A stretch of 64,000 nt of DNA from Buxus sempervirens (taxonomy: Eukaryota; Streptophyta; Magnoliopsida; Buxales; Buxaceae): the NCBI GenBank assembly GCA_947561395.2, contig OX387182.1, positions 39,425,949 to 39,489,948 on the forward strand. The letters are read 5' to 3'. The notes under the pieces are model-generated. The model was not told the DNA's origin. It was given only the letters and a program-made list of their open reading frames with translations, and did no database searches. The position numbers were made by a program, and so were the translations under genes. Positions 1 to 64,000 of the stretch are shown here, in pieces (within the stretch, counting starts at the first letter, position 1; each line of letters opens with the position of its first letter).

Positions 1-276
1 AACCCCCCGGGCCTCTGAAAGCCCTTGAATTTCAGATCATTTTCTCTTTATTGTGGGACCTGTTGGAAGCCCTAGAATATTCCAACAATTCAAAGAAAAA
101 AAAAAGAGAAGCAAATAAAGAAAAAAAAATCCAAACTCGTGTTCACCCAGCTTGCACATAGGCATTCCTAGGCATGTGAATGAGATTAATTGGGCACTGA
201 TTTTTTATTTTATTTTTCACCAGGTACTAATACACTTGCAATCATAGCTCCTGTAACCAGATCAAGAGCTTGCGCC
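1..276 (+). other. Element A: end of 5' leader with candidate splice acceptor
   Basis: Bases 1-60 hold the last unit of the leader tandem repeat seen in full in element B (motif GGCCTCTGAAAGCC...TTTGAATTTCAGA). Bases 205-223 form a pyrimidine-rich tract ending in CACCAG, a good 3' splice site followed by GTACTAAT. Between 224 and the gag ATG at 277 the gag frame is open and encodes APVTRSRA, a peptide also present upstream of the gag ATG in element C (APVTRSKA). Conservation of this stretch suggests it is translated from a spliced upstream exon; that is inference. Confidence 0.6.
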
Positions 277-2571
277 ATGAATCCCATTGAAGACGAAGCT
301 GATGCTTCTCATCCAGATGTTGTCCTACTCCAAGAATAAGTGGCAGGACTAGCCCGAATGCTAGAGAACATATTGTCTGTGCAGGCCCAACAAATGCAGG
401 CCCAGAACCAGGCATCCACATCCAACCCTGCACCTCCACCCCAAGTCAATATTCCACCTCCAGTGCAACCAATTCCTGAACCCGTCTATGAACCCACCCC
501 TGAACCAATACTGATCAGGGATGAGACAGCTGAATCAAACAAGGCTAAGGAAAAGGAAAGGATAAGGGAAGAGCTTGAAAGAAATTTCCTGCACAAACTG
601 GAAATGATCCAAGATGAACTTAGAGAAGTAAAAGGGGTGAGCAACTTTGGGGGCACCAACTTTGAGGATTTATGCTTATACCCTAATGTTAACTTGCCGG
701 CTAAGTTTCAGTGCCCAGATCTAGACAAGTATGATGGCACAGGATGCCCCATGAGCCACCTGAAGTTATACTGTGGTGCCCTATGCCAGTTTGGGCGGGA
801 TGAAGGTTTTCTGATTCAGCTTTTCCAAAGGAGCCTGACTGGAACCGCATTAAGGTGGTTCGCTACTCTCGACCATGGGAAGATTAGAAGATGGAAGGAC
901 CTAGCAGATGCCTTCCTAGCTCAGTACCGTTTCAATTCAGAGATCGTGCCAGACAGGTATGACGTAATGAGAATGAGCAAAGGAAGGGATGAGACTGTAA
1001 GGCAGTACGCCAAGAGGTGGAGGGAGACAGCCTCCCAAGTCAGGCCACCTATTCTAGAGCAGGAAATGATTTCCACCTTCATCAGTACATTGGGTCAACC
1101 ATTCTACAGCCACCTGGTGGGACAGACCACCACTAATTTTGCGGCTTTAGTACAAGTGGCCGACCGAATCGAAGACGGAATCAGGTCGGGTAAAATAATT
1201 GACCACTCTGCTATGGTCAATCAGCAAGACCCCAATATGAAGAAAGGAAGCGGGATTAAGAAGAATGGGAACAAGAAAGAAGGGGAGGTAAACATGGTAC
1301 AGCCACCATCAGGCCCTAACAAGCCCATACAAATCAACATACCCGCTCATTTTCCTACTCCATCTCCATCTACCCAGGCCCCTATGAGGGTTAATGTTCC
1401 AGCAGCACCTTCAGACCAAAAAAGGGTTTTTACTAAGGAGGAAAAGGATGCTTATTTTGCAGCAAGAAGAAATAGGGTTTTCACCCCTATTCCAATGACT
1501 CATTCTCAATTGCTGCCCACCTTATTGCAAGGAGGGTATATCACTTTAAGAGAACCCAATCCGAATGCACCTAAGGGGAGAAATTTTGACCCCTCCACCA
1601 CTTGTGATTACCACATGGGTGCACCTGGGCACCCTACTGACAAGTGCTGGCCTTTGAAACATGCCATTCAGGATTTACTGGACCAGAATACCCTGTCTTT
1701 CAATACAGGAGCTCCCAATCCTCCTAGAACAGATATTGGACAGAACCCTCTGCCCCAGCATCATGGGGCAGGCCCATCTAATGTTATAGGTATCGTCTCT
1801 TCTGATGAAATAACCTTTGATCCATCTCAGTTAATTGCTCCAATAGGGACAAGGGTCAAGGTTTATTTTAACAGAATAAACAAAGAAAAAGAAATAAATG
1901 TCATTTCAAAGGGGAATGATAGTGCTGCAAAGAACATTAGCTCATCTCTGGACCGGGTCTCGTCCCTCATGGCCCAAATGAACATTACAAAACCACCATT
2001 GGTCATTAATTGCAGTCCATCCACCTTTACTTCACCCATTCAGTCAAAACCACCATTGGTCATAAATTGTGACCCCTTTAATGCATCAGTCACTTCTGTG
2101 ACCCCTCAACCAAAACAACTTCCACCATTGGTCGTTGATATCCCTCTCACTCAAATTTCATCATCCAAGTCTAAACTTCCTCCCTTGGTGATAAATGTCC
2201 CCAAGCCTTCCTACTCTGAATCGGCTGTACCATGGAACTACAGTGAAGCTTTTACCACTACATACCCTGCAACTGAAAGCAAGGAAGAAGTGAACCTCAT
2301 GATGAGGTCAGGAAAATGTGTAGGGGTGGAAGAAAAACAAAAAGAAACAGAGAAGGAGAAGGAAGAAGAAAAAAATAAAGGAAAGACCAAGATAGGGGAT
2401 GATGCCCCTCAGGTAACTAACAGTGAGGTTGCGGACCTCATGAAGATAATAAAAAAGAGTGAGTTCAATGTTGTCGAACAGTTGAACAAAGTCCCTGCCC
2501 AGATCTCAATACTGGGCCTATTGTTAAATTCTGAAAAACATAGGGACTCCTTGTTAAGGATACTCCAGGGG
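277..2571 (+). pseudogene. gag: Element A gag (capsid/nucleocapsid) region, broken
   Basis: Gag forms the virus-like particle in the cytoplasm and packages the element RNA. The ATG at 277 (MNPIEDEAD) matches the start in B. A TAA at 337-339 replaces the CAA codon seen in B and C, so translation would end after 20 codons; the frame is then open to 2607. A proline-rich segment (about 430-530) and a charged, coiled-coil-like stretch (about 530-640) precede the retrotransposon gag domain (about 754-1180; motifs RSLTGTALRWF and VRQYAKRWRE). A Tat-type zinc-knuckle variant C-x2-H-x5-H-x4-C lies near 1606-1655. The tail repeats the motif PPLVIN several times. A run of four G at 2568-2571, five in B, shifts the frame before protease. 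Confidence 0.9.
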
Positions 2572-4256
2572 CCCATGTGCCTAAAAATATTGAACCAGAC
2601 CAACTAGGCCGGATGGTTGGGCAAATCTTATCCCATAATGTTATAACCTTTTCAGAGACCGAGATCAGCCCAGCAGGGTACCATCATGTTGATCCATTGC
2701 ACATAGCTGTACTCAGTAAGGGTTGCATGATAGCCCGGGTCTTGATTGATAATGGGTCGGCTCTCAATGTCTGCCCGTTAATAACCTTTGTTAAGCTCGG
2801 TCTGGAGCAAAACAAAATCAAACAGAATGGAAGAATCATAAGAGCCTTTGACAGCTCTAAAACACACTCCTTAGGAGAGGTCGAACTGCCGGTCACAATT
2901 GGACCGTATATTTTCAACATCACATTTGAAGTGATGGATATACCTGCAGCCTTCAACCTACTCCTAGGAAGGCCGTGGATTCATACGGCTAGGGCTATAC
3001 CATCTACCCTCCACCAAAGAGTTAAATATATCAGAGGGCAAAAGGTGATTACTGTCCTAGCCGAAAATTTGGTTCCTCCCATGTGGTCCCCTGATGTACC
3101 CTGCATAAACATGGAAATGACTGCTGATAAGATGGCATTTCACTCTTTCCAATTTGAAACTGTTAATTTCATACCTGGGGGGTATCAGGAAAAAGAAGGA
3201 AAGTTGACCTGTGCTGAGAAGATGGTCAAGAATGTGTTGGAAAAGTACGACTTTTACCTTGGAAAAGGTCTGGGGGTTAACCTGCAAGGAAGGATAGAAC
3301 CGATACAGGTTAAGAAGATGGTCCACAGAGCAGGATTGGGGGCCAAGCCAAGGAAGTGGAGAAGTCAGAAGGAAATGGAAAACATGAAATTCCCTCACAT
3401 CAGGGAAACTTTTCCTAAGCTTTCTCACATGATTCAGCTGTCTCCTCCTGAGGATCAGTCCAAACCCCCATACTATAACATCAATCCATTCCAGAAACCT
3501 AAGTCCTCAACCATGCAACCATATGTTCGACCTCCACCTCCACAAGCATTGGGTGGGCCTGGGCCACATACAGAACAGAATCATGATTTCTCTGAGGACG
3601 TGGGAGCCTTTTTTGTCATGACAGAAGGCAACAAAGAAGAAGGAGCAGAGGAGCTACCTTTTATTGATTGGGCTGCAGTAGAAGTTCCATCTCGAACTAG
3701 CCCTACAGAAGAAACAGGCGATGCAACTCACCCAGTATTGGTGATTTTGGATGCGGACCCTGAGCTTGAGGAGCAGGCTTGTATCCCTGCCCCAAATTCT
3801 CTTATTCTGAATAATTGGGAGGAAACTCCCCTTACTTTTGAAGCCGCGTTTGTTTGGCAAACAGACATGGCTTCCAAAAAAAAAACTCCATTAGTGGAAT
3901 GCCCTTTCCCTGAAGGTTTTAATGAGCCTTCGTCTTCAGGGAAAAATTTTGTAGAAGGCTCTCAAAAAACACAAGAAGATTTTCCAATTTTTTATAGAAA
4001 AAATAAATTTTTCAAAAAGGTCCAAACCACTTATGAACCATATAAGCAAACGGAATTGGACCAGGATGAGTATGACTTCGACCTCGAGCTCGACTTTGAC
4101 CTAATGGGGGTTGAAGAAGAGACCGGGGACGAAGAAGACGACCCTCCAAAGGAAATCACATATCAATTAGAGCGTCATGAAAAGGGGGTCCAACCCAATA
4201 TTGAAGAGACCATATCAATAAACCCAGGGACCGAAGATGACCCAAAAATAGTAAAG
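2572..4256 (+). pseudogene. pro: Element A protease and acidic linker of pol
   Basis: The aspartic protease cleaves the Gag-Pol polyprotein. The active-site motif is DNGSA near 2748-2762, within VLIDNGSALNVCP, followed by the flap-side motif ILGEVELPVTIG-like sequence and LLLGRPWIH near 2960-2990. The protease keeps an open frame here, but it is out of phase with upstream gag because of the one-base loss at 2568-2571. From about 3500 to 4230 the frame encodes a proline-rich and then strongly acidic linker (runs of E and D near 4070-4140). This linker is also present in B, but about 540 bp of it is missing in C. In Ogre elements an intron lies between protease and RT; here the segment is open reading frame in both A and B. 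Confidence 0.87.
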
Positions 4257-5640
4257 ATTGGGGTATGCCTATCTGAGGTACAGCGAGATGTAATGATACG
4301 ATTCTTGGCTGATTATGAAGATGTATTTGCATGGTCGTATCGGGATATGCCAGGTTTAGACACGGACATGGTTGTGCATAGGCTACCCATTCTACCAGAT
4401 GCCAAGCCAGTTAAGCAGAAACTGAGAAGGTTAAAACCTGAATGGACATTGAAGGTCAAAGATGAAATGGTTAAGCAATTCTAAGCTGGGTTCTTAGTAG
4501 TCTCCACGTACCCCGAATGGCTTGCAAATATAGTGCCAGTACCAAAGAAGGATGGAAAGGTTAGAATGTGCGTAGATTATAGAGATTTGAATAAGGCAAG
4601 TCCAAAGGATGATTTTCCACTTCCACACATTGACATCTTGGTGGACAACACTGCTGTACATAGTCTATTCTCATTCATGGATGGCTTCTCTGGGTACAAT
4701 CAAATTAAGATGGCTAAGGAAGACCAAGAGAAGACAGCCTTCATCACACCTTGGGGTACCTTCCATTACACTGTCATGCCATTTGGGCTTAAGAATGCCG
4801 GGGCAACCTACCAACGGGCCATGACAGCCTTATTCCATGATATGATCCATAAGGAGATGGAGGTTTATGTGGATGATATGATAGCTAAATCATGTGAAGA
4901 AGAAGACCACTTGATCAACTTGAAGAAGGTGTTTGACCGGCTCAGGAAATACAGTCTAAGGCTTAACCCTGCGAAATGTGTCTTTGGGGCTACATCAGGA
5001 AAATTATTGGGCTTTATAGTAAGTAGAAGGGGAATTGAGATAGACCCAGCTAAAGCTAAAGCAATCATCGAAATGCCATCACCTAGAACAGAGAGGGAGG
5101 TTCGTGGTTTTCTTGGAAGGATTCAGTACATAAGCCGGTTCATAGCACAGCTCACCGCTATCTGTGAACCAATTTTCAAGCTTCTAAGGAAGAATAACCC
5201 GACAGTCTGGAATGACGATTGCCAAGAAGCCTTTGACACAATAAAGGAGTATTTATTGAACCCACCTGTGCTAGTACCACCAACTCCAGGAAGACCATTG
5301 ATTTTATACTTGTCTGTTTTGGAGACGTCAATGGGGTGTGTCTTGGGACAGCATGACGATACAGGCAGAAAGGAAAGGGCGATTTACTACTTAAGCAAGA
5401 AATTTACAGAATATGAAGCAAAGTATTCCCCTTTGGAAAAGACTTGTTGTGCCTTAGTGTGGGCAACTCAAAGACTGAGGCATTATTTCCTTAGTCACTC
5501 CACCTTATTGATATCCTGAATGGACCCTTTGAAGTATTTATTTGAGAAACCAGCTTTAACTGGCAGAACAGCAAAGTGGCAGTTGTTACTCTCTGAATTT
5601 GACCTCACCTATATCACACAGAAAGCCATTAAGGGTCAAG
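4257..5640 (+). pseudogene. Element A reverse transcriptase and RNase H
   Basis: RT copies the element RNA into cDNA inside the particle. Visible motifs are QKLRRLKPEW (about 4410-4440), VDYRDLNKASPKDDFPLPHID (from 4573), MPFGLKNAGATYQR, and the catalytic YVDDM at 4866-4880. The gypsy RNase H follows (about 5290-5515, with LETSMGCVLGQ and YSPLEKTCCALVWA). Two stops break it: TAA at 4482-4484, where C has CAA (KQFQAGF), and TGA at 5517-5519, where B has CGA (LISRMDPL). Both are C-to-T changes. Apart from these the catalytic residues are intact, so the copy looks recently dead. Confidence 0.9.
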
Positions 5641-7481
5641 CCATTGCTGATCACCTAGCCACACACCCTTTACCAGAATACCAACCTTTAAAGACTAATT
5701 TTCCTGATGAGGCAATCATGTTTACTGAAGAAGAAGAAGGGGAAAGCTCGTGGCAAATGTTTTTTGATAGGGCCACCAATATGAATGGAAATGGAATAGG
5801 GGCTGTTTTGATCAAGCCAGATAGGGCACATATCCCAATCGCAGTGAAGCTTAGGTTCCAATGCACGAACAATATAGCAGAGTATGAAGCATGCATAATT
5901 GGATTGCAAGCTGCCTTAGACCATGAAGTAGAGGAACTTGACGTATATGGGGATTCGAGTCTTATCATCTTCCAAACAACGGGTGAATGGAAAACCAAGG
6001 ATCACAAATTGATCCCCTATCACCAGTATTTGGAACAAATAAGCAATAAATTTACTCGAATTTCTTTCAATTATATGCCAAGGGCCAAAAATCAGTTTGC
6101 AGATGCTCTAGTAACATTGGCTTCAATGGTCAGTATGCCAGAAGGTGTTGATATTAGACCATTGGAAATTGAAGTAAGAGATGAACCAGCTTATTGCCTT
6201 ATTCTAGAAGAAACCCCAGAAGAAGAGGTACCGTGGTTTCAAGATATTAAGAACTTCCTAAATGATCAGAGTTTGCCAGAAAATGTCACTTCTACAGAGA
6301 AAAGAACAATACAGAGGTTGGCAGGACAGTTCTTACTAAGTGGTGGGCAGTTGTACAAAAGATCACACAATGATATACTACTTAGATGTGTTGCCAAGAC
6401 CGAGTCAGAAAGGCTAGTTGAAACTGTACATGGTGGAGTGTGTGGACCCCATATGAACGGGCACATGCTTGCCAAGAAAATTCTGCGATTGGGATATTAC
6501 TGGTCGACTATGGAGCATGATTGCTATATACATGTCAAAAGGTGTCATTTATGCCAAGTGTATGTGGATAACAAGAATGCACCTCCAAGTGAATTACACA
6601 ACATGACATCCCCATGGCCCTTCTCCATGTGGGGTATAGACGTCATTGGAATGATCTCTCCAAAGGCATCAAATGGACACAGGTTTATACTTGTAGCAAT
6701 CGATTACTTCACCAAGTGGGTAGAGGCAGCTTCATATGCAAACATTACAAGTAGCCACGTTTTGAAATTCTTGAAGCACAATATCATTTGTTGCTACGGT
6801 TTGCCAAGTGCCATAGTATCAGACAATGCTTCAAACCTTAAGAACAAGGACATGAGAAGGATGTGTGAACAGTTTCAAATTACCCACCACAAGTCAGCTC
6901 CGTATAGACCAAAGATGAATGGGGCAGTGGAAGTTGCAAATAAGAATATAAAGAAGATCATTCAAAAGATGGTAGTGAGTTTTAAAGATTGACATGAAAT
7001 GCTGCCACTTGCTCTACATGCTAACAGAACCTCAATTCGAACTTCTACAGGGGCAACCCCGTATTCCTTAGTATATGGAATGGAAGCAGTTTAACCAGTG
7101 GAAGTGGAAATACCTTCACTAAGAGTGCTAATGGAAGATGAATTAGAAGAAGCTGAATGGATACAATCAAGACATGATCAACTCAATCTAATAGAGGAAA
7201 AGCGATTAAAAGCGCTTTGCCATGGCCAATTGTATCAGAAGAGAATGGCCAGGGCTTACAATAAGAAGGTTAAGCCCAGAACTTTCCAAGAAGGAAATTT
7301 AGTATTGAAGAAAATCTTAGCCTTTTTAGAAGACCCTCGTAGAAAGTTCAAACCAAATTGGGAAGGACTTTATGTGGTCAAGAAGATCTTATCAGGAGGT
7401 GCTCTCATCTTAATAGAAATGGATAGGAAGGATTTTCCTGAGCCAATTAACTCTGATGCAGTAAAGAGATATTTTCCATGA
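5641..7481 (+). pseudogene. Element A archaeal-type RNase H and integrase
   Basis: The second RNase H (about 5745-6125) starts at WQMFFDRATNMNG and carries the acidic set D (FFD), E (AEYEA), D (GDSSLI) and D (FADAL); this extra domain marks the Tat lineage. Integrase follows: an HHCC zinc finger (about 6430-6560, HGG...H...CHLC), then the catalytic core with D in WGIDVIG (about 6630), D in VSDNASN (about 6820) and E in the position NGAVEVANKN (about 6925). The C-terminal part (about 7330-7480) contains GLYVVKKILSGGALIL, resembling the GPY module of B and C. TGA at 6990-6992 (TGG in C) and TAA at 7092-7094 (TTA in B) break the frame. Confidence 0.9.
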
Positions 7482-8427
7482 ATGAATATTACTAGGAAAT
7501 GATCTGAGGCCATTTTTCCTTATATCCCAAAATTTGCATCCCTAGTCAAGCCAATTTGAGCCTGTTCGTCTTTTTTGTTAAACCTAAACTGGACTTACAG
7601 TCTTATACTGGGGCAAGGCCAATAAGGGCAAAGCCAATAGGGGCGAAAGAAAAAAAAAAGAGAAAAAAAAAGAGAATAAAAAAAAATAGGGGCAAATGAA
7701 AGCCAAATACAAAAGAAGAGGAATGGGATTGAATTCACCATGACTGTAAATCCGGTTGACCCATTTTCACACTTAGAAAATTTTGAGCCTTTAATACCTT
7801 TTCTTTCATAAACCGAGCTTAGCCTTTGTTTCGTCCTATTATTAAGCCCTCGGTGATTTTAGTATATTCATTCAACTTTCAGAGTAAGATTAGTGATGAC
7901 GGAATGCAGAAGCCAACCCTAGTGAAAACCATAATTGGCACTAGGGGCAAGAAGGGCAAAAGGAAAAAAAAAGAAAAAAAAAAAGAAAAAAAAATCAAAT
8001 CAAAGGTTGAGTTGATCATGTGGTCCAAATGTAATCAACATAAGCACTAGAAACTGAGCAGATTAGCAGGGTCAATCATGAAGGTAAAGCCATTAGGGGA
8101 TGATTCTAAAGGTCACGGGGTAGACAGATTTGGTCTCTCCCTATTGCTTGGACTACCCTCTTCATTATTTAACCTGATTTTAATTCCTTTAATTATATGT
8201 GATTAAGTGTTTTGGATCAGCTTTCAAAAAAAAAAAAACTATACTTTGGCCAGTGATGAGAAATCAAATACTTTTTCATAAAACTTCTGTTTTTATAAGC
8301 ATCTGAGAATTCTGAGGCCAATAATATAAAACCTAATTTTGAATTAAATCTATTATCTTTCCACTAATGGAGTTTGCTTTTGTATAAAAGTATGAAAAAA
8401 AATGAATGAAAAAAAAGATAAAAGAAT
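7482..8427. other. Element A non-coding gap between integrase and antisense gene 1
   Basis: Pol (plus strand) and antisense gene 1 (minus strand) converge here, so the segment should hold both 3' ends. It contains short repeats of AGGGGCAA / GCCAATAGGGGC (7605-7690), A-rich tracts (7650-7690 and 7960-7995) and no open frame that resembles a protein. The same segment is present in B (18464-19356, inverted) with roughly one difference in ten bases over the piece I compared, and in C (60495-61439). Confidence 0.7.
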
Positions 8428-10207
8428 CTAATCCCTACTCCCTAACTGCTCCTCAAGTTCCCTAATCCTAGCTGCCTGAGTTGCAATGATTCCAGAAGCA
8501 CCCTCTGCATCAGGATCACTCAAAAAGGAGATGACCTCATCTGAAAAAGAATGCTTGATCTTCAACGCCCTAAGGTCGGCCAAGGAATCCTGATATTTCT
8601 TCCGCATCACTCGGACTTCAAAGCGATGAGCTTGCCTTTGTTCTTCAAGTTTCTTCTCCATGGCAATACGGCCAGACTTCTGCTCCTGAAGTTTCCTCTC
8701 CAGAACAAGGACTTTTATCCTAAGTTCTTGAGCCTCCCGTACCCATATTTGATGAAGCCGCCTATGGGTTGCCCTTTCAGACTCCAGAATGTCCTCATAA
8801 GTAGGGGGAAGAACAACAGGAGGATCTTCTGGTACTGGGGCATGACTCTGCACCTGCTCTTTGATCCAAAAGTGATAGTCCTTCACATGGGACTCAGAAA
8901 AGACAGGACCCCGCAGAAAGCGAACATAGGACCACTCATTCATTAATTGAGCATTTAGCCCCATGGTGGCTGATGTAAGTGGTCCTACAAGGCTCTCGTA
9001 GCCAGTTGGGATCATAATTCCCTGGGTCGCTCCAAACTGTCGAAGAACCCTCAAAGGAAGATAGAGAACAACAGATTTCAAGCCTGCCAGGACCAGAAAG
9101 TTCCTATCTCTGAAGCTGATCACTGTCTCTGGATTGGGTTGATAAGTGCCTGGCCATCTCACTTGATCATCCTGGAGAGTACCCAAGAAAGTGAACCATC
9201 CCTGCTTGCCGCCTTTGATATTAGGACAACCCCTGTGGCTCATCAGAACAGGAACTTTCAACCTTGGAAAGAAGCGGCGAGTTATCTCTTCAACTTGGCT
9301 CAGATGGTCAAGCAACCAAAGCTGCAGAAAAGGGGAGTATTTCAATTTATTTCCAAAAAGGAAAAAAAAAGAGAAAAAGAAAAAAAAAAGAAAAGAAGGA
9401 AAAAAGAAAAAAAAAAGAAAGAAAGAAGAAAAAAAAGAGAAGAGAAGAAGGAAAAGAAAAAGAAGAAGAAAAAAAAAAGAGAGAAAAAAAATATATGTTT
9501 ATTTTTACCTGTAGGATAGGGGCGCAGGCAAGGAAGCGTTTCTTCTTTCTGAAATAACAGTCAGTAAGGGCCTAGTATATCTCTGCTAAGATCATAGGGG
9601 CCAACCTCTCACGTTCCCTAACCTGGCAGATAATTGAGATAAGAGCCAAGTCAACCTGGTCATCACCCCGTGGAAAAAGCAACTGATTGACCACTACCAC
9701 AGTCAATGCATTAAACCTGGCATCCTTGTCCCCACTCCTTAGAAGTTTTTCAGTCAAAAAGGTCTTGGACAAGGTCAATAGGGTATCAGAATTCCCTAAG
9801 TCTTTCTTCCCTATACCCAGGAATGTAGAGGCCTCCTTTTTGTAACTAGGCTTTAGGGGTGGGTTCACAACTTTTTCAGAAAATCTTAGGCCAAGGATGG
9901 TTTCAATTTCTTCTATGGTAGGAGTCATCTCTTTGTCATCAAAACGGAAAAGATTCAGTTCTGGAACCCAGTGTCCAATCAAAGCTTCAATAATTTCCCA
10001 CTTAAAGGGAATTTTAGGGATGTGTAGGATATGCCCTAAGTGGATGGAATCCCAACGAATCTCCTCATCAAGGGTCATGGAGTTAACCAATCTATCATAG
10101 AAGGAGTCCACAATGTTATACCTGGTGAGATTAGGAGGTTTGGATCTAACAGGGTGTCTTGTAGGAGAAGATTCAACGGCAGGAGAAAGCGGCGTAGGGG
10201 AAGCCAT
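8428..10207 (-). pseudogene. Element A antisense gene 1: DUF7745/PMD-like protein, two exons
   Basis: Two exons on the minus strand: 10207-9509 (699 bp, start MASPTPLSP) and 9321-8428 (894 bp), joined in phase across CAG|GTAAAA and TTCTGCAG|CTTTGG to give a protein of about 530 residues. Exon 1 contains HLGHILHIPKIPFKWEIIEAL and ELTPTIEE-like sequence (KEMTPTIEEIETILGL), which I recognise as the plant DUF7745/PMD-like fold found in many transposable elements; its biochemical role is unknown. The second half of exon 2 is heptad-rich and probably a coiled coil (ESERATHRRLHQIW onward). A TAG at about 9572-9574 replaces a CAG retained in B (AEIYQALTD). The gene has its own TATA box and lies tail-to-tail with pol. 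Confidence 0.8.
9322..9508 (-). other. Intron of antisense gene 1 in A, almost pure pyrimidine on the coding strand
   Basis: The intron is 187 bp. On the plus strand about 9355-9490 is nearly uninterrupted A/G (GAAAAA-type tracts); on the coding minus strand it is a T/C tract leading to the acceptor. The B copy is 124 bp (17446-17569) and C has a comparable purine tract at 62355-62525, so length varies freely while composition is kept. Long lysine-rich open frames on the plus strand here are by-products of composition. Confidence 0.75.
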
Positions 10208-10298
10208 GGAAGCGCCAAAGAAGCCAAGGAAAGCGAGAAAAGACGTGCTCAGGGAGTTTTCCAACTAATAAAAGTGTCTCAATGACGTTCCCTATGAG

Positions 10299-10458
10299 TT
10301 TATATAGAAAAAATCGTAAGGCAGTAAAATCCGTAATTATACTACGGGCATAGCGCGCCCGTATAGGATATACGGACACCCTTGACCGTGAAACCTTCAC
10401 GGGCAGAGTGCGCTCGTAGTAACTTTACGGTCACGGCTTGCTCGTAGTATAAGTACGG
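10299..10458 (-). promoter_or_regulatory. Promoter of antisense gene 1 in A: TATA box plus five-unit dyad array
   Basis: On the minus strand TATATAAA lies at 10306-10299, about 92-100 bp before the ATG. Directly upstream (10331-10458) are five dyads of the form CCGTA-N7-TACGG, including CCGTA/TACGG twice, CCGTG/CACGG and two with CTCGTA/TACGG. The spacer is seven bases in every unit and the repeat period is about 27 bp. The same arrangement precedes gene 1 in B. The TATA call is firm; a regulatory role for the array is inference. Confidence 0.7.
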
Positions 10459-10673
10459 TTCTGCCGAAAAAATGCAAAAAAATGGGAATTTTTAATTTCT
10501 TTGTTTCCCTAAGCTTCACCTGTCCCTGCTTTAACATTCATCATGTAATAAAAACTGAAAAGAAAGAAGAAAAGAACACAAATGAATGAAAATTAAACTT
10601 CTTTTATATATACGAATGTTTACATGACTTTTGTCAAAAATACAAAGGTATATGAAAAATCCTAATCTACTGT
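10459..10673. other. Short non-coding gap between antisense genes 1 and 2
   Basis: AT-rich sequence containing the 3' end of antisense gene 2. It includes TATATATA at about 10604-10612 and no open frame of note. Gene 2 ends at 10674 and the upstream dyad array of gene 1 begins at 10458, so the two antisense genes are arranged head-to-tail about 0.2 kb apart. Confidence 0.6.
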
Positions 10674-13534
10674 CTATTCAGGTCCGCCCTTATGGCCACG
10701 GCCTCGTCCTCTGCCTCGACCACGGCCTGAAGATCGCCTGCGCTCAAAGACATGCCGCACAATATTGCGGGCAGTGCTACGAGTCATCCTGCTCAAAACA
10801 GATTGAATATCATACCACATATATAAAGGCACAAGGCCAGCAGTAGGATGATCAAGAGGGACGTACCCTGAAGTATCTACATATCCCGTAGACTCGGGAT
10901 CAGAATCAGTACGGGAAGAATCCACAGAAGGATCAGCAGCAGCAGGCGTCTCCTCTACAGCCTCCATAGCAGGATCAGCAGGAGCAGATGTCCCAGGTAT
11001 ATCAGCATCCACCTCAGGCACAGGATCAACTGTAGCCTCCTCCATCACCACGGCCTCCACAGCAGACTCTACCACAACGGCATCCAGGGCCGAATCCATA
11101 TCTACATCCGCAGATGCATCAGGAGCAGTCTCAGCTACTGGGGCAGACTCTGGCACATCCTCAGCAGCAGGTATAATAACAGCCTCGATCTCAGGCTCTA
11201 CTGCAGGTGCCTTTGCCGGACTGGGAGAAGTCACGAACTCCACCCGTGCCACAGAAAATACCTCATCCCGAAAATGCATAGGCATAGGTGAAGCCGGTGA
11301 AGAAGAGCCGGCCGTGTCCTCCTGAAAATAAGAGAAGAAATTTCAGTCAGAACCAGATAAACAGTTATAATAGCAGGAATGGAAATAAAAGAAGAAAATA
11401 ACCTGAGTATGAGATGGACCCGCCTGGTCCTGTGCATCAGATGGACCCTCCTGGCCCTATGCCCTGGCCAGCTGCCCCCGGCGGTCTGAGATCGTGATAT
11501 AGAGGGCGTCCCGCTCAGCAATCGCAGCATCTCGCTGGCGCTCTAGATCAGCATATCGGGACCGGATCTCTGCCAACTGAGCCTCCTGAAATAGAAAAGA
11601 AAGGGTCAGAAAATGTCAAGATCAAATGAAAACACAAAGGTGAAAAGGAAGAAGGCATACCATAGTGTCATAAGCCCTAATCACTACCCCTCTAATCTCA
11701 GTGACTCCGCCATGGACAGGCATGGGTGGCATGAGGCACCCAACTGAAGCTCGCCTAAACCAGGCATCATAGTCACCCTCCTCCAATAATGTCTCTGCCT
11801 CAGTCCAATCCAGGAACTGGGCAGGATCAACAGGCATAGGAGGATAGGAAGGAGCAGTATCTGGTGTGATAGCAGGAATCCGCGGCTCTCCTACATGCTG
11901 AAAGAAGAAGCACTCGCCGTAGTACCAGATGCTGCCCATCTGACCAATAAAGAACTGGTATCTCTGTCGTCTCTGGTCAGGGACAAATGCATCATCTCTG
12001 GCTGCATGCAGGGCCAACACCTCATGAATGTCCTCCATCCTGGGGACAAATAGCTGAAAAACAGAACAGGATATCAGATATGTGATTCAGGAAGAAAAGA
12101 AAAGAAGAAAGAAGAGGAATTAAAGCAGATCACCTCAGACCGATACAGCCTGTCCAAGTGGGCCCGGGCGGACCTAGGACGACACTTTTCAGAGTCGTGC
12201 TCTACATGACACCATCTACGTGCCATGGGATACGTCTCCTCAGGCATCATAGAGGTAGGGCGGAAATAGGGTATATAAACCCTAGCAAAAAACTGCAAAA
12301 ATAAGAAAAGAGTCAGAGAAGGAGAAAAAGAGAAAGAGAGAAAGAAAGAGAAAAAGAAGGGAAATAAGATTCACCTACAAAAAGGGCCAGAAGAACCTGC
12401 ACCCGACTCCAGCCCCTCTGGAAGGAGAGGCCGCTCACCGATCGGCGCAGACCGGCCAAAATAGTACCAAAAATGAGCGGGCCCCATGCATATCTCCTCG
12501 CCCGCTGCAGATCTCCCAGAAGACTCAGAAAATGAGGACTAACTGAAGTCGTGTCCTCTGGGAAGAAGCAGGATCCCATCATGTACAAGAAGATAAATCT
12601 GAAGGCGAAGGGGGAGATAGGATCACCAGCAACCAGCTGTCCTAGTCGCCTCCTCAAGAAAGTCTCTCTCAACCATGTCAGAGACAATCTCGCTCTCCCT
12701 CTATCCCAGGCCTCAGGAGGTAGCACGATATATCCAAGATAAACAGCAACCTCATCAGCCTCTGGCATCGCCATCTCAGTAATAACATCACCAATCATCC
12801 TAATCCCGGTGATAAGGGTGAAGTCAGAAGGCCGGATCCCGATCTCAATATCTGGGAAGTGGAAGCTCAAAGTCTCCGGGAAGAATCTCTCGAGCAGTGC
12901 CGCAATGAGGACCCGATCCAGGCGCACGTCCGGAATGGTAATAAACATGCCAAATCCATATAAGCCTAACTCCCGACGGTAGGCCGAACTGCAGGCTCCC
13001 AAGAATCTAATAAAACTGGCCCAGCTCCCTCTATAGTGGGACATAGGATACTCCAAAGGGATATCCACCCTAATACACGCTGAGGGATGAGTCCTCAAGC
13101 CATGCAAAAGATCGGTATCCCTAATTTGGGCAGCCACTTCCTCAGGGATCTCAACCCTGGTCCGGGCCTCATCTCTGCCACGGCCCCCTCTGCGGCCTCC
13201 TCTACAGCCCTAATCATGGCCTCCATCTTTGCCTCCAGCTCGACGCCTGCTACGGCTCCTATCTCTGCCCGAAGCCTCAACAGCCGGCTAAAAGAAAATA
13301 AGTGAAAGAAGGAAAGGATCAAGAGGAGATATTTTTGAAAATATTGAATTCAGACAGGTTAGAATATACCTCTGGGGTCGCCTCACGCGAATCCCCAGAA
13401 GGGAGATCAGGGACATCAGAATCTGAATCCCTCTCGGCCCTCGAAGACGAGGCCACATCAGCAGGATCGCGCCTAACCCTCGAAGAGGAAGGCTCATCTG
13501 CAGGATCCCTGGAAGCTGATCTAAGGCGGGCCAT
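10674..13534 (-). pseudogene. Element A antisense gene 2: plant mobile domain-like protein, six exons
   Basis: I predict six exons on the minus strand: 13534-13370, 13287-12379, 12292-12134, 12053-11661, 11585-11403 and 11321-10674. All lengths are multiples of three (165, 909, 159, 393, 183, 648) and every intron is phase 0 with GT-AG ends, giving 818 codons including the stop. Exon 2 carries an Arg/Gly/Ser-rich stretch and then a PMD-like domain (RFFPETLSFHFPDIEIGI, TLITGIRM). Exon 5 encodes a short coiled coil, and exon 6 an acidic Ala/Asp/Glu/Pro-rich region ending in (RG)n. In-frame TAG codons at 13210-13212 and 11457-11459 break it; the second looks like a former CAG. PMD relatives MAIN and MAIL1 act in transposon silencing in Arabidopsis; the role of element-borne copies is not known. 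Confidence 0.75.
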
Positions 13535-15353
13535 CTATGGTTCAAACCAGGGAGATGTTAATTATTTCTTGTTAAAATTTTTACTGCTTGATCTTTATTC
13601 TAACCAAGTTTAATTGATTTACAAAAAAAATGAATGATGAAAGAAAGTGCCTCAAAAACTCCCGACCAAAATCAGAAGTCAACTAAGGAGTTTAATTTTG
13701 AGAAATTTTATTGTTACCTGTCTTTGCTTTGATCAAAATTTTACATATAGGAAGTTTAGGCTTCCTGTATATTCTCTTCATGTGAAAAAAGAAAAAATAT
13801 ATATATTGATGTGTTAGGAATGGATCTTAATTTCTTCTTTTGGGATTTTCTATAAAGACTTAACCATTCAACTTTATTTGGTTTCAGGATAAAAGTTTAA
13901 GTCTATTTGCATGGATACTGGAATTACAGAACTGGAAAACCATTTCAATAAGAGGCTTACCATTCAAGGACAAGAACCTCAGAATTTCGGTCGAAAATCA
14001 GGAAAATTGCAAGTAACAGTTCAGAGGTGTCAATTAACAAGGAAAATGCAAAGTGCAGTAGGTAAGCTGGTTGTCAGTTCAAGAACAGAAATTTGCATGA
14101 AAGGCATTCAAAGTCATGCAAGTATACAAGTAACAAGCCTCAGGTAAAATCAGAAATAGAGCAATAAGGTGTTGAAATAAGAAGCAAATACAGCAATGCA
14201 AAGAGTTTCTTTAATCAAAACAGAAACCCCCCATAATCAGCAAGTCAGCAATGGATCAAATATGCATTGGGGATTAGGCAAGAGTCATGCAAATAGTCAT
14301 GAGAATTTTTAGAAGAAATATTGGATTGGCATAAGAATCAGATGTTGAACCATGAAATAGATCCAAATTTCTACAATCAGGAAATTGAATAGCTCATTGA
14401 TGAACAAAAATCTAAAGAGAGACATAGCTGTTTATCTGAATTGAAATTTGGCAGGAAAAGTGTGAGCTTTGTCTCACCCGAGCTTTCAGAATAGGAGGTC
14501 GACTCATCCACAGAAACAGTCCAAGATTAGTTGCAGCTTCGAATGGAATCCTTGGAAGCAAAGATGAATAATGGTGTGGCAAAGGCAATGGTATAACAGA
14601 GATTAGAAGGCCTGATTCGCCGGAAAAATCAACCTTTGCCAAATGAAAAGGGAGTTATCGGAGAAAAAGTCTTCGCCGAGGAACAATGGTCACCGGAGAA
14701 CAATGAGAATCGCCGGAATTAATGAGCAAGTTGTGGTCGCCGGAAATTTGAGCTGCCGGAGAAGAGAGAATGGCCGGAGAACAGTGGTCGTCGGAGGATT
14801 GTTGAAGAAGAAGAGAGACGTCCGTAGAAGAGGATACGGTCGACAAGGGCTTAGGGCTTGAATACGAGAAGAAAAGGAAAAAATCCGCAGTCGCGGGCTT
14901 AAGAAGATCATAAAATCCGTAAACTCAGTCCGGGCTTGAGATGACCGTGAAAGTAATACGGTCCCATTCACCCGTGAACAATCTACGGGTCGCATTGGTC
15001 CGTGACACAAATACGGGCGAAGCCAAAAATTGCATATTTTATTATTTTTTCCACAATTTTCAAAAGATCAATGTCTATATTAGTTATAAGTTGCAAGGAT
15101 TGCCACCATACTCACTTTTGTTCAAAAATTTTGTCTCAAATCTCACTTCATAGCCACGAGAGCTTAGTGAGAGGAGAGAGGAGGATTTGGCCCATAAGCT
15201 GAGGGACTTCTTAGCAAATCTTCCACAATCAATTCTTTTTTCAAAAATCATCCATTTAATCCTTGCAAAGTGCAATTGATTAGACAAAAATCTTAGAAAG
15301 TGCAATTGGTGGGTCTCTTTGCTCTCTGCTTGTAATTGGTTCCAATTACCAGC
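13535..15353 (-). other. Element A region upstream of antisense gene 2 (probable 5' UTR and intron)
   Basis: Non-coding on both strands. On the minus strand 14870-14640 has repeated CTCCGGCGACC-type sequence, the composition usual for plant 5' UTR first exons, followed by AT-rich DNA (14400-13540) that could be a 5' UTR intron. An array of dyads lies at 14885-15017. The part near 15150-15300 (CATAGCCACGAGAGCT) is also present in C near 63137, so it belongs to the element body. No transcript evidence can be drawn from sequence alone. Confidence 0.5.
14885..15017 (-). promoter_or_regulatory. Dyad array upstream of antisense gene 2 in A
   Basis: Four to five units: a degenerate CCGCA...CGCGGG, then CCGTA-N7-TCCGG, and three units CCGTG-N7-TACGG (cores at about 14945, 14972 and 15000). 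Unit form and the seven-base spacer match the arrays at 10331-10458, in the LTR and in the B leader. It sits just above the probable transcription start of gene 2 (about 14.87 kb). Confidence 0.65.
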
Positions 15354-15367
15354 AAAGAGGGGGCAGC
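15354..15367 (+). other. Element A polypurine tract
   Basis: AAAGAGGGGGCAGC lies immediately before the LTR start TGTAGACACC. The same tract, AAAGAGGGGCAGT, precedes the 3' LTR of C. The polypurine tract primes plus-strand cDNA synthesis. Its position proves that the LTR fragment at 15368 belongs to A rather than to B. Confidence 0.9.
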
Positions 15368-15548
15368 TGTAGACACCCCAAATTGCACTACAGAATAAGA
15401 AAATAATAAAAACATGTAATTAGAGCTTAAAACAGGTCAAAAATGCATAAAAACTGGCTAAGCAGGCTTTGCCCGTATTTCATTCACGGGCCGGTCGCGC
15501 CCGAGATCTCTCTACGGTCAGGCGCGCCCGTAATACAAATACGGGTCA
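15368..15548 (+). mobile_element. Element A 3' LTR, first 180 bp only
   Basis: It starts TGTAGACACCCC and matches the beginning of the B 5' LTR (31093 down to about 30914, opposite strand) with one substitution and one indel by eye. It contains three complete dyads at 15471-15545 (CCGTA-N7-CACGG, CCGAG-N7-TACGG, CCGTA-N7-TACGG). Right after the third the similarity ends and intron sequence of B's antisense gene 2 begins. No 3' target duplication can exist because the LTR end is missing. Confidence 0.88.
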
Positions 15549-15627
15549 TAGTTTCTTCTTTTATTTCCATTCCTGCTCTTGCATTAGTTTGTCTTGTTTT
15601 GACTGAAATTTCTTCTCTTACTTTCAG

Positions 15628-16278
15628 GAGGACACAGCCGGCCCTTCTTCACCTGCTTCACCTGTGCCCATGCATTTTCGGGATGAGGTATTTTCTGTGG
15701 CACGGGTGGAGTTCGTGACTTCTCCCAGTCCGGTAGAGACACCTGCAGCAGAGCCTGAGGTCGAGGCTGATATTGCACCTGCTGCTGAGGATGTGCCAGA
15801 GTCGGCCCCAGTAGCTGAGACTGCTCCTGATGCATCTGCGGATGTAGATATGGATTCGGCTAGAGATGCCGCTGTGGTAGAGCCTGTTGTGGAGGTTGGG
15901 ATGATGGAGGAGGCTACAGCTGATCCTGTAGAGCCTGGTCGTGATGCTGATGTTCCTGGGACATCGGCTCCTGCTGGTCCTGCTATGGAGGCTGTAGAGG
16001 AGACGCCTGCTGCTGCTGATCCTTCTGCGGATTCTTCCCGTACTGATTCTAATCCCGAGTCTACGGGATATGTAGATACTTCAGGGTACGTCCCTCCTGA
16101 TCATCCCACTGCTGGCCTTGTGCCTTTATATATGTGGTATGATATTCAGTCTGTTTTGAGCAGGATGACTCGTAGCACTGCCCGCAATATTGTGCGTCAT
16201 GTCTTTGAGCGCAGGCGATCTTCAGGCCGTGGTCGGGGCAGAGGACGAGGCCGTGGCCGTAGGGGCAGACCTGCATAG
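15628..16278 (+). pseudogene. Element B antisense gene 2, last exon only
   Basis: This corresponds to exon 6 of the A gene (651 bp, 217 codons with stop). It is preceded by the acceptor CTTTCAG and opens with EDTAGPSSPASPVPMHF. It encodes the acidic Ala/Glu/Asp/Pro-rich segment, the conserved STGYVDTSGYVP and MTRSTARNIVRHVFERR motifs, and a C-terminal (RG)n tail. The frame is intact, but the five upstream exons including the PMD-like part are gone, because intron 5 is cut at 15549 and joined to the A LTR. Without a promoter it is presumably not expressed from its own start. Confidence 0.8.
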
Positions 16279-16495
16279 ACAGTAGATTAGGATTTTTCAT
16301 ATACATTTGTATTTTTGGCAAAACTGATGTAAACATTCTCATATATATAAAATAAGTTTAATTTTCATTCATTTGTGCTCTTTTCTTCTTTGTTTTCAGT
16401 ATTTATTGCATGATGAATGTTAAAGCAGGAACAGGTGAAGCTTAGGGAAACAAGGAAATTGAAAATTCCCATTTTTTTGCATTTTTTCGAAGGAA
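16279..16495. other. Element B non-coding gap after antisense gene 2
   Basis: AT-rich 3' flank of gene 2 (TATATATA near 16343) and spacer to the dyad array of gene 1. It matches A 10459-10673 in inverted orientation. Nothing else is visible. Confidence 0.6.
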
Positions 16496-16655
16496 CCGTA
16501 CTTAGTCTACGAGCAAGCCGCGCCCGTAAAGTTACCACGGGCACACTCTGCCCGTGAAGTTTTCACGGTCAGGGATGTCCGTAGTTTCTATACGGGCGTG
16601 CTATGCCCGTATTATAATTACGGATTTTATTGCCTTACGATTTTTTCTATATAAA
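16496..16655 (+). promoter_or_regulatory. Promoter of antisense gene 1 in B: dyad array and TATA box
   Basis: Five dyads at 16496-16623: CCGTA-N7-TACGA, CCGTA-N7-CACGG, CCGTG-N7-CACGG, CCGTA-N7-TACGG and CCGTA-N7-TACGG. TATATAAA follows at 16648-16655, 92 bp before the ATG at 16747. The arms differ from the A copy in several places, yet spacer length and unit number are the same. Confidence 0.7.
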
Positions 16656-16746
16656 CTCATGGGGGACGTCATTGTGACACTTTTAATAGTTTGAAAACTC
16701 CCTGAGCACGTCTTTTCTCGCTTTCCTTGGCTTCTTTGGCGCTTCC

Positions 16747-18463
16747 ATGGCTTCCCCTGCACCGTTCTCTTCTGTTGTTGAATCTCCTCCTGCAAGACAA
16801 CATGTTAGATCCAAACCTCCTAATCTCACCAGGTATAATGTGGTGGATTCTTTCTATGACAGATGGGTTAACTCCATGACCTTTGATAAGGAGATTCGTT
16901 GGGATTCCATTCACTTAGGGCATATCCTACACATCCCTAAAATTCCCTTTAAGTGGGAAATCATTGAAGCTTTGATTGGACATTGGGTTCCCGAACTGAA
17001 TCTCTTCCGTTTTGATGACAAAGAGATGACTCCTACCATAGAAGAAATTGAAACCATCCTTGGCTTAAAATTTTCTGAAAAGGTTGTGAACCCGCCCCTA
17101 AAGCCTAGTTACAAAAAGGAGGCCTCTACTTTCCTGGGTATAGGGAAGAAAGACTTAGGGAATTCTGATACCCTACTGACCTTGTCCAAAACCTTTTTGA
17201 CTGAAAAACTTCTAAGGAGTGGGGACAAGGATTCTAGGTTTAATGCTTTGACTTTGGTAGTGGTCAACCAGTTGCTTTTTCCACGGGGTGATGACCAGGT
17301 TGACTTGGCTCTCATCTCAGTTATCTGCCAGGTTAGGGAACGTGAGAGGTTGGCCCCTATGATCTTAGCAGAGATATACCAGGCCCTTACTGACTGCTAT
17401 TTCAGAAAGAAGAAACGCTTCCTTGCCTGCGCCCCTATCCTATAGGTAAAAATATACATATATATATTTTTTTCTTTTCTTTTTTTCTTTTTTTTTTCTT
17501 TTCTTCTTCTTTTTTTTCTCTCTTTTTTTTTCTTTTTGAAATAAATTGAAATTCTCCCCTTTTTTGTAGCTTTGGTTGCTTGACCATCTGAGCCAAGTTG
17601 AAGAGATAACTCGCCGCTTCTTTCCAAGGTTGAAAGTTCCTGTTCTGATGAGCCACAGGGGTTGTCCTAATATCCAAGGCGGCAAGCAGGGATGGTTCAC
17701 TTTTTTGGGTACTCTCCAGGATGATCAAGTGAGATGGCCTGGCACTTATCAGCCCAATCCAGAGACAGTGATCAGCTTTAGAGATAGGAACTTTCTGGTC
17801 CTGCCAGGCTTGAAATCTGCTGTTCTCTATCTTCCTTTGAGGGTTCTTCGGCAGTTTGGAGCGACCTAGGGAATTATGATCCCAACTAGCTATGAGAGCC
17901 TTGTAAGGCCACTTACATCAGCCACCATGGGGCTAAATGCTCAATTAATGAATGAGTGGTCCTATGTTCGCTTTCTGCGGGGTCCTGTCTTTTCTGAGTC
18001 CCATGTGAAGGACTATCATTTCTGGATCAAAGAGCAGGTGCAGAGTCATGCCCCAGTACCAAAGGACCCTCCTGCAGTTCTTCCCCCTACTTATGAGGAT
18101 ATTCTGGAGTCAGAAAGGGCGACCCATAAGCGGCTTCATCAAATATGGGTACGGGAGGCTCAAGAACTTAGGATAAAAGTCCTTGTTCTGGAGAGGAAAC
18201 TTGAAGAGCAGAAGTCTGGCCACATTGCCATGGAGAAGAAACTTGAAGAACAAAGGCAGGCTCGTCTCTTTGAAGTCCGAGTGATGTGGAATAAATATCA
18301 GGATTCCTTGGCCGACCTTAGGGCGTTGAAGATCAAGCATTCTTTTTCAGATGAGGTCATCTCCTTTTTGAGTGATCCTGATGCAGAAGGTGCTTCTGGA
18401 ATCATTGCAACTCAGGCAGCTAGGATTAGGGAACTTGAGGAGCAGTTAGGGGGTAGGGATTAG
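16747..18463 (+). pseudogene. Element B antisense gene 1: DUF7745/PMD-like protein, two exons
   Basis: Exon 1 is 16747-17445 (start MASPAPFSS) and exon 2 is 17570-18463; lengths 699 and 894 bp equal those in A. The donor codon has become TAG|GTAAAA where A has CAG|GTAAAA, so a stop now sits at the exon end. A second TAG lies at about 17869-17871 (FGAT*GIMIP, CAG in A). The N-terminal part contains KIPFKWEIIEALIGHW and DKEMTPTIEE; the C-terminal half is a predicted coiled coil ending in RIRELEEQLG. The N-terminal 50 residues differ from A at about a dozen positions, but the following 150 are nearly identical. Confidence 0.8.
17446..17569 (+). other. Intron of antisense gene 1 in B (pyrimidine tract)
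   Basis: GT at 17446-17447 and AG at 17568-17569. About 17460-17535 is nearly pure T/C on the coding strand. It is 63 bp shorter than the A intron, which shows tract-length change. Confidence 0.75.
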
Positions 18464-19356
18464 ATTCTTTTATCTCTTTTTGTTTCTTACTTTTATACAA
18501 AAGCAAACTCCATTAGTGGAAAGATAATAGATTTAATTCAAAAATAGGTTTTATATTATTGGCCTCAGAATTCTCAGATGCTTGTAAAAACAGAAGTTTT
18601 ATGAAAAAGTATTTGATTTCTCATCACTGGCCAAAGTATAGTTTTTTTTTTTGAAAAGCTAATCCAAAGCACTTAATTACATATAATCAAAGGAATTAAA
18701 ATCAGGTTGCATAATGAAAAGGGTGGCCCAAGCAATAGGGAGAGACCAAATCTATCTATCCTACGACCTTTAGAATCATCCCCTAATGGCTGTTCCTCCC
18801 TGGCTAATTCTGCTAATCTGCTCACTTGCCTATGCTCATGCTGTCTTCAACTTGAACCACATGATCAACTCAATCCTTTGATTTTTTTTTTCATGCCCTT
18901 ATTGCCCCTAGTGCCAATTACGGTTTTCACTAGGGTCGGCCTCTGTATTCCGTCATCACCAATCTTACTCTGAAAGTTGAATGAATATACTAAAATCACC
19001 GAGGGCTTAATAATAGGACGAAACAAAGGCTAAGCTTGGTTTATGAAAGAAAAAGTATTAAAGGCTCAAAAATTTTCTAAGTGTGAAAATGGGTCAACTG
19101 GACTTACAGTCATGGTGAATTCAATCCAATTCCCCTTCTTTTGTATTTGACTTTCATTTGCCCCTATTATTTTTTTTTTCTCATCATTTTTTTGCCCCTA
19201 TTGGCTTTGCCCTTATTGGCCTTGCCCCAGTATAAGGCTGTAAGTCCAGTTTAGGTTTAACAAAAAAGACGAACAGGCTCAAATTGGCTTGACTAGGGAT
19301 GCAGATTTTGGGATATAAGAAATAATGGCCTCAGATCATTTCCTAGTAATATTCAT
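18464..19356. other. Element B non-coding gap between antisense gene 1 and integrase end
   Basis: Inverted counterpart of A 7482-8427. It holds the convergent 3' ends of antisense gene 1 and pol. No protein-like frame; TTTGCCCCTATT-type short repeats occur near 19160-19225. Confidence 0.7.
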
Positions 19357-21110
19357 TTATGGAAAATATCTCTTTACTGCATCAGAGTTAATTGGCTCAG
19401 GAAAATCCTTCCCATCCATTTCTGTTAAGATGAGAGCACCCCCTGACAGGACCTTCTTGACCACATAAGGTCCTTCCCAATTTGGTTTGAACTTTCCACG
19501 AGGGTCTTCCAAAAAGGGTAAGATTTTCTTCAATATTAAATTTCCTTCTTGGAAAGTTCTGGGCTTTACCTTCTTATTGTAAGCCCAGGCCATTCTCTTC
19601 TAATACAATTGGCCGTGACAAAGCGCTTTTAATCGCTTTTCCTCTATTAAATTGAGTTGATCATGTCTTGACTGTATCCATTCAGCTTCTTCTAATTCAG
19701 CTTCCATTAGCACTCTTAGTGAAGGTATTTCCACTTCCACTGGTAAAACTGCTTCCATTCCATATACTAAGGAATACGGGGTTGCCCCTGTAGAAGTCCG
19801 GATTGAGGTTCTGTAAGCATGCAAAGCAAGTGGCAGCATTTCATGCCAATCTTTAAAACTCACTACCATCTTCTGAATGATCTTCTTTATATTCTTATTT
19901 GCTGCTTCGACTGCCCCATTCATCTTCGGTCTATACGGAGCTGACTTGTGGTGGGTAATCTGAAACTGTTCACACATCTTTCTCATGTCCTTGTTCTTAA
20001 GGTTTGAAGCATTGTCTGACACTATGGCACTTGGCAAACCGTAGCGACAAATGATATTGTGCTTCAAGAATTTCAAAACGTGGCTACTTGTAATGTTTGC
20101 ATATGAAGCTGCCTCTACCCACTTGGTGAAGTAATCAATTGCTACAAGTATAAACCTGTGTCCATTTGATGCCTTTGGCGATATCATTCCAATGACGTCT
20201 ATACCCCACATGGAGAAGGGCCATGGAGATGTCATGTTGTGCAATTCACTTGGGGTGCATTTTTATTATCAGCATACACTTGGCATAAATGACACCTTTT
20301 GACATGTATATAGCAATTGTGCTCCATAGTCGACCAGTAATATCCTAATCGCAGAATCTTCTTGGCAAGCATGTGCCCGTTCATATGGGGTCCACACACT
20401 CCTCCGTGTACAGTTTCAACTAACCTTTCTGACTCGGTCTTGGCAACACATCTAAGTAGTATATCATTGTGTGATCTTTTGTACAACTGCCCACCACTTA
20501 GCAAGAACTGTCCTGCCAATCTCTGTATTGTTCTTTTCTCTGTAGAAGTGACATTTTCTGGCAAACTCCGATCATTTAGGAAGTTCTTAATATCTTGAAA
20601 CCATGGTACCTCTTCTTCTGGGGTTTCTTCTAGAACAAGGCAATAAGCTGGTTCATCTCTGACTTCAATTTCCAGTGGTCTAATATCAACACCTTCTGGC
20701 ATACTGACCATTGAAGCCAATGTTGCTAGAGCATCCGCAAACTGGTTTTTGGCCCTTGGCATATAATTGAAGGAAATTCGAGTAAATTTGGTGCTTATTT
20801 CTTCCAAATACTGGTGATAGGGGATCAATTTGTGATCCTTGGTTTTCCATTCACCAGTTGTTTGGAAGATGATAAGACTCGAATCCCCATATACGTCAAG
20901 TTCCTCTACTTCATGGTCTAAGGCAGCTTGCAACCCAATTAAGCATGCTTCATACTCTGCTATATTGTTCGTGCATTGGAACCTCAACTTTACTGCGATT
21001 TGGATGTGTGCCCCATTTGGCTTGATCAAAACAGCCCCTATCCATTTCCATTCATATTGGCGGCCCCATCAAAGAACATTTGCCACGAGCTTTCTCCTTC
21101 TTCTTCTTCA
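19357..21110 (-). pseudogene. Element B archaeal-type RNase H and integrase
   Basis: On the minus strand the second RNase H begins near 21110 (WQMFFDGAANMNG) and keeps AEYEA, GDSSLI and FADALA. Integrase keeps the HHCC finger (HGG...CHLC) and the core motifs WGIDVIG, VSDNASN and NGAVEAANKN, followed by GPYVVKKVLSGGALIL and the C-terminal VKRYFP, with the stop at 19357. The frame breaks at about 21040 (one A lost in GGAATAGG), at about 20246 (one base lost in GCACCCCAAG) and at a TAG at 19597-19599 where A has CAG (GQLYQKRM). The glycine of FFDGA is intact here while A has R. Confidence 0.9.
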
Positions 21111-22440
21111 GTAAACAGGATTGCTTCATCAGGGAAATTAGTCTTCAAAGGTTGGTATTCTGGTAAAGGGTGTGCGGCTAGGTGATCAGCAATGGCTTGA
21201 CCATTAATGGCTTTCTGCGTGATATAGGTGAGGTCAAATTCAGAGGGTAACAACTGCCACTTTGCTGTTCTGCCAGTTAAAGCTGGTTACTCAAATAGAT
21301 ACTTCAAAGGGTCCATTCGGGATATCAATAAGGTGGAATGACTAAGGAAATAATGCCTCAGTCTTTGAGTTGCCCACACTAAGGCACAACAAGTCTTTTC
21401 CAAAGGGGAATACTTTGCTTCATATTCTGTAAATTTCTTGCTTAAGTAGTAAATCGCCCTTTCCTTTCTGCCTGTATTGTCATGCTGTCCCAAGACACAC
21501 CCCATTGATGTCTCCAAAACATACAAGTATAAAATCAATGGCCTTCCTGGAGTTGGTGGTACTAGCACAGGTGGGTTCAACAAATATTCCTTTATTGTGT
21601 CAAAGGCTTCTTGGCAATCGTCATTCCAGACTGTCGGGTTATTCTTTCTTAAAAGCTTGAAAATTGGTTCACAGATAGCGGTGAGCTGTGCTATAAACCG
21701 GCTTATGTACTGAATCCTTCCAAGAAAACCACGAACTTCCCTCTCCGTTCTAGGTGATGGCATTTCGATGATTGCTTTAGCTTTAGCTGGGTCTATCTCA
21801 ATTCCCCTTCTACTTACTATAAAGCCCAATAATTTTCATGATGTAGCCCCAAAGACACATTTCGCCGGGTTAAGCCTTAGACTGTATTTCCTGAGCCGGT
21901 CAAACACCTTCTTCAAGTTGATCAAGTGGTCTTCTTCTTCACATGATTTGGCTATCATATCATCCACATAAACCTCCATCTCCTTATGGATCATATCATG
22001 GAATAAGGCTGTCATAGCCCGTTGGTAGGTTGCTCCGGCATTTTTAAGCCCAAATGGCATGACAGTGTAATGGAAGGTACTCCAAGGGGTGATGAAGGCT
22101 GTCTTCTCTTGGTCTTCCTTAGCCATCTTAATCTAATTGTACCCAAAAAACCCGTCCATGAATGAGAACAGGCTATGTACAGCAGTGTTGTCCACCAAGA
22201 TGTCTATGTGTGGAAGTGAAAAATCATCCTTTGGGCTTGCCTTATTCAAGTCTCTGTAGTCTACACACATTCTGACCTTTCCATTCTTCTTTGGTACTGG
22301 CACTATATTTGCAAGCCATTCAAGGTAAGTGGAGACTGCTAAGAATCCAGCTTGAAATTGCTTAACCACTTCATCTTTGACCTTCAATGTCCATTCAGGT
22401 TTTAACCTTCTCAGTTTCTGCTTAACTGGCTTGGCATCTG
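21111..22440 (-). pseudogene. Element B reverse transcriptase and RNase H
   Basis: It contains KLRRLKPEW (about 22420), VDYRDLNKASPKDDF, MPFGLKNAGATYQR and the catalytic YVDDM near 21960. The RNase H core is near 21290-21560 (LETSMGCVLGQ). Stops: TAG at 22133-22135 (GYN*IKMA, CAA in A), TGA near 21834 (ATS*KL, GGA in A) and TAA near 21285 (YLFE*PALT, AAA in A). Active-site residues remain. Confidence 0.9.
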
Positions 22441-24440
22441 GTAGAATGGGTAGCCTGTGCACAACCATGTCCGTGTCTAAACCTAGCATATCCTGATACG
22501 ACCATGCAAATACATCTTCATAATCAGCCAAGAATCGTATCATGTAATCCCGCTGTACCTCAGTTAGACACATCCCAATCTTCACTATTTTTGGGTCATC
22601 TTCGGTCCCTAGGTTTATTGATATGGTCTCTTCAATATTGGGTTGGACCCCCTTTTCATGACGCTCCAATTGATATGTGATTTCTTTTGGAGGGTCGTCT
22701 TCTTCGTCCTCGGTCTCTTCCTCAACCCCCATTAGGTCAAAGTCGAGCTCAAGGTCAAAGTCATACTCAACCTGATCCAATTCCGTTTGCTTATATGGTT
22801 CATAAGTGGTTTGGACCTTTTCGAAAACTTTATTTTTTCTATAAAAAATTGGAAAATCTTTTTGTGTTTTTTGAGAGCCTTCTACAAAATCTTTCCCTGA
22901 AGACGAAGGCTCATTAAAACTTTTAGGAAAAGGGCATTCCACTAATGGAGTTTTTTTTTTGGAAGCCATGTCTGTTTGCCAAACAAACGCGGCTTCAAAA
23001 GTAAGGGGAGTTTCCTCCCAATTGTCCAGAATAAAAGAATCTGGGGCAGGGATACAAGCCTGCTCCTCAAGCTCAGGGTCCGCATCCAAAATCACCAATA
23101 CTGGGTGAGTTGCATCGCCTATTTCTTCTGTAGGGCTAGTCCCAGATGGAACTTCTATTGCAGCCCAGTCAATAAAAGGTAGCTCCTCTGCTCCTTCTTC
23201 TTTGTTGCCTTTTGTCATGTCAAAAAAGGCTCCCACGTCCTCAGAGAAATCATGCTTTTGTTCTGTATGTGGCCCAGGCCCACCCAATGCTTGGGTTTTT
23301 GGAATGGATTGACATTGTAGTATGGGGGTTTGGACTGATCCTCAGGAGGAGAGAGTTGAATCATGTGAGAAAGCTTAGGAAAAGTTTCCCTAATGTGAGG
23401 GAATTTCATGTTTTCAATTTCCTTCTGACTTCTCCACTTCCTTGGCTTGGACCCCAATCCTGCTCTGTGGACCATCTTCTTAACCTCTATCGATTCTATC
23501 CTTCCTTGCAGGTTAACCCCCAGACCTTTTCCAGGGTGAAAGTTACATTTTTCTAGCACATTCTTGACCATTTTCTCAGCACAGGTCAATTTTCCTTCTT
23601 TTTCCTGATACCCCCCAGGTATAAAATTAACAGTTTCAAACTGGAAAGAGTGAAAGGCCATCTTGTCAGCAGTCATTTCCATGTTTATATAGAGTACATC
23701 AGGGGACCACATGGGAGGAACCAAATTTTCGGCTAGGACAGTAATCACCTTTTGCCCTCTGATATATTTGACTCTTTGGTGGAGGGTAGATGGTATAGCC
23801 CTAGCCGTATGAATCCACGGCCTTCCAAGGAGTAGGTTGAAGGCTGCAGGTATATCCATCACTTCAAATGTGATGTTGAAAATATACGGTCCAATTGTAA
23901 CCGGCAGTTCAACCTCCCCTAGGGAGTGTGTTTTAGAGCTGTCAAATGCTCTTATGATTCTTCCATTCTGTTTTATTTTGTTTTGCTCCAGACCGAGCTT
24001 AACAAAGGTTATTAACGAGCAGACATTGAAAGCCGACCCATTATCAATCAAGACCCGGGCTATCATGCAGCCCTTACTGAGTACAGCTATGTACAATGGG
24101 TCTGCATGATGGTACCCTGCTGGGCTGATCTCAGTCTCTGAAAAGGTTATAACATTATGGGATAAAATTTGCCCAACCATCCGGCCTAGTTGGTCTGGTT
24201 CAATGTTTTTAGGCACATGGGCCCCCTGGAGTATCCTTAAAAAGGAGTCCCTATGCTTTTCAGAATTTAACAATAGGCCCAGTATTGAGATCTGGGCAGG
24301 GACTTTGTTCAACTGCTCGACAACATTGAACTCACTCTTTTTTATTGTTTTAATGAGGTCAGCAGCCTCACTATTAGTTACCTGAGAGGCATCTTCCCCT
24401 ATCTTGGCCTTTCCTTTATTTTTTTCTTCTTCCTTTTCCT
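22441..24440 (-). pseudogene. pro: Element B protease and acidic linker
   Basis: The protease motif DNGSA (VLIDNGSAFNVC) lies near 24040 and LLLGRPWIH near 23810. The frame is open from about 24477 to 23215. Near 23285 about 44 bp present in A (SSTMQPYVRPPPP part) is missing, shifting the frame; the acidic linker then continues open into RT. The linker keeps the YDFDLELDFDLMGVEEE stretch. Confidence 0.87.
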
Positions 24441-26531
24441 TCTCTTTTCCTTTTGTTTTTCTTCCACCCCTACACATTTTCCTGACCTCATCATGAGGTT
24501 CACTTCTTCCTTGCTTTCAGTTGCAGGGCATGTAGTGGTAAAAGCTTCACTGTAGTTCCATGGTACAGCCGATTCAGAGTAGGAAGGCTTGGGGACATTT
24601 ATCACCAAGGGAGGAAGTTTAGACTTGGATGGTGAAATTTGAGTGAGAGGGATATCAACGACCAATGGTGGAAGTTGTTTTGGTTGAGGGGTCACCGAAG
24701 TGACTGATGTATTAAGATGGTCACAATTTATGACCAATGGTGGTTTTGACTAACTGGGTGAAGTAAAGGTGGATGGACTGCAATTGATGACCAATGGTGG
24801 TTTTGCAATGTTCATTTGGGCCATGAGGGATGAGACCCGGTCCAGAGATGAGCTAATGTTCTTTGCAGCACTATCATTCCCCTTTGAAATGACATTTATT
24901 TCTTTTTCCTTAACTACTTTGTTAAAATAAACTTTGACCGTTGTCCCTATTGGAGCGATTAACTGGGATGGGTCAAAAGTTATTTTATCAGAAGAGACGA
25001 CACCTATAACATTAGATGGGCCTGCCCCATGATGCTGGGGCAGAGGGTTCTGTCCAATATCTGTTCTAGGAGGATTGGGAGCCCCCGTCTTGAAAGACAG
25101 GGTATTCTGGTCCAGTAAATCCTGAATGGCATGTTTCAAAGGCCAGCACTTGTCAGTAGGGTGCCCAGGTGCACCCATGTGGTAATCGCAAGTGGTGGAG
25201 GGGTCAAAATTTCTCCCCTTGGGTGCATTCGGATTGGGTTCTCTTAAAGTGATATACCCTGCTTGCAATAGGGTGGGCAACAACTGAGAAGGAGTCACTG
25301 GAATAGGGGTGAAAACCCTATTTCTCCTTGCTGCAAAATAAGCATCCTTTTCCTCCTTGGTAAAAACCCTTTTTTGGTCTGAAGGTACTGCTGGAACATT
25401 AATCCTCATAGGGGCCTGGGTAGATGGAGATGGAGTAGGAAAATGAGCAGGTATATTGATTTGTATGGGCTTGTTAGGGCCTGATGGTGGTTGTACCATG
25501 TTTATCTCCCCTTCTTTCTTGTTCCCATTCTTCTTAATCCCGCTTCCTTTCTTCAGATTAGGGTCTTGTTGACTAACCATGGCAGAGTGGTCAATTATCT
25601 TACCTGACCTTATCCCGTCTTCAATTCGGTCAGCCACTTGAACTAAGGCCGCAAAATTAGTGGTGGTCTGACCCACCAGGTGGCTGTAGAATGGTTGACC
25701 CAATGTACTGATGAAGGTGGAAATCATCTCCTGTTCTAGCATAGGTGGCCTGACCTGAGAGGCAGTCTCCCTCCATCTCTTGGCATACTGTCTCACAGAT
25801 TCGTCTCTTCCCTTGCTCATTCTCATTACGTCGTACCTATCTGGCACGATCTCTGAATTGAACCGGTACTGAGCTAAGAAGGCATCTGCTAGGTCCTTCC
25901 ATCTTCTAATCTTTCCATGGTCTAGAGTAGCGAACCACCTTAATGTGGTTCCAGTAAGGCTCCTTTGGAAGAGTTGGATCAAAACACCTTCATCCCGCCC
26001 AAACTGGCATAGGGCACCGCAGTACAACTTTAGATGGCTCATGGGGCAGCCAGTGCCATCATATTTATCTAGGTCTGGGCACTTGAACTTAGCCGGCAGG
26101 TTAACATTGGGGTATAGGCATAAGTCCTCAAAATTGGTGCCCCCAAAGTTGCTTACCCCTTTTACTTCTCTAAGTTCATCTTGGATCATTTCCAATTTGT
26201 GCAGGAACTTTCTTTCAACCTCTTCCCTTATTCTTTCTTTTTCCTTAGCCTTGTTTGACTCAGCTGTCTCATCCCTGATCAGTATAGGTTCAGAGGTGGG
26301 TTCATAGACGGGTTCAGGAATTGGTTGCACTGGAGGTGGAATATTGACTTGGGGTGGAGGTGCAGGGTTGGAAGTGGATGCTTGGTTCTGGGCCTGCATT
26401 TGTTGGGCCTGCACTTGTTGGGCCTGTTCGGACAATATGTTCTCTAACATTCGGGCTAGTCCTGCTACTTGTTCTTGGAGTAGGACAACATCTGGATGAG
26501 GAGCATCAGCTTCGTCTTCAATGGGATTCAT
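24441..26531 (-). pseudogene. gag: Element B gag
   Basis: The ATG at 26531 opens MNPIEDEADAPHPDVVLLQE; the frame is open for 593 codons to TAG at 24750-24752 (CAG in A at TSPIQSKP). The gag domain (RSLTGTTLRWF, RQYAKRWRETASQV) and the C-x2-H-x5-H-x4-C knuckle (CDYHMGAPGHPTDKC) are intact. It has an extra EQAQQVQAQQ repeat near residue 35 compared with A. Loss of one base near 24440, in an A-rich lysine/glutamate stretch, puts gag out of frame with protease. This is the best preserved gag in the window. Confidence 0.92.
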
Positions 26532-26744
26532 GGCGCGAGCTCTTGATCTGGTTACAGGAGCTATGATTGCAAGTGTATTAGTACCTGGTCACAAAATAAA
26601 GGAAAAAGTATCAGTGCCCAATTAATCTCATTCACATGCCTAGGAGTGCCTATGTGCAAGCTGGGTGAACACGAGTTTGGATTTTTTCTTTATTTGCTTC
26701 TTTTTTTTTTGAATTGTTGGAATATTCTAGGGCTTCCAACAGGT

Positions 26745-27395
26745 CCCATAATAGAGAGAAAATGATCTGAAATTCAAAGGCTTTCAGAGGCCCAGGGATA
26801 TTTTCGGAAAAGGTCTGAAATTCAAAGGCTTTCAGAGGCCCAGGGATATTTTTAGAAAAGGTCTGAAATTCAAAGGCTTTTAGAGGCCCAGAGATTTTTG
26901 ATAAAAGTCTAAAATTCAAAGGCTTTCAGAGGCCCAAAGAGTTTTTTAGGAAAAGTCTGAAATTCAAAGGCTTTCAGAGGCCCAAAGATCTGAAATTCAA
27001 AGGCTTTCAGAGGCCCAAAAGAGAAAGGTCCGAAATTCAAAGGCTTTCAGAGGCCCAAAAGATCTGAAATTCAAAGGCTTTCAGACGCCCAAAAGAAAAA
27101 AGGTCTGAAATTCAAAGGCTTTCAGAGGCCCAGAAGATCTGAAATTCAAAGGCTTTCAGAGGCCCAAAAGAAAAAGGTCTGAAATTCAAAGGCTTTCAGA
27201 GGCCCAAAAGATCTGAAATTCAAAGGCTTTCAGGGGCCCAGGGAGTTTTTGAGAAAAAGTCTGAAATTCAAAGGCTTTCAAGGGCCCAGGGAGTTTTTGA
27301 GAAAAAGTCTGAAATTCAAAGGCTTCCAGAGGCCCAAGGAGTTTTTTTGAGAAAAAGTCTGAAATTCAAAGGCTTTCAGAGGCCCAAAGGATTTT
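26745..27395 (-). repeat. Leader tandem repeat of element B, units of about 31-47 bp
   Basis: Roughly seventeen copies of a unit whose plus-strand core is CTGAAATTCAAAGGCTTTCA followed by GAGGCCCA and a variable AT-rich tail. Length differences between units come mainly from the tail (AAAAG, GGGATATTTTTAG, GGAGTTTTTGAGAA). The last unit is also visible at 1-60 in element A. Confidence 0.9.
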
Positions 27396-27537
27396 CTCTT
27401 TACACTTATTTATTTATTTAATTATTTATTTTTTTTGAAGCATTTTATTCAAACCTATTTCCCTTTGTCATTATTTAAAGGTTAAAGGAATAAGATTTAG
27501 TGGGAAAGACTGATTAAAATTAAATTTTCCGCGGAAA

Positions 27538-27666
27538 CCGTATACACAATACGGTCCAGCCCTGCCTGTATTCAAATTACGAGCAAGCCGTGACCGTATG
27601 AAATTCACGGGCGAGCGCCGCCTGTATAACTAATACAGACGAGCCCAGCCCGTGTATTAAACATGG
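27538..27666 (-). repeat. Dyad array in the leader of element B
   Basis: Five units, each with a seven-base spacer: CCGTA/TACGG, CTGTA/TACGA, CCGTA/CACGG, CTGTA/TACAG and CCGTG/CATGG, repeating about every 28-30 bp. The fourth unit carries matching changes in both arms. These are the same dyads as in the LTR and antisense promoters of A and B. Confidence 0.8.
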
Positions 27667-28866
27667 TTTTACAGAGCTCTTTTATGTTTTCTCAGTTTTT
27701 TCATGGTTTGATCACTTTAATTGCTCATCCAAACGTACGGTTCACCCAGTGCAGGGCTTCTAAGCTGTCCCAAAGTGGAGTTTGACCTATTTGCAAAAAC
27801 ACATGTTTGGGAGGGCACATGTACCCTCCAAATTGACACCATACTAAAGAATTTGGTACCCTTTTGTTGACTCTTGCATGAACATTGGGTAGGATTGATT
27901 CTAAACAGAGTTAGAAACTCTTCCTATGGGCTGCACCAATTTTAGCAAACATACATATTTTGGGATCAATTTTATCCCAAACCAATGGGCACCACGACAC
28001 CCCTATGTCATGAGAATAATGCAAAACAATGGAATTACCTTGTTACCTTGTTTACCTTCAATATGGAATCCGCATTATGCCTTGGTTTGTAAGCCATGCA
28101 AACGGCCTTCCCACAATTACAAACCCATATTCCCATGTAATTGTTTATTTTAGCCAAAAACGTGTAACTCCACCTTCAAGCGTAGGGGTTTTGGGTTTTG
28201 GCTTAATGGCAACTTAGCACTCAAGCCTAGTGATGACCAGAATCCCAGATCCACGTTATCATCACATCATTAGCTCAAAGTTCTAAGGTGAATGTTTTCA
28301 CTTTCGCTTTCCGAAGTATCGACCTCGTTGCGCCAAGCTACACACATTCGGGTTCAACTTCTTATAGGTTAAGGGTAGGCTGTGTTAAAAAAAATGTGCA
28401 CTGCGCATTGTAAAAAAATTGGGTGCATTCACAACGTCCCAAACCCTTGCCACTCTTTTCGCTGCCATGCATAAACAAACCAAAGCATAATAGGAAAGCA
28501 TATTTAAAATAAACAAGTAAATACAGCAATGCTATAGCCCCTAAAACATGCTCATAAAAAATCATCTAATCATGCAAACATATGATCATGTTATAAACCA
28601 AAAATCATCATGGAGATCATGCTGAAAATTAAAACATGCCATCATAAAAATATAGCGAGAAATAAACATGGTTCAGAAAAACGGACCTTCCCTAGGCATG
28701 TTTGTAGAAACAATCCTATAAATCAAAATTAAGCATGTTTCTACCCCCATGAATCCTTAAGCAATAATTCAGATTTAAAACATACTCAACATGCTTAAGA
28801 ACACAAAATAGCAAGCAAATAAAAAAATCAAAACATGAACAAACACCAAAAGGCTCAAATCCTCAA

Positions 28867-28885
28867 GTCCCCAGCAGAGTCGCCA
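28867..28885 (-). other. Primer binding site of element B
   Basis: On the minus strand TGGCGACTCTGCTGGGGAC, two bases inside the LTR end. It is identical over this length to the PBS of C at 50618. The sequence fits the 3' end of a plant tRNA-Arg, the primer described for Ogre elements; that tRNA identity is from memory. Confidence 0.85.
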
Positions 28886-29847
28886 GTTTTGAGACATGGG
28901 AAAAAATCAAAGATTCCCTTTTTGACTTCCTCAATCATCACACGGGATTTAATAAAACAAAGAGTCGCCACCATTCAATTTAGGTGTGAATGGACACCAA
29001 AATATCAAATAAGCACAAAAGGCAATTTTAGGGTAAAAATAACCCTCCTAAAAAAACAACCAGAGATGGGTAAGGGGATTAGGTTATGAACAGGGGAAGG
29101 TGTTAGGCACCCCTATTCATCCACACAAGGTGGTTGCCAGGTATTGTTCATGTTTTACAAAGAAAAAAATGCTTGCTATAAAATTCACGAAAAATCACAT
29201 AAAAAGACAAAATTGTATGGTTTTTTCATATGAATAGTCTGATTGATCCAAAACTTTCAAATATGATCATACCATTCCTAGGGTTTCATGATCAAAATAA
29301 AATTGAGATAAAATCAAATAAAATCAATTTAAAGTAAAAATCCAAAAATCTGGCTTCAAGTCAAATTCTAAAAATCTAGAAAAATATGATTTTTATAAAA
29401 TATTTCAAAAATTGAACTTGAATAGTCCAGGACATAGATAAAGCCCATATTTCACATTAAATCCAGAAATCAAAACCAAAAATACCCACGTTGATGAAGA
29501 ACATCAAAAGGGGAGAACTTAGACCGTAGGGTCTTCTCTCAATAATGAAAAACAATTTAAAAACCACATCATGAAACCCTAGAATTTATTTTCAGGCTTT
29601 TGGATCTAGATCTACCATATTGATCATGATAAATCCAGGATCCTAGCATAATCTTATAAAAATCACGATAACAATGCTGTAGGTGCAAAAGTGGCAAAAA
29701 TCCAAATTTTGGAAAATAGTGGGGATCTCATGCTATAGACATCATGGATTCATGTATTCATTCAAATATATCATAAAAAGCATTAAAACATGATCAGGAT
29801 ATTTAAAGCAGCCACATCTCACAGATTTGAGCACATGGGGGTTTACC

Positions 29848-30155
29848 CTACGGATCCACCTGTTCTCTTTTCACCTAGCTCTCTCTTCACGTTTTACGGC
29901 TAGAGAGGATTCTTGAGGTACTTGGAGATAGGTTTGGTTATACAAACACAATCACAGGCTTTATTCTAAAAAAAAGAGAACAACAGATATGGGGTTCTAT
30001 TCTAGGGATCCACCTGTTCTCTTTTCCCCTAGCTCTCTCTTCACGTTTTACCGCTAGAGAGACTCTTGAGGTACTTGGAGGCAAGTTTAGGAATACTAGA
30101 TACAAAAGATGGCCTTATTATACAGCAATAGAGATGATCCTATTACATCTAGAAT
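29848..30155. repeat. Internal 154-bp tandem duplication in the B LTR
   Basis: GGATCCACCTGTTCTCTTTT followed by CTAGCTCTCTCTTCACG occurs at 29852 and again at 30006, each followed by a TTTAC(G/C)GCTAGAGAG block. The related solo LTR and C LTR have one copy, so the duplication is specific to this copy or subfamily. Confidence 0.8.
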
Positions 30156-30186
30156 TGAAGACAGAAAATAAAAGGGAAAAGGGACT

Positions 30187-30294
30187 TACCTGGATTGAGC
30201 AAGCAAAGCAGCAGGGGTTCCTCTTCTTCTCTTGGAGCTCTTGATTCTTTAAAATTTCGTGGCCCTCAGCTTGAGAATCTCACCTCTATTTATA
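30187..30294 (-). promoter_or_regulatory. B LTR core promoter and splice donor
   Basis: TATAAATA lies at 30294-30287 on the minus strand; 107 bases from the first T of the box is the donor CCAG|GTAAGTCCC. In the interval the frame that would join gag in phase encodes ESRAPREEEEP, similar to the SRRTPREEGN of C. No ATG is present in this frame in B, and a TGA lies upstream. Promoter assignment is from the TATA position; splicing is inferred. Confidence 0.65.
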
Positions 30295-30485
30295 GGCAAG
30301 CACAGGGGCAAGGCTGGTCCAGAAGGATATATCCTGGTCCTTAAGATAGAGTGAAATACAGAGATAATGCCCATCCATAGCCAACCAAGGTGGCTTCAAC
30401 GAATAAAATACGTAATTCGCTCATTTAAAGATATATTGGACTAAAGATAAAGCTCGGAAATCGAGAGAAGAATAAAACTCGCACG

Positions 30486-30869
30486 CAGTGGCGGAACCAG
30501 GACTCCAAATCTAGGGGGCAAAAAAAATTTTCAATTAACACATCTCATGAAATATAGAAATTTTAATGAGTTGGGGGTGGGCAAACAAGAAATTTTAGAG
30601 GGGGTTCTCATGAAATATAGAAATTTCAATGAGTGGGGGGGGGGGGGGGGGGGGGGGGGGGGCGGGGGGGCGGCGCAAACTAGAAATTTTAGAAGGGATT
30701 CTTATGAAATATAAAAATTTTCAATGGGCTGAGGGGGCAAACCAGAAATTTTAGGGGGGCAAAACTTAAATTTAATTAAAAAATATATAAAACATATACA
30801 TTTTTTTATTAAAAATTAAAAGTTAGGGGGGGCAATTGCCCCCCTAACCTGAACGTGGTTCCGCCACTG
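30486..30869. mobile_element. hAT-like MITE inside the B LTR
   Basis: 384 bp with terminal inverted repeats CAGTGGCGGAACCAG... and ...GGTTCCGCCACTG, flanked by an exact 8-bp direct repeat CTCGCACG (30478-30485 and 30870-30877). An 8-bp duplication and CAG-type ends fit the hAT superfamily. No transposase is encoded. The interior has three diverged copies of a CATGAAATATAGAAATTT motif and a 28-base G run. Confidence 0.88.
30635..30662. repeat. Run of 28 G inside the MITE
   Basis: An uninterrupted poly-G run within the hAT-like MITE, next to further G-rich sequence (30663-30673). It could fold as a G-quadruplex, and its length in the assembly should be treated as uncertain. Confidence 0.9.
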
Positions 30870-31497
30870 CTCGCACGAGTCTTTAGTGACCGTAAATCAT
30901 TTACGGTCCAACGGTGACCGTATTTGTATTACGGGCGCGCCTGACCGTAGAGAGATCTCGGGCGCGACCGGCCCGTGAATGAAATACGGGCAAAGCCTGC
31001 TTAGCCAGTTTTTATGCATTTTTGATCTGTTTTAAGCTCTAATTACATGTTTTTATTATTTCTTATTCTGTAGTGCAATTTGGGGTGTCTACAGCAACAC
31101 ACACTAAACAATGTAGTCGGCTACACCGAGACCCTAGGTGATTCGACTTGAGTTGTCGGATCACCCTAAAATTGGAATTTTTCGGGGTTTTGCAAGTGGG
31201 ATGCTCCCATGAGTCTCCTAAGCAGCTCCTACCAGTTGTGTGGGCCCCTGAGAGGGCCCACATTGATTTAGATATGGGGAATCTTCCCATTTAACTTCCT
31301 TTGGGATTTCCCAGCAAAGGCAAGGGGACAGGCAAGAGCACATGGGGCTGCTGCCCCTCCTCATTTCTTTTTGAGTCATACAACAGCAGCAAAGGGGGAG
31401 AAGGAACATGTTTGGCACCTCTAGCAGCAAAAAAATAAGGAAAGACACACACACAAAAAAAAAAAAAAAACAGAGATTGCATGCATAAAAGGAAAAT

Positions 31498-31590
31498 TAG
31501 ACTTGCACCTAAACATGTCTACAACCTAAAAAATCAGACTTGCACCTAAACGTGTCTACAACCTAAAAAAATCAGACTTGCACCAAAACA
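31498..31590. repeat. Short tandem repeat, about 36-37 bp, three copies
   Basis: AGACTTGCACCTAAAC followed by RTGTCTACAACCTAAAAAA is repeated at about 31500 and 31537, with a partial third copy at 31575. It lies within the D segment; no function is visible. Confidence 0.8.
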
Positions 31591-32394
31591 GGGATTACAT
31601 GTGCAGCTTCCCCACCACTCACTAGTAGGTGATGTCGTACACCACTCTTGGTGATCCTTCACCCATATGTAACAAAAAAATCAATAGATGTAGACACATG
31701 CAGAGAAGGAGCATGGAGAAGGTTTACCATGCATCACCTATGAGCTCCAACCAGATCTGAACGTAGGCTTCATGCTCAAAACAAAGCCTTTAGAGAAGGG
31801 AAAGAGAAGGGGGGTTTATATGGGGTACAAAGGATCATATGCTGAGGGGGGAACATGCTCCTCTTAGAAATGCTTGAAACAAGACCAAGACAGCAACTTG
31901 TGAGTCCTAAAAGTATGTAAAAACAGAACTCTCATGCTCCCATGAAACTAAACGTGGACCTCTTACCTTTGGAGGTCTTCATGTGGTGAAAATGAGGACA
32001 AATGCATGCCATATAGGCATTTGAACAAACTTAAAACAAGAGAAGAAACCAAGCTTAGGAAGCTCTTTAGAAAAATCTCATTTTAATGTATGTGCAACAC
32101 AATGTAACAAGGAACCTCACCTGGTGGTTCTTGAACCCTTGAGCAATATAGAGACACTTCCTTGAGGCTGGACAGCAGCTGGAAACTCCCCCTTTTGACA
32201 ACAGCAGCAATGGTTCCCCCTCTTGTTGGGGTGCAAATGAAGAGGAAGACGGAAAGGAAGGGGTGGAAGCAACTTAGGGTGGTCTAGGGAGGTGGTGGAG
32301 GCAAGGAAGGCTAAGGAAGAGGGGATTCAAGTGAAGGAGGGAAAGGGAGAAAGGAGCAAGGCCAGCAACCCTCGGCCAGGGGGATTGCTGGCCC

Positions 32395-32659
32395 TTTTAT
32401 AGAAAAACTTTTGTATCCAACCAAACAGGTCGAATACACTATATCCCAAGTGTATCCAACCTATATAATCAGATACAATAAATCTCCTTTGTATCCGACA
32501 TTGTTTGTCGGATACAGACAAAATGATTGCCAAAATTCAATTTTTCTGCGCGAATCTGTCAGTGAATCGGCGGGAATCCTTCGACATATCTCATGTATCC
32601 GACCAATAATGTCGGATATACACAAAAATATGCGTATCCGACATATATGGTCGGATACA
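32395..32659 (-). promoter_or_regulatory. D segment: TATA box and five-unit dyad array
   Basis: TATAAAA lies at 32401-32395 on the minus strand. Upstream are three well-kept dyads TATCCGA-N9-TCGGATA (at about 32492, 32596 and 32634) and two decayed ones beginning TATCCAA (32415 and 32453). The spacer is nine bases in the intact units, as in the C-type LTRs. Confidence 0.7.
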
Positions 32660-33748
32660 AATAGGATATTTACAGATTTGCCCCTGGATATTTGCAGATT
32701 CTCCTGATACTTTTGGATACTTTAAGATTTAGTCCTTGGGATATTTGCAGATTGTAACGCCCCGAACCCGGGTCAGTGCAAACCAGCACCCGACCCGAAC
32801 CCGGTTTGCTACTGTAACAACCCGAATTTAGTTCAACAACCAAATCCGAGGTGTTACTGGCCCATATCAATTACAACATTAATAACATACCAGACCAAAG
32901 AAAGAAAATCCAATCCATATATTAAACTATCAGAGTTGCGGAAACAAGTATGTGCGGAAGTGTAGATCAAAATCCTCAAACAAGCATAAAGCTTGACCAT
33001 CAGTCAGTAATATCAAAGTCTGGTAAAATGAACGGTTCACTATCTCTCTCTCTCATCTCTCTCATACATCAATCCATATAAATGATAATAAACCAATCAA
33101 AATGCTAAATCTATAACATCAATCCACCTCAGATGAGATCTGGATAATAATAATCCTCCGGCGAATACTCGGCTATCTCTCCCTGGAAGTCTAAGAGATC
33201 CCCCTCTCGCGTATCAGCTGAAAAAATGGAATAGAAGTAGGGTGAGATACGAATATCTCAGTAGGTAACACATGCATGATTAAACAGTTAATATAAGCAA
33301 AGTAACATTTCATGCACGATAAAGCAACATCGATAAATCAGGCTCGCATAATCATTTATACCATTCATGAACACAAAACAGTTTGATAACAGTTCTAGAA
33401 ATGATTTTCAGCAAGTTTTAATATAAGAACTCAATAGCCAAATCAATAGCATAATCCATGCATTGCCAGGATGTACTAAGCAGTCACATCCAACCAATAT
33501 CCCAATCACATGCATCCCGCACGTGCACAATAAGAATAATAATCATATCAAGTGTTATGTTTTCAGTGTCATTGTAAGACTCACAAAGTTAGATAAACCT
33601 TTTGAGATGATTCTCAACCAATTGCTATACCACTGTGCGACTTAGGAGTGATGCTACTAATGATACTCAAGCCCCATGCAGCGCAGCTTAGACAAGAGCC
33701 GTAGTCACCGACTTATTGCACACGTACCCATCAGAGTTGGCATGTACC

Positions 33749-36048
33749 TGTGAGACATGGGAAAAATCACCGGTGTGATCATCCCTCCGTCAACACACGG
33801 GCTCAACGCAAAATTGGGAGAGTCGCCACCATTCTTGATTTTGGGGTGAGAATGGACACCAAAGAATTCAAAAATAAGCAAAATAGCCAAAAGACAAATT
33901 CTAGGGTAAAAATAACCCTACTTGAAAATCGAATCCAGAGATGGGTAAGGGGATTAGATTATGAACGGGGGAAGGTGTTAGGCACCCCCATTCATCCACA
34001 CGAAGTGGTTGCCAAGTGTATGTTCATGCAAAAATAAAGTAAGAAAGCTTGCTAAAAATCATGAGAAACCTTGAAAAAGGTCAAATGTATGATATCTTCA
34101 CATAAGAATCCAAATGAATTTTGGATTCTCCTCTTATGTCAATATCATTTCTGGAACATTAAAGAGGTGGAAATCAAAGCACAAGTTGCTCAAAACCAAG
34201 TCAAATCAAATCCGGGAAGTTTGGTAAAAAGTATGCCATTTGCCTTGAAATCATTCAAATCCAATTCTAAATTGAACCAAACCAAATCCATTTGAAAGAT
34301 TAGGGTTAATAAGAGTCTCATGCAAAATTTCACTTCATTCCAATGAAAAATCTAGGAGTTATGCTCCTTTGAAGTTGCTGTTGGGGAGTTTTAAAAGTGG
34401 TAAGTGGGGAACTTTGGAAAATTGTCTAGAAAAATCCACTACATAAAAGTCCACGAAATTTGGTGTGATTGAAGTTTGTATGGCCATCTTTCAAAAGAAA
34501 CTAGCCTCATACAAAAATCCCTTTGGATGTGCCTTGGGTGGTCTCCCGAACAGGCCCCAAAGATCACAGATTTACCCAGAAAAGTACAAATGAACAGTTC
34601 TGAGTAAATCGGCTACCAATAATTCAAATGGAATCCAAAAATTATGAAACCAACTGGATTTGAAAATAGACTCATAAAGAAATACTCAGAAACAAAAATA
34701 CTCGAATCGGACTTAAAACAAACACATGGCGGTCCGTCGAAGTGACAAGTTCTGTACTTGAACCTAAACTGTCCACTTAACTTCGACAGAGAGGTGTCAA
34801 AAATCTGCTCGATGGAAATTCATGAAATTTGGTGGACATAAACTAGACAGCCTCACCTTTCCCATGGTTCTGGAATCACCCCAAAATTCATCCGGATGAT
34901 GAAGTTATGGGTGTCCGAAGTAAGGGTACAGGTGCTGTCCAGTTAAGCCACTTTTGAAGAAAATCAAATCCGAAAATTGACAAAGTGTGTGAGATTCGTG
35001 TGAGATGAATCCAAAACCTTTGAAAAACATTTAAAAACACTCCAGAATTTGATTGAGGCCATTTATTGGAGATTTATCACAATGAATGTAATAAATCCCC
35101 AAATGTGAGCCTATTCACCAAAAAAGTGTAATATGTGTGCAAGAGTGAAAAACCAAGTAAGATTAATACAACCACATATCATGCATATAGATTCAACAAA
35201 ATAGGTTCTAGCATAGCCTAGGGTTCCGTTCCATTATCGTTTCCCTCTGTTCTCTCTCCCCGTTAAACACGGATCTTCGAAATAATCAAGGGTAATTTGA
35301 TTATAGAACGGTTTTCAATCATTCAAAAGCCTTATGCTACATGGGTTCTAGCACTAGGTCAATCCCCAGTCTCGTTTCTCCTAGATCCGCCTTCACGTTT
35401 TACGGCTAGGGGAGTCTTGAGATACTTTGAGCCAGGGAAGGATTTCCACACATACAAACAAGGCTTTACACTACAGAAAGGTAGAAGAAGAGATCTAGAT
35501 CTAGGAATGTAAAGACAGAAAATAAAAAGAAAAGTTGAGGCTTACCTGAGTTCTGGAGGCGATTCCACAGCAGTTTTCTTCTTCTCTTGGAGTTCTTCTT
35601 TGCGAGAATTCAAAACAAGAGTTGTGTGTCATTTGCTCAAGGAGGAGGCTCCTATTTATAGGCAAAGGCTAAGGTCATTGGTAGACACAACTTAATGTCT
35701 AGAACTCCCCCAACCTAAACCCTAAGGTTATTTCCGCGATTTCCCCTCATTTAATGAGGGACATGATGGTAAAAGTGAAAAGCTCTCGGAAAACCCTAAT
35801 TCTGAGCAAACTTAAGGTATCCGGTACGTCAGACCGGATAAAAAAGGGCCTTAAGGTATCCGGTACATGGTACCGGATACGCTAAGGCTCACATGTATCC
35901 GGTATGAGTATCCGGATACAGGAAGGAGTACTTGTATCCGGACTGAGTATCCGGATACAGGTAAAAGTTTATTTTCTTCAATTTCTGTGCTGGCTTTCCA
36001 GGAGATAATGATTTTTTATGATTGTTTGTGCAATTTGGGGTGTCTACA
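33749..36048 (-). mobile_element. Solo LTR of the element C family, nested in E
   Basis: On the minus strand it starts TGTAGACACCCC at 36048 and ends ATGTCTCACA at 33749 (2300 bp), flanked by the exact target duplication GTACC (33744-33748 and 36049-36053). It shares with the C LTR four TATCCGG-N9-CCGGATA dyads (35817-35958), TATAAATA (35660-35653), a 29-codon open frame before a CAG|GTAAGC donor, CCGTAAAACGTGAAG and the 3' block GTGTTAGGCACCCC. As a solo LTR it has no coding region. Confidence 0.93.
35546..35660 (-). promoter_or_regulatory. Solo LTR: TATA box, candidate first gag exon and donor
   Basis: TATAAATA at 35660-35653, ATG at 35632, open for exactly 29 codons to CAG at 35546, then GTAAGCC. 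The peptide MTHNSCFEFSQRRTPREEEN... aligns without gaps with that in the C LTR (MAINSCFEFSSRRTPREEGN...), with 13 base differences and no stop. The ATG lies only 28 bp from the TATA box, so it may or may not be inside the transcript. Confidence 0.55.
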
Positions 36049-38022
36049 GTACCACCAGCATGCAGCACCAGAATCAATACATGGAGGTGGTTGCTTATCC
36101 ACATGTACAGGGAATCACCAGCGGCTCACCGGGGTGTCCCTCCAGACATAGGACCTTCCCAGACAAACTAACTTGCAAAGGAAGCGCGTCGCATATAGGA
36201 GTAACTCAACCCAAATGACATATCCCTCAGCTATCTAGCTACGACTATGGATCCATAACCAGCTATGCCCACTAGACTCCAAAATTCCCTAAGGTATCAT
36301 ATTTCTATAAGGGTTGGTGCCTAGCAGCATATAATGGTTATATCTGTGCATTTACTTCATTATTCAGTCATTCGGATTCTGAATTCTCTTTATAATGTCT
36401 TATGATTTATAATGCCATTTAGAAGTGTTTAGATTATCAAATGGTAGTTAGGCTTTTCCAAAATCACATTTCTCATTTTCCTTCAAAACTTGGCAACTAA
36501 TGTCCTAAATATCTCCCTAATTTGTTTTTCTGTAAAACAGGGATTTAGATAATTTATTTTGGTCTTAAAAGACCTTAGTTAATCATTAAAATTGTCTAAA
36601 AATAGTTTAGAGTTGAATTAGGTTCGAAATTATGAAAAATTGGAAATTCTGCTGAGAGCGCCTGGGATCGCTCAGGATCGCTTCGGGCGGTAGTGCAAAT
36701 TCGAGCGCCCACGGTCCGTCGTCCCGCGGTCCACGGCGTCCTCAAATTTATAACCAGTGCCTAGCACAGTCGAGGTCGGCGGTCTCACCAAATCGAGCAG
36801 AAACAGTTCTAAATCGTGATTTTTCTCGTCTAAACTCATTCTAATGTATTTCTAACATGCTTAGCTAACTAAATACAACATTACATATCATAGAAACATG
36901 TATTTGCGATTAAACAAGGGAAAATCCAATTTTAAACCAAAACGATGTCACCTACCTCTATACGCTGATTTCTCCTTCTCTATTCTGCACAATGGCGAAC
37001 CTCTAACACTCAGGAACTCCCTGGACGATGAACGCACGCCCAGCCCTTCCTTCTTCTTCTTCTTCTTCTCTTGGTCACTCACCAGTTTTCGTCGCTTGCG
37101 GCTCTTCAATACGAGCGACAATACAAGTATAAGAATTAGGTTAATTCTTTATACATATATATATACCCCCTGATCCTATGCATCTCCCATGCAACTCTTC
37201 TATACACCTCGCCCAATTAGAATACATACCTCGATATCTCATGATCGGACGGTCAGATCTGCGTCTAATTCTGGATCTCCGCTAAGTTGATCACCCCCTA
37301 CAATATTAAAATGTTTCTATCAATCATAACTCTCGGTAATATTATTTGCTAACTTAATTTATTATTTAAGGAAAATTCGGGGTTTTACACAGATATTCCT
37401 GATACTTTTGGATACTTTAAGATTTAGTCCCTGAGATATTTATGGAAAATTTTACTTTAATTAGGTATTTTCAAGTATTTCCAGATTAGTCCCTAGGATA
37501 TTTTCTAAACTTTTGATATTTATAGATTATCTCCTAATTCTTTTGGATATTTGTAGATTCACCCTTGGGATATTTTCATTAATTTGGATAATTACAGATT
37601 TAATCCCTGAGATATTTTCCTCTGCTGCCTTTTGCCACGTGTGCAGTTTTCCGGCATTGCTGCCATAGAACTTCAACTGCTCATATCTTCTTCATCCAGA
37701 CTTCGATTCATGCAAACTCAATTGCGTTGGAACCGTGTCGAAGTCCTCTATCCATTGGGATAGGGTTAAGCAGTTGATTCGGGGTTTAGCAAAAAGTCAA
37801 CTTTTGGCTCCCCCTCAAGTTTGATCGGCTCATAAATCCTTCATTCGGACTCCGATTATAGCATACTCAGTTGCGTTGGAACCGTGTCGAGACTCTTTAT
37901 CCTTTGAGAAAAAGCAAGGTGGTCAATTATGACTTGATCAAAAAGTCAACTTTTCACCCCTTAGGGTTTTACTTTCCGACTAGGATTTGCACTTCCGGGG
38001 GCACAAAAATAAGGTGCTTACA

Positions 38023-38300
38023 GGAGTACCTTAAACTTACATGAGGGCATCTTGGGCTTACAATGAGGTACCTTAAACTTATTTTGAAAGGTACCTACCA
38101 CGATTTAGGGAGATAGCTTCGGATTATAGTGGGATACCTAAAATACCCCGTAGTTGATAGAGGTACTCGATTGTCAGGCCGAAGGTATCTCCATGAAGAT
38201 GATCAGGTACCCCTATGTTTGCTTGAGGTACCACAGTATTTGAAAGAGGTACCCCATTGTTTGCCTGAGGTATAGCTACCCCCATATTTGATAGCCTTCA
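38023..38300. repeat. Degenerate repeats built on AGGTACC
   Basis: Eight or more variants of (A/G)GGTACC(T/C) or GAGTACC spaced 20-60 bp apart (for example 38024, 38072, 38091, 38210, 38233 and 38256), often followed by T/A-rich words such as TTAAACTTA. It lies directly outside the TGTAAGCACC end of segment D. No protein or RNA is recognisable. Confidence 0.6.
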
Positions 38301-39036
38301 TTTAATTTGATCCAACATTTGGACCGTTGGATTCCGCTTCACAAAGAATCCGAGACCCCTTATTGTCGGTAATTGCATATTTTCTTGCGGTTTTACGCGA
38401 CAGTACAAGCTTTTTTGCACAGGAAAGACTCAGGTCATGGACTTTTCACACAAAAAATTTTGGTGGCAACTTTTAGGGGCAAGAATAGCCCCACCCACCA
38501 GTAAAAGCACTTCTAGAGGTACGAAGTGCTTACCACCAGTGAAAGTTCGCCTTCTAATCCTCTGTATTTTATCTCGTTATGTGCTGTTGAGACTAGTTTA
38601 GGTACTCCGGAACTCAATTTACTTACCATAAAAAGGTCAAAGGAGTCCTAAATACCGCGAGAACCAATAAAAAACATTTATTTGTAGTGATAGCATGGGT
38701 GAATACATCAAGGTTTACTAGACATGATTTTTTTTTTTGAATAAGAAATTTTTATAACTATGGATAAGTATTTAAATAAGAAACTTATCTATAAGTACTT
38801 ACCCATAAGCATGAGTAATCCCAAACCCCAAAGTCTCGATTGACCTTTTAGTGCATCAAAACCCATTATAGGTTGAAGAAAAAGGCTACCTTTGGCAATT
38901 GCATGGCAAAAATTGATTACTCAAGACTTGATCACTATGTAAAATTTGGCACCGAGTATGATTTAACCTAAAGAGGACTTAAAATTTTGAAGGAAATTAT
39001 GAATCTTATCAAAATCGATAAAATCAAAGTACTTCT
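38301..39036. other. Spacer before the copia element
   Basis: No gene is visible. It contains a short hairpin at about 38502-38531 (AAGCACTTC...GAAGTGCTT) and a foldback at 38759-38806, in which TATGGATAAGTATTTA pairs with TAAGTACTTACCCATA around a short loop. The right end carries CTTCT (39032-39036), the target duplication of the copia element. Confidence 0.6.
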
Positions 39037-39312
39037 TGTTGAAGATTAAGTTCCTAAATTGAAGGATCTGAAGATTTATTTCCTTAACCGATTACACAAT
39101 TGGTTCCTTGATTGTAGGATCTGATTTGAATCATTTCCTAACTGATTGTATTGCTGTAATTCTTATCTGGAATGTTTCTAGATTGTATATCTTCTTTCTT
39201 TATTCATAGTTAGGTAAGATCCTATAAAATGTAATATAATACTCCCATGAATATATGAAAAAATTCTGCAGAGAATATTTTTCTCCAAATCTGAATTCTC
39301 TAACTTTTTTCA
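39037..39312 (+). mobile_element. Copia 5' LTR and adjacent PBS
   Basis: TGTTGAAGATTAAG...CTTTTTTCA, 276 bp. It is followed at once by TGGTATTAGAGC (39313-39324), one mismatch from the usual initiator-Met primer binding site TGGTATCAGAGC. Confidence 0.92.
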
Positions 39313-39392
39313 TGGTATTAGAGCTAACGGATCTGAAGGATTATTGCTGAATCACCACGTCCAACTGGTCTGAATTCTTCCTCCAACAACTG

Positions 39393-40430
39393 ATGGATTC
39401 TTCCTCCAACAACATGTCGGAACCATCTCAACCAAGATCGGTTCCTATTGTTGTTCAATCTGAAGGTATTTTTAATGCTGGAATTATTCTTAATGAATCA
39501 AATTATGATGTTTGGTCACAGTTGATGGAGATGCACATCGCCGAAAGAGAGAAACTCTCTTATATTCGTGGTAAGACAAAGCCACCTGCAGAACTTGAAA
39601 ATGGCTATGAAAGATGGTATGCTGAAAATCAGAAAGTGAAACGATGGATATTGATGTCCATGACTCCAAAAATTATGAAGCGTTATGTATGCTTATCCAC
39701 TGCCTACGAAATCTGGAGTGCTCTGTCAAAAGCCTTCTATGATGGAAGTGATGAGTTGTAAGTATTTGCTTTAAACCAAAAGGCATTTACAGCTGCATAA
39801 AAGGGAAAGTCTCTCTCAGAATATTATGGAGAGTTAACCGGAGTTTTCCGAGAATTGGATCATCGTGATAAAGTTGTCATGAAGGATCCTGATGATATCA
39901 TTGCATACCGAAAGTCTATTGAACGACTAAGGGTGCACATATTTCTTGCTGGATTGGATGCATCTTTTGATCAAGTTCATGGAGAGATTCTACGTAAAGA
40001 ACGTGTTCCAGATTTGGAAGAATGCTATTCATTAATTCGAAGAGAGGTGGTACGTCGAGCAACTCTGGTTGGGGAATCTGAAAAATCTGAAGCTTCTGCC
40101 ATGATGACCCGCAACCACCCAACCCACAACCGAGAGGACCTTCAAAGAGACTTCCCTCCAAAGTGCACCAATGGTGTTGATAAGTCTACATATAAGTGCA
40201 CCCATTGCAATCAGACTGGGCATAGCAAAGATCGATGCTTTGAACTGGTAGGATATCCAGAATGGTGGGATCATAGCCGTGCAACCCGGAAGAAGAAAAC
40301 TGGAACTGCTGCTGCTGCTGTTGTTGCAACAGATGTTGGAACAGATGTTGAAATCCAGACCTCCTAAGCGTTAGTAACAACTATAGATAACGATGGTAAG
40401 GTTTTTAATATTTCTTCACCTGTTTCTAAT
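39393..40430 (+). pseudogene. gag: Copia gag
   Basis: It starts MDSSSNNMSEPSQP at 39393. The capsid part has NYDVWSQLMEMHI and a UBN2-type core (YVCLSTAYEIWSALSKAFYDG). A TAA at 39759-39761 and another near 39798 interrupt it; the frame continues through VIAYRKSIERLRVHIFLAGLD-like sequence. The zinc knuckle CTHCNQTGHSKDRC is intact near 40198-40240, followed by FELVGYPEWW, a typical plant copia signature. A stop follows at 40365-40367. Confidence 0.88.
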
Positions 40431-41700
40431 AGTGCATGGATAATTGATTCTGGTGCTACAGATCATATGACATTTGATTCTAGACAGGTAAACCTTCTTA
40501 AACCTTCCTCACAACAAATTGTTTCCACTGCCAATGGTAACACTAACCCAGTTATTGGGGAAGGATCCTTGACCCTCACTAATACTTTGAATCTCACTTC
40601 TGTTTTGGTTGTCCCATCTTTAGAATATAACCTCTTGTCAATTTCTCAAATAACTACAGCCTTATCTTGTGTTGTAATTTTTTGGCCTGATTGTTGTGTT
40701 TTTAAGGACATCCAAACAAAGCAGACGATTGGTTGTGGTATTAGACGAGGCAAGCTGTACTATCTGGATTTGGTGTTAGGAATCTCAGACAAGTTACATC
40801 AAGTCTTGGCAATGAATGGCTATGAAGGGGAGAAGAAGATATTTGAAATTTGGCTACGGCATAGACGTCTTGAGCATGCTTCATTTGGCTATCTAAGGAT
40901 ATTATTTCCTAGTTTATTTGCAAACGTGGATGTTTCTAGTTTCCATTGTGATGTATATGAAATGGCCAAAAGCCATCGAACACCATTTCCATTGAGTTTG
41001 ACATTGAGTCCACTTCCTTTTATGGTGATACATTCTGATGTCTGGGGGCCATCTAAAGTCACAACTTTGGGAGGATCTCGTTGGTTTGTTACTTTTATTG
41101 ATGATTGTACAAGGATGACTTGATTGTATTTAATGCAATCCAAAGGTGAAGTGAACTCATTATTTCAAAAGTTTCATAAAATGATTGAAACTTAGTACAA
41201 TGCACAAGTCAAGATTCTTCAGAGTGACAATGGTGGAGAATATCAAAGTTCTGAACTTCAAAAGTTTTTGCAAGCCCATGGCACTATCCATCAAACTACT
41301 TGTTCCAATACACCCCAACAGAATGGAGTTGCAGAGCGAAAAAATCGACATTTGTTGGAAGTTGTTCGTGCCTCCTTGATCGCAGCCCATATGCCGTTAT
41401 CCTATTCGGGAGAAGCACTCACTTCTGCAGCATATTTGATAAATAGAGTTCCCTCTAGCTCTATTGAATTCCAGACACCACTCCAAGTTCTTACTCATGC
41501 TGTTGGTGCAACAAGTTAGCTCCTCAAGCGTTGCGATGTGTTTTTGTTTGATATGCTATACACCAAAAGGGGTACCGATGTTATCATCCTCCAACTCGAC
41601 GCATGTTTATCACAATGGATGTAGTTTTCCATGAAAATGAAATGTATTTCTTATTTGAGCCTAAATTTAGGGGGAGTCCCAGAAGGAAATTCAGACTCTA
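40431..41700 (+). pseudogene. Copia protease, GAG-pre-integrase and integrase
   Basis: The protease motif WIIDSGATDHM begins at about 40437. The GAG-pre-integrase region (LWHRRLEHASFGYL-like: WLRHRRLEHASFGYL) lies near 40852-40900; its zinc-binding cysteines are partly lost. The integrase core has D in IHSDVWGP (about 41033), D in QSDNGGEY (about 41222) and E in GVAERKNRHL (about 41335). Stops at 41121-41123 (TGA), about 41194 (TAG, probably CAG in ETQYNAQ) and 41517-41519 break the frame. Confidence 0.85.
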
Positions 41701-43680
41701 GATTATGATTTAGTACAGTATGAATATCAGATCTCTGAAGAAACTGCTTCGGGAGAGATCTGTGCTAACGATGTTGCAACACTTGCTGCAACAGAACTGT
41801 CTGTCATAGAAACAACAGAAAATATTGCTGAATTGGATGGTGATGAATGGCCAGAAACTGAAGGAGTAACACAAACAGAGGCATCCGTGAAACAGAAGGA
41901 ATAACACAAACAGAAGGCATCCTATTTGAGTGCGAGCCTCTTGTCAATATACCACACCAATCATCTACTGAGGATGTTCCTGATAGAGTGTCTCAACCAC
42001 AAATAAAACAGCTGCCACAGCGTCAAACCAGAGGTATTCCTAAACCCACATATGAACCTGAACTTTCTAGTAGAGTTAAGTATCTCATGAGTCATTATGT
42101 GTCTCACAAAAATCTATCTGAATCAAATCAATCATTTGTGAATCAATTATCTACTGTAGCTATTCCTAACAGTGTGTAGGAAGCCTTAGCTGACCCAAGA
42201 TGGAAAGTTGCTATGAATGAAGAGATGAATGCCTTGCAACAGAATAAAACTTGGGAACTTGTTGATTGTCCACCAGGGAAGAAGCCAGTAGGATGTCGAT
42301 GGATTTACATTGTGAAGTACAAGGCAGATGGCATGGTCGAACGTTATAAGGCAAGACTTGTGGCAAAAGGGTACACCCAAACCTATAGGATCAACTACAT
42401 AGAGACATTTGCACCTGTAGTTAAAATCAACATTGTTCGGGTGTTGTTGTCTTTAGCTACAAACCTGGAGTGGCCATTGCAACAATTTGATGTGAAGAAT
42501 GCCTTTCTGTATGGAGAATTATCTGAAAAAGTTTATATGGACCTTCCACCAGGTTGCATGACACCAGCAAAACACAGTCAGAAGGTGTGTAGATTGAAGA
42601 AATCGTTGTATGGATTGAAACAGTCTCCAAGAGCATGGTTTGGAAGGTTTACAAAAGCCATGATAGGCTTTGGCTACCATCAAAGCAAATCAGATCATAC
42701 ATTGTTTCTAAAAAGGCAACAAGGTAAGATCACTGCACTCATCATCTATGTAGATGATATGGTAATCACAGGGAATGATCCAAAAGAAATGAAGGCACTA
42801 CAAGAGTACTTATCCAAAGAATTCGAAATGAAGGACCTTGGTTCTTTAAAATATTTTCTTGGGATTGAAGTATCTAAATCCAAGAAAGGGATATTTCTGT
42901 CATAGAGAAAGTATACCTTGGACCTATTACAAGAAACTGGAATGTCAGCATGTCAACTAGCTGATACACCAGTGGAAGAAGGTTTGAAGTTATGTGTTGA
43001 GCTAGACCAAGTTCCAACTGATAAAGTAAGATACCAAAGACTTGTAAGGAGACTGATGTACTTAGCACATACAAGACCGGATCTTGCTTATGCATTGAGT
43101 ATTGTTAGTCAATTTATGCATGATCCTGGAGAGCAACATATGAATGCAGTCATGCGCATCTTGAGGTATTTAAAATCTGGACCTGGAAAAGGGGTTCTGT
43201 TCACTAAAAATACAGACTGTTGTAACATCGATGCGATAGACTGTTGCAACATCGGTGCCTATACTGATGCTAATTGGCCTGAAGCTAAAGATGATAGGAG
43301 ATCGACTTCTGGTTACTTTACGTTTGTGGGGGGTAACCTTGTTACATGGAGAAGCAAGAAACAAAATGTTGTTGCTTGTTCAAGGGCAGAAGCCGAATTC
43401 AGAGGTTTGGCTCTTGCTCTTTGTGAAGCATTATGGCTGAAACTTCTTTTGCAAGATTTGGGGTACTCATCTATGCAACCCATTCAATTGTATTGTGACA
43501 ATAAAGCTACGTGTGATATTGCCCACAACCCAGTCCAACATGATCGTACAAAACATGTAGAGGTAGACAGATTCTTTATTAAAGAAAAGCTTGATGAGGG
43601 TATATTGGAGTTACCTAAGATCAGATCAGAAGATTAGTTGGCTGATCTTCTTACTAAAGCTGTCTCAAATCGAATCTTCT
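41701..43680 (+). pseudogene. Copia reverse transcriptase and RNase H
   Basis: A degenerate spacer (41700-42170) with the motif VRKSTRGIPKPTYEP-like sequence leads to RT: KTWELVDCPPGKKPVGCRWIY (from 42247), ARLVAKGYTQ, FDVKNAFLYGEL and catalytic IIYVDDM (about 42744). RNase H has YTDANW (about 43261), STSGYFTFVGG and YCDNKAT with KHVEVDRFFIKEKL. TAG stops at 42177-42179, 42903-42905 and 43635-43637 each replace an expected CAG (VQEAL, LSQRKY, EDQLADLL). Active-site residues are intact. Confidence 0.9.
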
Positions 43681-43728
43681 CAAAATTAGTAGACAAGTTG
43701 GGCATGTGTTATATCTATGCACCAACTT

Positions 43729-44023
43729 GAGGGGGAGTGTTGAAGATTAAGTTCCTAAATTGAAGGATCTGAAGATTTATTTCCTTAACCGATTACACAA
43801 TTGGTTCCTTGATTAGTTCCTTGATTGTAAGATCTGATTTGAATCATTTCCTAACTGATTGTACTGCTGTAATTCTTATTTGGAATGTTTCCAGATTGTA
43901 TATCTTCTTTCTTTATTCATAGTTAGGTAAGATCCTATAAAATGTAATGTAATACTCCCATGAATATATGAAAAAATACTGCAGAGAATATTTTTCTCCA
44001 GATCTGAATTCTCTAACTTTTAT
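43729..44023 (+). mobile_element. Copia polypurine tract and 3' LTR
   Basis: GAGGGGGAG (43729-43737) precedes the LTR at 43738. Against the 5' LTR I count about seven substitutions and a 12-bp tandem duplication (GGTTCCTTGATTA) near 43805. The end reads CTTTTAT rather than CTTTTTTCA, so the terminal CA is lost, yet the CTTCT target duplication follows directly. Confidence 0.88.
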
Positions 44024-44028
44024 CTTCT

Positions 44029-44437
44029 ATATAGGAAACAAATTAAGAATCTTTGAAAAAAAAATTTGAAATGAATTCATATTGTCGATCGAATATCCAA
44101 CCATATCTCCATTACCAACTCTTACTCAAGTTTATAAGATGTTAAGAGTGGGCCTGATAAACGGGACATAACACATGGCATGGCACCACTAAGACATCTA
44201 CATCACCAAGTCTTCTGCGTCATTTAATTTTCCCCATTCGAAGTCCATATCAATCCTTGAACGTCCAACTTTCCCATATTGTTGAAGACTTGAAAAGCAG
44301 TCTTTGGCTGCCATGCACAACACGGCATCTGCTTTTGAACGTTCACATCACCACAATGTGACTATTTTGGATGAAATTTCGTGGAAGCTTTCTTGTCTGT
44401 CATTTAAAGACTTAAACTGCACGGCACTAGCCAGTGG
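44029..44437. other. Non-coding segment, copy 1 (left part) of a local duplication
   Basis: AT-rich, no gene. GGAAACAAATTAAGAATCTTTG, ATATCCAACCATATCTCC, GCAGTCTTTGGCTGCCATGC and AATTTCGTGGAAGCTTTCTT recur at 47565-47820 and in part at 46495-46600. This shows that 44029-45880, 46490-47080 and 47530-47829 are diverged copies of one sequence. Confidence 0.7.
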
Positions 44438-45079
44438 TAGAGGTGGCAATTGTGACCCTTGACCCGCCAACCCGCCCGGTCTTAGGCAGGTTTGGGTTAA
44501 TTGTTTCATCCCATGGGTTGGGTTTGGGTCATGAATTCTCAACCCGATCATAAAAGGATTGGGTTTGGATTTGACCCCTTAACTCGAAATGTCCCAATTA
44601 CAACCCAATTATTTTTTTGTGTAATAGAAGTTTGGAATATTATACTAATAATAGTTGTGACTACTCAACCTTTTCTCTTTTTATATAAATAATGACAAAG
44701 GATAAAGTGAAGAAAGGCTTTTACATATAAATATTCAAATTTCTTAAGCTCTACTAATATAAATTGAGGCCTTGATGACAAGTAAAGTATTTTAAGACTT
44801 TATTATTATGTTTTAGTTCTTTTCTTTATGTTATTTTAGTTCTATCTTAATGATTGTTGTGTTCTTATGCTTGTTAGGTATATTTTGATATTAGAATGAA
44901 TTAAAATTTTGAATTTTTAGTTGTAATTTAAATTATTTAAACGGGTTGGCTAGTTAGAGCGGCTTGGGATATTCCAACCCGTTTATTAAACAGGGGGGTT
45001 CGGTTTGAGCCCTAGCTTGTTAACCCCCCTACATCAACCCGACCCAAACCCACCCAAACCCGATCCATTTCCACTTCTA
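44438..45079. mobile_element. hAT-like MITE with CCAACCC-rich interior
   Basis: 642 bp, ends TAGAGGTGGCAATTG... and ...CATTTCCACTTCTA, flanked by GCCAGTGG (44430-44437) and ACCAGTGG (45080-45087), an 8-bp duplication with one mismatch. The subterminal parts carry inverted AACCCGACCC/GGGTTGGGTT motifs; no transposase is present. The paralogous segment at 46633-46655 (CACTAGCTAAGTAGGAACTAAC) lacks the insertion. The end sequence is typical of plant hAT MITEs. Confidence 0.8.
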
Positions 45080-45087
45080 ACCAGTGG

Positions 45088-46074
45088 GAACTAACGCAAA
45101 AGGAAAGAGAAGGCTTGACTAATTGGGTCTTGTAATTGGACTAGCAGCAGGACCATATTTGCGGATGTAATCTCATGGAATGTTTTTTTCTTGGGAAAAT
45201 TATGAGAAAGGGTCACTTTTTAAAAATATTGAAAAAACAGTCCACTGCCATAAAAAAAATCACTTTTTGTCATAATTATAAAAAAGTCCATCAAAATTAA
45301 ATTATAAGATCACTTTTCAAAAATAATTAAATTTAAAGATGACTTTGCTTGTACACAAACTTATTGAAAATGAGAGCAAGCTTCATGGTACAGGAGCGCA
45401 TGCGCTTTTTGCTTGGGACATGTATTTTTTAATTATTTTTTAGAAGAGAACTTTCAGGTTAATTATTTTTGAAAAGCGATCTTTTTTGTAATTCGACATG
45501 TTAATAGACTATTTTATAAATATTTTTAAAAAATTGACATTTTTAATAATTTTCCCTTTTTCTTTTATTTATTATTTTTTTTTGTAAGGTTCCCTTTTTC
45601 TTTTTCTTTTTCTTGTTTTGACGAAGAGGTTTCCTTTTTCTTTTTCTATTTTTTTTTGTAATAGGTTCCCTTTTTCTTTTTTTTTCTTTTTTTTTAGTAA
45701 TGTTCCCTTCTTCTTTTAGTTTGCAAAAAATCAGGCAAGGTCATTAATGAGGGGCAAATTGGGACTGCATATCTTGCGACAGTGATACTACCTCTTTTCG
45801 GCAATTAGTTTGTAAAAGTTATATCTTTGCATCAAAAAGACTTTTCTTGGCATGTTTATGCAAATACCGCTTTCCATAATTTTCCAAAAATAAATTTTAC
45901 AAGAAATTATCTAATCTTTTGCATCAGACATCTCTAGCAGAAAAATTTTGAGTCGGCATGTGCTATTAGGATTCTATTATATCACAATTCCCCATGCCCA
46001 AAAGACCTTTCCACCTTTCTCATCCTCATTTTTACCTTCTTCCACCCTCCATTTCTCTACCTCTCCCATCTGTT
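45088..46074. other. Non-coding segment, copy 1 (right part), with pyrimidine tracts
   Basis: No gene. About 45550-45715 is T/C-rich with repeated TTCCCTTTTTCTTTTT, interrupted by GAAGAGG and GTAATAGG. The stretch GGTCATTAATGAGGGGCAAATTGGGACT (45740-45767) recurs near 46853. Confidence 0.65.
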
Positions 46075-46320
46075 TCATCTTCTTTTTCCACCCCTCTCTA
46101 TCCCTCTCCCATCCTTTTCATCTTCTTCTTCTTTAGACCCATATATACGTTAAGTCCAACCCTTCTTTTTCCACCCCTCTATCCCTCTCTCATCTTTTTC
46201 ATCGTCTTCTTCTTTAGACCCATATATACGTTAAGTCCACCCCTTCTTTTTCCACCCCTCTATCCCTCTCTCATCTTTTCATCGTCTTCTTTTTTAGACC
46301 CATATATACGTTAAGTCCAA
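46075..46320. repeat. Tandem repeat, period about 80 bp, three copies
   Basis: The word ACCCATATATACGTTAAGTCC recurs at about 46137, 46218 and 46298, each preceded by a TTTTTCCACCCCTCTATCCC...CTTCTTCTTT pyrimidine block. Long open frames through it only reflect composition. Confidence 0.85.
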
Positions 46321-47829
46321 AGAAATGGGTAGAAAATGTAAGCAATTTTTGGTATTGGATCTTATTGGTTGCTGTTACGATATGGATTTCTTGATCAAAT
46401 TACATGCACATAGGAAAATATTGAGATTGGATACAGAGAAAGTGAGTACCATGTTTGATGCTCGTTAAGTATATCATCCAGATTCCCTGATTGTGGAAAA
46501 CTTTAAAAGCAGTCTTTGGCTACTGTGTACTCACATGACATGCTTTCAACGGTTCACATCACCACTATGTGACGATTGTGGACGCAATTTCGTAGAAGCT
46601 TTCATGTCTCTCCCTTAAAGACTTGACTGGACAACACTAGCTAAGTAGGAACTAACACAAAAGGAAAGAGAAGGCTTGACTAATTGGGTCACTGCACAAC
46701 ACTAGCTAAGTAGGAACTAACACAAAAGGAAAGAGAAGGCTTGACTAATTGGATCTTGGAATTGGCCATAGGACGCTACTTGAGGATGCAATTTCGTGGA
46801 AGTTCTTTATTTTTTCTTTTTTTTTTTCCTCTTGGTTTGCAAAAGTCGACATGGTCATTAATGAGGGCAAACTGGGACTAAAAATATTGCTACAGTGATA
46901 GCCGTTTTGGCAATTAGTTTGCAAAAGTTGAGGTTCACCCAAAAAAAAACAAAAAAGGTTGAGTGACATCTTTACAGCACAGCACGCTGTGCTGTGTGAG
47001 AGGGGGTGTGTGGACCCCACCTCACGTTGCAGGGGATTTTAATGGGCAAAATTACTTTTTTATGCAAAAAGACTTTTGTTGGAATGTTTATGTAAATGCT
47101 TGGGAAATCTTGTGATTTAAAATATGCAGAAACCTCTCAACTGTAACTCCCAGGTGAGTTTAGAGGCATTTAGGAAATTTTGTTAAAGGAGTATAAATAT
47201 TAAAATAATGTTGAATTGTTGTTTTTTCCCTAATTTTTACAATTAAAACCAAATTTACTACACTCCTATAAACTTAATTTGAAGTTTTAACTTAGTGGAT
47301 TTTGCCAGTTTTTTCGCAAATGGTTGGAGTAGGCTTTCAATTTTGGAAAAACAAAGAACCAGAAAATAAAAAAAGAAAAGAAAATTCTGGGCCATTAAAT
47401 ACTCAACAATAAAATTGATTTGGTTTAAATAAATAAAATCAACAAAATCATTTCAATAAACCATAGATCTCGTCTACTAAAATTTTTTATAAAATAATAT
47501 ATAGAACTTTTGTCCATCCTTGTGCACGCACTGGGTGTTTGCTAGTACTTTTATGTAGGCAACAAATTAAGAATCTTTGAAAAATGGAATTTTGAAGTTA
47601 ATTGATATTGTCGAGTATCCAACCATATCTCCATTTCCAAGTCTTAATTCATCTACATCACCAAGTCTTCCGCGTCATTTGATTTAATTTTCCCCATTCG
47701 AAGTACATATCAATCCTTTCTTGTTGAAGACTTGGAAAGCAGTCTTTGGCTGCCATGCATGCACGTCATTTGATTTAATTTTGGATGAAATTTCGTGGAA
47801 GCTTTCTTCTTTGCCACTTAAAGACTAAC
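46321..47829. other. Non-coding segment, copies 2 and 3 of the local duplication
   Basis: 46490-47080 and 47530-47829 are related to 44029-45880. A 65-bp tandem duplication lies at about 46627-46756 (CAACACTAGCTAAGTAGG at 46632 and 46697). Element C is inserted at the end of copy 3, after CTTAAAGACTAAC. No gene is visible. Confidence 0.7.
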
Positions 47830-48278
47830 TGTAGACACCCCAAAATTGCACGATTTTTTATAAATCTTGAAGGAGAGAAATATTTTATAGGAATTTTCAA
47901 TTCTTTGCATTAGGTTTGAGATACTTAACCCATTTGAATCCAAAGCCGTAAAGGAAAAGGCCCAAATTCTATCTTTTGTGCAAAGTCAAACTTTTTCCGG
48001 TTGAATTTCGTTGACTTTTGACCCGAGAAAATGAAATATTTTTTAAAGCAAGATTTCAAGATAATTTTTCCCGGTAATCAGGTTTTTAGCCAATGTTATT
48101 GCATAAATGAATTTTTTTAGATTTTAAATCTTGACGAATACATTGGTTTTAACATATTGAACCTTTTTTTCCAAACCTGAAAAATCGGAATTTTGCCTAG
48201 AACTGGAAAGTTGACTTTTTATTCACTTGGAATTTGGGTCTGGAACTATTTTTAATGGATTCAAATGGGGGGTGTTTG

Positions 48279-48360
48279 CTTATTTACATGTAATATCTTA
48301 AGTAAATGGAGATTAAAAAATACGAGGACATTTACTTAAACGATATTACATGTAAATAAG
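48279..48360. repeat. Foldback in the C LTR (also 63812-63893)
   Basis: Arms of about 30 bp (CTTATTTACATGTAATATC... and ...GATATTACATGTAAATAAG) pair almost perfectly around a loop of about 20 bases. It is the same in the 5' and 3' LTR. It may be a tiny MITE captured before transposition or a structural element of U3. Confidence 0.88.
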
Positions 48361-48401
48361 TATTGCCTGTGTTAAAATGCGAAAAAAAGGCTTTTTTCCT
48401 T

Positions 48402-48543
48402 GTATCCGGCAACTCAGGCCGGATACAAGTGTTCTTCTTTGTATCCGGTGGAACATACCGGATACAAGCAATCCTTAGTATATCCGGCATTATATGCCGG
48501 ATACATTAAAGCCCTTGTGTATCCGGTCTGATATGCCGGATAC
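48402..48543 (+). promoter_or_regulatory. Four-unit dyad array upstream of the C LTR TATA box
   Basis: Four copies of TATCCGG-N9-CCGGATA (spacers CAACTCAGG, TGGAACATA, CATTATATG, TCTGATATG), at a period of about 39-41 bp, ending 156 bp before TATAAATA. Arms are perfect in all four; spacers are unrelated except in length. The 3' LTR repeats the array up to the window end. Confidence 0.8.
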
Positions 48544-48698
48544 ATAAGTTTTGCTCAAAATTAGGGTTTTCCGAGAGAAATCACTTTTTACCATCATATC
48601 CCTCATTAAATGAGGGGAAATCTCGGAAACAGTCTTAGGGTTAAGGTTGGTGGGTTCTAGACATTAAGTTGTGTCTACCAACAACCCTAGCCTTTGCC

Positions 48699-48813
48699 TA
48701 TAAATAGGAAGCTCCTTCTTAAGCAAATGGCAATTAACTCTTGTTTTGAATTCTCGTCAAGAAGAACTCCAAGAGAAGAGGGAAACCGCTGCGGAAGTGC
48801 ATCCAGAACTCAG
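48699..48813 (+). promoter_or_regulatory. C LTR TATA box and candidate first exon of gag
   Basis: TATAAATA at 48699-48706. From the ATG at 48727 there are exactly 29 codons to CAG at 48813, then the donor GTAAGCC. Joining 48813 to the acceptor at 53684 keeps the gag frame (…RTQ|VQLFATIAPVTRS…). The ATG is 28 bp from the TATA box, close to the expected transcription start, so translation may instead begin at the gag ATG. The splice sites are strong by inspection; use is not proven. Confidence 0.55.
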
Positions 48814-50617
48814 GTAAGCCTCAAACTTTTATTTTATTTTCTGTTTTTACATTCCTAGATCTAGATCTCTTCTTCTACCTTTCTGTAGAATAAGGCCTTC
48901 TTTGTGTGTGAAAACCCTTCCCCGGCTCAAAGTATCTCGAGAATCCCCCTAGCCGTAAAACGTGAAGGCGGGATCTAGGAGAAACGAGACTGGGGATTGA
49001 CCCTAGTACTAGAACCTATGTAGAATAAAGCTTTTTGATTGATTGTAAACCGTTTCATATTCAAAGTACCCTTGATTAGCTTGAAGAACCGTGTTTAACG
49101 GGGAGAGAGAACAGAGGGAAACGATAATGGAACGGAACCCTAGGCTGTTTAGAACCTTATTTTGATGAATATGTATGCATGCTATGCTGTTCCATTGATC
49201 TTATATGGTTTTTCACACTTGCACATACATAGCACTATTTTGGCGGGATAGGCTCATATTTTGGGTTTATTGCATTTATTGTGATAAATCTCAAATAAAT
49301 GGCCTCAATCAATTCTGGAATGTCTTTGGATGATTTTTAAAGTATTTGTGCTCATCTTGCACGGATCACACATTTTTGTCACTTTTCGGATTTGGTTTTC
49401 TTCAAAAGTGGCTTAGCTTGACAGCAACTGTACCCTTACTTCGGACGCTCATAACTTCATCGTCCGGATGAATTTTGGAGCGATTCAAGAACCATGGGAA
49501 AGGTGAGGCTGTCTAGTTTATGTCCACCAAATTTTATTCATTTCTATCGAGCGGATTTTTGACACCTCTCTGTCGAAGTTGATTGGACAGTTCAGGTTCA
49601 AATACAGAACTTGTCACTTCGACGGAGCGCCATGTGTTCGTTTTAAATCCGATTCGAGTGATTTTGTTTCTGAGCACTCCTTTATGAGTCTATTTTCAAA
49701 TCCAGTTGGTTTTATAAGTTTTGGACTCCATTTGAATTATTGGTAACAGATTTACTCAGAGCTGCTCATTAGTACTTTTCTGGGTAAATCTATGATCTTC
49801 GGGGCCTGTTCGGGAGACCACCCAAGGCACATCCGAATGAGTTTTTGTATGAGGCTAGCTTCTTTTGAAAGATGGCCATACAGACTTCAATCACACCAAA
49901 TTTCGTGAATTTTTATGGAGTGGATTTTTCTAGGTGATTTTCCAAAGTTGCCTACTTATCACTTTTAAATATCCCCAGCAGCAACTTTCAAGGAGCATAA
50001 CTCCTAGGTTTTCAACCGGAATTACTTGAAATTTTGCATGAGACTATTATTTACCATAATCTTTCAAATGGATTTGGTTTGATTTGATTTAAAATGGGAT
50101 TTGAATGATTTCTAGACAAATGGCATTACTTTCACCGAATTTTCCGGATTTGATTCAACTTGGCTTTGTACACTCTTTTGCTTGGATTTTTATCCTTTTA
50201 GGACATTTCAGAAATGATATTGACATAATAGAAGATCTAAAATCCATTTGGATCTTCGTGTGAATATATCATACACTTGTTCCTTTTTCAAGGCTTTTCA
50301 TGATTTTTTAGCAAGCTTCCTATTTTCTTTTAGCATGAACAAACACTTGGCAACCACCTTGTGTGGGTGAATGGGGGTGCTTAACACATTCCCCCGTTCA
50401 TAATCTAATCCCCTTACCCATCTCTGGATTTGATTTTCAAGTAGGGTTATTTTTACCCTAGAATTTGCTTTTTAACCCTTTTGCTTATTTTTAAACTTTT
50501 GGTGTCCATTCACACCCCAAAATCTGAATGGTGGCGACTCTCCCAATTTTGCGTTGAGCCCCGTGTGTTGTCGGAGGGATGATCATCTTCCGGTGATTTT
50601 TTCCCGTGTCTCGCAAC

Positions 50618-50636
50618 TGGCGACTCTGCTGGGGAC
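50618..50636 (+). other. Primer binding site of element C
   Basis: TGGCGACTCTGCTGGGGAC, the same as in B, fitting a tRNA-Arg 3' end (Ogre-type primer). Only AC separates it from the LTR end. Confidence 0.87.
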
Positions 50637-51747
50637 CTGTGGATTTAAGCCATTTTGTGTATATTCATGCTTTTTCTTTACTTTCGAATGCTTGCTATTT
50701 TGTTTACTTTATTAGTTTATATTGTTGTATTTCAAATCAGATTGGGATACTTTTGAATTTTATATGGATCAAGTCATGTATGTTTTGCTTGATGTTGCTT
50801 AAAGATTGATTTAAGAGAAGCCTATCTTGAAGCATGATTTTGATGCATTTGGTGATAACATGATCCAATTTTGATTTTTTTATGCCATGAGTGGAACACG
50901 AAATATGAAAGCATGAAATCTGGAGTCTAGTGGATATTTTGGGTGCCTTCTAGCTTGTTTTCCCTAAATAAAAGCTCCTTTAGGCCATGTGATTAATGCC
51001 ATATTTTTAGGCTCTAAATTGGGTTCCAATACCATGTTAATCAAGAAAATTTGTGGGCATAAAATCTGTAAATTCAGTAACCATTAGGATGGTTTTCGAG
51101 CATGTTTTTACCATCAAAACTCTCCTTATACCATGACAAGTAGTTGCTAAATTTTTTTTGGGCATTAATTTGAGGTATAAGAGATGCACTTGTGAGCATG
51201 AGAAATCTGAAAATTTTAGTGCATATTTTTGAGGATCTTAAGCATGTTTTACCTCATTGGAACACTTTTGAACCATGTCAAGTAAGTGCTAAATTTTTAG
51301 GCCTCAATTCGGGTAGAAATGGTACACTTTGAGCATGAAAAAAAGCATGAAAATCTAGAAATTTGGGGTAATACTTTTGGAGTTTCAAGCATGCCTTCCA
51401 TGTTTTAATTGGTTTGTACAATAACATGCTTTGGGTGTCACTTTTGGTCATGAGCATGTTTGGGTGTTTACCATCTTAATTGGCTTGTATTTTGCTTTCA
51501 ATATGATAATTGTATATGCCTTGGCTTGGAATCATATGCATGGCTACGAAAAAGAGTGGCAAGGGGCTGGGACACTGTGAATGTACCTCAATTTTAAATG
51601 CACTTGAGGACAATAAACACTTTGCACAACCTACCCTTTTACCTATAGGAAGTTGAACCATGAATGTGGGTAGCTTGGCACACCGAGGTCGTGACTTCAG
51701 AAAGCGAAAGTGAAAGCATTCACCTTAGAATTTGAGTCAATGATGTG
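50637..51747 (+). repeat. Element C leader, part 1, with degenerate repeats of about 165-180 bp
   Basis: Between about 50900 and 51420 a unit with GCATGAAATCTGGA..., CCATGTCAAGTAAGTGCTAAATTTTTAGG and a following GGTAYAAAT word recurs four times with strong divergence. The part 51580-51747 matches the B leader (28440-28260, inverted), including AAAGCGAAAGTGAAAGCATTCACC. No gene is visible. Confidence 0.55.
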
Positions 51748-52092
51748 ATGACAATGGGATCTGTGATTCGATTCCGGGCATCACTAGACTTGAGTTCTAA
51801 GTTGTCAATTAAGCCAAAACCCAAAAACCATACGCTTGAAGGTGGAGAAACACGTTTTCAGCTAAAAGTACACAGTTGCGTTTGGGGAATTGGGTGTAAA
51901 TGTGGGAAGGCCGTTTGCATGTTTTACAGGCCAAGGTATAATGTGAATACCATATTGAATGAAGGTACTACAAGGTGGCAAGGTAAAGACATGTTTTTTC
52001 ATGAATGTATGAATTGTGGCAAGTATGATGTCCAAGCCCAATCTGGGGCAAGTTTTGAAGGTCAAGTTAAGGTGAACATCAATTGGGAATGA
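51748..52092 (+). CDS. Small open frame in the C leader with clustered cysteines (doubtful gene)
   Basis: About 114 codons from ATG 51748 to the stop at 52092. The middle reads WGIGCKCGKAVCMFY and later HECMNCGKYD, so CxC, C and CxxC pairs could bind zinc. The nucleotide sequence is conserved in the B leader, but there the frame is shifted and stopped. Ogre elements carry an extra ORF1 before gag; this may be a remnant of such a frame or chance. I recognise no family. Confidence 0.3.
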   Translation: MTMGSVIRFRASLDLSSKLSIKPKPKNHTLEGGETRFQLKVHSCVWGIGCKCGKAVCMFYRPRYNVNTILNEGTTRWQGKDMFFHECMNCGKYDVQAQSGASFEGQVKVNINWE

Positions 52093-52143
52093 AAAAAAAA
52101 CCTAATTTGGTGAAAAAATGAGTCAAAAATGGCCATTTCGGCA

Positions 52144-52285
52144 TTAACCGGCAACTCAGGCCGGTTAAGAACACTTTTCCTCATATCCGGTATATAATGC
52201 CGGATACAAAGGGTTATGCGTGTATCCGGTCATTGTTGCCGGATACAATAAGGCATGTGCTTATCCGGTATATTATGCCGGATAC
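52144..52285 (+). repeat. Four-unit dyad array in the C leader
   Basis: Units TAACCGG-N9-CCGGTTA, TATCCGG-N9-CCGGATA, TATCCGG-N9-CCGGATA and TATCCGG-N9-CCGGATA. The first spacer is CAACTCAGG, identical to that of the first LTR unit, so this is a copy of the LTR array. Its first unit has changed in both arms in a matching way. Confidence 0.82.
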
Positions 52286-52609
52286 ATTCAAAAAATGCAC
52301 AAATTGGCTTTTCAGCCCAAATTTTCAGAATAAAATGCCTAAAACACTGTGGATAATCCTTAGGCACCCCGAAAAGAACATAAAAAATGTTCCAAAAATG
52401 CAAAATAAAGAAAAAAAACCAAAAAAATAAAATAAAATATTCTTTCAGGATTTAACCTAATTTTGAAAATCAAAGAGGGAACCAAGGTGTCATATTTTTT
52501 TGATACCAATTGAACTCAAACATATTTCAATCAAGCTTTTGCATTTGAAAACTGAGAAAATTCAGAAGAAAGAAACCTTTGGTTGGTTATTTTTATCAAT
52601 CAAAATCAA

Positions 52610-53545
52610 ATTTTTTTTAGGACATTTGGAAGCCTCAGAATATTCCAAAAACCTTTGTTTGGTCACGAGAACCACTCAAAGTCAAAACTTTTTTAGGACA
52701 TTTGGAAGCCTCAGAATATTCCAAGAACCTTTGTTTGGTCACGAGAACCACTCAAAGTCAAAACTTTTTAGGACATTTGGAAGCCTCAGAATATTCCAAA
52801 AACCTTTGTTTGGTCACGAGAACCACTCAAAGTCAATTTTTTTAGGACCTTTGGAAGCCTCAGAATATTCCAAAAACCTTTGTTTGGTCACGAGAACCAC
52901 TCAAAGTCAAAAATTTTTAGGACCTTTGGAAGCCTCAGAATATTCCAAAAACCTTTGTTTGGTCACGAGAACCACTCAAAGTCAAAATTTTTAGGACATT
53001 TGGAAGCCTCAGAATATTCCAAAAAACCTTTGTTTGGTCACGAGAACCACTCAAAGTCAAAATTTTTTAGGACATTTGGAAGCCTCAGAATATTCCAAAA
53101 ACCTTTGTTTGGTCACGAAAACCACTCAAAGTCAAAAATTTTAGGACATTTGGAAGCCTCAGAATATTCCAAAAACCTTTGTTTGGTCACGAGAACCACT
53201 CAAAGTCAAATTTTTTTAGGACATTTGGAAGCCTCAGAATATTCCAAAAACTTTTGTTTGGTCACGAGAACCACTCAAAGTCAAAATTTTTAGGACATTT
53301 GGAAGCCTCGGAATATTCCAAAAACCTTTGTTTGGTCACGAGAACCACTCAAAGTCAAAATTTTTTAGGACATTTGGAAGCCTAAGAATATTCCAAAAAC
53401 CTTTGTTTGGTCACGAGAACCACTCAAAGTCAAAAATTTTAGGACATTTGGAAGCCTCAGAATATTCCAAGAAACCTTTGTTTGGTTATTTTTACCAATC
53501 AAAGCCAAAAATTTGTGGGACACTTGGAAGCCCCAAAATATCCCA
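52610..53545 (+). repeat. Tandem array of a 75-bp unit in the C leader, twelve copies
   Basis: The unit runs AGGACATTTGGAAGCCTCAG, AATATTCCAAAAACCTTTGT, TTGGTCACGAGAACCACTCA and AAGTCAAAATTTTTT. Starts lie near 52619, 52695, 52769, 52844, 52918, 52992, 53068, 53143, 53218, 53291, 53367 and 53442, with a degenerate last unit to 53545. Units are over 95% alike by eye, differing mostly in the T run. Because 75 is divisible by three it gives long but meaningless open frames. Confidence 0.93.
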
Positions 53546-53734
53546 AGCAAAAAAATAAAAAAAAACACACAAAAAAAAACAAAAAATCTGGACTGGTGTT
53601 CACCTGACCTACTTGTCTACATTTATAGGGGTGTGTTTCAAATTAAATGGAAGCTGACTTGTGTCTTTGTTTTTCTTCCCCAGGTACAATTATTCGCAAC
53701 CATTGCTCCCGTGACCAGATCCAAGGCCAGAGCC
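53546..53734 (+). other. Element C leader end with splice acceptor
   Basis: A pyrimidine tract TTTGTTTTTCTTCCCCAG ends at 53683; the gag frame is open from 53684 (VQLFATIAPVTRSKARA) to the ATG at 53735. The same arrangement is found in A (acceptor at 223) and B (26585). Confidence 0.6.
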
Positions 53735-55736
53735 ATGAACACTGAAGAGAACCAAGCCCAAACCACCGTACCCACTCAAGACTTTGCTCAGCTGCAGGAG
53801 CAAGTGGCTGGTCTGGCCAAGATGCCGGGGGACTTACTGGCGGCTCAGGCCCAACAAGCCCAGGCCCAAAACCAAGCATCTAGCTCCCATCAGGCACCAC
53901 CACCACCTCAGGCCTACATGCCGCCTCCGGCTCAACCCATGCCGGAGCCCATTTCTGAACCAGTCCCTGAACCCATTCTGATCAGGGAAAATACAGCAGA
54001 ATCTGAGAAAGAGCTGGAAAAGGAAAAGGCCAGAGATGAGATGGAAAAGAAGATGCTGCTCAGGATAGAGAGGATCCAGGCAGAGCTGAAGGAAGTGAAG
54101 GGGGGAAGCAGCCATGGAGGCACCACCTTCGAAGATCTGTGCATGTATCCTGACGTGTGTCTACCGGCCAAGTTCAGGTGCCCAGACTTCGACAAATTTG
54201 ATGGCACGGGTTGCCCATTGAGCCACTTAAAATTATACTGCGGGGCCCTATGCCAATTTGGCCGGGATGACGGCATATTAATCCAACTCTTTCAGAGGAG
54301 TTTGACCGGGTCAGCTCTCAGGTGGTTCGCTACAGTGGACCATGGAAGAATCAGGAGGTGGAAGGACTTGGCTGATGCGTTCCTGGATCAGTACAAGTTT
54401 AACTCTGAGATCGTGCCAGATCGGTACGACATGATGAGGATGAGCAAGGGGAAAGATGAGCCGGTACGACAGTACGCCAAGAGGTGGAGAGAGGCCGCCT
54501 CCCAGGTCAGGCCACCTATGCAAGAACCGGAGATGATCTCCACATTCATGGGCACACTGGGGCAGCCCTTCTACAACCATTTGGTGGGCCAAATCACCAC
54601 AAACTTCGCAGCTCTGGTACAAGTGGCGGACCGGATCGAGGAAGGGGTCAGGTCAGGAAGGCTTATCGATTATTCTACTTTGACTGGGCAGTCTGATTCC
54701 TCTGCCTCCATGGCCCAGAAGAAAGGGGCTGGATTTAAAAAGACTGGGGCCCAAAAAGAAGGTGAAGTGAATCTGGTCCAGGCTCCTCCAGCCAAGAAGC
54801 CACTCCACGTCAACATCTCTGCACCCCAACAGGCCCAGCAAGCCCAGCAGTCTTATCAGACCCCACTGAATGTCAATTTCTCCCCTTCCGTGCCTGCAAA
54901 CCAGAGGAGAGCCTTTACTAAGGAGGAGCGGGAGGCCTGGATGGCAGCAAGGAGGAATAGGGTCTTTACTCATCTCCCGATATCGCTGTCCCAACTGCTG
55001 CCAACCCTGCTGAAGAGGGAATATTTGACTCTGAAAGAGCCCAACCCGAATGCCCTAAAGGGGAGGAATTTTGATCCAGCAATCACATGCGATTATCACA
55101 TGGGTGCACCGGGGCACTCTACTGACACTTGCTGGATGCTGAAGCATGCGGTCCAGGACCTGTTGGACCAGAAGGCCTTGGTGTTTAACACTGCTGCACC
55201 AGCCCCGCCTGGGAATGATATTGGGCAGAACCCTCTGCCGTACCATAATGGGGCAAGCCCATCCAACTCTATCACCGCCATATCCACCACGAGAAGGGCC
55301 TTTGACCCATCTCAGCTCATAGCTCCAGTAGGGACCACTGTCCAGGTCTGATTTTTCCCAGATGAGGGAGAGGAGGAGATCAACATGGTCTCCCAGAAAA
55401 ATAATCTTGCTGCTGAGGACATAAACTCCTCTTTAAACCGGGTCTCTTCACTCATGGCCCAGATGAATACTGCAAGGCCCCCCATTGGTCTTCAATTGCA
55501 GTCCACCCATCTATTCACCATCCAAGTTGTCCAAGGCTCCACTGGTCATCAACCTTGACCCCACCACTGCTTCCATCACTTCTTCTGTCCCCGCAAATTC
55601 CAAACTTCAACCCTTGGTTGTAAATATTCAGCCAACCCAGACTATTCCTAAACCGGCCCATACATCCCGGTCCAAACTCCAGCCGTTGGTGGTCAACATC
55701 CCTAGATTAGCCTATTCTGATGCCGCTGTACCATAG
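53735..55736 (+). pseudogene. gag: Element C gag
   Basis: Starts MNTEENQAQTTVPTQDFAQ. It has a Pro/Gln-rich N-terminus, a charged helix (about 53990-54110), the gag domain (RSLTGSALRWF, RQYAKRWREAASQV; about 54220-54650) and the knuckle CDYHMGAPGHSTDTC (about 55088-55132). A TGA at 55349-55351 (VGTTVQV*) ends the first frame, an extra C near 55480 shifts it, and a TAG at 55734-55736 (VP*NYSEG, TGG in A) follows. The repeated PPLVIN/LQPLVVN motifs of the tail are present, as in A. Confidence 0.9.
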
Positions 55737-57235
55737 AATTACAGCGAGGGAATCACGGCCACAGTTCCAGTAGTGAGGAACCCGAACCAGGAGGAGGTGA
55801 ACCTCATGACGAGGTCAGGGAGATGTGTAGGGGGTGAAGAGAAGGAGAAGGAGACAGAAGCAGAAAAAGAAAAAAAAGAAAATGAAGAAAAAAGAAAACA
55901 GAAAGGAAAAAATAAAGTGGGAGAAGACACCCCCCAGGGTGCAGAAAATGAGGCAGCAAACCTCATAAAAATAATTAAGAAAAGTGAATTTAATCTTATG
56001 GATCAGCTAAACAAGGTCCCGGCCCAGATTTCAATACTGGGCCTTTTGCTGAATTCCGAAAAGCACAGGGATGCATTGTTAAGGGTGCTACAGAGTGCAC
56101 ACGTATCCCAGACAATCGATCCAGACCAGCTTGGCAAAATGGTTGGTCAAATCTTGTTACATAATGTGATAAGTTTCTCTGAGGGTGAGATCAGCCCAGG
56201 TGGGTGTTATCATGTCGACCCTTTGCACATCACAATGCTTTGTAAGGGCTGCATGATTGCACGGGTTTTAATTGACAACGGGTCAGCGTTAAACGTTTGC
56301 CCGTTAATCACTTTTGTCAAGCTGGGTCTGGACCAGTCAAGGATCAAGCAAAATGAGAGGATAGTGAGGGCTTTTGATAGCTCCAAGACCCACTCCCTAG
56401 GGGAGATTGAACTGCCGATCACAATTGGGCCGAATATCTTTAACATCACATTTGAGGTGATGGATATACCCGCAGCCTTCAATCTGCTCCTAGGAAGGCT
56501 GTGGATACATTCAGCTAGGGCAATACCATCCACGCTCCACCAGAGGGTGAAATATGTAAGAGGGCAAAGGGTGATAACAGTCCTAGCCGAAAACTTGGTG
56601 CCTCCTATTGTGTCACCTGACGTACCCTTGATCAATGTAGACTTAACTGTCGACAAGATTGTGTTTCACTCGTTTCAATTCGAGACGGTCAATTATATAC
56701 CTGGGGGTGTGAGAAAGAAAAAAGAAAATGAACTACTACTGAGAAAATGGTGAAGAAAGTGATGGAAAAATACCACTTTCACCCGGGGAAAGGCCTGGGA
56801 ATCAATTTTCAGGGGATGGTGGAGCCAATCACTGCTAAGAAACTGATCCCTAAAGTAGGGTTGGGCTTCAAACCCAGAGGATGGAGGAGGATGAAGCATG
56901 AAGAAGGAGAGGAAAGAAGCAAAAGAAAACTCCCTCATTTAAGGGAAAGCTTCCCAAAACCCTCTTATACAATCCAAATATCTCCTCCCATGGACCAGTC
57001 CAAGCCTCCCTACTACAACATCAACCCATTTCAAAAGCCTTTTGTTTCGGCCTTGCAACCATACAACCCATCTCCAATACTGGGAGCAGTGGATGGGCCT
57101 GGGCCACAACCAGAGCAGCGAACAGACTTCTCTGAAGAAGTGGGGGCTTTCTTCTCCATGACTGAAGTCGAGAAAACTGGTAATGACAACGAGCTACCAT
57201 TCATTGACTGGGCCGCAGTAAAGATTCCGCAGTAA
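55737..57235 (+). pseudogene. pro: Element C protease and shortened linker
   Basis: The protease motif DNGSA (VLIDNGSALNVC) is near 56275 and LLLGRLWIH near 56485. A frameshift near 56725, after IPGG, moves to the frame of MVKKVMEKYHFHPGKG, and a stop at 57233-57235 follows KIPQ. About 540 bp of the acidic linker of A and B is absent: IDWAAVKIP is followed directly by the sequence equal to NLGTEDDP. Confidence 0.87.
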
Positions 57236-58720
57236 ATCTTGGGACCGAAGAGGACCCAAAAATTGTGAAAATCGGGGCATGCTTGTCTAATGTGCAGCAA
57301 AATGAAATGTCACGATTCTTGGCAGATTACAAAGACGTGTTCGCTTGGTCATATCGGGACATGCCGGGGTTGGACACGGACATGGTGGTGCATAAGTTGC
57401 CAATTTTGCCAGGGGTTAAGCCAATTAAGCAGAAGCTGAGAAGATTGAAGCCAGAATGGACCTTGAAGGTCAAGGATGAAGTGGTCAAACAATTTCAAGC
57501 CGGATTTTTGGCAGTCTCTACGTACCCTGAGTGGCTCGCAAACATAGTGCCGGTACCCAAGAAGGCCGGGAAGGTCCGAATGTGCGTGGATTATAGAGAC
57601 TTGAACAAGGCAAGCCCAAAGGATGATTTTCCGCTTCCACACATAGACATCTTGGTGGACAATACTGCAGTACATAGCCTATTCTCCTTCATGGATGGCT
57701 TCTCAGGATATAATCAGATCAAAATGGCTAAGGAAGATCAAGCAAAAACAGCATTTATCACACCTTGGGGCACATTCCACTATACAGTCATGCCATTTGG
57801 GCTCAAGAACGCTGGGCAACATACCAGCGGGCCATGACAGCACTATTCCATGATATGATCCATAAGGAGATGGAGGTCTATGTGGACGATATGATTGCCA
57901 AATCATGCAAGGAGGAGGACCACTTGATCAATCTGAAGAAAGTGTTTGATCGGCTCAGGAAGTACAGTCTACGGCTTAACCCGGCTAAGTGCGTCTTTGG
58001 GGCTACATCAGGGAAGTTACTGGGGTTTATAGTGAGCCGAAGAGGAATTGAAATTGACCCAGCTAAAGCCAAAGCCATAATTGAAATGCCAGCACCCAGA
58101 ACCAAGAAAGAGGTTCGTGGTTTTCTTGGGAGGATTCAGTACATAAGCCGGTTCATAGCACAGCTCACGGCTATCTGTGAACCAATTTTCAAGCTTCTGA
58201 GGAAGGATAACCCGACGGTCTGGAATGAGGATTGCCAGCAGGCCTTCGATACGATCAAGGAATATTTACTGAACCCACCTGTACTAGTGCCACCAACCCC
58301 AGGAAGACCACTGATCCTGTACTTGTCAGTGTTGGAAACATCGATGGGATGCGTCTTGGAGCAGCCTGATGAGACTGGTAGAAAAGAAAGGGCCATTTAC
58401 TATATAAGTAAAAAATTCACGGAATATGAAGCCAAGTATTCATCATTGGAGAAGACCTGTTGTGCTCTAGTGTGGGCAACTCAGAGGCTAAGGCATTACT
58501 TCCTTAGTCACTCCACACTATTGATATCCCGGATGGACCCGCTGAAGTATTTATTTGAGAAACCGGCACTGACTGGCAGGACGGCAAAGTGGCAACTACT
58601 ACTATCCGAGTTTGACCTCACATACATCACCCAGAAGGCGATCAAGGGTCAAGCCATAGCTGATCACCTGGCTGTACATCCTCTGCTAGAATACCAACCC
58701 TTGAAGACCAACTTTCCAGA
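57236..58720 (+). pseudogene. Element C reverse transcriptase and RNase H
   Basis: It has KLRRLKPEW, VDYRDLNKASPKDDF and, after the loss of one G near 57812 (NAGQHTSGP instead of NAGATYQRA), the catalytic YVDDM near 57880 in the shifted frame. RNase H motifs LETSMGCVLEQ and SSLEKTCCALVWA follow. Apart from the frameshift this is an intact region, continuous with the second RNase H and integrase as far as 60011. Confidence 0.9.
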
Positions 58721-60494
58721 TGAGGCAATTCTGTACACTGAAGAGGAGGAAAGTGAGAGTTCTTGGCATATTTTCTTTGATGGGGCCACCAATATGAATG
58801 GGAACAGAATAGGGGCAGTCTTGGTTAAACCAGATGGTTCACACATCCCGATTGCAGTAAAGCTGAGATTCCAGTGCACCAATAACATAGCAGAATATGA
58901 AGCATGCATAATTGGATTGCAAGCAACCATGGATCATGGAGTAGAGGAACTTGACGTATACGGGGATTCGAGTCTTATCATCTTCCAAACAACTGGTGAA
59001 TGGAAAACCAAGGATCACAAATTGATCCCCTATCACCAGTATTTGGAAGAAATAAGCACGAATTTCACTCGAATTTCCTTCAACTATATGCCAAGGGCCA
59101 AGAATCAGTTTGCGGATGCTCTAGCAACCTTGGCTTCAATGGTTAGCATACCAGAAGGAGTAGACATCAGACCGCTGGAAATTGAGGTTAGAGGTGAACC
59201 GGCTTACTGTCTCGTTCTAGAGGGAGCACCAGAAGAAGAAGCACCGTGGTTTCAAGATATCAAAAATTTCCTGAACAATCGGAGTCTGCCAGAAAATGCC
59301 ACTGCTACTGAGAAGAGGACAATACAGAGATTGGCTAGTCAATTTCTGCTAAGTGGTGGACATGTGTATAAGAGGTCACATAACAACATTCTGCTCAGAT
59401 GTGTTGCCAAGGCTGAATCGGAAAAATTGATTGAAACTGTACATGGAGGAGTTTGTGGGCCCCATATGAGCGGACACATGCTTGCGAAGAAAATCTTGAG
59501 GCTGGGATATTACTGGACGACCATGGAACATGATTGCTGTATACATGTCAGGAGATGCCACCAATGTCAGATATATGCAGATAATAAGCATGCACCCCCA
59601 GGTGAGTTGCACAACATGACATCACCATGGCCCTTTTCTATGTGGGGCATAGATGTCATCGGCATGATTTCACCTAAGGCATCAAACGGGCACAGATTTA
59701 TCCTGGTGGTGATTGATTACTTCACTAAATGGGTAGAAGCAGCTTCATATGCGAACATCACAAGCAACCATGTTATTAAATTTTTGAAGCACAATATCAT
59801 TTGTCGCTATGGACTGCCAAGTGCCATAGTATCAGACAATGCTTCAAATATTAAGAACAAGGACATGAAGAAGATGTGTGAGCAGTTTCAGATCACCCAC
59901 CATAAGTCAGCTCCGTACAGGCCTAAGATGAATGGGGCAGTGGAAGCAGCAAATAAGAACATAAAGAAAATCATTCAGAAGATGGTAGTGAGCTACAAGG
60001 ATTGGCATTAAATGCTGCCACTCGCTCTACATGCCTACAGAACCTCGATCCGGACCTCAACCGGGGCAACCCCGTATTCCCTAGTCTATGGGATGGAAGC
60101 AGTCTTGCCCGTGGAAGTAGAGATCCCATCACTCAGAGTGCTCATGGAAGCAGAACTGAAAGAAGCCGAATGGATACAGTCAAGACATGATCAACTCAAC
60201 CTGATAGAAGAAAAGCGGTTGAAAGCGCTTTGTCATGGACAGTTGTACCAGAAAAGAATGGCCCGGGCCTACAATAAGAAAGTGAGGCCCAGAACTTTCC
60301 AAGAAGGAAACCTAGTTCTAAAGAAAATTCTACCATTTTTGGAAGACCCTCATGGTAAGTTCAAGCCCAACTGGGAAGGGCCTTATGTCGTCAAGAAGGT
60401 CCTGTCAGGGGGTGCACTCATCTTAGCAGAGATGGATGGGTCAAATTTTCCTGAGCCAATTAACTCTGATGCAGTAAAAAGGTATTTTCCTTGA
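58721..60494 (+). pseudogene. Element C archaeal-type RNase H and integrase
   Basis: The second RNase H starts WHIFFDGATNMNG with AEYEA, GDSSLI and FADALA intact. Integrase has HGG...CHQC, WGIDVIG, VSDNASN and NGAVEAANKN. TAA at 60009-60011 replaces GAA (DWHEML in A and B); the frame continues to the C-terminal GPYVVKKVLSGGALIL and VKRYFP, stop at 60494. Catalytic residues are present. Confidence 0.92.
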
Positions 60495-61439
60495 GTGAAC
60501 ATTACTAAGAAATGATCTGAGGCCATTTTTCTTTATTTCCTTCAAAAATTTTAATCCCTAGTCTAGCCAAGTTGAGCCGGTTCGTTTCTTTGATAAACCC
60601 AAACCGGATCTACAGTCTTAAATTGGGGCAAAACAAATTGGGGCAAAGCCAATTGGGGCAAAGTAAGGAAAAAAGAAAAAGAAAAATGGCAAATGAAAGC
60701 CAAGTATGAAAAAAGGATGCAAAGGATGCAATTTGGGAAATGGGGTTAAATTCATCGTGACTGTAAGTCCGGTTGACCTATTTCCACATTTGAAAATTTT
60801 TGGGCCTTTAATACCCTTTCTTTCATAAACCGAGCCTAGCCTTTATTTCGTCCTATTTTTAAGCCCTCGGTGATCTTAGTTTATTCATTCAAATGTTAGA
60901 GTAAGATTGGTGATGACAGAATGCAGAAGCCGGCCCTAGTGAAAACCGTAACTGGTGCTAGGGGCAATATTGGCAAAAAGGCAAAAAGGAAAAAAATAAA
61001 AAAAATGAAGAAAAACCAGAGGTTGAGTTGGTCATGGAGATCTGAGCTTGAAGCAAAGTTGGCATGAGCAGAATGGGGTCAGTTTTGGCATTTGGGAATG
61101 TATCTAAAGGTCCTAAGATGGACGGTTCTGATCCCTCATTATTTTGTGGACTACCCTTTTCATTATTTAACCTGGTTTAATTCCTTTAATTATAGGTGAT
61201 TAAGTGCATGGACCAAATTTCAAAAAAATAAAAAAATATATAAAAAGGAAAAATTATACTTTGGCCAATGATGATAAATCAAATACTTTTCATAAAACCT
61301 TTGTTTTTACAAGCATCTGAGCATTCTGAGGCCAATAATATAAAATTTTTATTTTGAATTAAATCTTTTGTCTTTCCACTATTGGAGTTTGCTTTTGTAC
61401 AAAGGTAAGAAAAAGAAAAAATGTGTACAGGAAATAAGG
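60495..61439. other. Element C non-coding gap between pol and antisense exon
   Basis: Counterpart of 7482-8427 and 18464-19356, with TTGGGGCAAA repeats near 60627-60665 and A-rich tracts. No protein-like frame. Confidence 0.7.
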
Positions 61440-62324
61440 CTAATATCTGTCTCCTAGCCGCTCCTCAAGCTTTCGAATCCGAGCTGCCTGAATTGCGATA
61501 ACCCCAGAAGCCCCCTCTACAGCGGGATCACTCAAGAAGGAAATGACCTCATCTGAAAGAGTCTGCCTAATCCGCATGCTCCTAAGGTCGGCTAAAGCAT
61601 CCTGGTGCTTCTGCCTCAGTGCTCAGACTTCAAGACAGCGGGCCTGCCTATGCTCCTCAAGTTGCTTCTCCATAGCCAGACGGCGAGATACCTGCTCTGC
61701 AAGTTGCCTTTCCATGTCAAGGCCCCGTATCCTAAGCTCCTGGGCCTCTCGTACCCATATCTGCTGAAGTCGCTTGTGGGAAGCTCTCTCAGACTCTAAA
61801 ATATCCTCATAAGTAGGAGCCAAGACTGCAGGAGGATCTTCGGGTACTGGAGCCTGACTCTGTATCTGCTCCCTGATCCAGAAGAGATAGTCCTTCACAT
61901 GAGATTCTGAGAAGACCGGGCCATGCATAAAGCGAACATATGACCACTCTCTCATCAACCAAGCATTCAGCTTCATGGTGGCTGGTGAAAGTGGCCCAAG
62001 GCGGTCCTCATATCCACTTGGGATCATAATCCCCTGGGTTGCTCTGAACTGACGAAAAACCCGCAAAGGAAGGTAAAGCACCGCATGTCTCAGGCCAACC
62101 AGAACCAGAAAGTTGCGATCTCTGAAGCTGATCACAGTCTCTACATTGGGCTGATAAGTACCAGGCGACCTCACTTGGTCATCCTGGAAGAAAGTAAACC
62201 AGCCCTGTTTACCTCCTGGAGTATTAGGACACCCCCGGTTGCTCATCAAGATGGGAACCTTCAAGCTTGGGAAGAAATGTCAATTGATCTCCTCAATCTG
62301 ACTCAAGTGGTCAAGTAACCAAAG
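61440..62324 (-). pseudogene. Element C antisense gene 1, exon 2 only
   Basis: It matches exon 2 of A (9321-8428): LWLLDHLSQIEEIN, then a TGA near 62279, then HFFPSLKVPILMSNRGCPN, ending ARIRKLEERLGDRY. A second TGA lies at 61623-61625 (CLEV*ALRQ). Three codons are missing at FTFFQDDQ compared with FTFLGTLQDDQ. The pyrimidine intron follows upstream (about 62325-62535 on the minus strand), but exon 1 is not there; the sequence beyond 62540 does not match it. The gene has no promoter and is dead. Confidence 0.82.
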
Positions 62325-63349
62325 CTGCAAAGGAGAAGGGATATTTCAGTATATTGTAAAAAAAAAAAAAGCAAAAATAAAAAAAAGGAAAAAGGAAAAA
62401 AGAAAAAAAGGAAAAAAAAGAGAGAAAAAAAAAAGAGAGAAAGAAAAAAGAGAAAAGAAAAGAAAAAAAAAGAGAAGAAAAAGGAAAAGAAAAAAAGAAG
62501 AAAGAGAAGAAGAAAAAAAAAAAAAGAGGATCATCTCTGCTGAGGGGAAAATACTACTTCAAGCAATCAAAACCGGGGCATGCTCAGTGCCTTTCCCTCT
62601 GGGTTTTCATTGAAATAAATTACAGCATCTGGAAGAAGCAGTCAGGCCTTAGTCTTCGGATTTGAAAGAAAAAAAGAAGAAGCTTTGAAGCAGTTGCATG
62701 TTTCCTCCTTTAAACAAAGGTTTCCAATTCTGAAGAAGGATTTTACTGGAGCAGTAAGAAGGCATGAATGAGAGGTCATGGGTTGTAAGGGCATAAGGTT
62801 AGATCAACAGATCATGATTTTCAAATCCATCAATCAAGAAGAGGCATTCACTTGGGTAATTGAAAAGAATGAAGGCAGACTATGGGCAGCAATGGCACAT
62901 ACATCCTTATTGAGAGAGCAAGAAGATGAAGAAGCAAAAGCAAGTTGCAGAATATTCAAGCACAGGTTTGGGCATCAAATGGCACCCAGGTAAATCAAAT
63001 AAGAAAATCAATCAGGAAAATTCAATAAAATATTTCCTTCCTTATTGTTGAAAAACATCAAAAGCAATTGAGTTTGCAGAGGTCAATTTTAAATCCACAT
63101 TCTTTTCAAAATTTGCTTGTCTGAGATTTCTTTTCATAGCCACGAGAGCTCAAAGAAATCTGAGATAAGGAAGAGACGTCACCTTGTCAGACTATACACA
63201 GCAGGGGTTTCATTGGCTATCTTCAAATCCATGTTTTTTTTTATCACTCATTTGTTTGACCAAAGCAAGTTCAATTAATGAGGTGTCTTTCAAACGTGCA
63301 ATTTTGAGTTGTGTCTATCCTTTGCTGTTCATTGTGCTACAACTCCAGC
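62325..63349. other. Element C 3' non-coding region
   Basis: It starts with the purine tract of the former intron (62355-62525), then sequence without similarity to antisense gene 1 exon 1 or gene 2. The words CATAGCCACGAGAGCT (63137) and CAAAGCAAGTTCAATT (63263) correspond to A at 15152 and after, so the extreme 3' end of the element body is retained. No gene is visible. Confidence 0.65.
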
Positions 63350-63362
63350 AAAGAGGGGCAGT
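63350..63362 (+). other. Element C polypurine tract
   Basis: AAAGAGGGGCAGT lies directly before the LTR start TGTAGACACC at 63363; compare 15354-15367 in A. Confidence 0.9.
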
Positions 63363-64000
63363 TGTAGACACCCCAAAATTGCATGATTTTTGATAAATCT
63401 TGAAGGAGAGAAATATTTTATAGGAATTTTCAATTCTTTGCATTGGGTTTGAGATACTTAACCCATTTGAATCCAAAGCCGTAAAGGAAAAGGCCCAAAT
63501 TCTATCTTTTGTGCAAAGTCAAACTTTTTCCGGTTGAATTTTGTTGACGTTTGACCCCAGAAAATGAAATATTTTTTAAAGCAAGATTTCAAGATAATTT
63601 TTCCCGGTAATAAGGTTTTTAGCCAATGTTATTGCATAAATGAATTTTTTGAGATTTTAAATCTTGATGAATACCTTGGTTTTAACATATTGAACCTTTT
63701 TTTCCAAACCTGAAAAATCGGAATTTTGCCTAGAACTGGAAAGTTGACTTTTTATTCACTTGGAATTTGGGTCTGGAACTATTTTAATGGATTCAAATGG
63801 GGGGGTGTTTGCTTATTTACATGTAATATCTTAAGTAAATGGAGATTAAAAAATACGAGGACATTTACTTAAACGATATTACATGTAAATAAGTATTGCC
63901 TGTGTTAAAATGCGAAAAAAAGGCTTTTTTCCTTGTATCCGGCAACTCAGGCCGGATACAAGTGTTCTTCTTTGTATCCGGTGGAACATACCGGATACAA
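63363..64000 (+). mobile_element. Element C 3' LTR, first 638 bp
   Basis: It matches 47830-48468 with about ten substitutions and two single-base indels. It includes the foldback (63812-63893) and the first two dyads of the TATCCGG array; the window ends inside the second. The rest lies outside. Confidence 0.93.

Follow-up and report, generated by a model that had tools for sequence, protein, structure and literature searches.

The window analysed here, the whole 64-kb stretch of Buxus sempervirens DNA, is made up of nested plant retrotransposon DNA. Elements A (plus strand, up to ~15548) and B (minus strand, 15549-31093, LTR at 28890-31093) are close relatives of the Ogre type. The 3' LTR of A starts at 15368 and is truncated at ~15548. 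Element C (plus strand, from 47830) is a relative of A/B whose 3' LTR is cut by the window end, and element D (33749-36048) is a solo LTR of the same kind as in C, flanked at either end by GTACC as read by eye. A/B encode gag, RT-RNase H, an extra RNase H and integrase, followed by two antisense genes between pol and the 3' LTR. The additional RNase H between RT-RH and integrase, an Ogre trait, is present (RT_RNaseH in 4533-5519; RVT_3 at residues 92-200 and rve at residues 367-464 of 5520-6992), as is the extra ORF with a plant mobile domain (PMD, PF10536), another Ogre trait, here antisense to gag-pol.

Both antisense genes of A/B carry a PMD; PF10536 scored above cut-off in 12313-13137 (minus), 9572-10264 (minus) and 16747-17445 (plus), and the Pfam result for these genes was PMD/DUF7745 plus weak matches. 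Antisense gene 1 of A (8428..10264, minus strand) has two coding exons, with PMD/DUF7745 followed by a charged tail; exon 1 of the window copy contains one in-frame stop. Antisense gene 2 of A (10674..13533, minus strand) is a multi-exon PMD gene with exon limits set by eye, comprising a PMD exon (12313-13137) and a C-terminal exon (10674-11285) that ends in an RG-rich tail. In B, gene 1 (16747..18463, plus strand) has an open exon-1 frame at 16747-17445 and part of exon 2 at 17876-18463, and gene 2 is present as its C-terminal part only (15549..16278, plus strand), the element being truncated. C contains an exon 2 remnant of gene 1 (61623..62264, minus strand), without a match in C to gene 1 exon 1 or gene 2 and without an array upstream of the remnant within C. 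Both PMD proteins have stretches that look, by eye, like coiled coils, which would suit a dimer.

Phased CCGTA dyads in elements A and B

The original prediction described multi-unit arrays of the dyad CCGTA-N7-TACGG in A and B. These arrays are real. The exact dyad occurs 8 times in the window and 0 times in 100 dinucleotide shuffles. When up to 2 of the 10 arm bases were allowed to change, 28 dyads with spacer 7 were found in the window, 25 of them within the named arrays. Under this rule, ~5 dyads per spacer were obtained from 10 shuffles, and 3-23 at the other spacers (0 to 24). Successive units are 28 bases apart, sometimes 27.

The arrays of A/B occupy the LTR, the leader and the promoters of both antisense genes. 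In A, five units stand upstream of antisense gene 1 (10331..10458, minus strand), followed by the TATA box TATATAAA at ~10298-10306 on the minus strand. Four units stand upstream of antisense gene 2 (14917..15016, minus strand), with no TATA consensus beside them, and three dyads in the U3 of the 3' LTR (15473..15544, plus strand). In B, five dyads precede antisense gene 1 (16496..16623, plus strand; TATA at 16648), five lie in the leader (27538..27666, minus strand), the fifth being degenerate (at 27650), and four lie in the LTR U3 (30890..30989, minus strand; TATA at 30294, with a MITE-like insertion between).

All six sites were found where the prediction had placed them, except that the gene 2 array had been extended to 14885. 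The irregular stretch there (CCGCA..GCTTA) was tried as a dyad unit and rejected after alignment of the rows, leaving the four clear units. The sequence of the seven-base spacer had been called free; it is AT-rich and otherwise loose. Variants had been said to change in both arms, which is the case at 10386, 16552 and 27622, whereas elsewhere often one arm alone is changed. An alignment of 27 rows, one of them the 14885 stretch, shows a half-site that reaches outward to G[CA]CCGT[AG].

Several further features were noted around these arrays. Just past its third dyad, the 3' LTR of A breaks off, and B gene-2 sequence follows in inverted orientation (15545-15549); this is a rearrangement breakpoint bordering a dyad array. 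The MITE-like insertion in the U3 of B, between array and TATA, measures 384 bp (30486-30869); read by eye, its ends are CAGTGGCGGAACC..GGTTCCGCCACTG with a long G run inside. An apparent target duplication, CTCGCACG, is present at 30478-30485 and 30870-30877. A TGCA-W-TTTTT-like element recurs at the upstream edge of several arrays in both families (15440-15472, 10459-10480, 15017-15040).

Might the palindromes act as RNA or silencing targets, i.e. as transcript hairpins, small-RNA hot spots or packaging/dimerisation signals? The leader array would be transcribed, judging by its position, and in maize Sireviruses the parts of the LTR that are rich in palindromes are hot spots of small RNAs according to the accessible part of PMC5311732. 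On the other hand, five-base arms with seven-base loops would in general form weak hairpins. Perfect complementarity between the arms is confined to 11 of the 25 A/B dyads; the other 14 are mismatched, among them the first U3 unit, which reads CCGTA..CACGG on the sense strand and has an A-C mismatch. Moreover, the gene arrays lie upstream of TATA, and a stem would not need to keep an equal distance between different arms, as is seen in the second dyad form described below. We consider a role as RNA or silencing target very unlikely.

A second dyad form and a common CCG-N11-CGG core

Arrays with another motif, absent from the original prediction, are present at 35818-35957, 48403-48542, 52145-52284, 63936-63997 and ~32410-32660. 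The dyad of C/D is TATCCGG-N9-CCGGATA with a 39-bp period, and it occurs in LTR and leader. In C, four dyads lie in the 5' LTR U3 (48403..48542, plus strand; TATA at 48699), four in the leader (52145..52284, plus strand), of which the first reads TAACCGG-N9-CCGGTTA with both arms changed, and two in the 3' LTR U3 (63936..63997, plus strand), where the array is cut by the window end. The solo LTR D has four TATCCGG dyads (35818..35957, minus strand; TATA at 35660). The E array (32410..32660, minus strand) consists of TATCCGA-N9-TCGGATA upstream of TATAAAAG on the minus strand. It is partly decayed, with three intact units (32492, 32596, 32635) and further units with C-to-T-type changes.

When aligned on their centres, all dyad forms share CCG-N11-CGG. 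This core occurs 37 times in the window, always in arrays (20 in A/B, 3 in E, 14 in C/D), as against 0-13 occurrences (mean 3.9) for each of the other CCG/CGG spacings from 0 to 29. Free variation of the spacer in other family members, which would argue against a fixed geometry, was not observed: the arms of C/D differ from those of A/B, but the CCG-N11-CGG distance is constant. Note that the Ty1/copia fragments at 39855-43637 (gag_pre-integrs, RVT_2) are without CCG-N11-CGG dyads. Tandem repeats also lie between dyad array and gag, in the leader of C (52542-53546, 75 bp) and of B (26757-27395, 34/48 bp); these units differ from each other and are longer than the dyad units.

The proposed genome search for dyads was run on 676,531,615 bases (676.5 Mb) of the host. 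CCGTA-N7-TACGG was found in 28,303 exact copies among 29,032 with spacer 3-11 (97.5%), and TATCCGG-N9-CCGGATA in 28,399 exact copies among 28,453 with spacer 5-13 (99.8%). Reversed-pattern controls were near clean for TATCCGG (5 and 11) and high for the short CCGTA pattern (1,785 and 9,847), so that the bare CCGTA-N7 count is weak evidence. The control string GGCAT-N7-ATGCC itself occurs 1,785 times (9,847 with N3-11); some GGCAT..ATGCC repeat is common in this genome. Among the matches listed in the spacer 3-11 search, all 50 of 50 CCGTA sites had spacer 7. A 33-base pattern spanning one and a half A/B units gave 11,213 and 11,242 matches on the two strands and 0 in the reversed control. The two-unit pattern had no match in viral contigs.

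Among the TATCCGG matches listed, 69 of 90 sites fall in five elements picked by eye, and the remaining 21 in incomplete or other places. In the five elements, arrays recur in the order LTR, leader, gene 1, LTR at steady distances, and 3 of the 5 also have the exact dyad at gene 2. The step within arrays is 39 in 41 cases and otherwise 38 or about double. For 2 of the 5 (L074, L075), sequence was used to check which arrays belong to gene 1 and gene 2; the leader assignment is by position.

Next, we compared the variability of arms and spacers. The LTR arrays of C and D differ at 0 of 56 positions in the arms, 16 of 36 in the spacers and 16 of 48 in the linkers (arms against spacers, Fisher p=2e-8). 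For the gene-1 arrays, A and B show 2 changes among 50 arm bases and 7 among 35 spacer bases (p=0.03). Of the best 30 of 150 scored gene 1 exon 1 copies (5,981 candidates), 28 have TATATAAA at a distance of 98 or 99 bp upstream of the gene-1 match. Mean pi in these 30 copies was.087 in the arms,.061 in the 2-bp flanks,.142 in the linkers and.210 in the spacers; outside the array, it was.140 in the 100 bp upstream and.045 in the 122 bp downstream, which hold TATA and 5' UTR and are less variable than the arms. In variability, the arms lie below the remainder of the array and above the core promoter. CG was kept in 268 of 300 arm cells (89%), 91 of 120 cells in the rest of the array, ~78% in the flanks and 259 of 300 cells (86%) in coding sequence.

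Passive tandem-repeat expansions, inherited by copying and without present function, would be an extremely improbable source of such a pattern. Retand elements, which belong to the same lineage group, commonly contain tandem repeats according to the accessible part of PMC11963269, and copying has happened here, since some spacers recur between sites (see below). However, passive copying would not preserve the arms over the spacers, nor a spacer length that is almost invariant over >28,000 sites, nor the CG of the arms over that of the rest of the array.

Promoter position and joint change of motif and gene 2

Apart from those in the leaders, the arrays stand in front of promoters, on one strand or the other, and a TATA box accompanies most of them. 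The distance from gene-1 array to TATA is ~25 bp in A/B and 13 bp in a C-type copy (L061), and the U3 arrays of C and D end ~157 bp before TATAAATA. The gene 2 arrays are closely followed by a GC-rich core promoter, which by eye is apparently common to the families. No known promoter adjoins the leader array.

These positions would fit a repressor equally well. An element PMD protein could bind the dyads and shut LTR and antisense promoters once enough protein is present, thereby controlling copy number; arrays are found, too, in front of the genes predicted to encode such a factor, an arrangement needed for negative autoregulation. Against repression, the abundance of exact sites, >28,000 for each dyad, speaks for highly successful elements, and arrays upstream of TATA, instead of over the start site, should suit an activator better. 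VANC, the nearest model, is anti-silencing according to the accessible part of PMC5735166. We regard a repressor as quite unlikely.

In C-type relatives, TATCCGG arrays were present at the gene-1 promoter (4 of 8 gene-1 regions fetched: L061, L062, L064, L068), and also in L074 and L075. They were absent from the gene-1 regions L063 and L065-L067, 3 of which are of a shorter, C-like exon-2 type. In L068, TATCCGG and TATCCGA arms are mixed. C-type gene-2 promoters had TATCCGG arrays in L070, L074 and L075 and a degenerate array in L071, and C-type LTRs had them in L070, L071 and L074. Note that L069-L071 were picked as upstream parts of array-bearing copies, and L074-L075 for their listed arrays. 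The word is CCGTA in A/B and TATCCGG in C-type copies at LTR, leader, gene 1 and gene 2 alike. A different arrangement was seen at L024, with an A/B-type array (1434-1533) and a C/D-type array (1691-1830) ~160 bp apart, at the junction of a B-like with a C-like LTR sequence.

Gene 1 and gene 2 arrays lie between recognisably shared flanks in both families. The gene-1 arrays are flanked alike, with a TTTTTTTGCAWT tract on the left and TATA on the right, and therefore look orthologous, with the word changed. Some spacers recur between sites: CAACTCAGG in the C LTR and leader, and TATATCAGA in one copy's LTR and another copy's gene 1 promoter. In addition, one gene 1 array aligns with an LTR array in opposite orientation (77% over 145 bp). 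Arrays may thus be copied from site to site within an element, and such copying alone may yield the joint change of motif.

How far have the proteins diverged between the families? Identity between A/B and C-type copies was 95-98% for RT, 89% for INT, 58-82% for protease and 57-67% for gag. Gene 1 exon 1 was 73-80% identical over the full exon (69-85% by piece) and exon 2 75-79%. The PMD exon of gene 2, A against C-type, reached only 47-51% and the next two exons 36-40% and 35-47%; for the first and the last two exons, no match was obtained at 1e-3. A and B are 97.6% identical in RT, 92.7-94% in gene 1 and 86.8% in the C-terminal part of gene 2, and five C-type gene 2 copies (queries L070, L071) are 90-95% alike in their main pieces and 49-51% identical to A. 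Gene 2 is thus, among the genes compared, the most changed where the binding word changes. This divergence, seen with one A-type copy, could be modular exchange. A search with the gene 2 PMD exon gave no protein homologues at 1e-3 and no PDB sequence match up to E=1.

The main rival explanation, a host transcription factor, bears on the same data. One dimeric family with CCG half-sites, whose paralogues differ in flank preference, would have been recruited to drive the element promoters. Most arrays are upstream of TATA boxes, consistent with such recruitment, and host factors have been suggested for the CG-rich palindrome clusters upstream of TATA in Sirevirus LTRs (accessible part of PMC2829016). 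A host factor alone offers no reason for the change of arm and period at all site types while RT remains 95-98% identical, an objection that is softened if arrays were copied between sites.

Distantly related, F-like copies (L078, L079, L010, L001) are also relevant to the host-factor explanation. They share CCGTA-N7-TACGG with A/B, in phased arrays and in one case upstream of TATAAATA, but their LTRs do not align with those of A/B, and gag identity to A is 25% (L001) and 42-45% (L079). In these comparisons, 13 of 30 loci from the 33-base-pattern search were used, the rest being overlaps or repeats. L078 encodes a gene-1-like PMD protein 30-39% identical to A's. L079 (8 kb), placed among the F-like copies only by the letters of its arrays, has gag but no RT or PMD match at 1e-2. 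As L079 retains CCGTA arrays at its LTRs, the sites outlive the genes in cis. F-like places may comprise more than one family; the copies may be served in trans, may have kept an ancestral specificity, or may share a host factor. Overall, a host factor appears rather unlikely to us, and yet the likeliest of the rivals. Two PMD-bearing regions, L076 and L077, read to see whether PMD implies dyads, had no array in the pieces read. L076 (G000:C12:20505500-20514500) is another family, with two PMD ORFs ~3.4 kb apart; many such pairs exist, with near-identical scores.

A putative element-encoded factor and related systems

The original prediction had favoured a dimeric DNA-binding protein over an RNA hairpin, and the spacing fidelity of 99.8% and 97.5%, together with the arms kept over the spacers, supports this choice. 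At the level of sequence, a dimeric DNA-binding regulator is a well-supported reading of the dyads, given the fixed half-site distance, the variable spacers, the phased multi-site arrays at promoters on both strands and their joint change. The dyads would be binding sites for a dimeric, sequence-specific factor, with two half-sites at the fixed distance CCG-N11-CGG and flanks that would set family identity (GMCCGTR in A/B, GTATCCGG in C/D). The phased arrays of ~2 to 5 such sites would serve the sense U3 promoter and both antisense promoters from upstream, with another array in the leader.

The factor itself is most likely encoded by the element, in one of the two antisense PMD genes, with gene 2 as the better candidate; we infer this role, and that of gene 2 as specificity setter, from the parallel change of motif and protein. 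It would bind copies of its own family and its own promoter (positive autoregulation), and binding would keep family copies open or active against host silencing, as VANC does on VANDAL transposons. The best explanation of the data, to which we give an even chance, is a putative dimeric PMD regulator, encoded by the element and probably by gene 2, that activates or protects its own family. The parallel with an element gene involves two families and one A-type gene 2 copy. The fact that two middle gene 2 exons align and that some arrays seem copied slightly lowers the probability of this explanation and of the bolder version that follows.

More tentatively, and with somewhat less than an even chance, this regulator would amount to an Ogre self-recognition code. 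A PMD dimer from antisense gene 2 would read family-flanked CCG-N11-CGG at all promoters of its own family, the arrays would change jointly with the protein, and copies lacking the genes would keep their tags for use in trans. With motif and protein changing together, each family would drive or protect only itself. A swap of the flanks around the constant CCG-N11-CGG core should then swap the partner. PMD proteins occur in plant transposons and as the host silencing factors MAIN/MAIL1, with no direct DNA target in the accessible parts of the literature consulted. If the dyads are PMD targets, they would provide testable sites, tens of thousands in one genome, would account for the antisense genes that these giant elements carry, and would represent a second case of transposons evolving family-specific protein-DNA codes. 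A self-recognition code would give TE-borne PMD proteins a DNA-binding function and constitute, for LTR retrotransposons, a system of the VANC type based on the plant mobile domain.

No description of these dyads in Ogre elements was found in the titles and abstract openings of the open-licence literature. In the accessible text of PMC6317226, Ogre elements (Ty3/gypsy, OTA/Tat) carry PMD (PF10536) in 57% of cases and an extra RNase H between RH and INT; both the PMD extra ORFs and the extra RNase H are found in the window, but that text mentions no cis-element partner of the PMD ORF. Retand elements are similar in having antisense ORFs between pol and the 3' LTR, with a suggested DNA-binding and regulatory role, and family-specific tandem repeats. 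They differ in carrying a TRP28 domain instead of PMD, and dyads linking LTR and antisense promoters are not mentioned in the accessible part of the source (PMC11963269).

The Arabidopsis host PMD proteins MAIN, MAIL1 and PP7L are likewise tied to a common promoter motif (accessible parts of PMC7156037 and PMC9899485); MAIN/MAIL1 affect genes that share it (PMC7156037). This DOWN motif (CATGCAGTTT) is not a spaced dyad, and the sources, as far as accessible, describe the tie to PMD without direct binding (PMC7156037, PMC9899485). According to the accessible part of PMC9899485, it is not known whether the MAIN/MAIL1 complex makes contact with chromatin at all. The TGCA-W-TTTTT-like letters at array edges resemble part of the DOWN motif, which may be chance.

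Sireviruses (Ty1/copia) contain RM boxes: palindromes built on a CGG-CCG core are clustered upstream of the LTR TATA, a second cluster lies upstream of the extra (ENV) gene, and the sequences differ by element (accessible part of PMC2829016). They belong to another superfamily and have compact CGG..CCG palindromes, not CCG-N11-CGG in 28/39-bp phase, and the same part of the source describes neither antisense gene promoters nor a partner protein (PMC2829016). Membership of the Buxus dyads in the RM boxes was considered and rejected, given the Ty3/gypsy domain order and the CCG..CGG orientation with 11 bases between.

VANDAL elements (Mutator-like, Arabidopsis) have short motifs repeated in non-coding element DNA that differ between related families, and the element genes diverge along with the motifs; VANC6 motifs are also found in the unrelated element AT9TSD1 (accessible parts of PMC5735166 and PMC10398659). 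The Buxus elements likewise have motif arrays in non-coding element DNA and a motif that differs between families along with gene 2. VANDALs are DNA transposons, whereas here LTR retrotransposons carry phased dyads and antisense PMD genes. The VANC21 motif, as printed, is the 9-mer YAGTATTAY, with no spaced dyad, and binding and demethylation have been shown for VANC (accessible parts of PMC5735166 and PMC10398659); the putative Buxus regulator is predicted from sequence. In our assessment, the nearest cis-element precedent is the Sirevirus RM box, and the nearest working model VANC on VANDAL.
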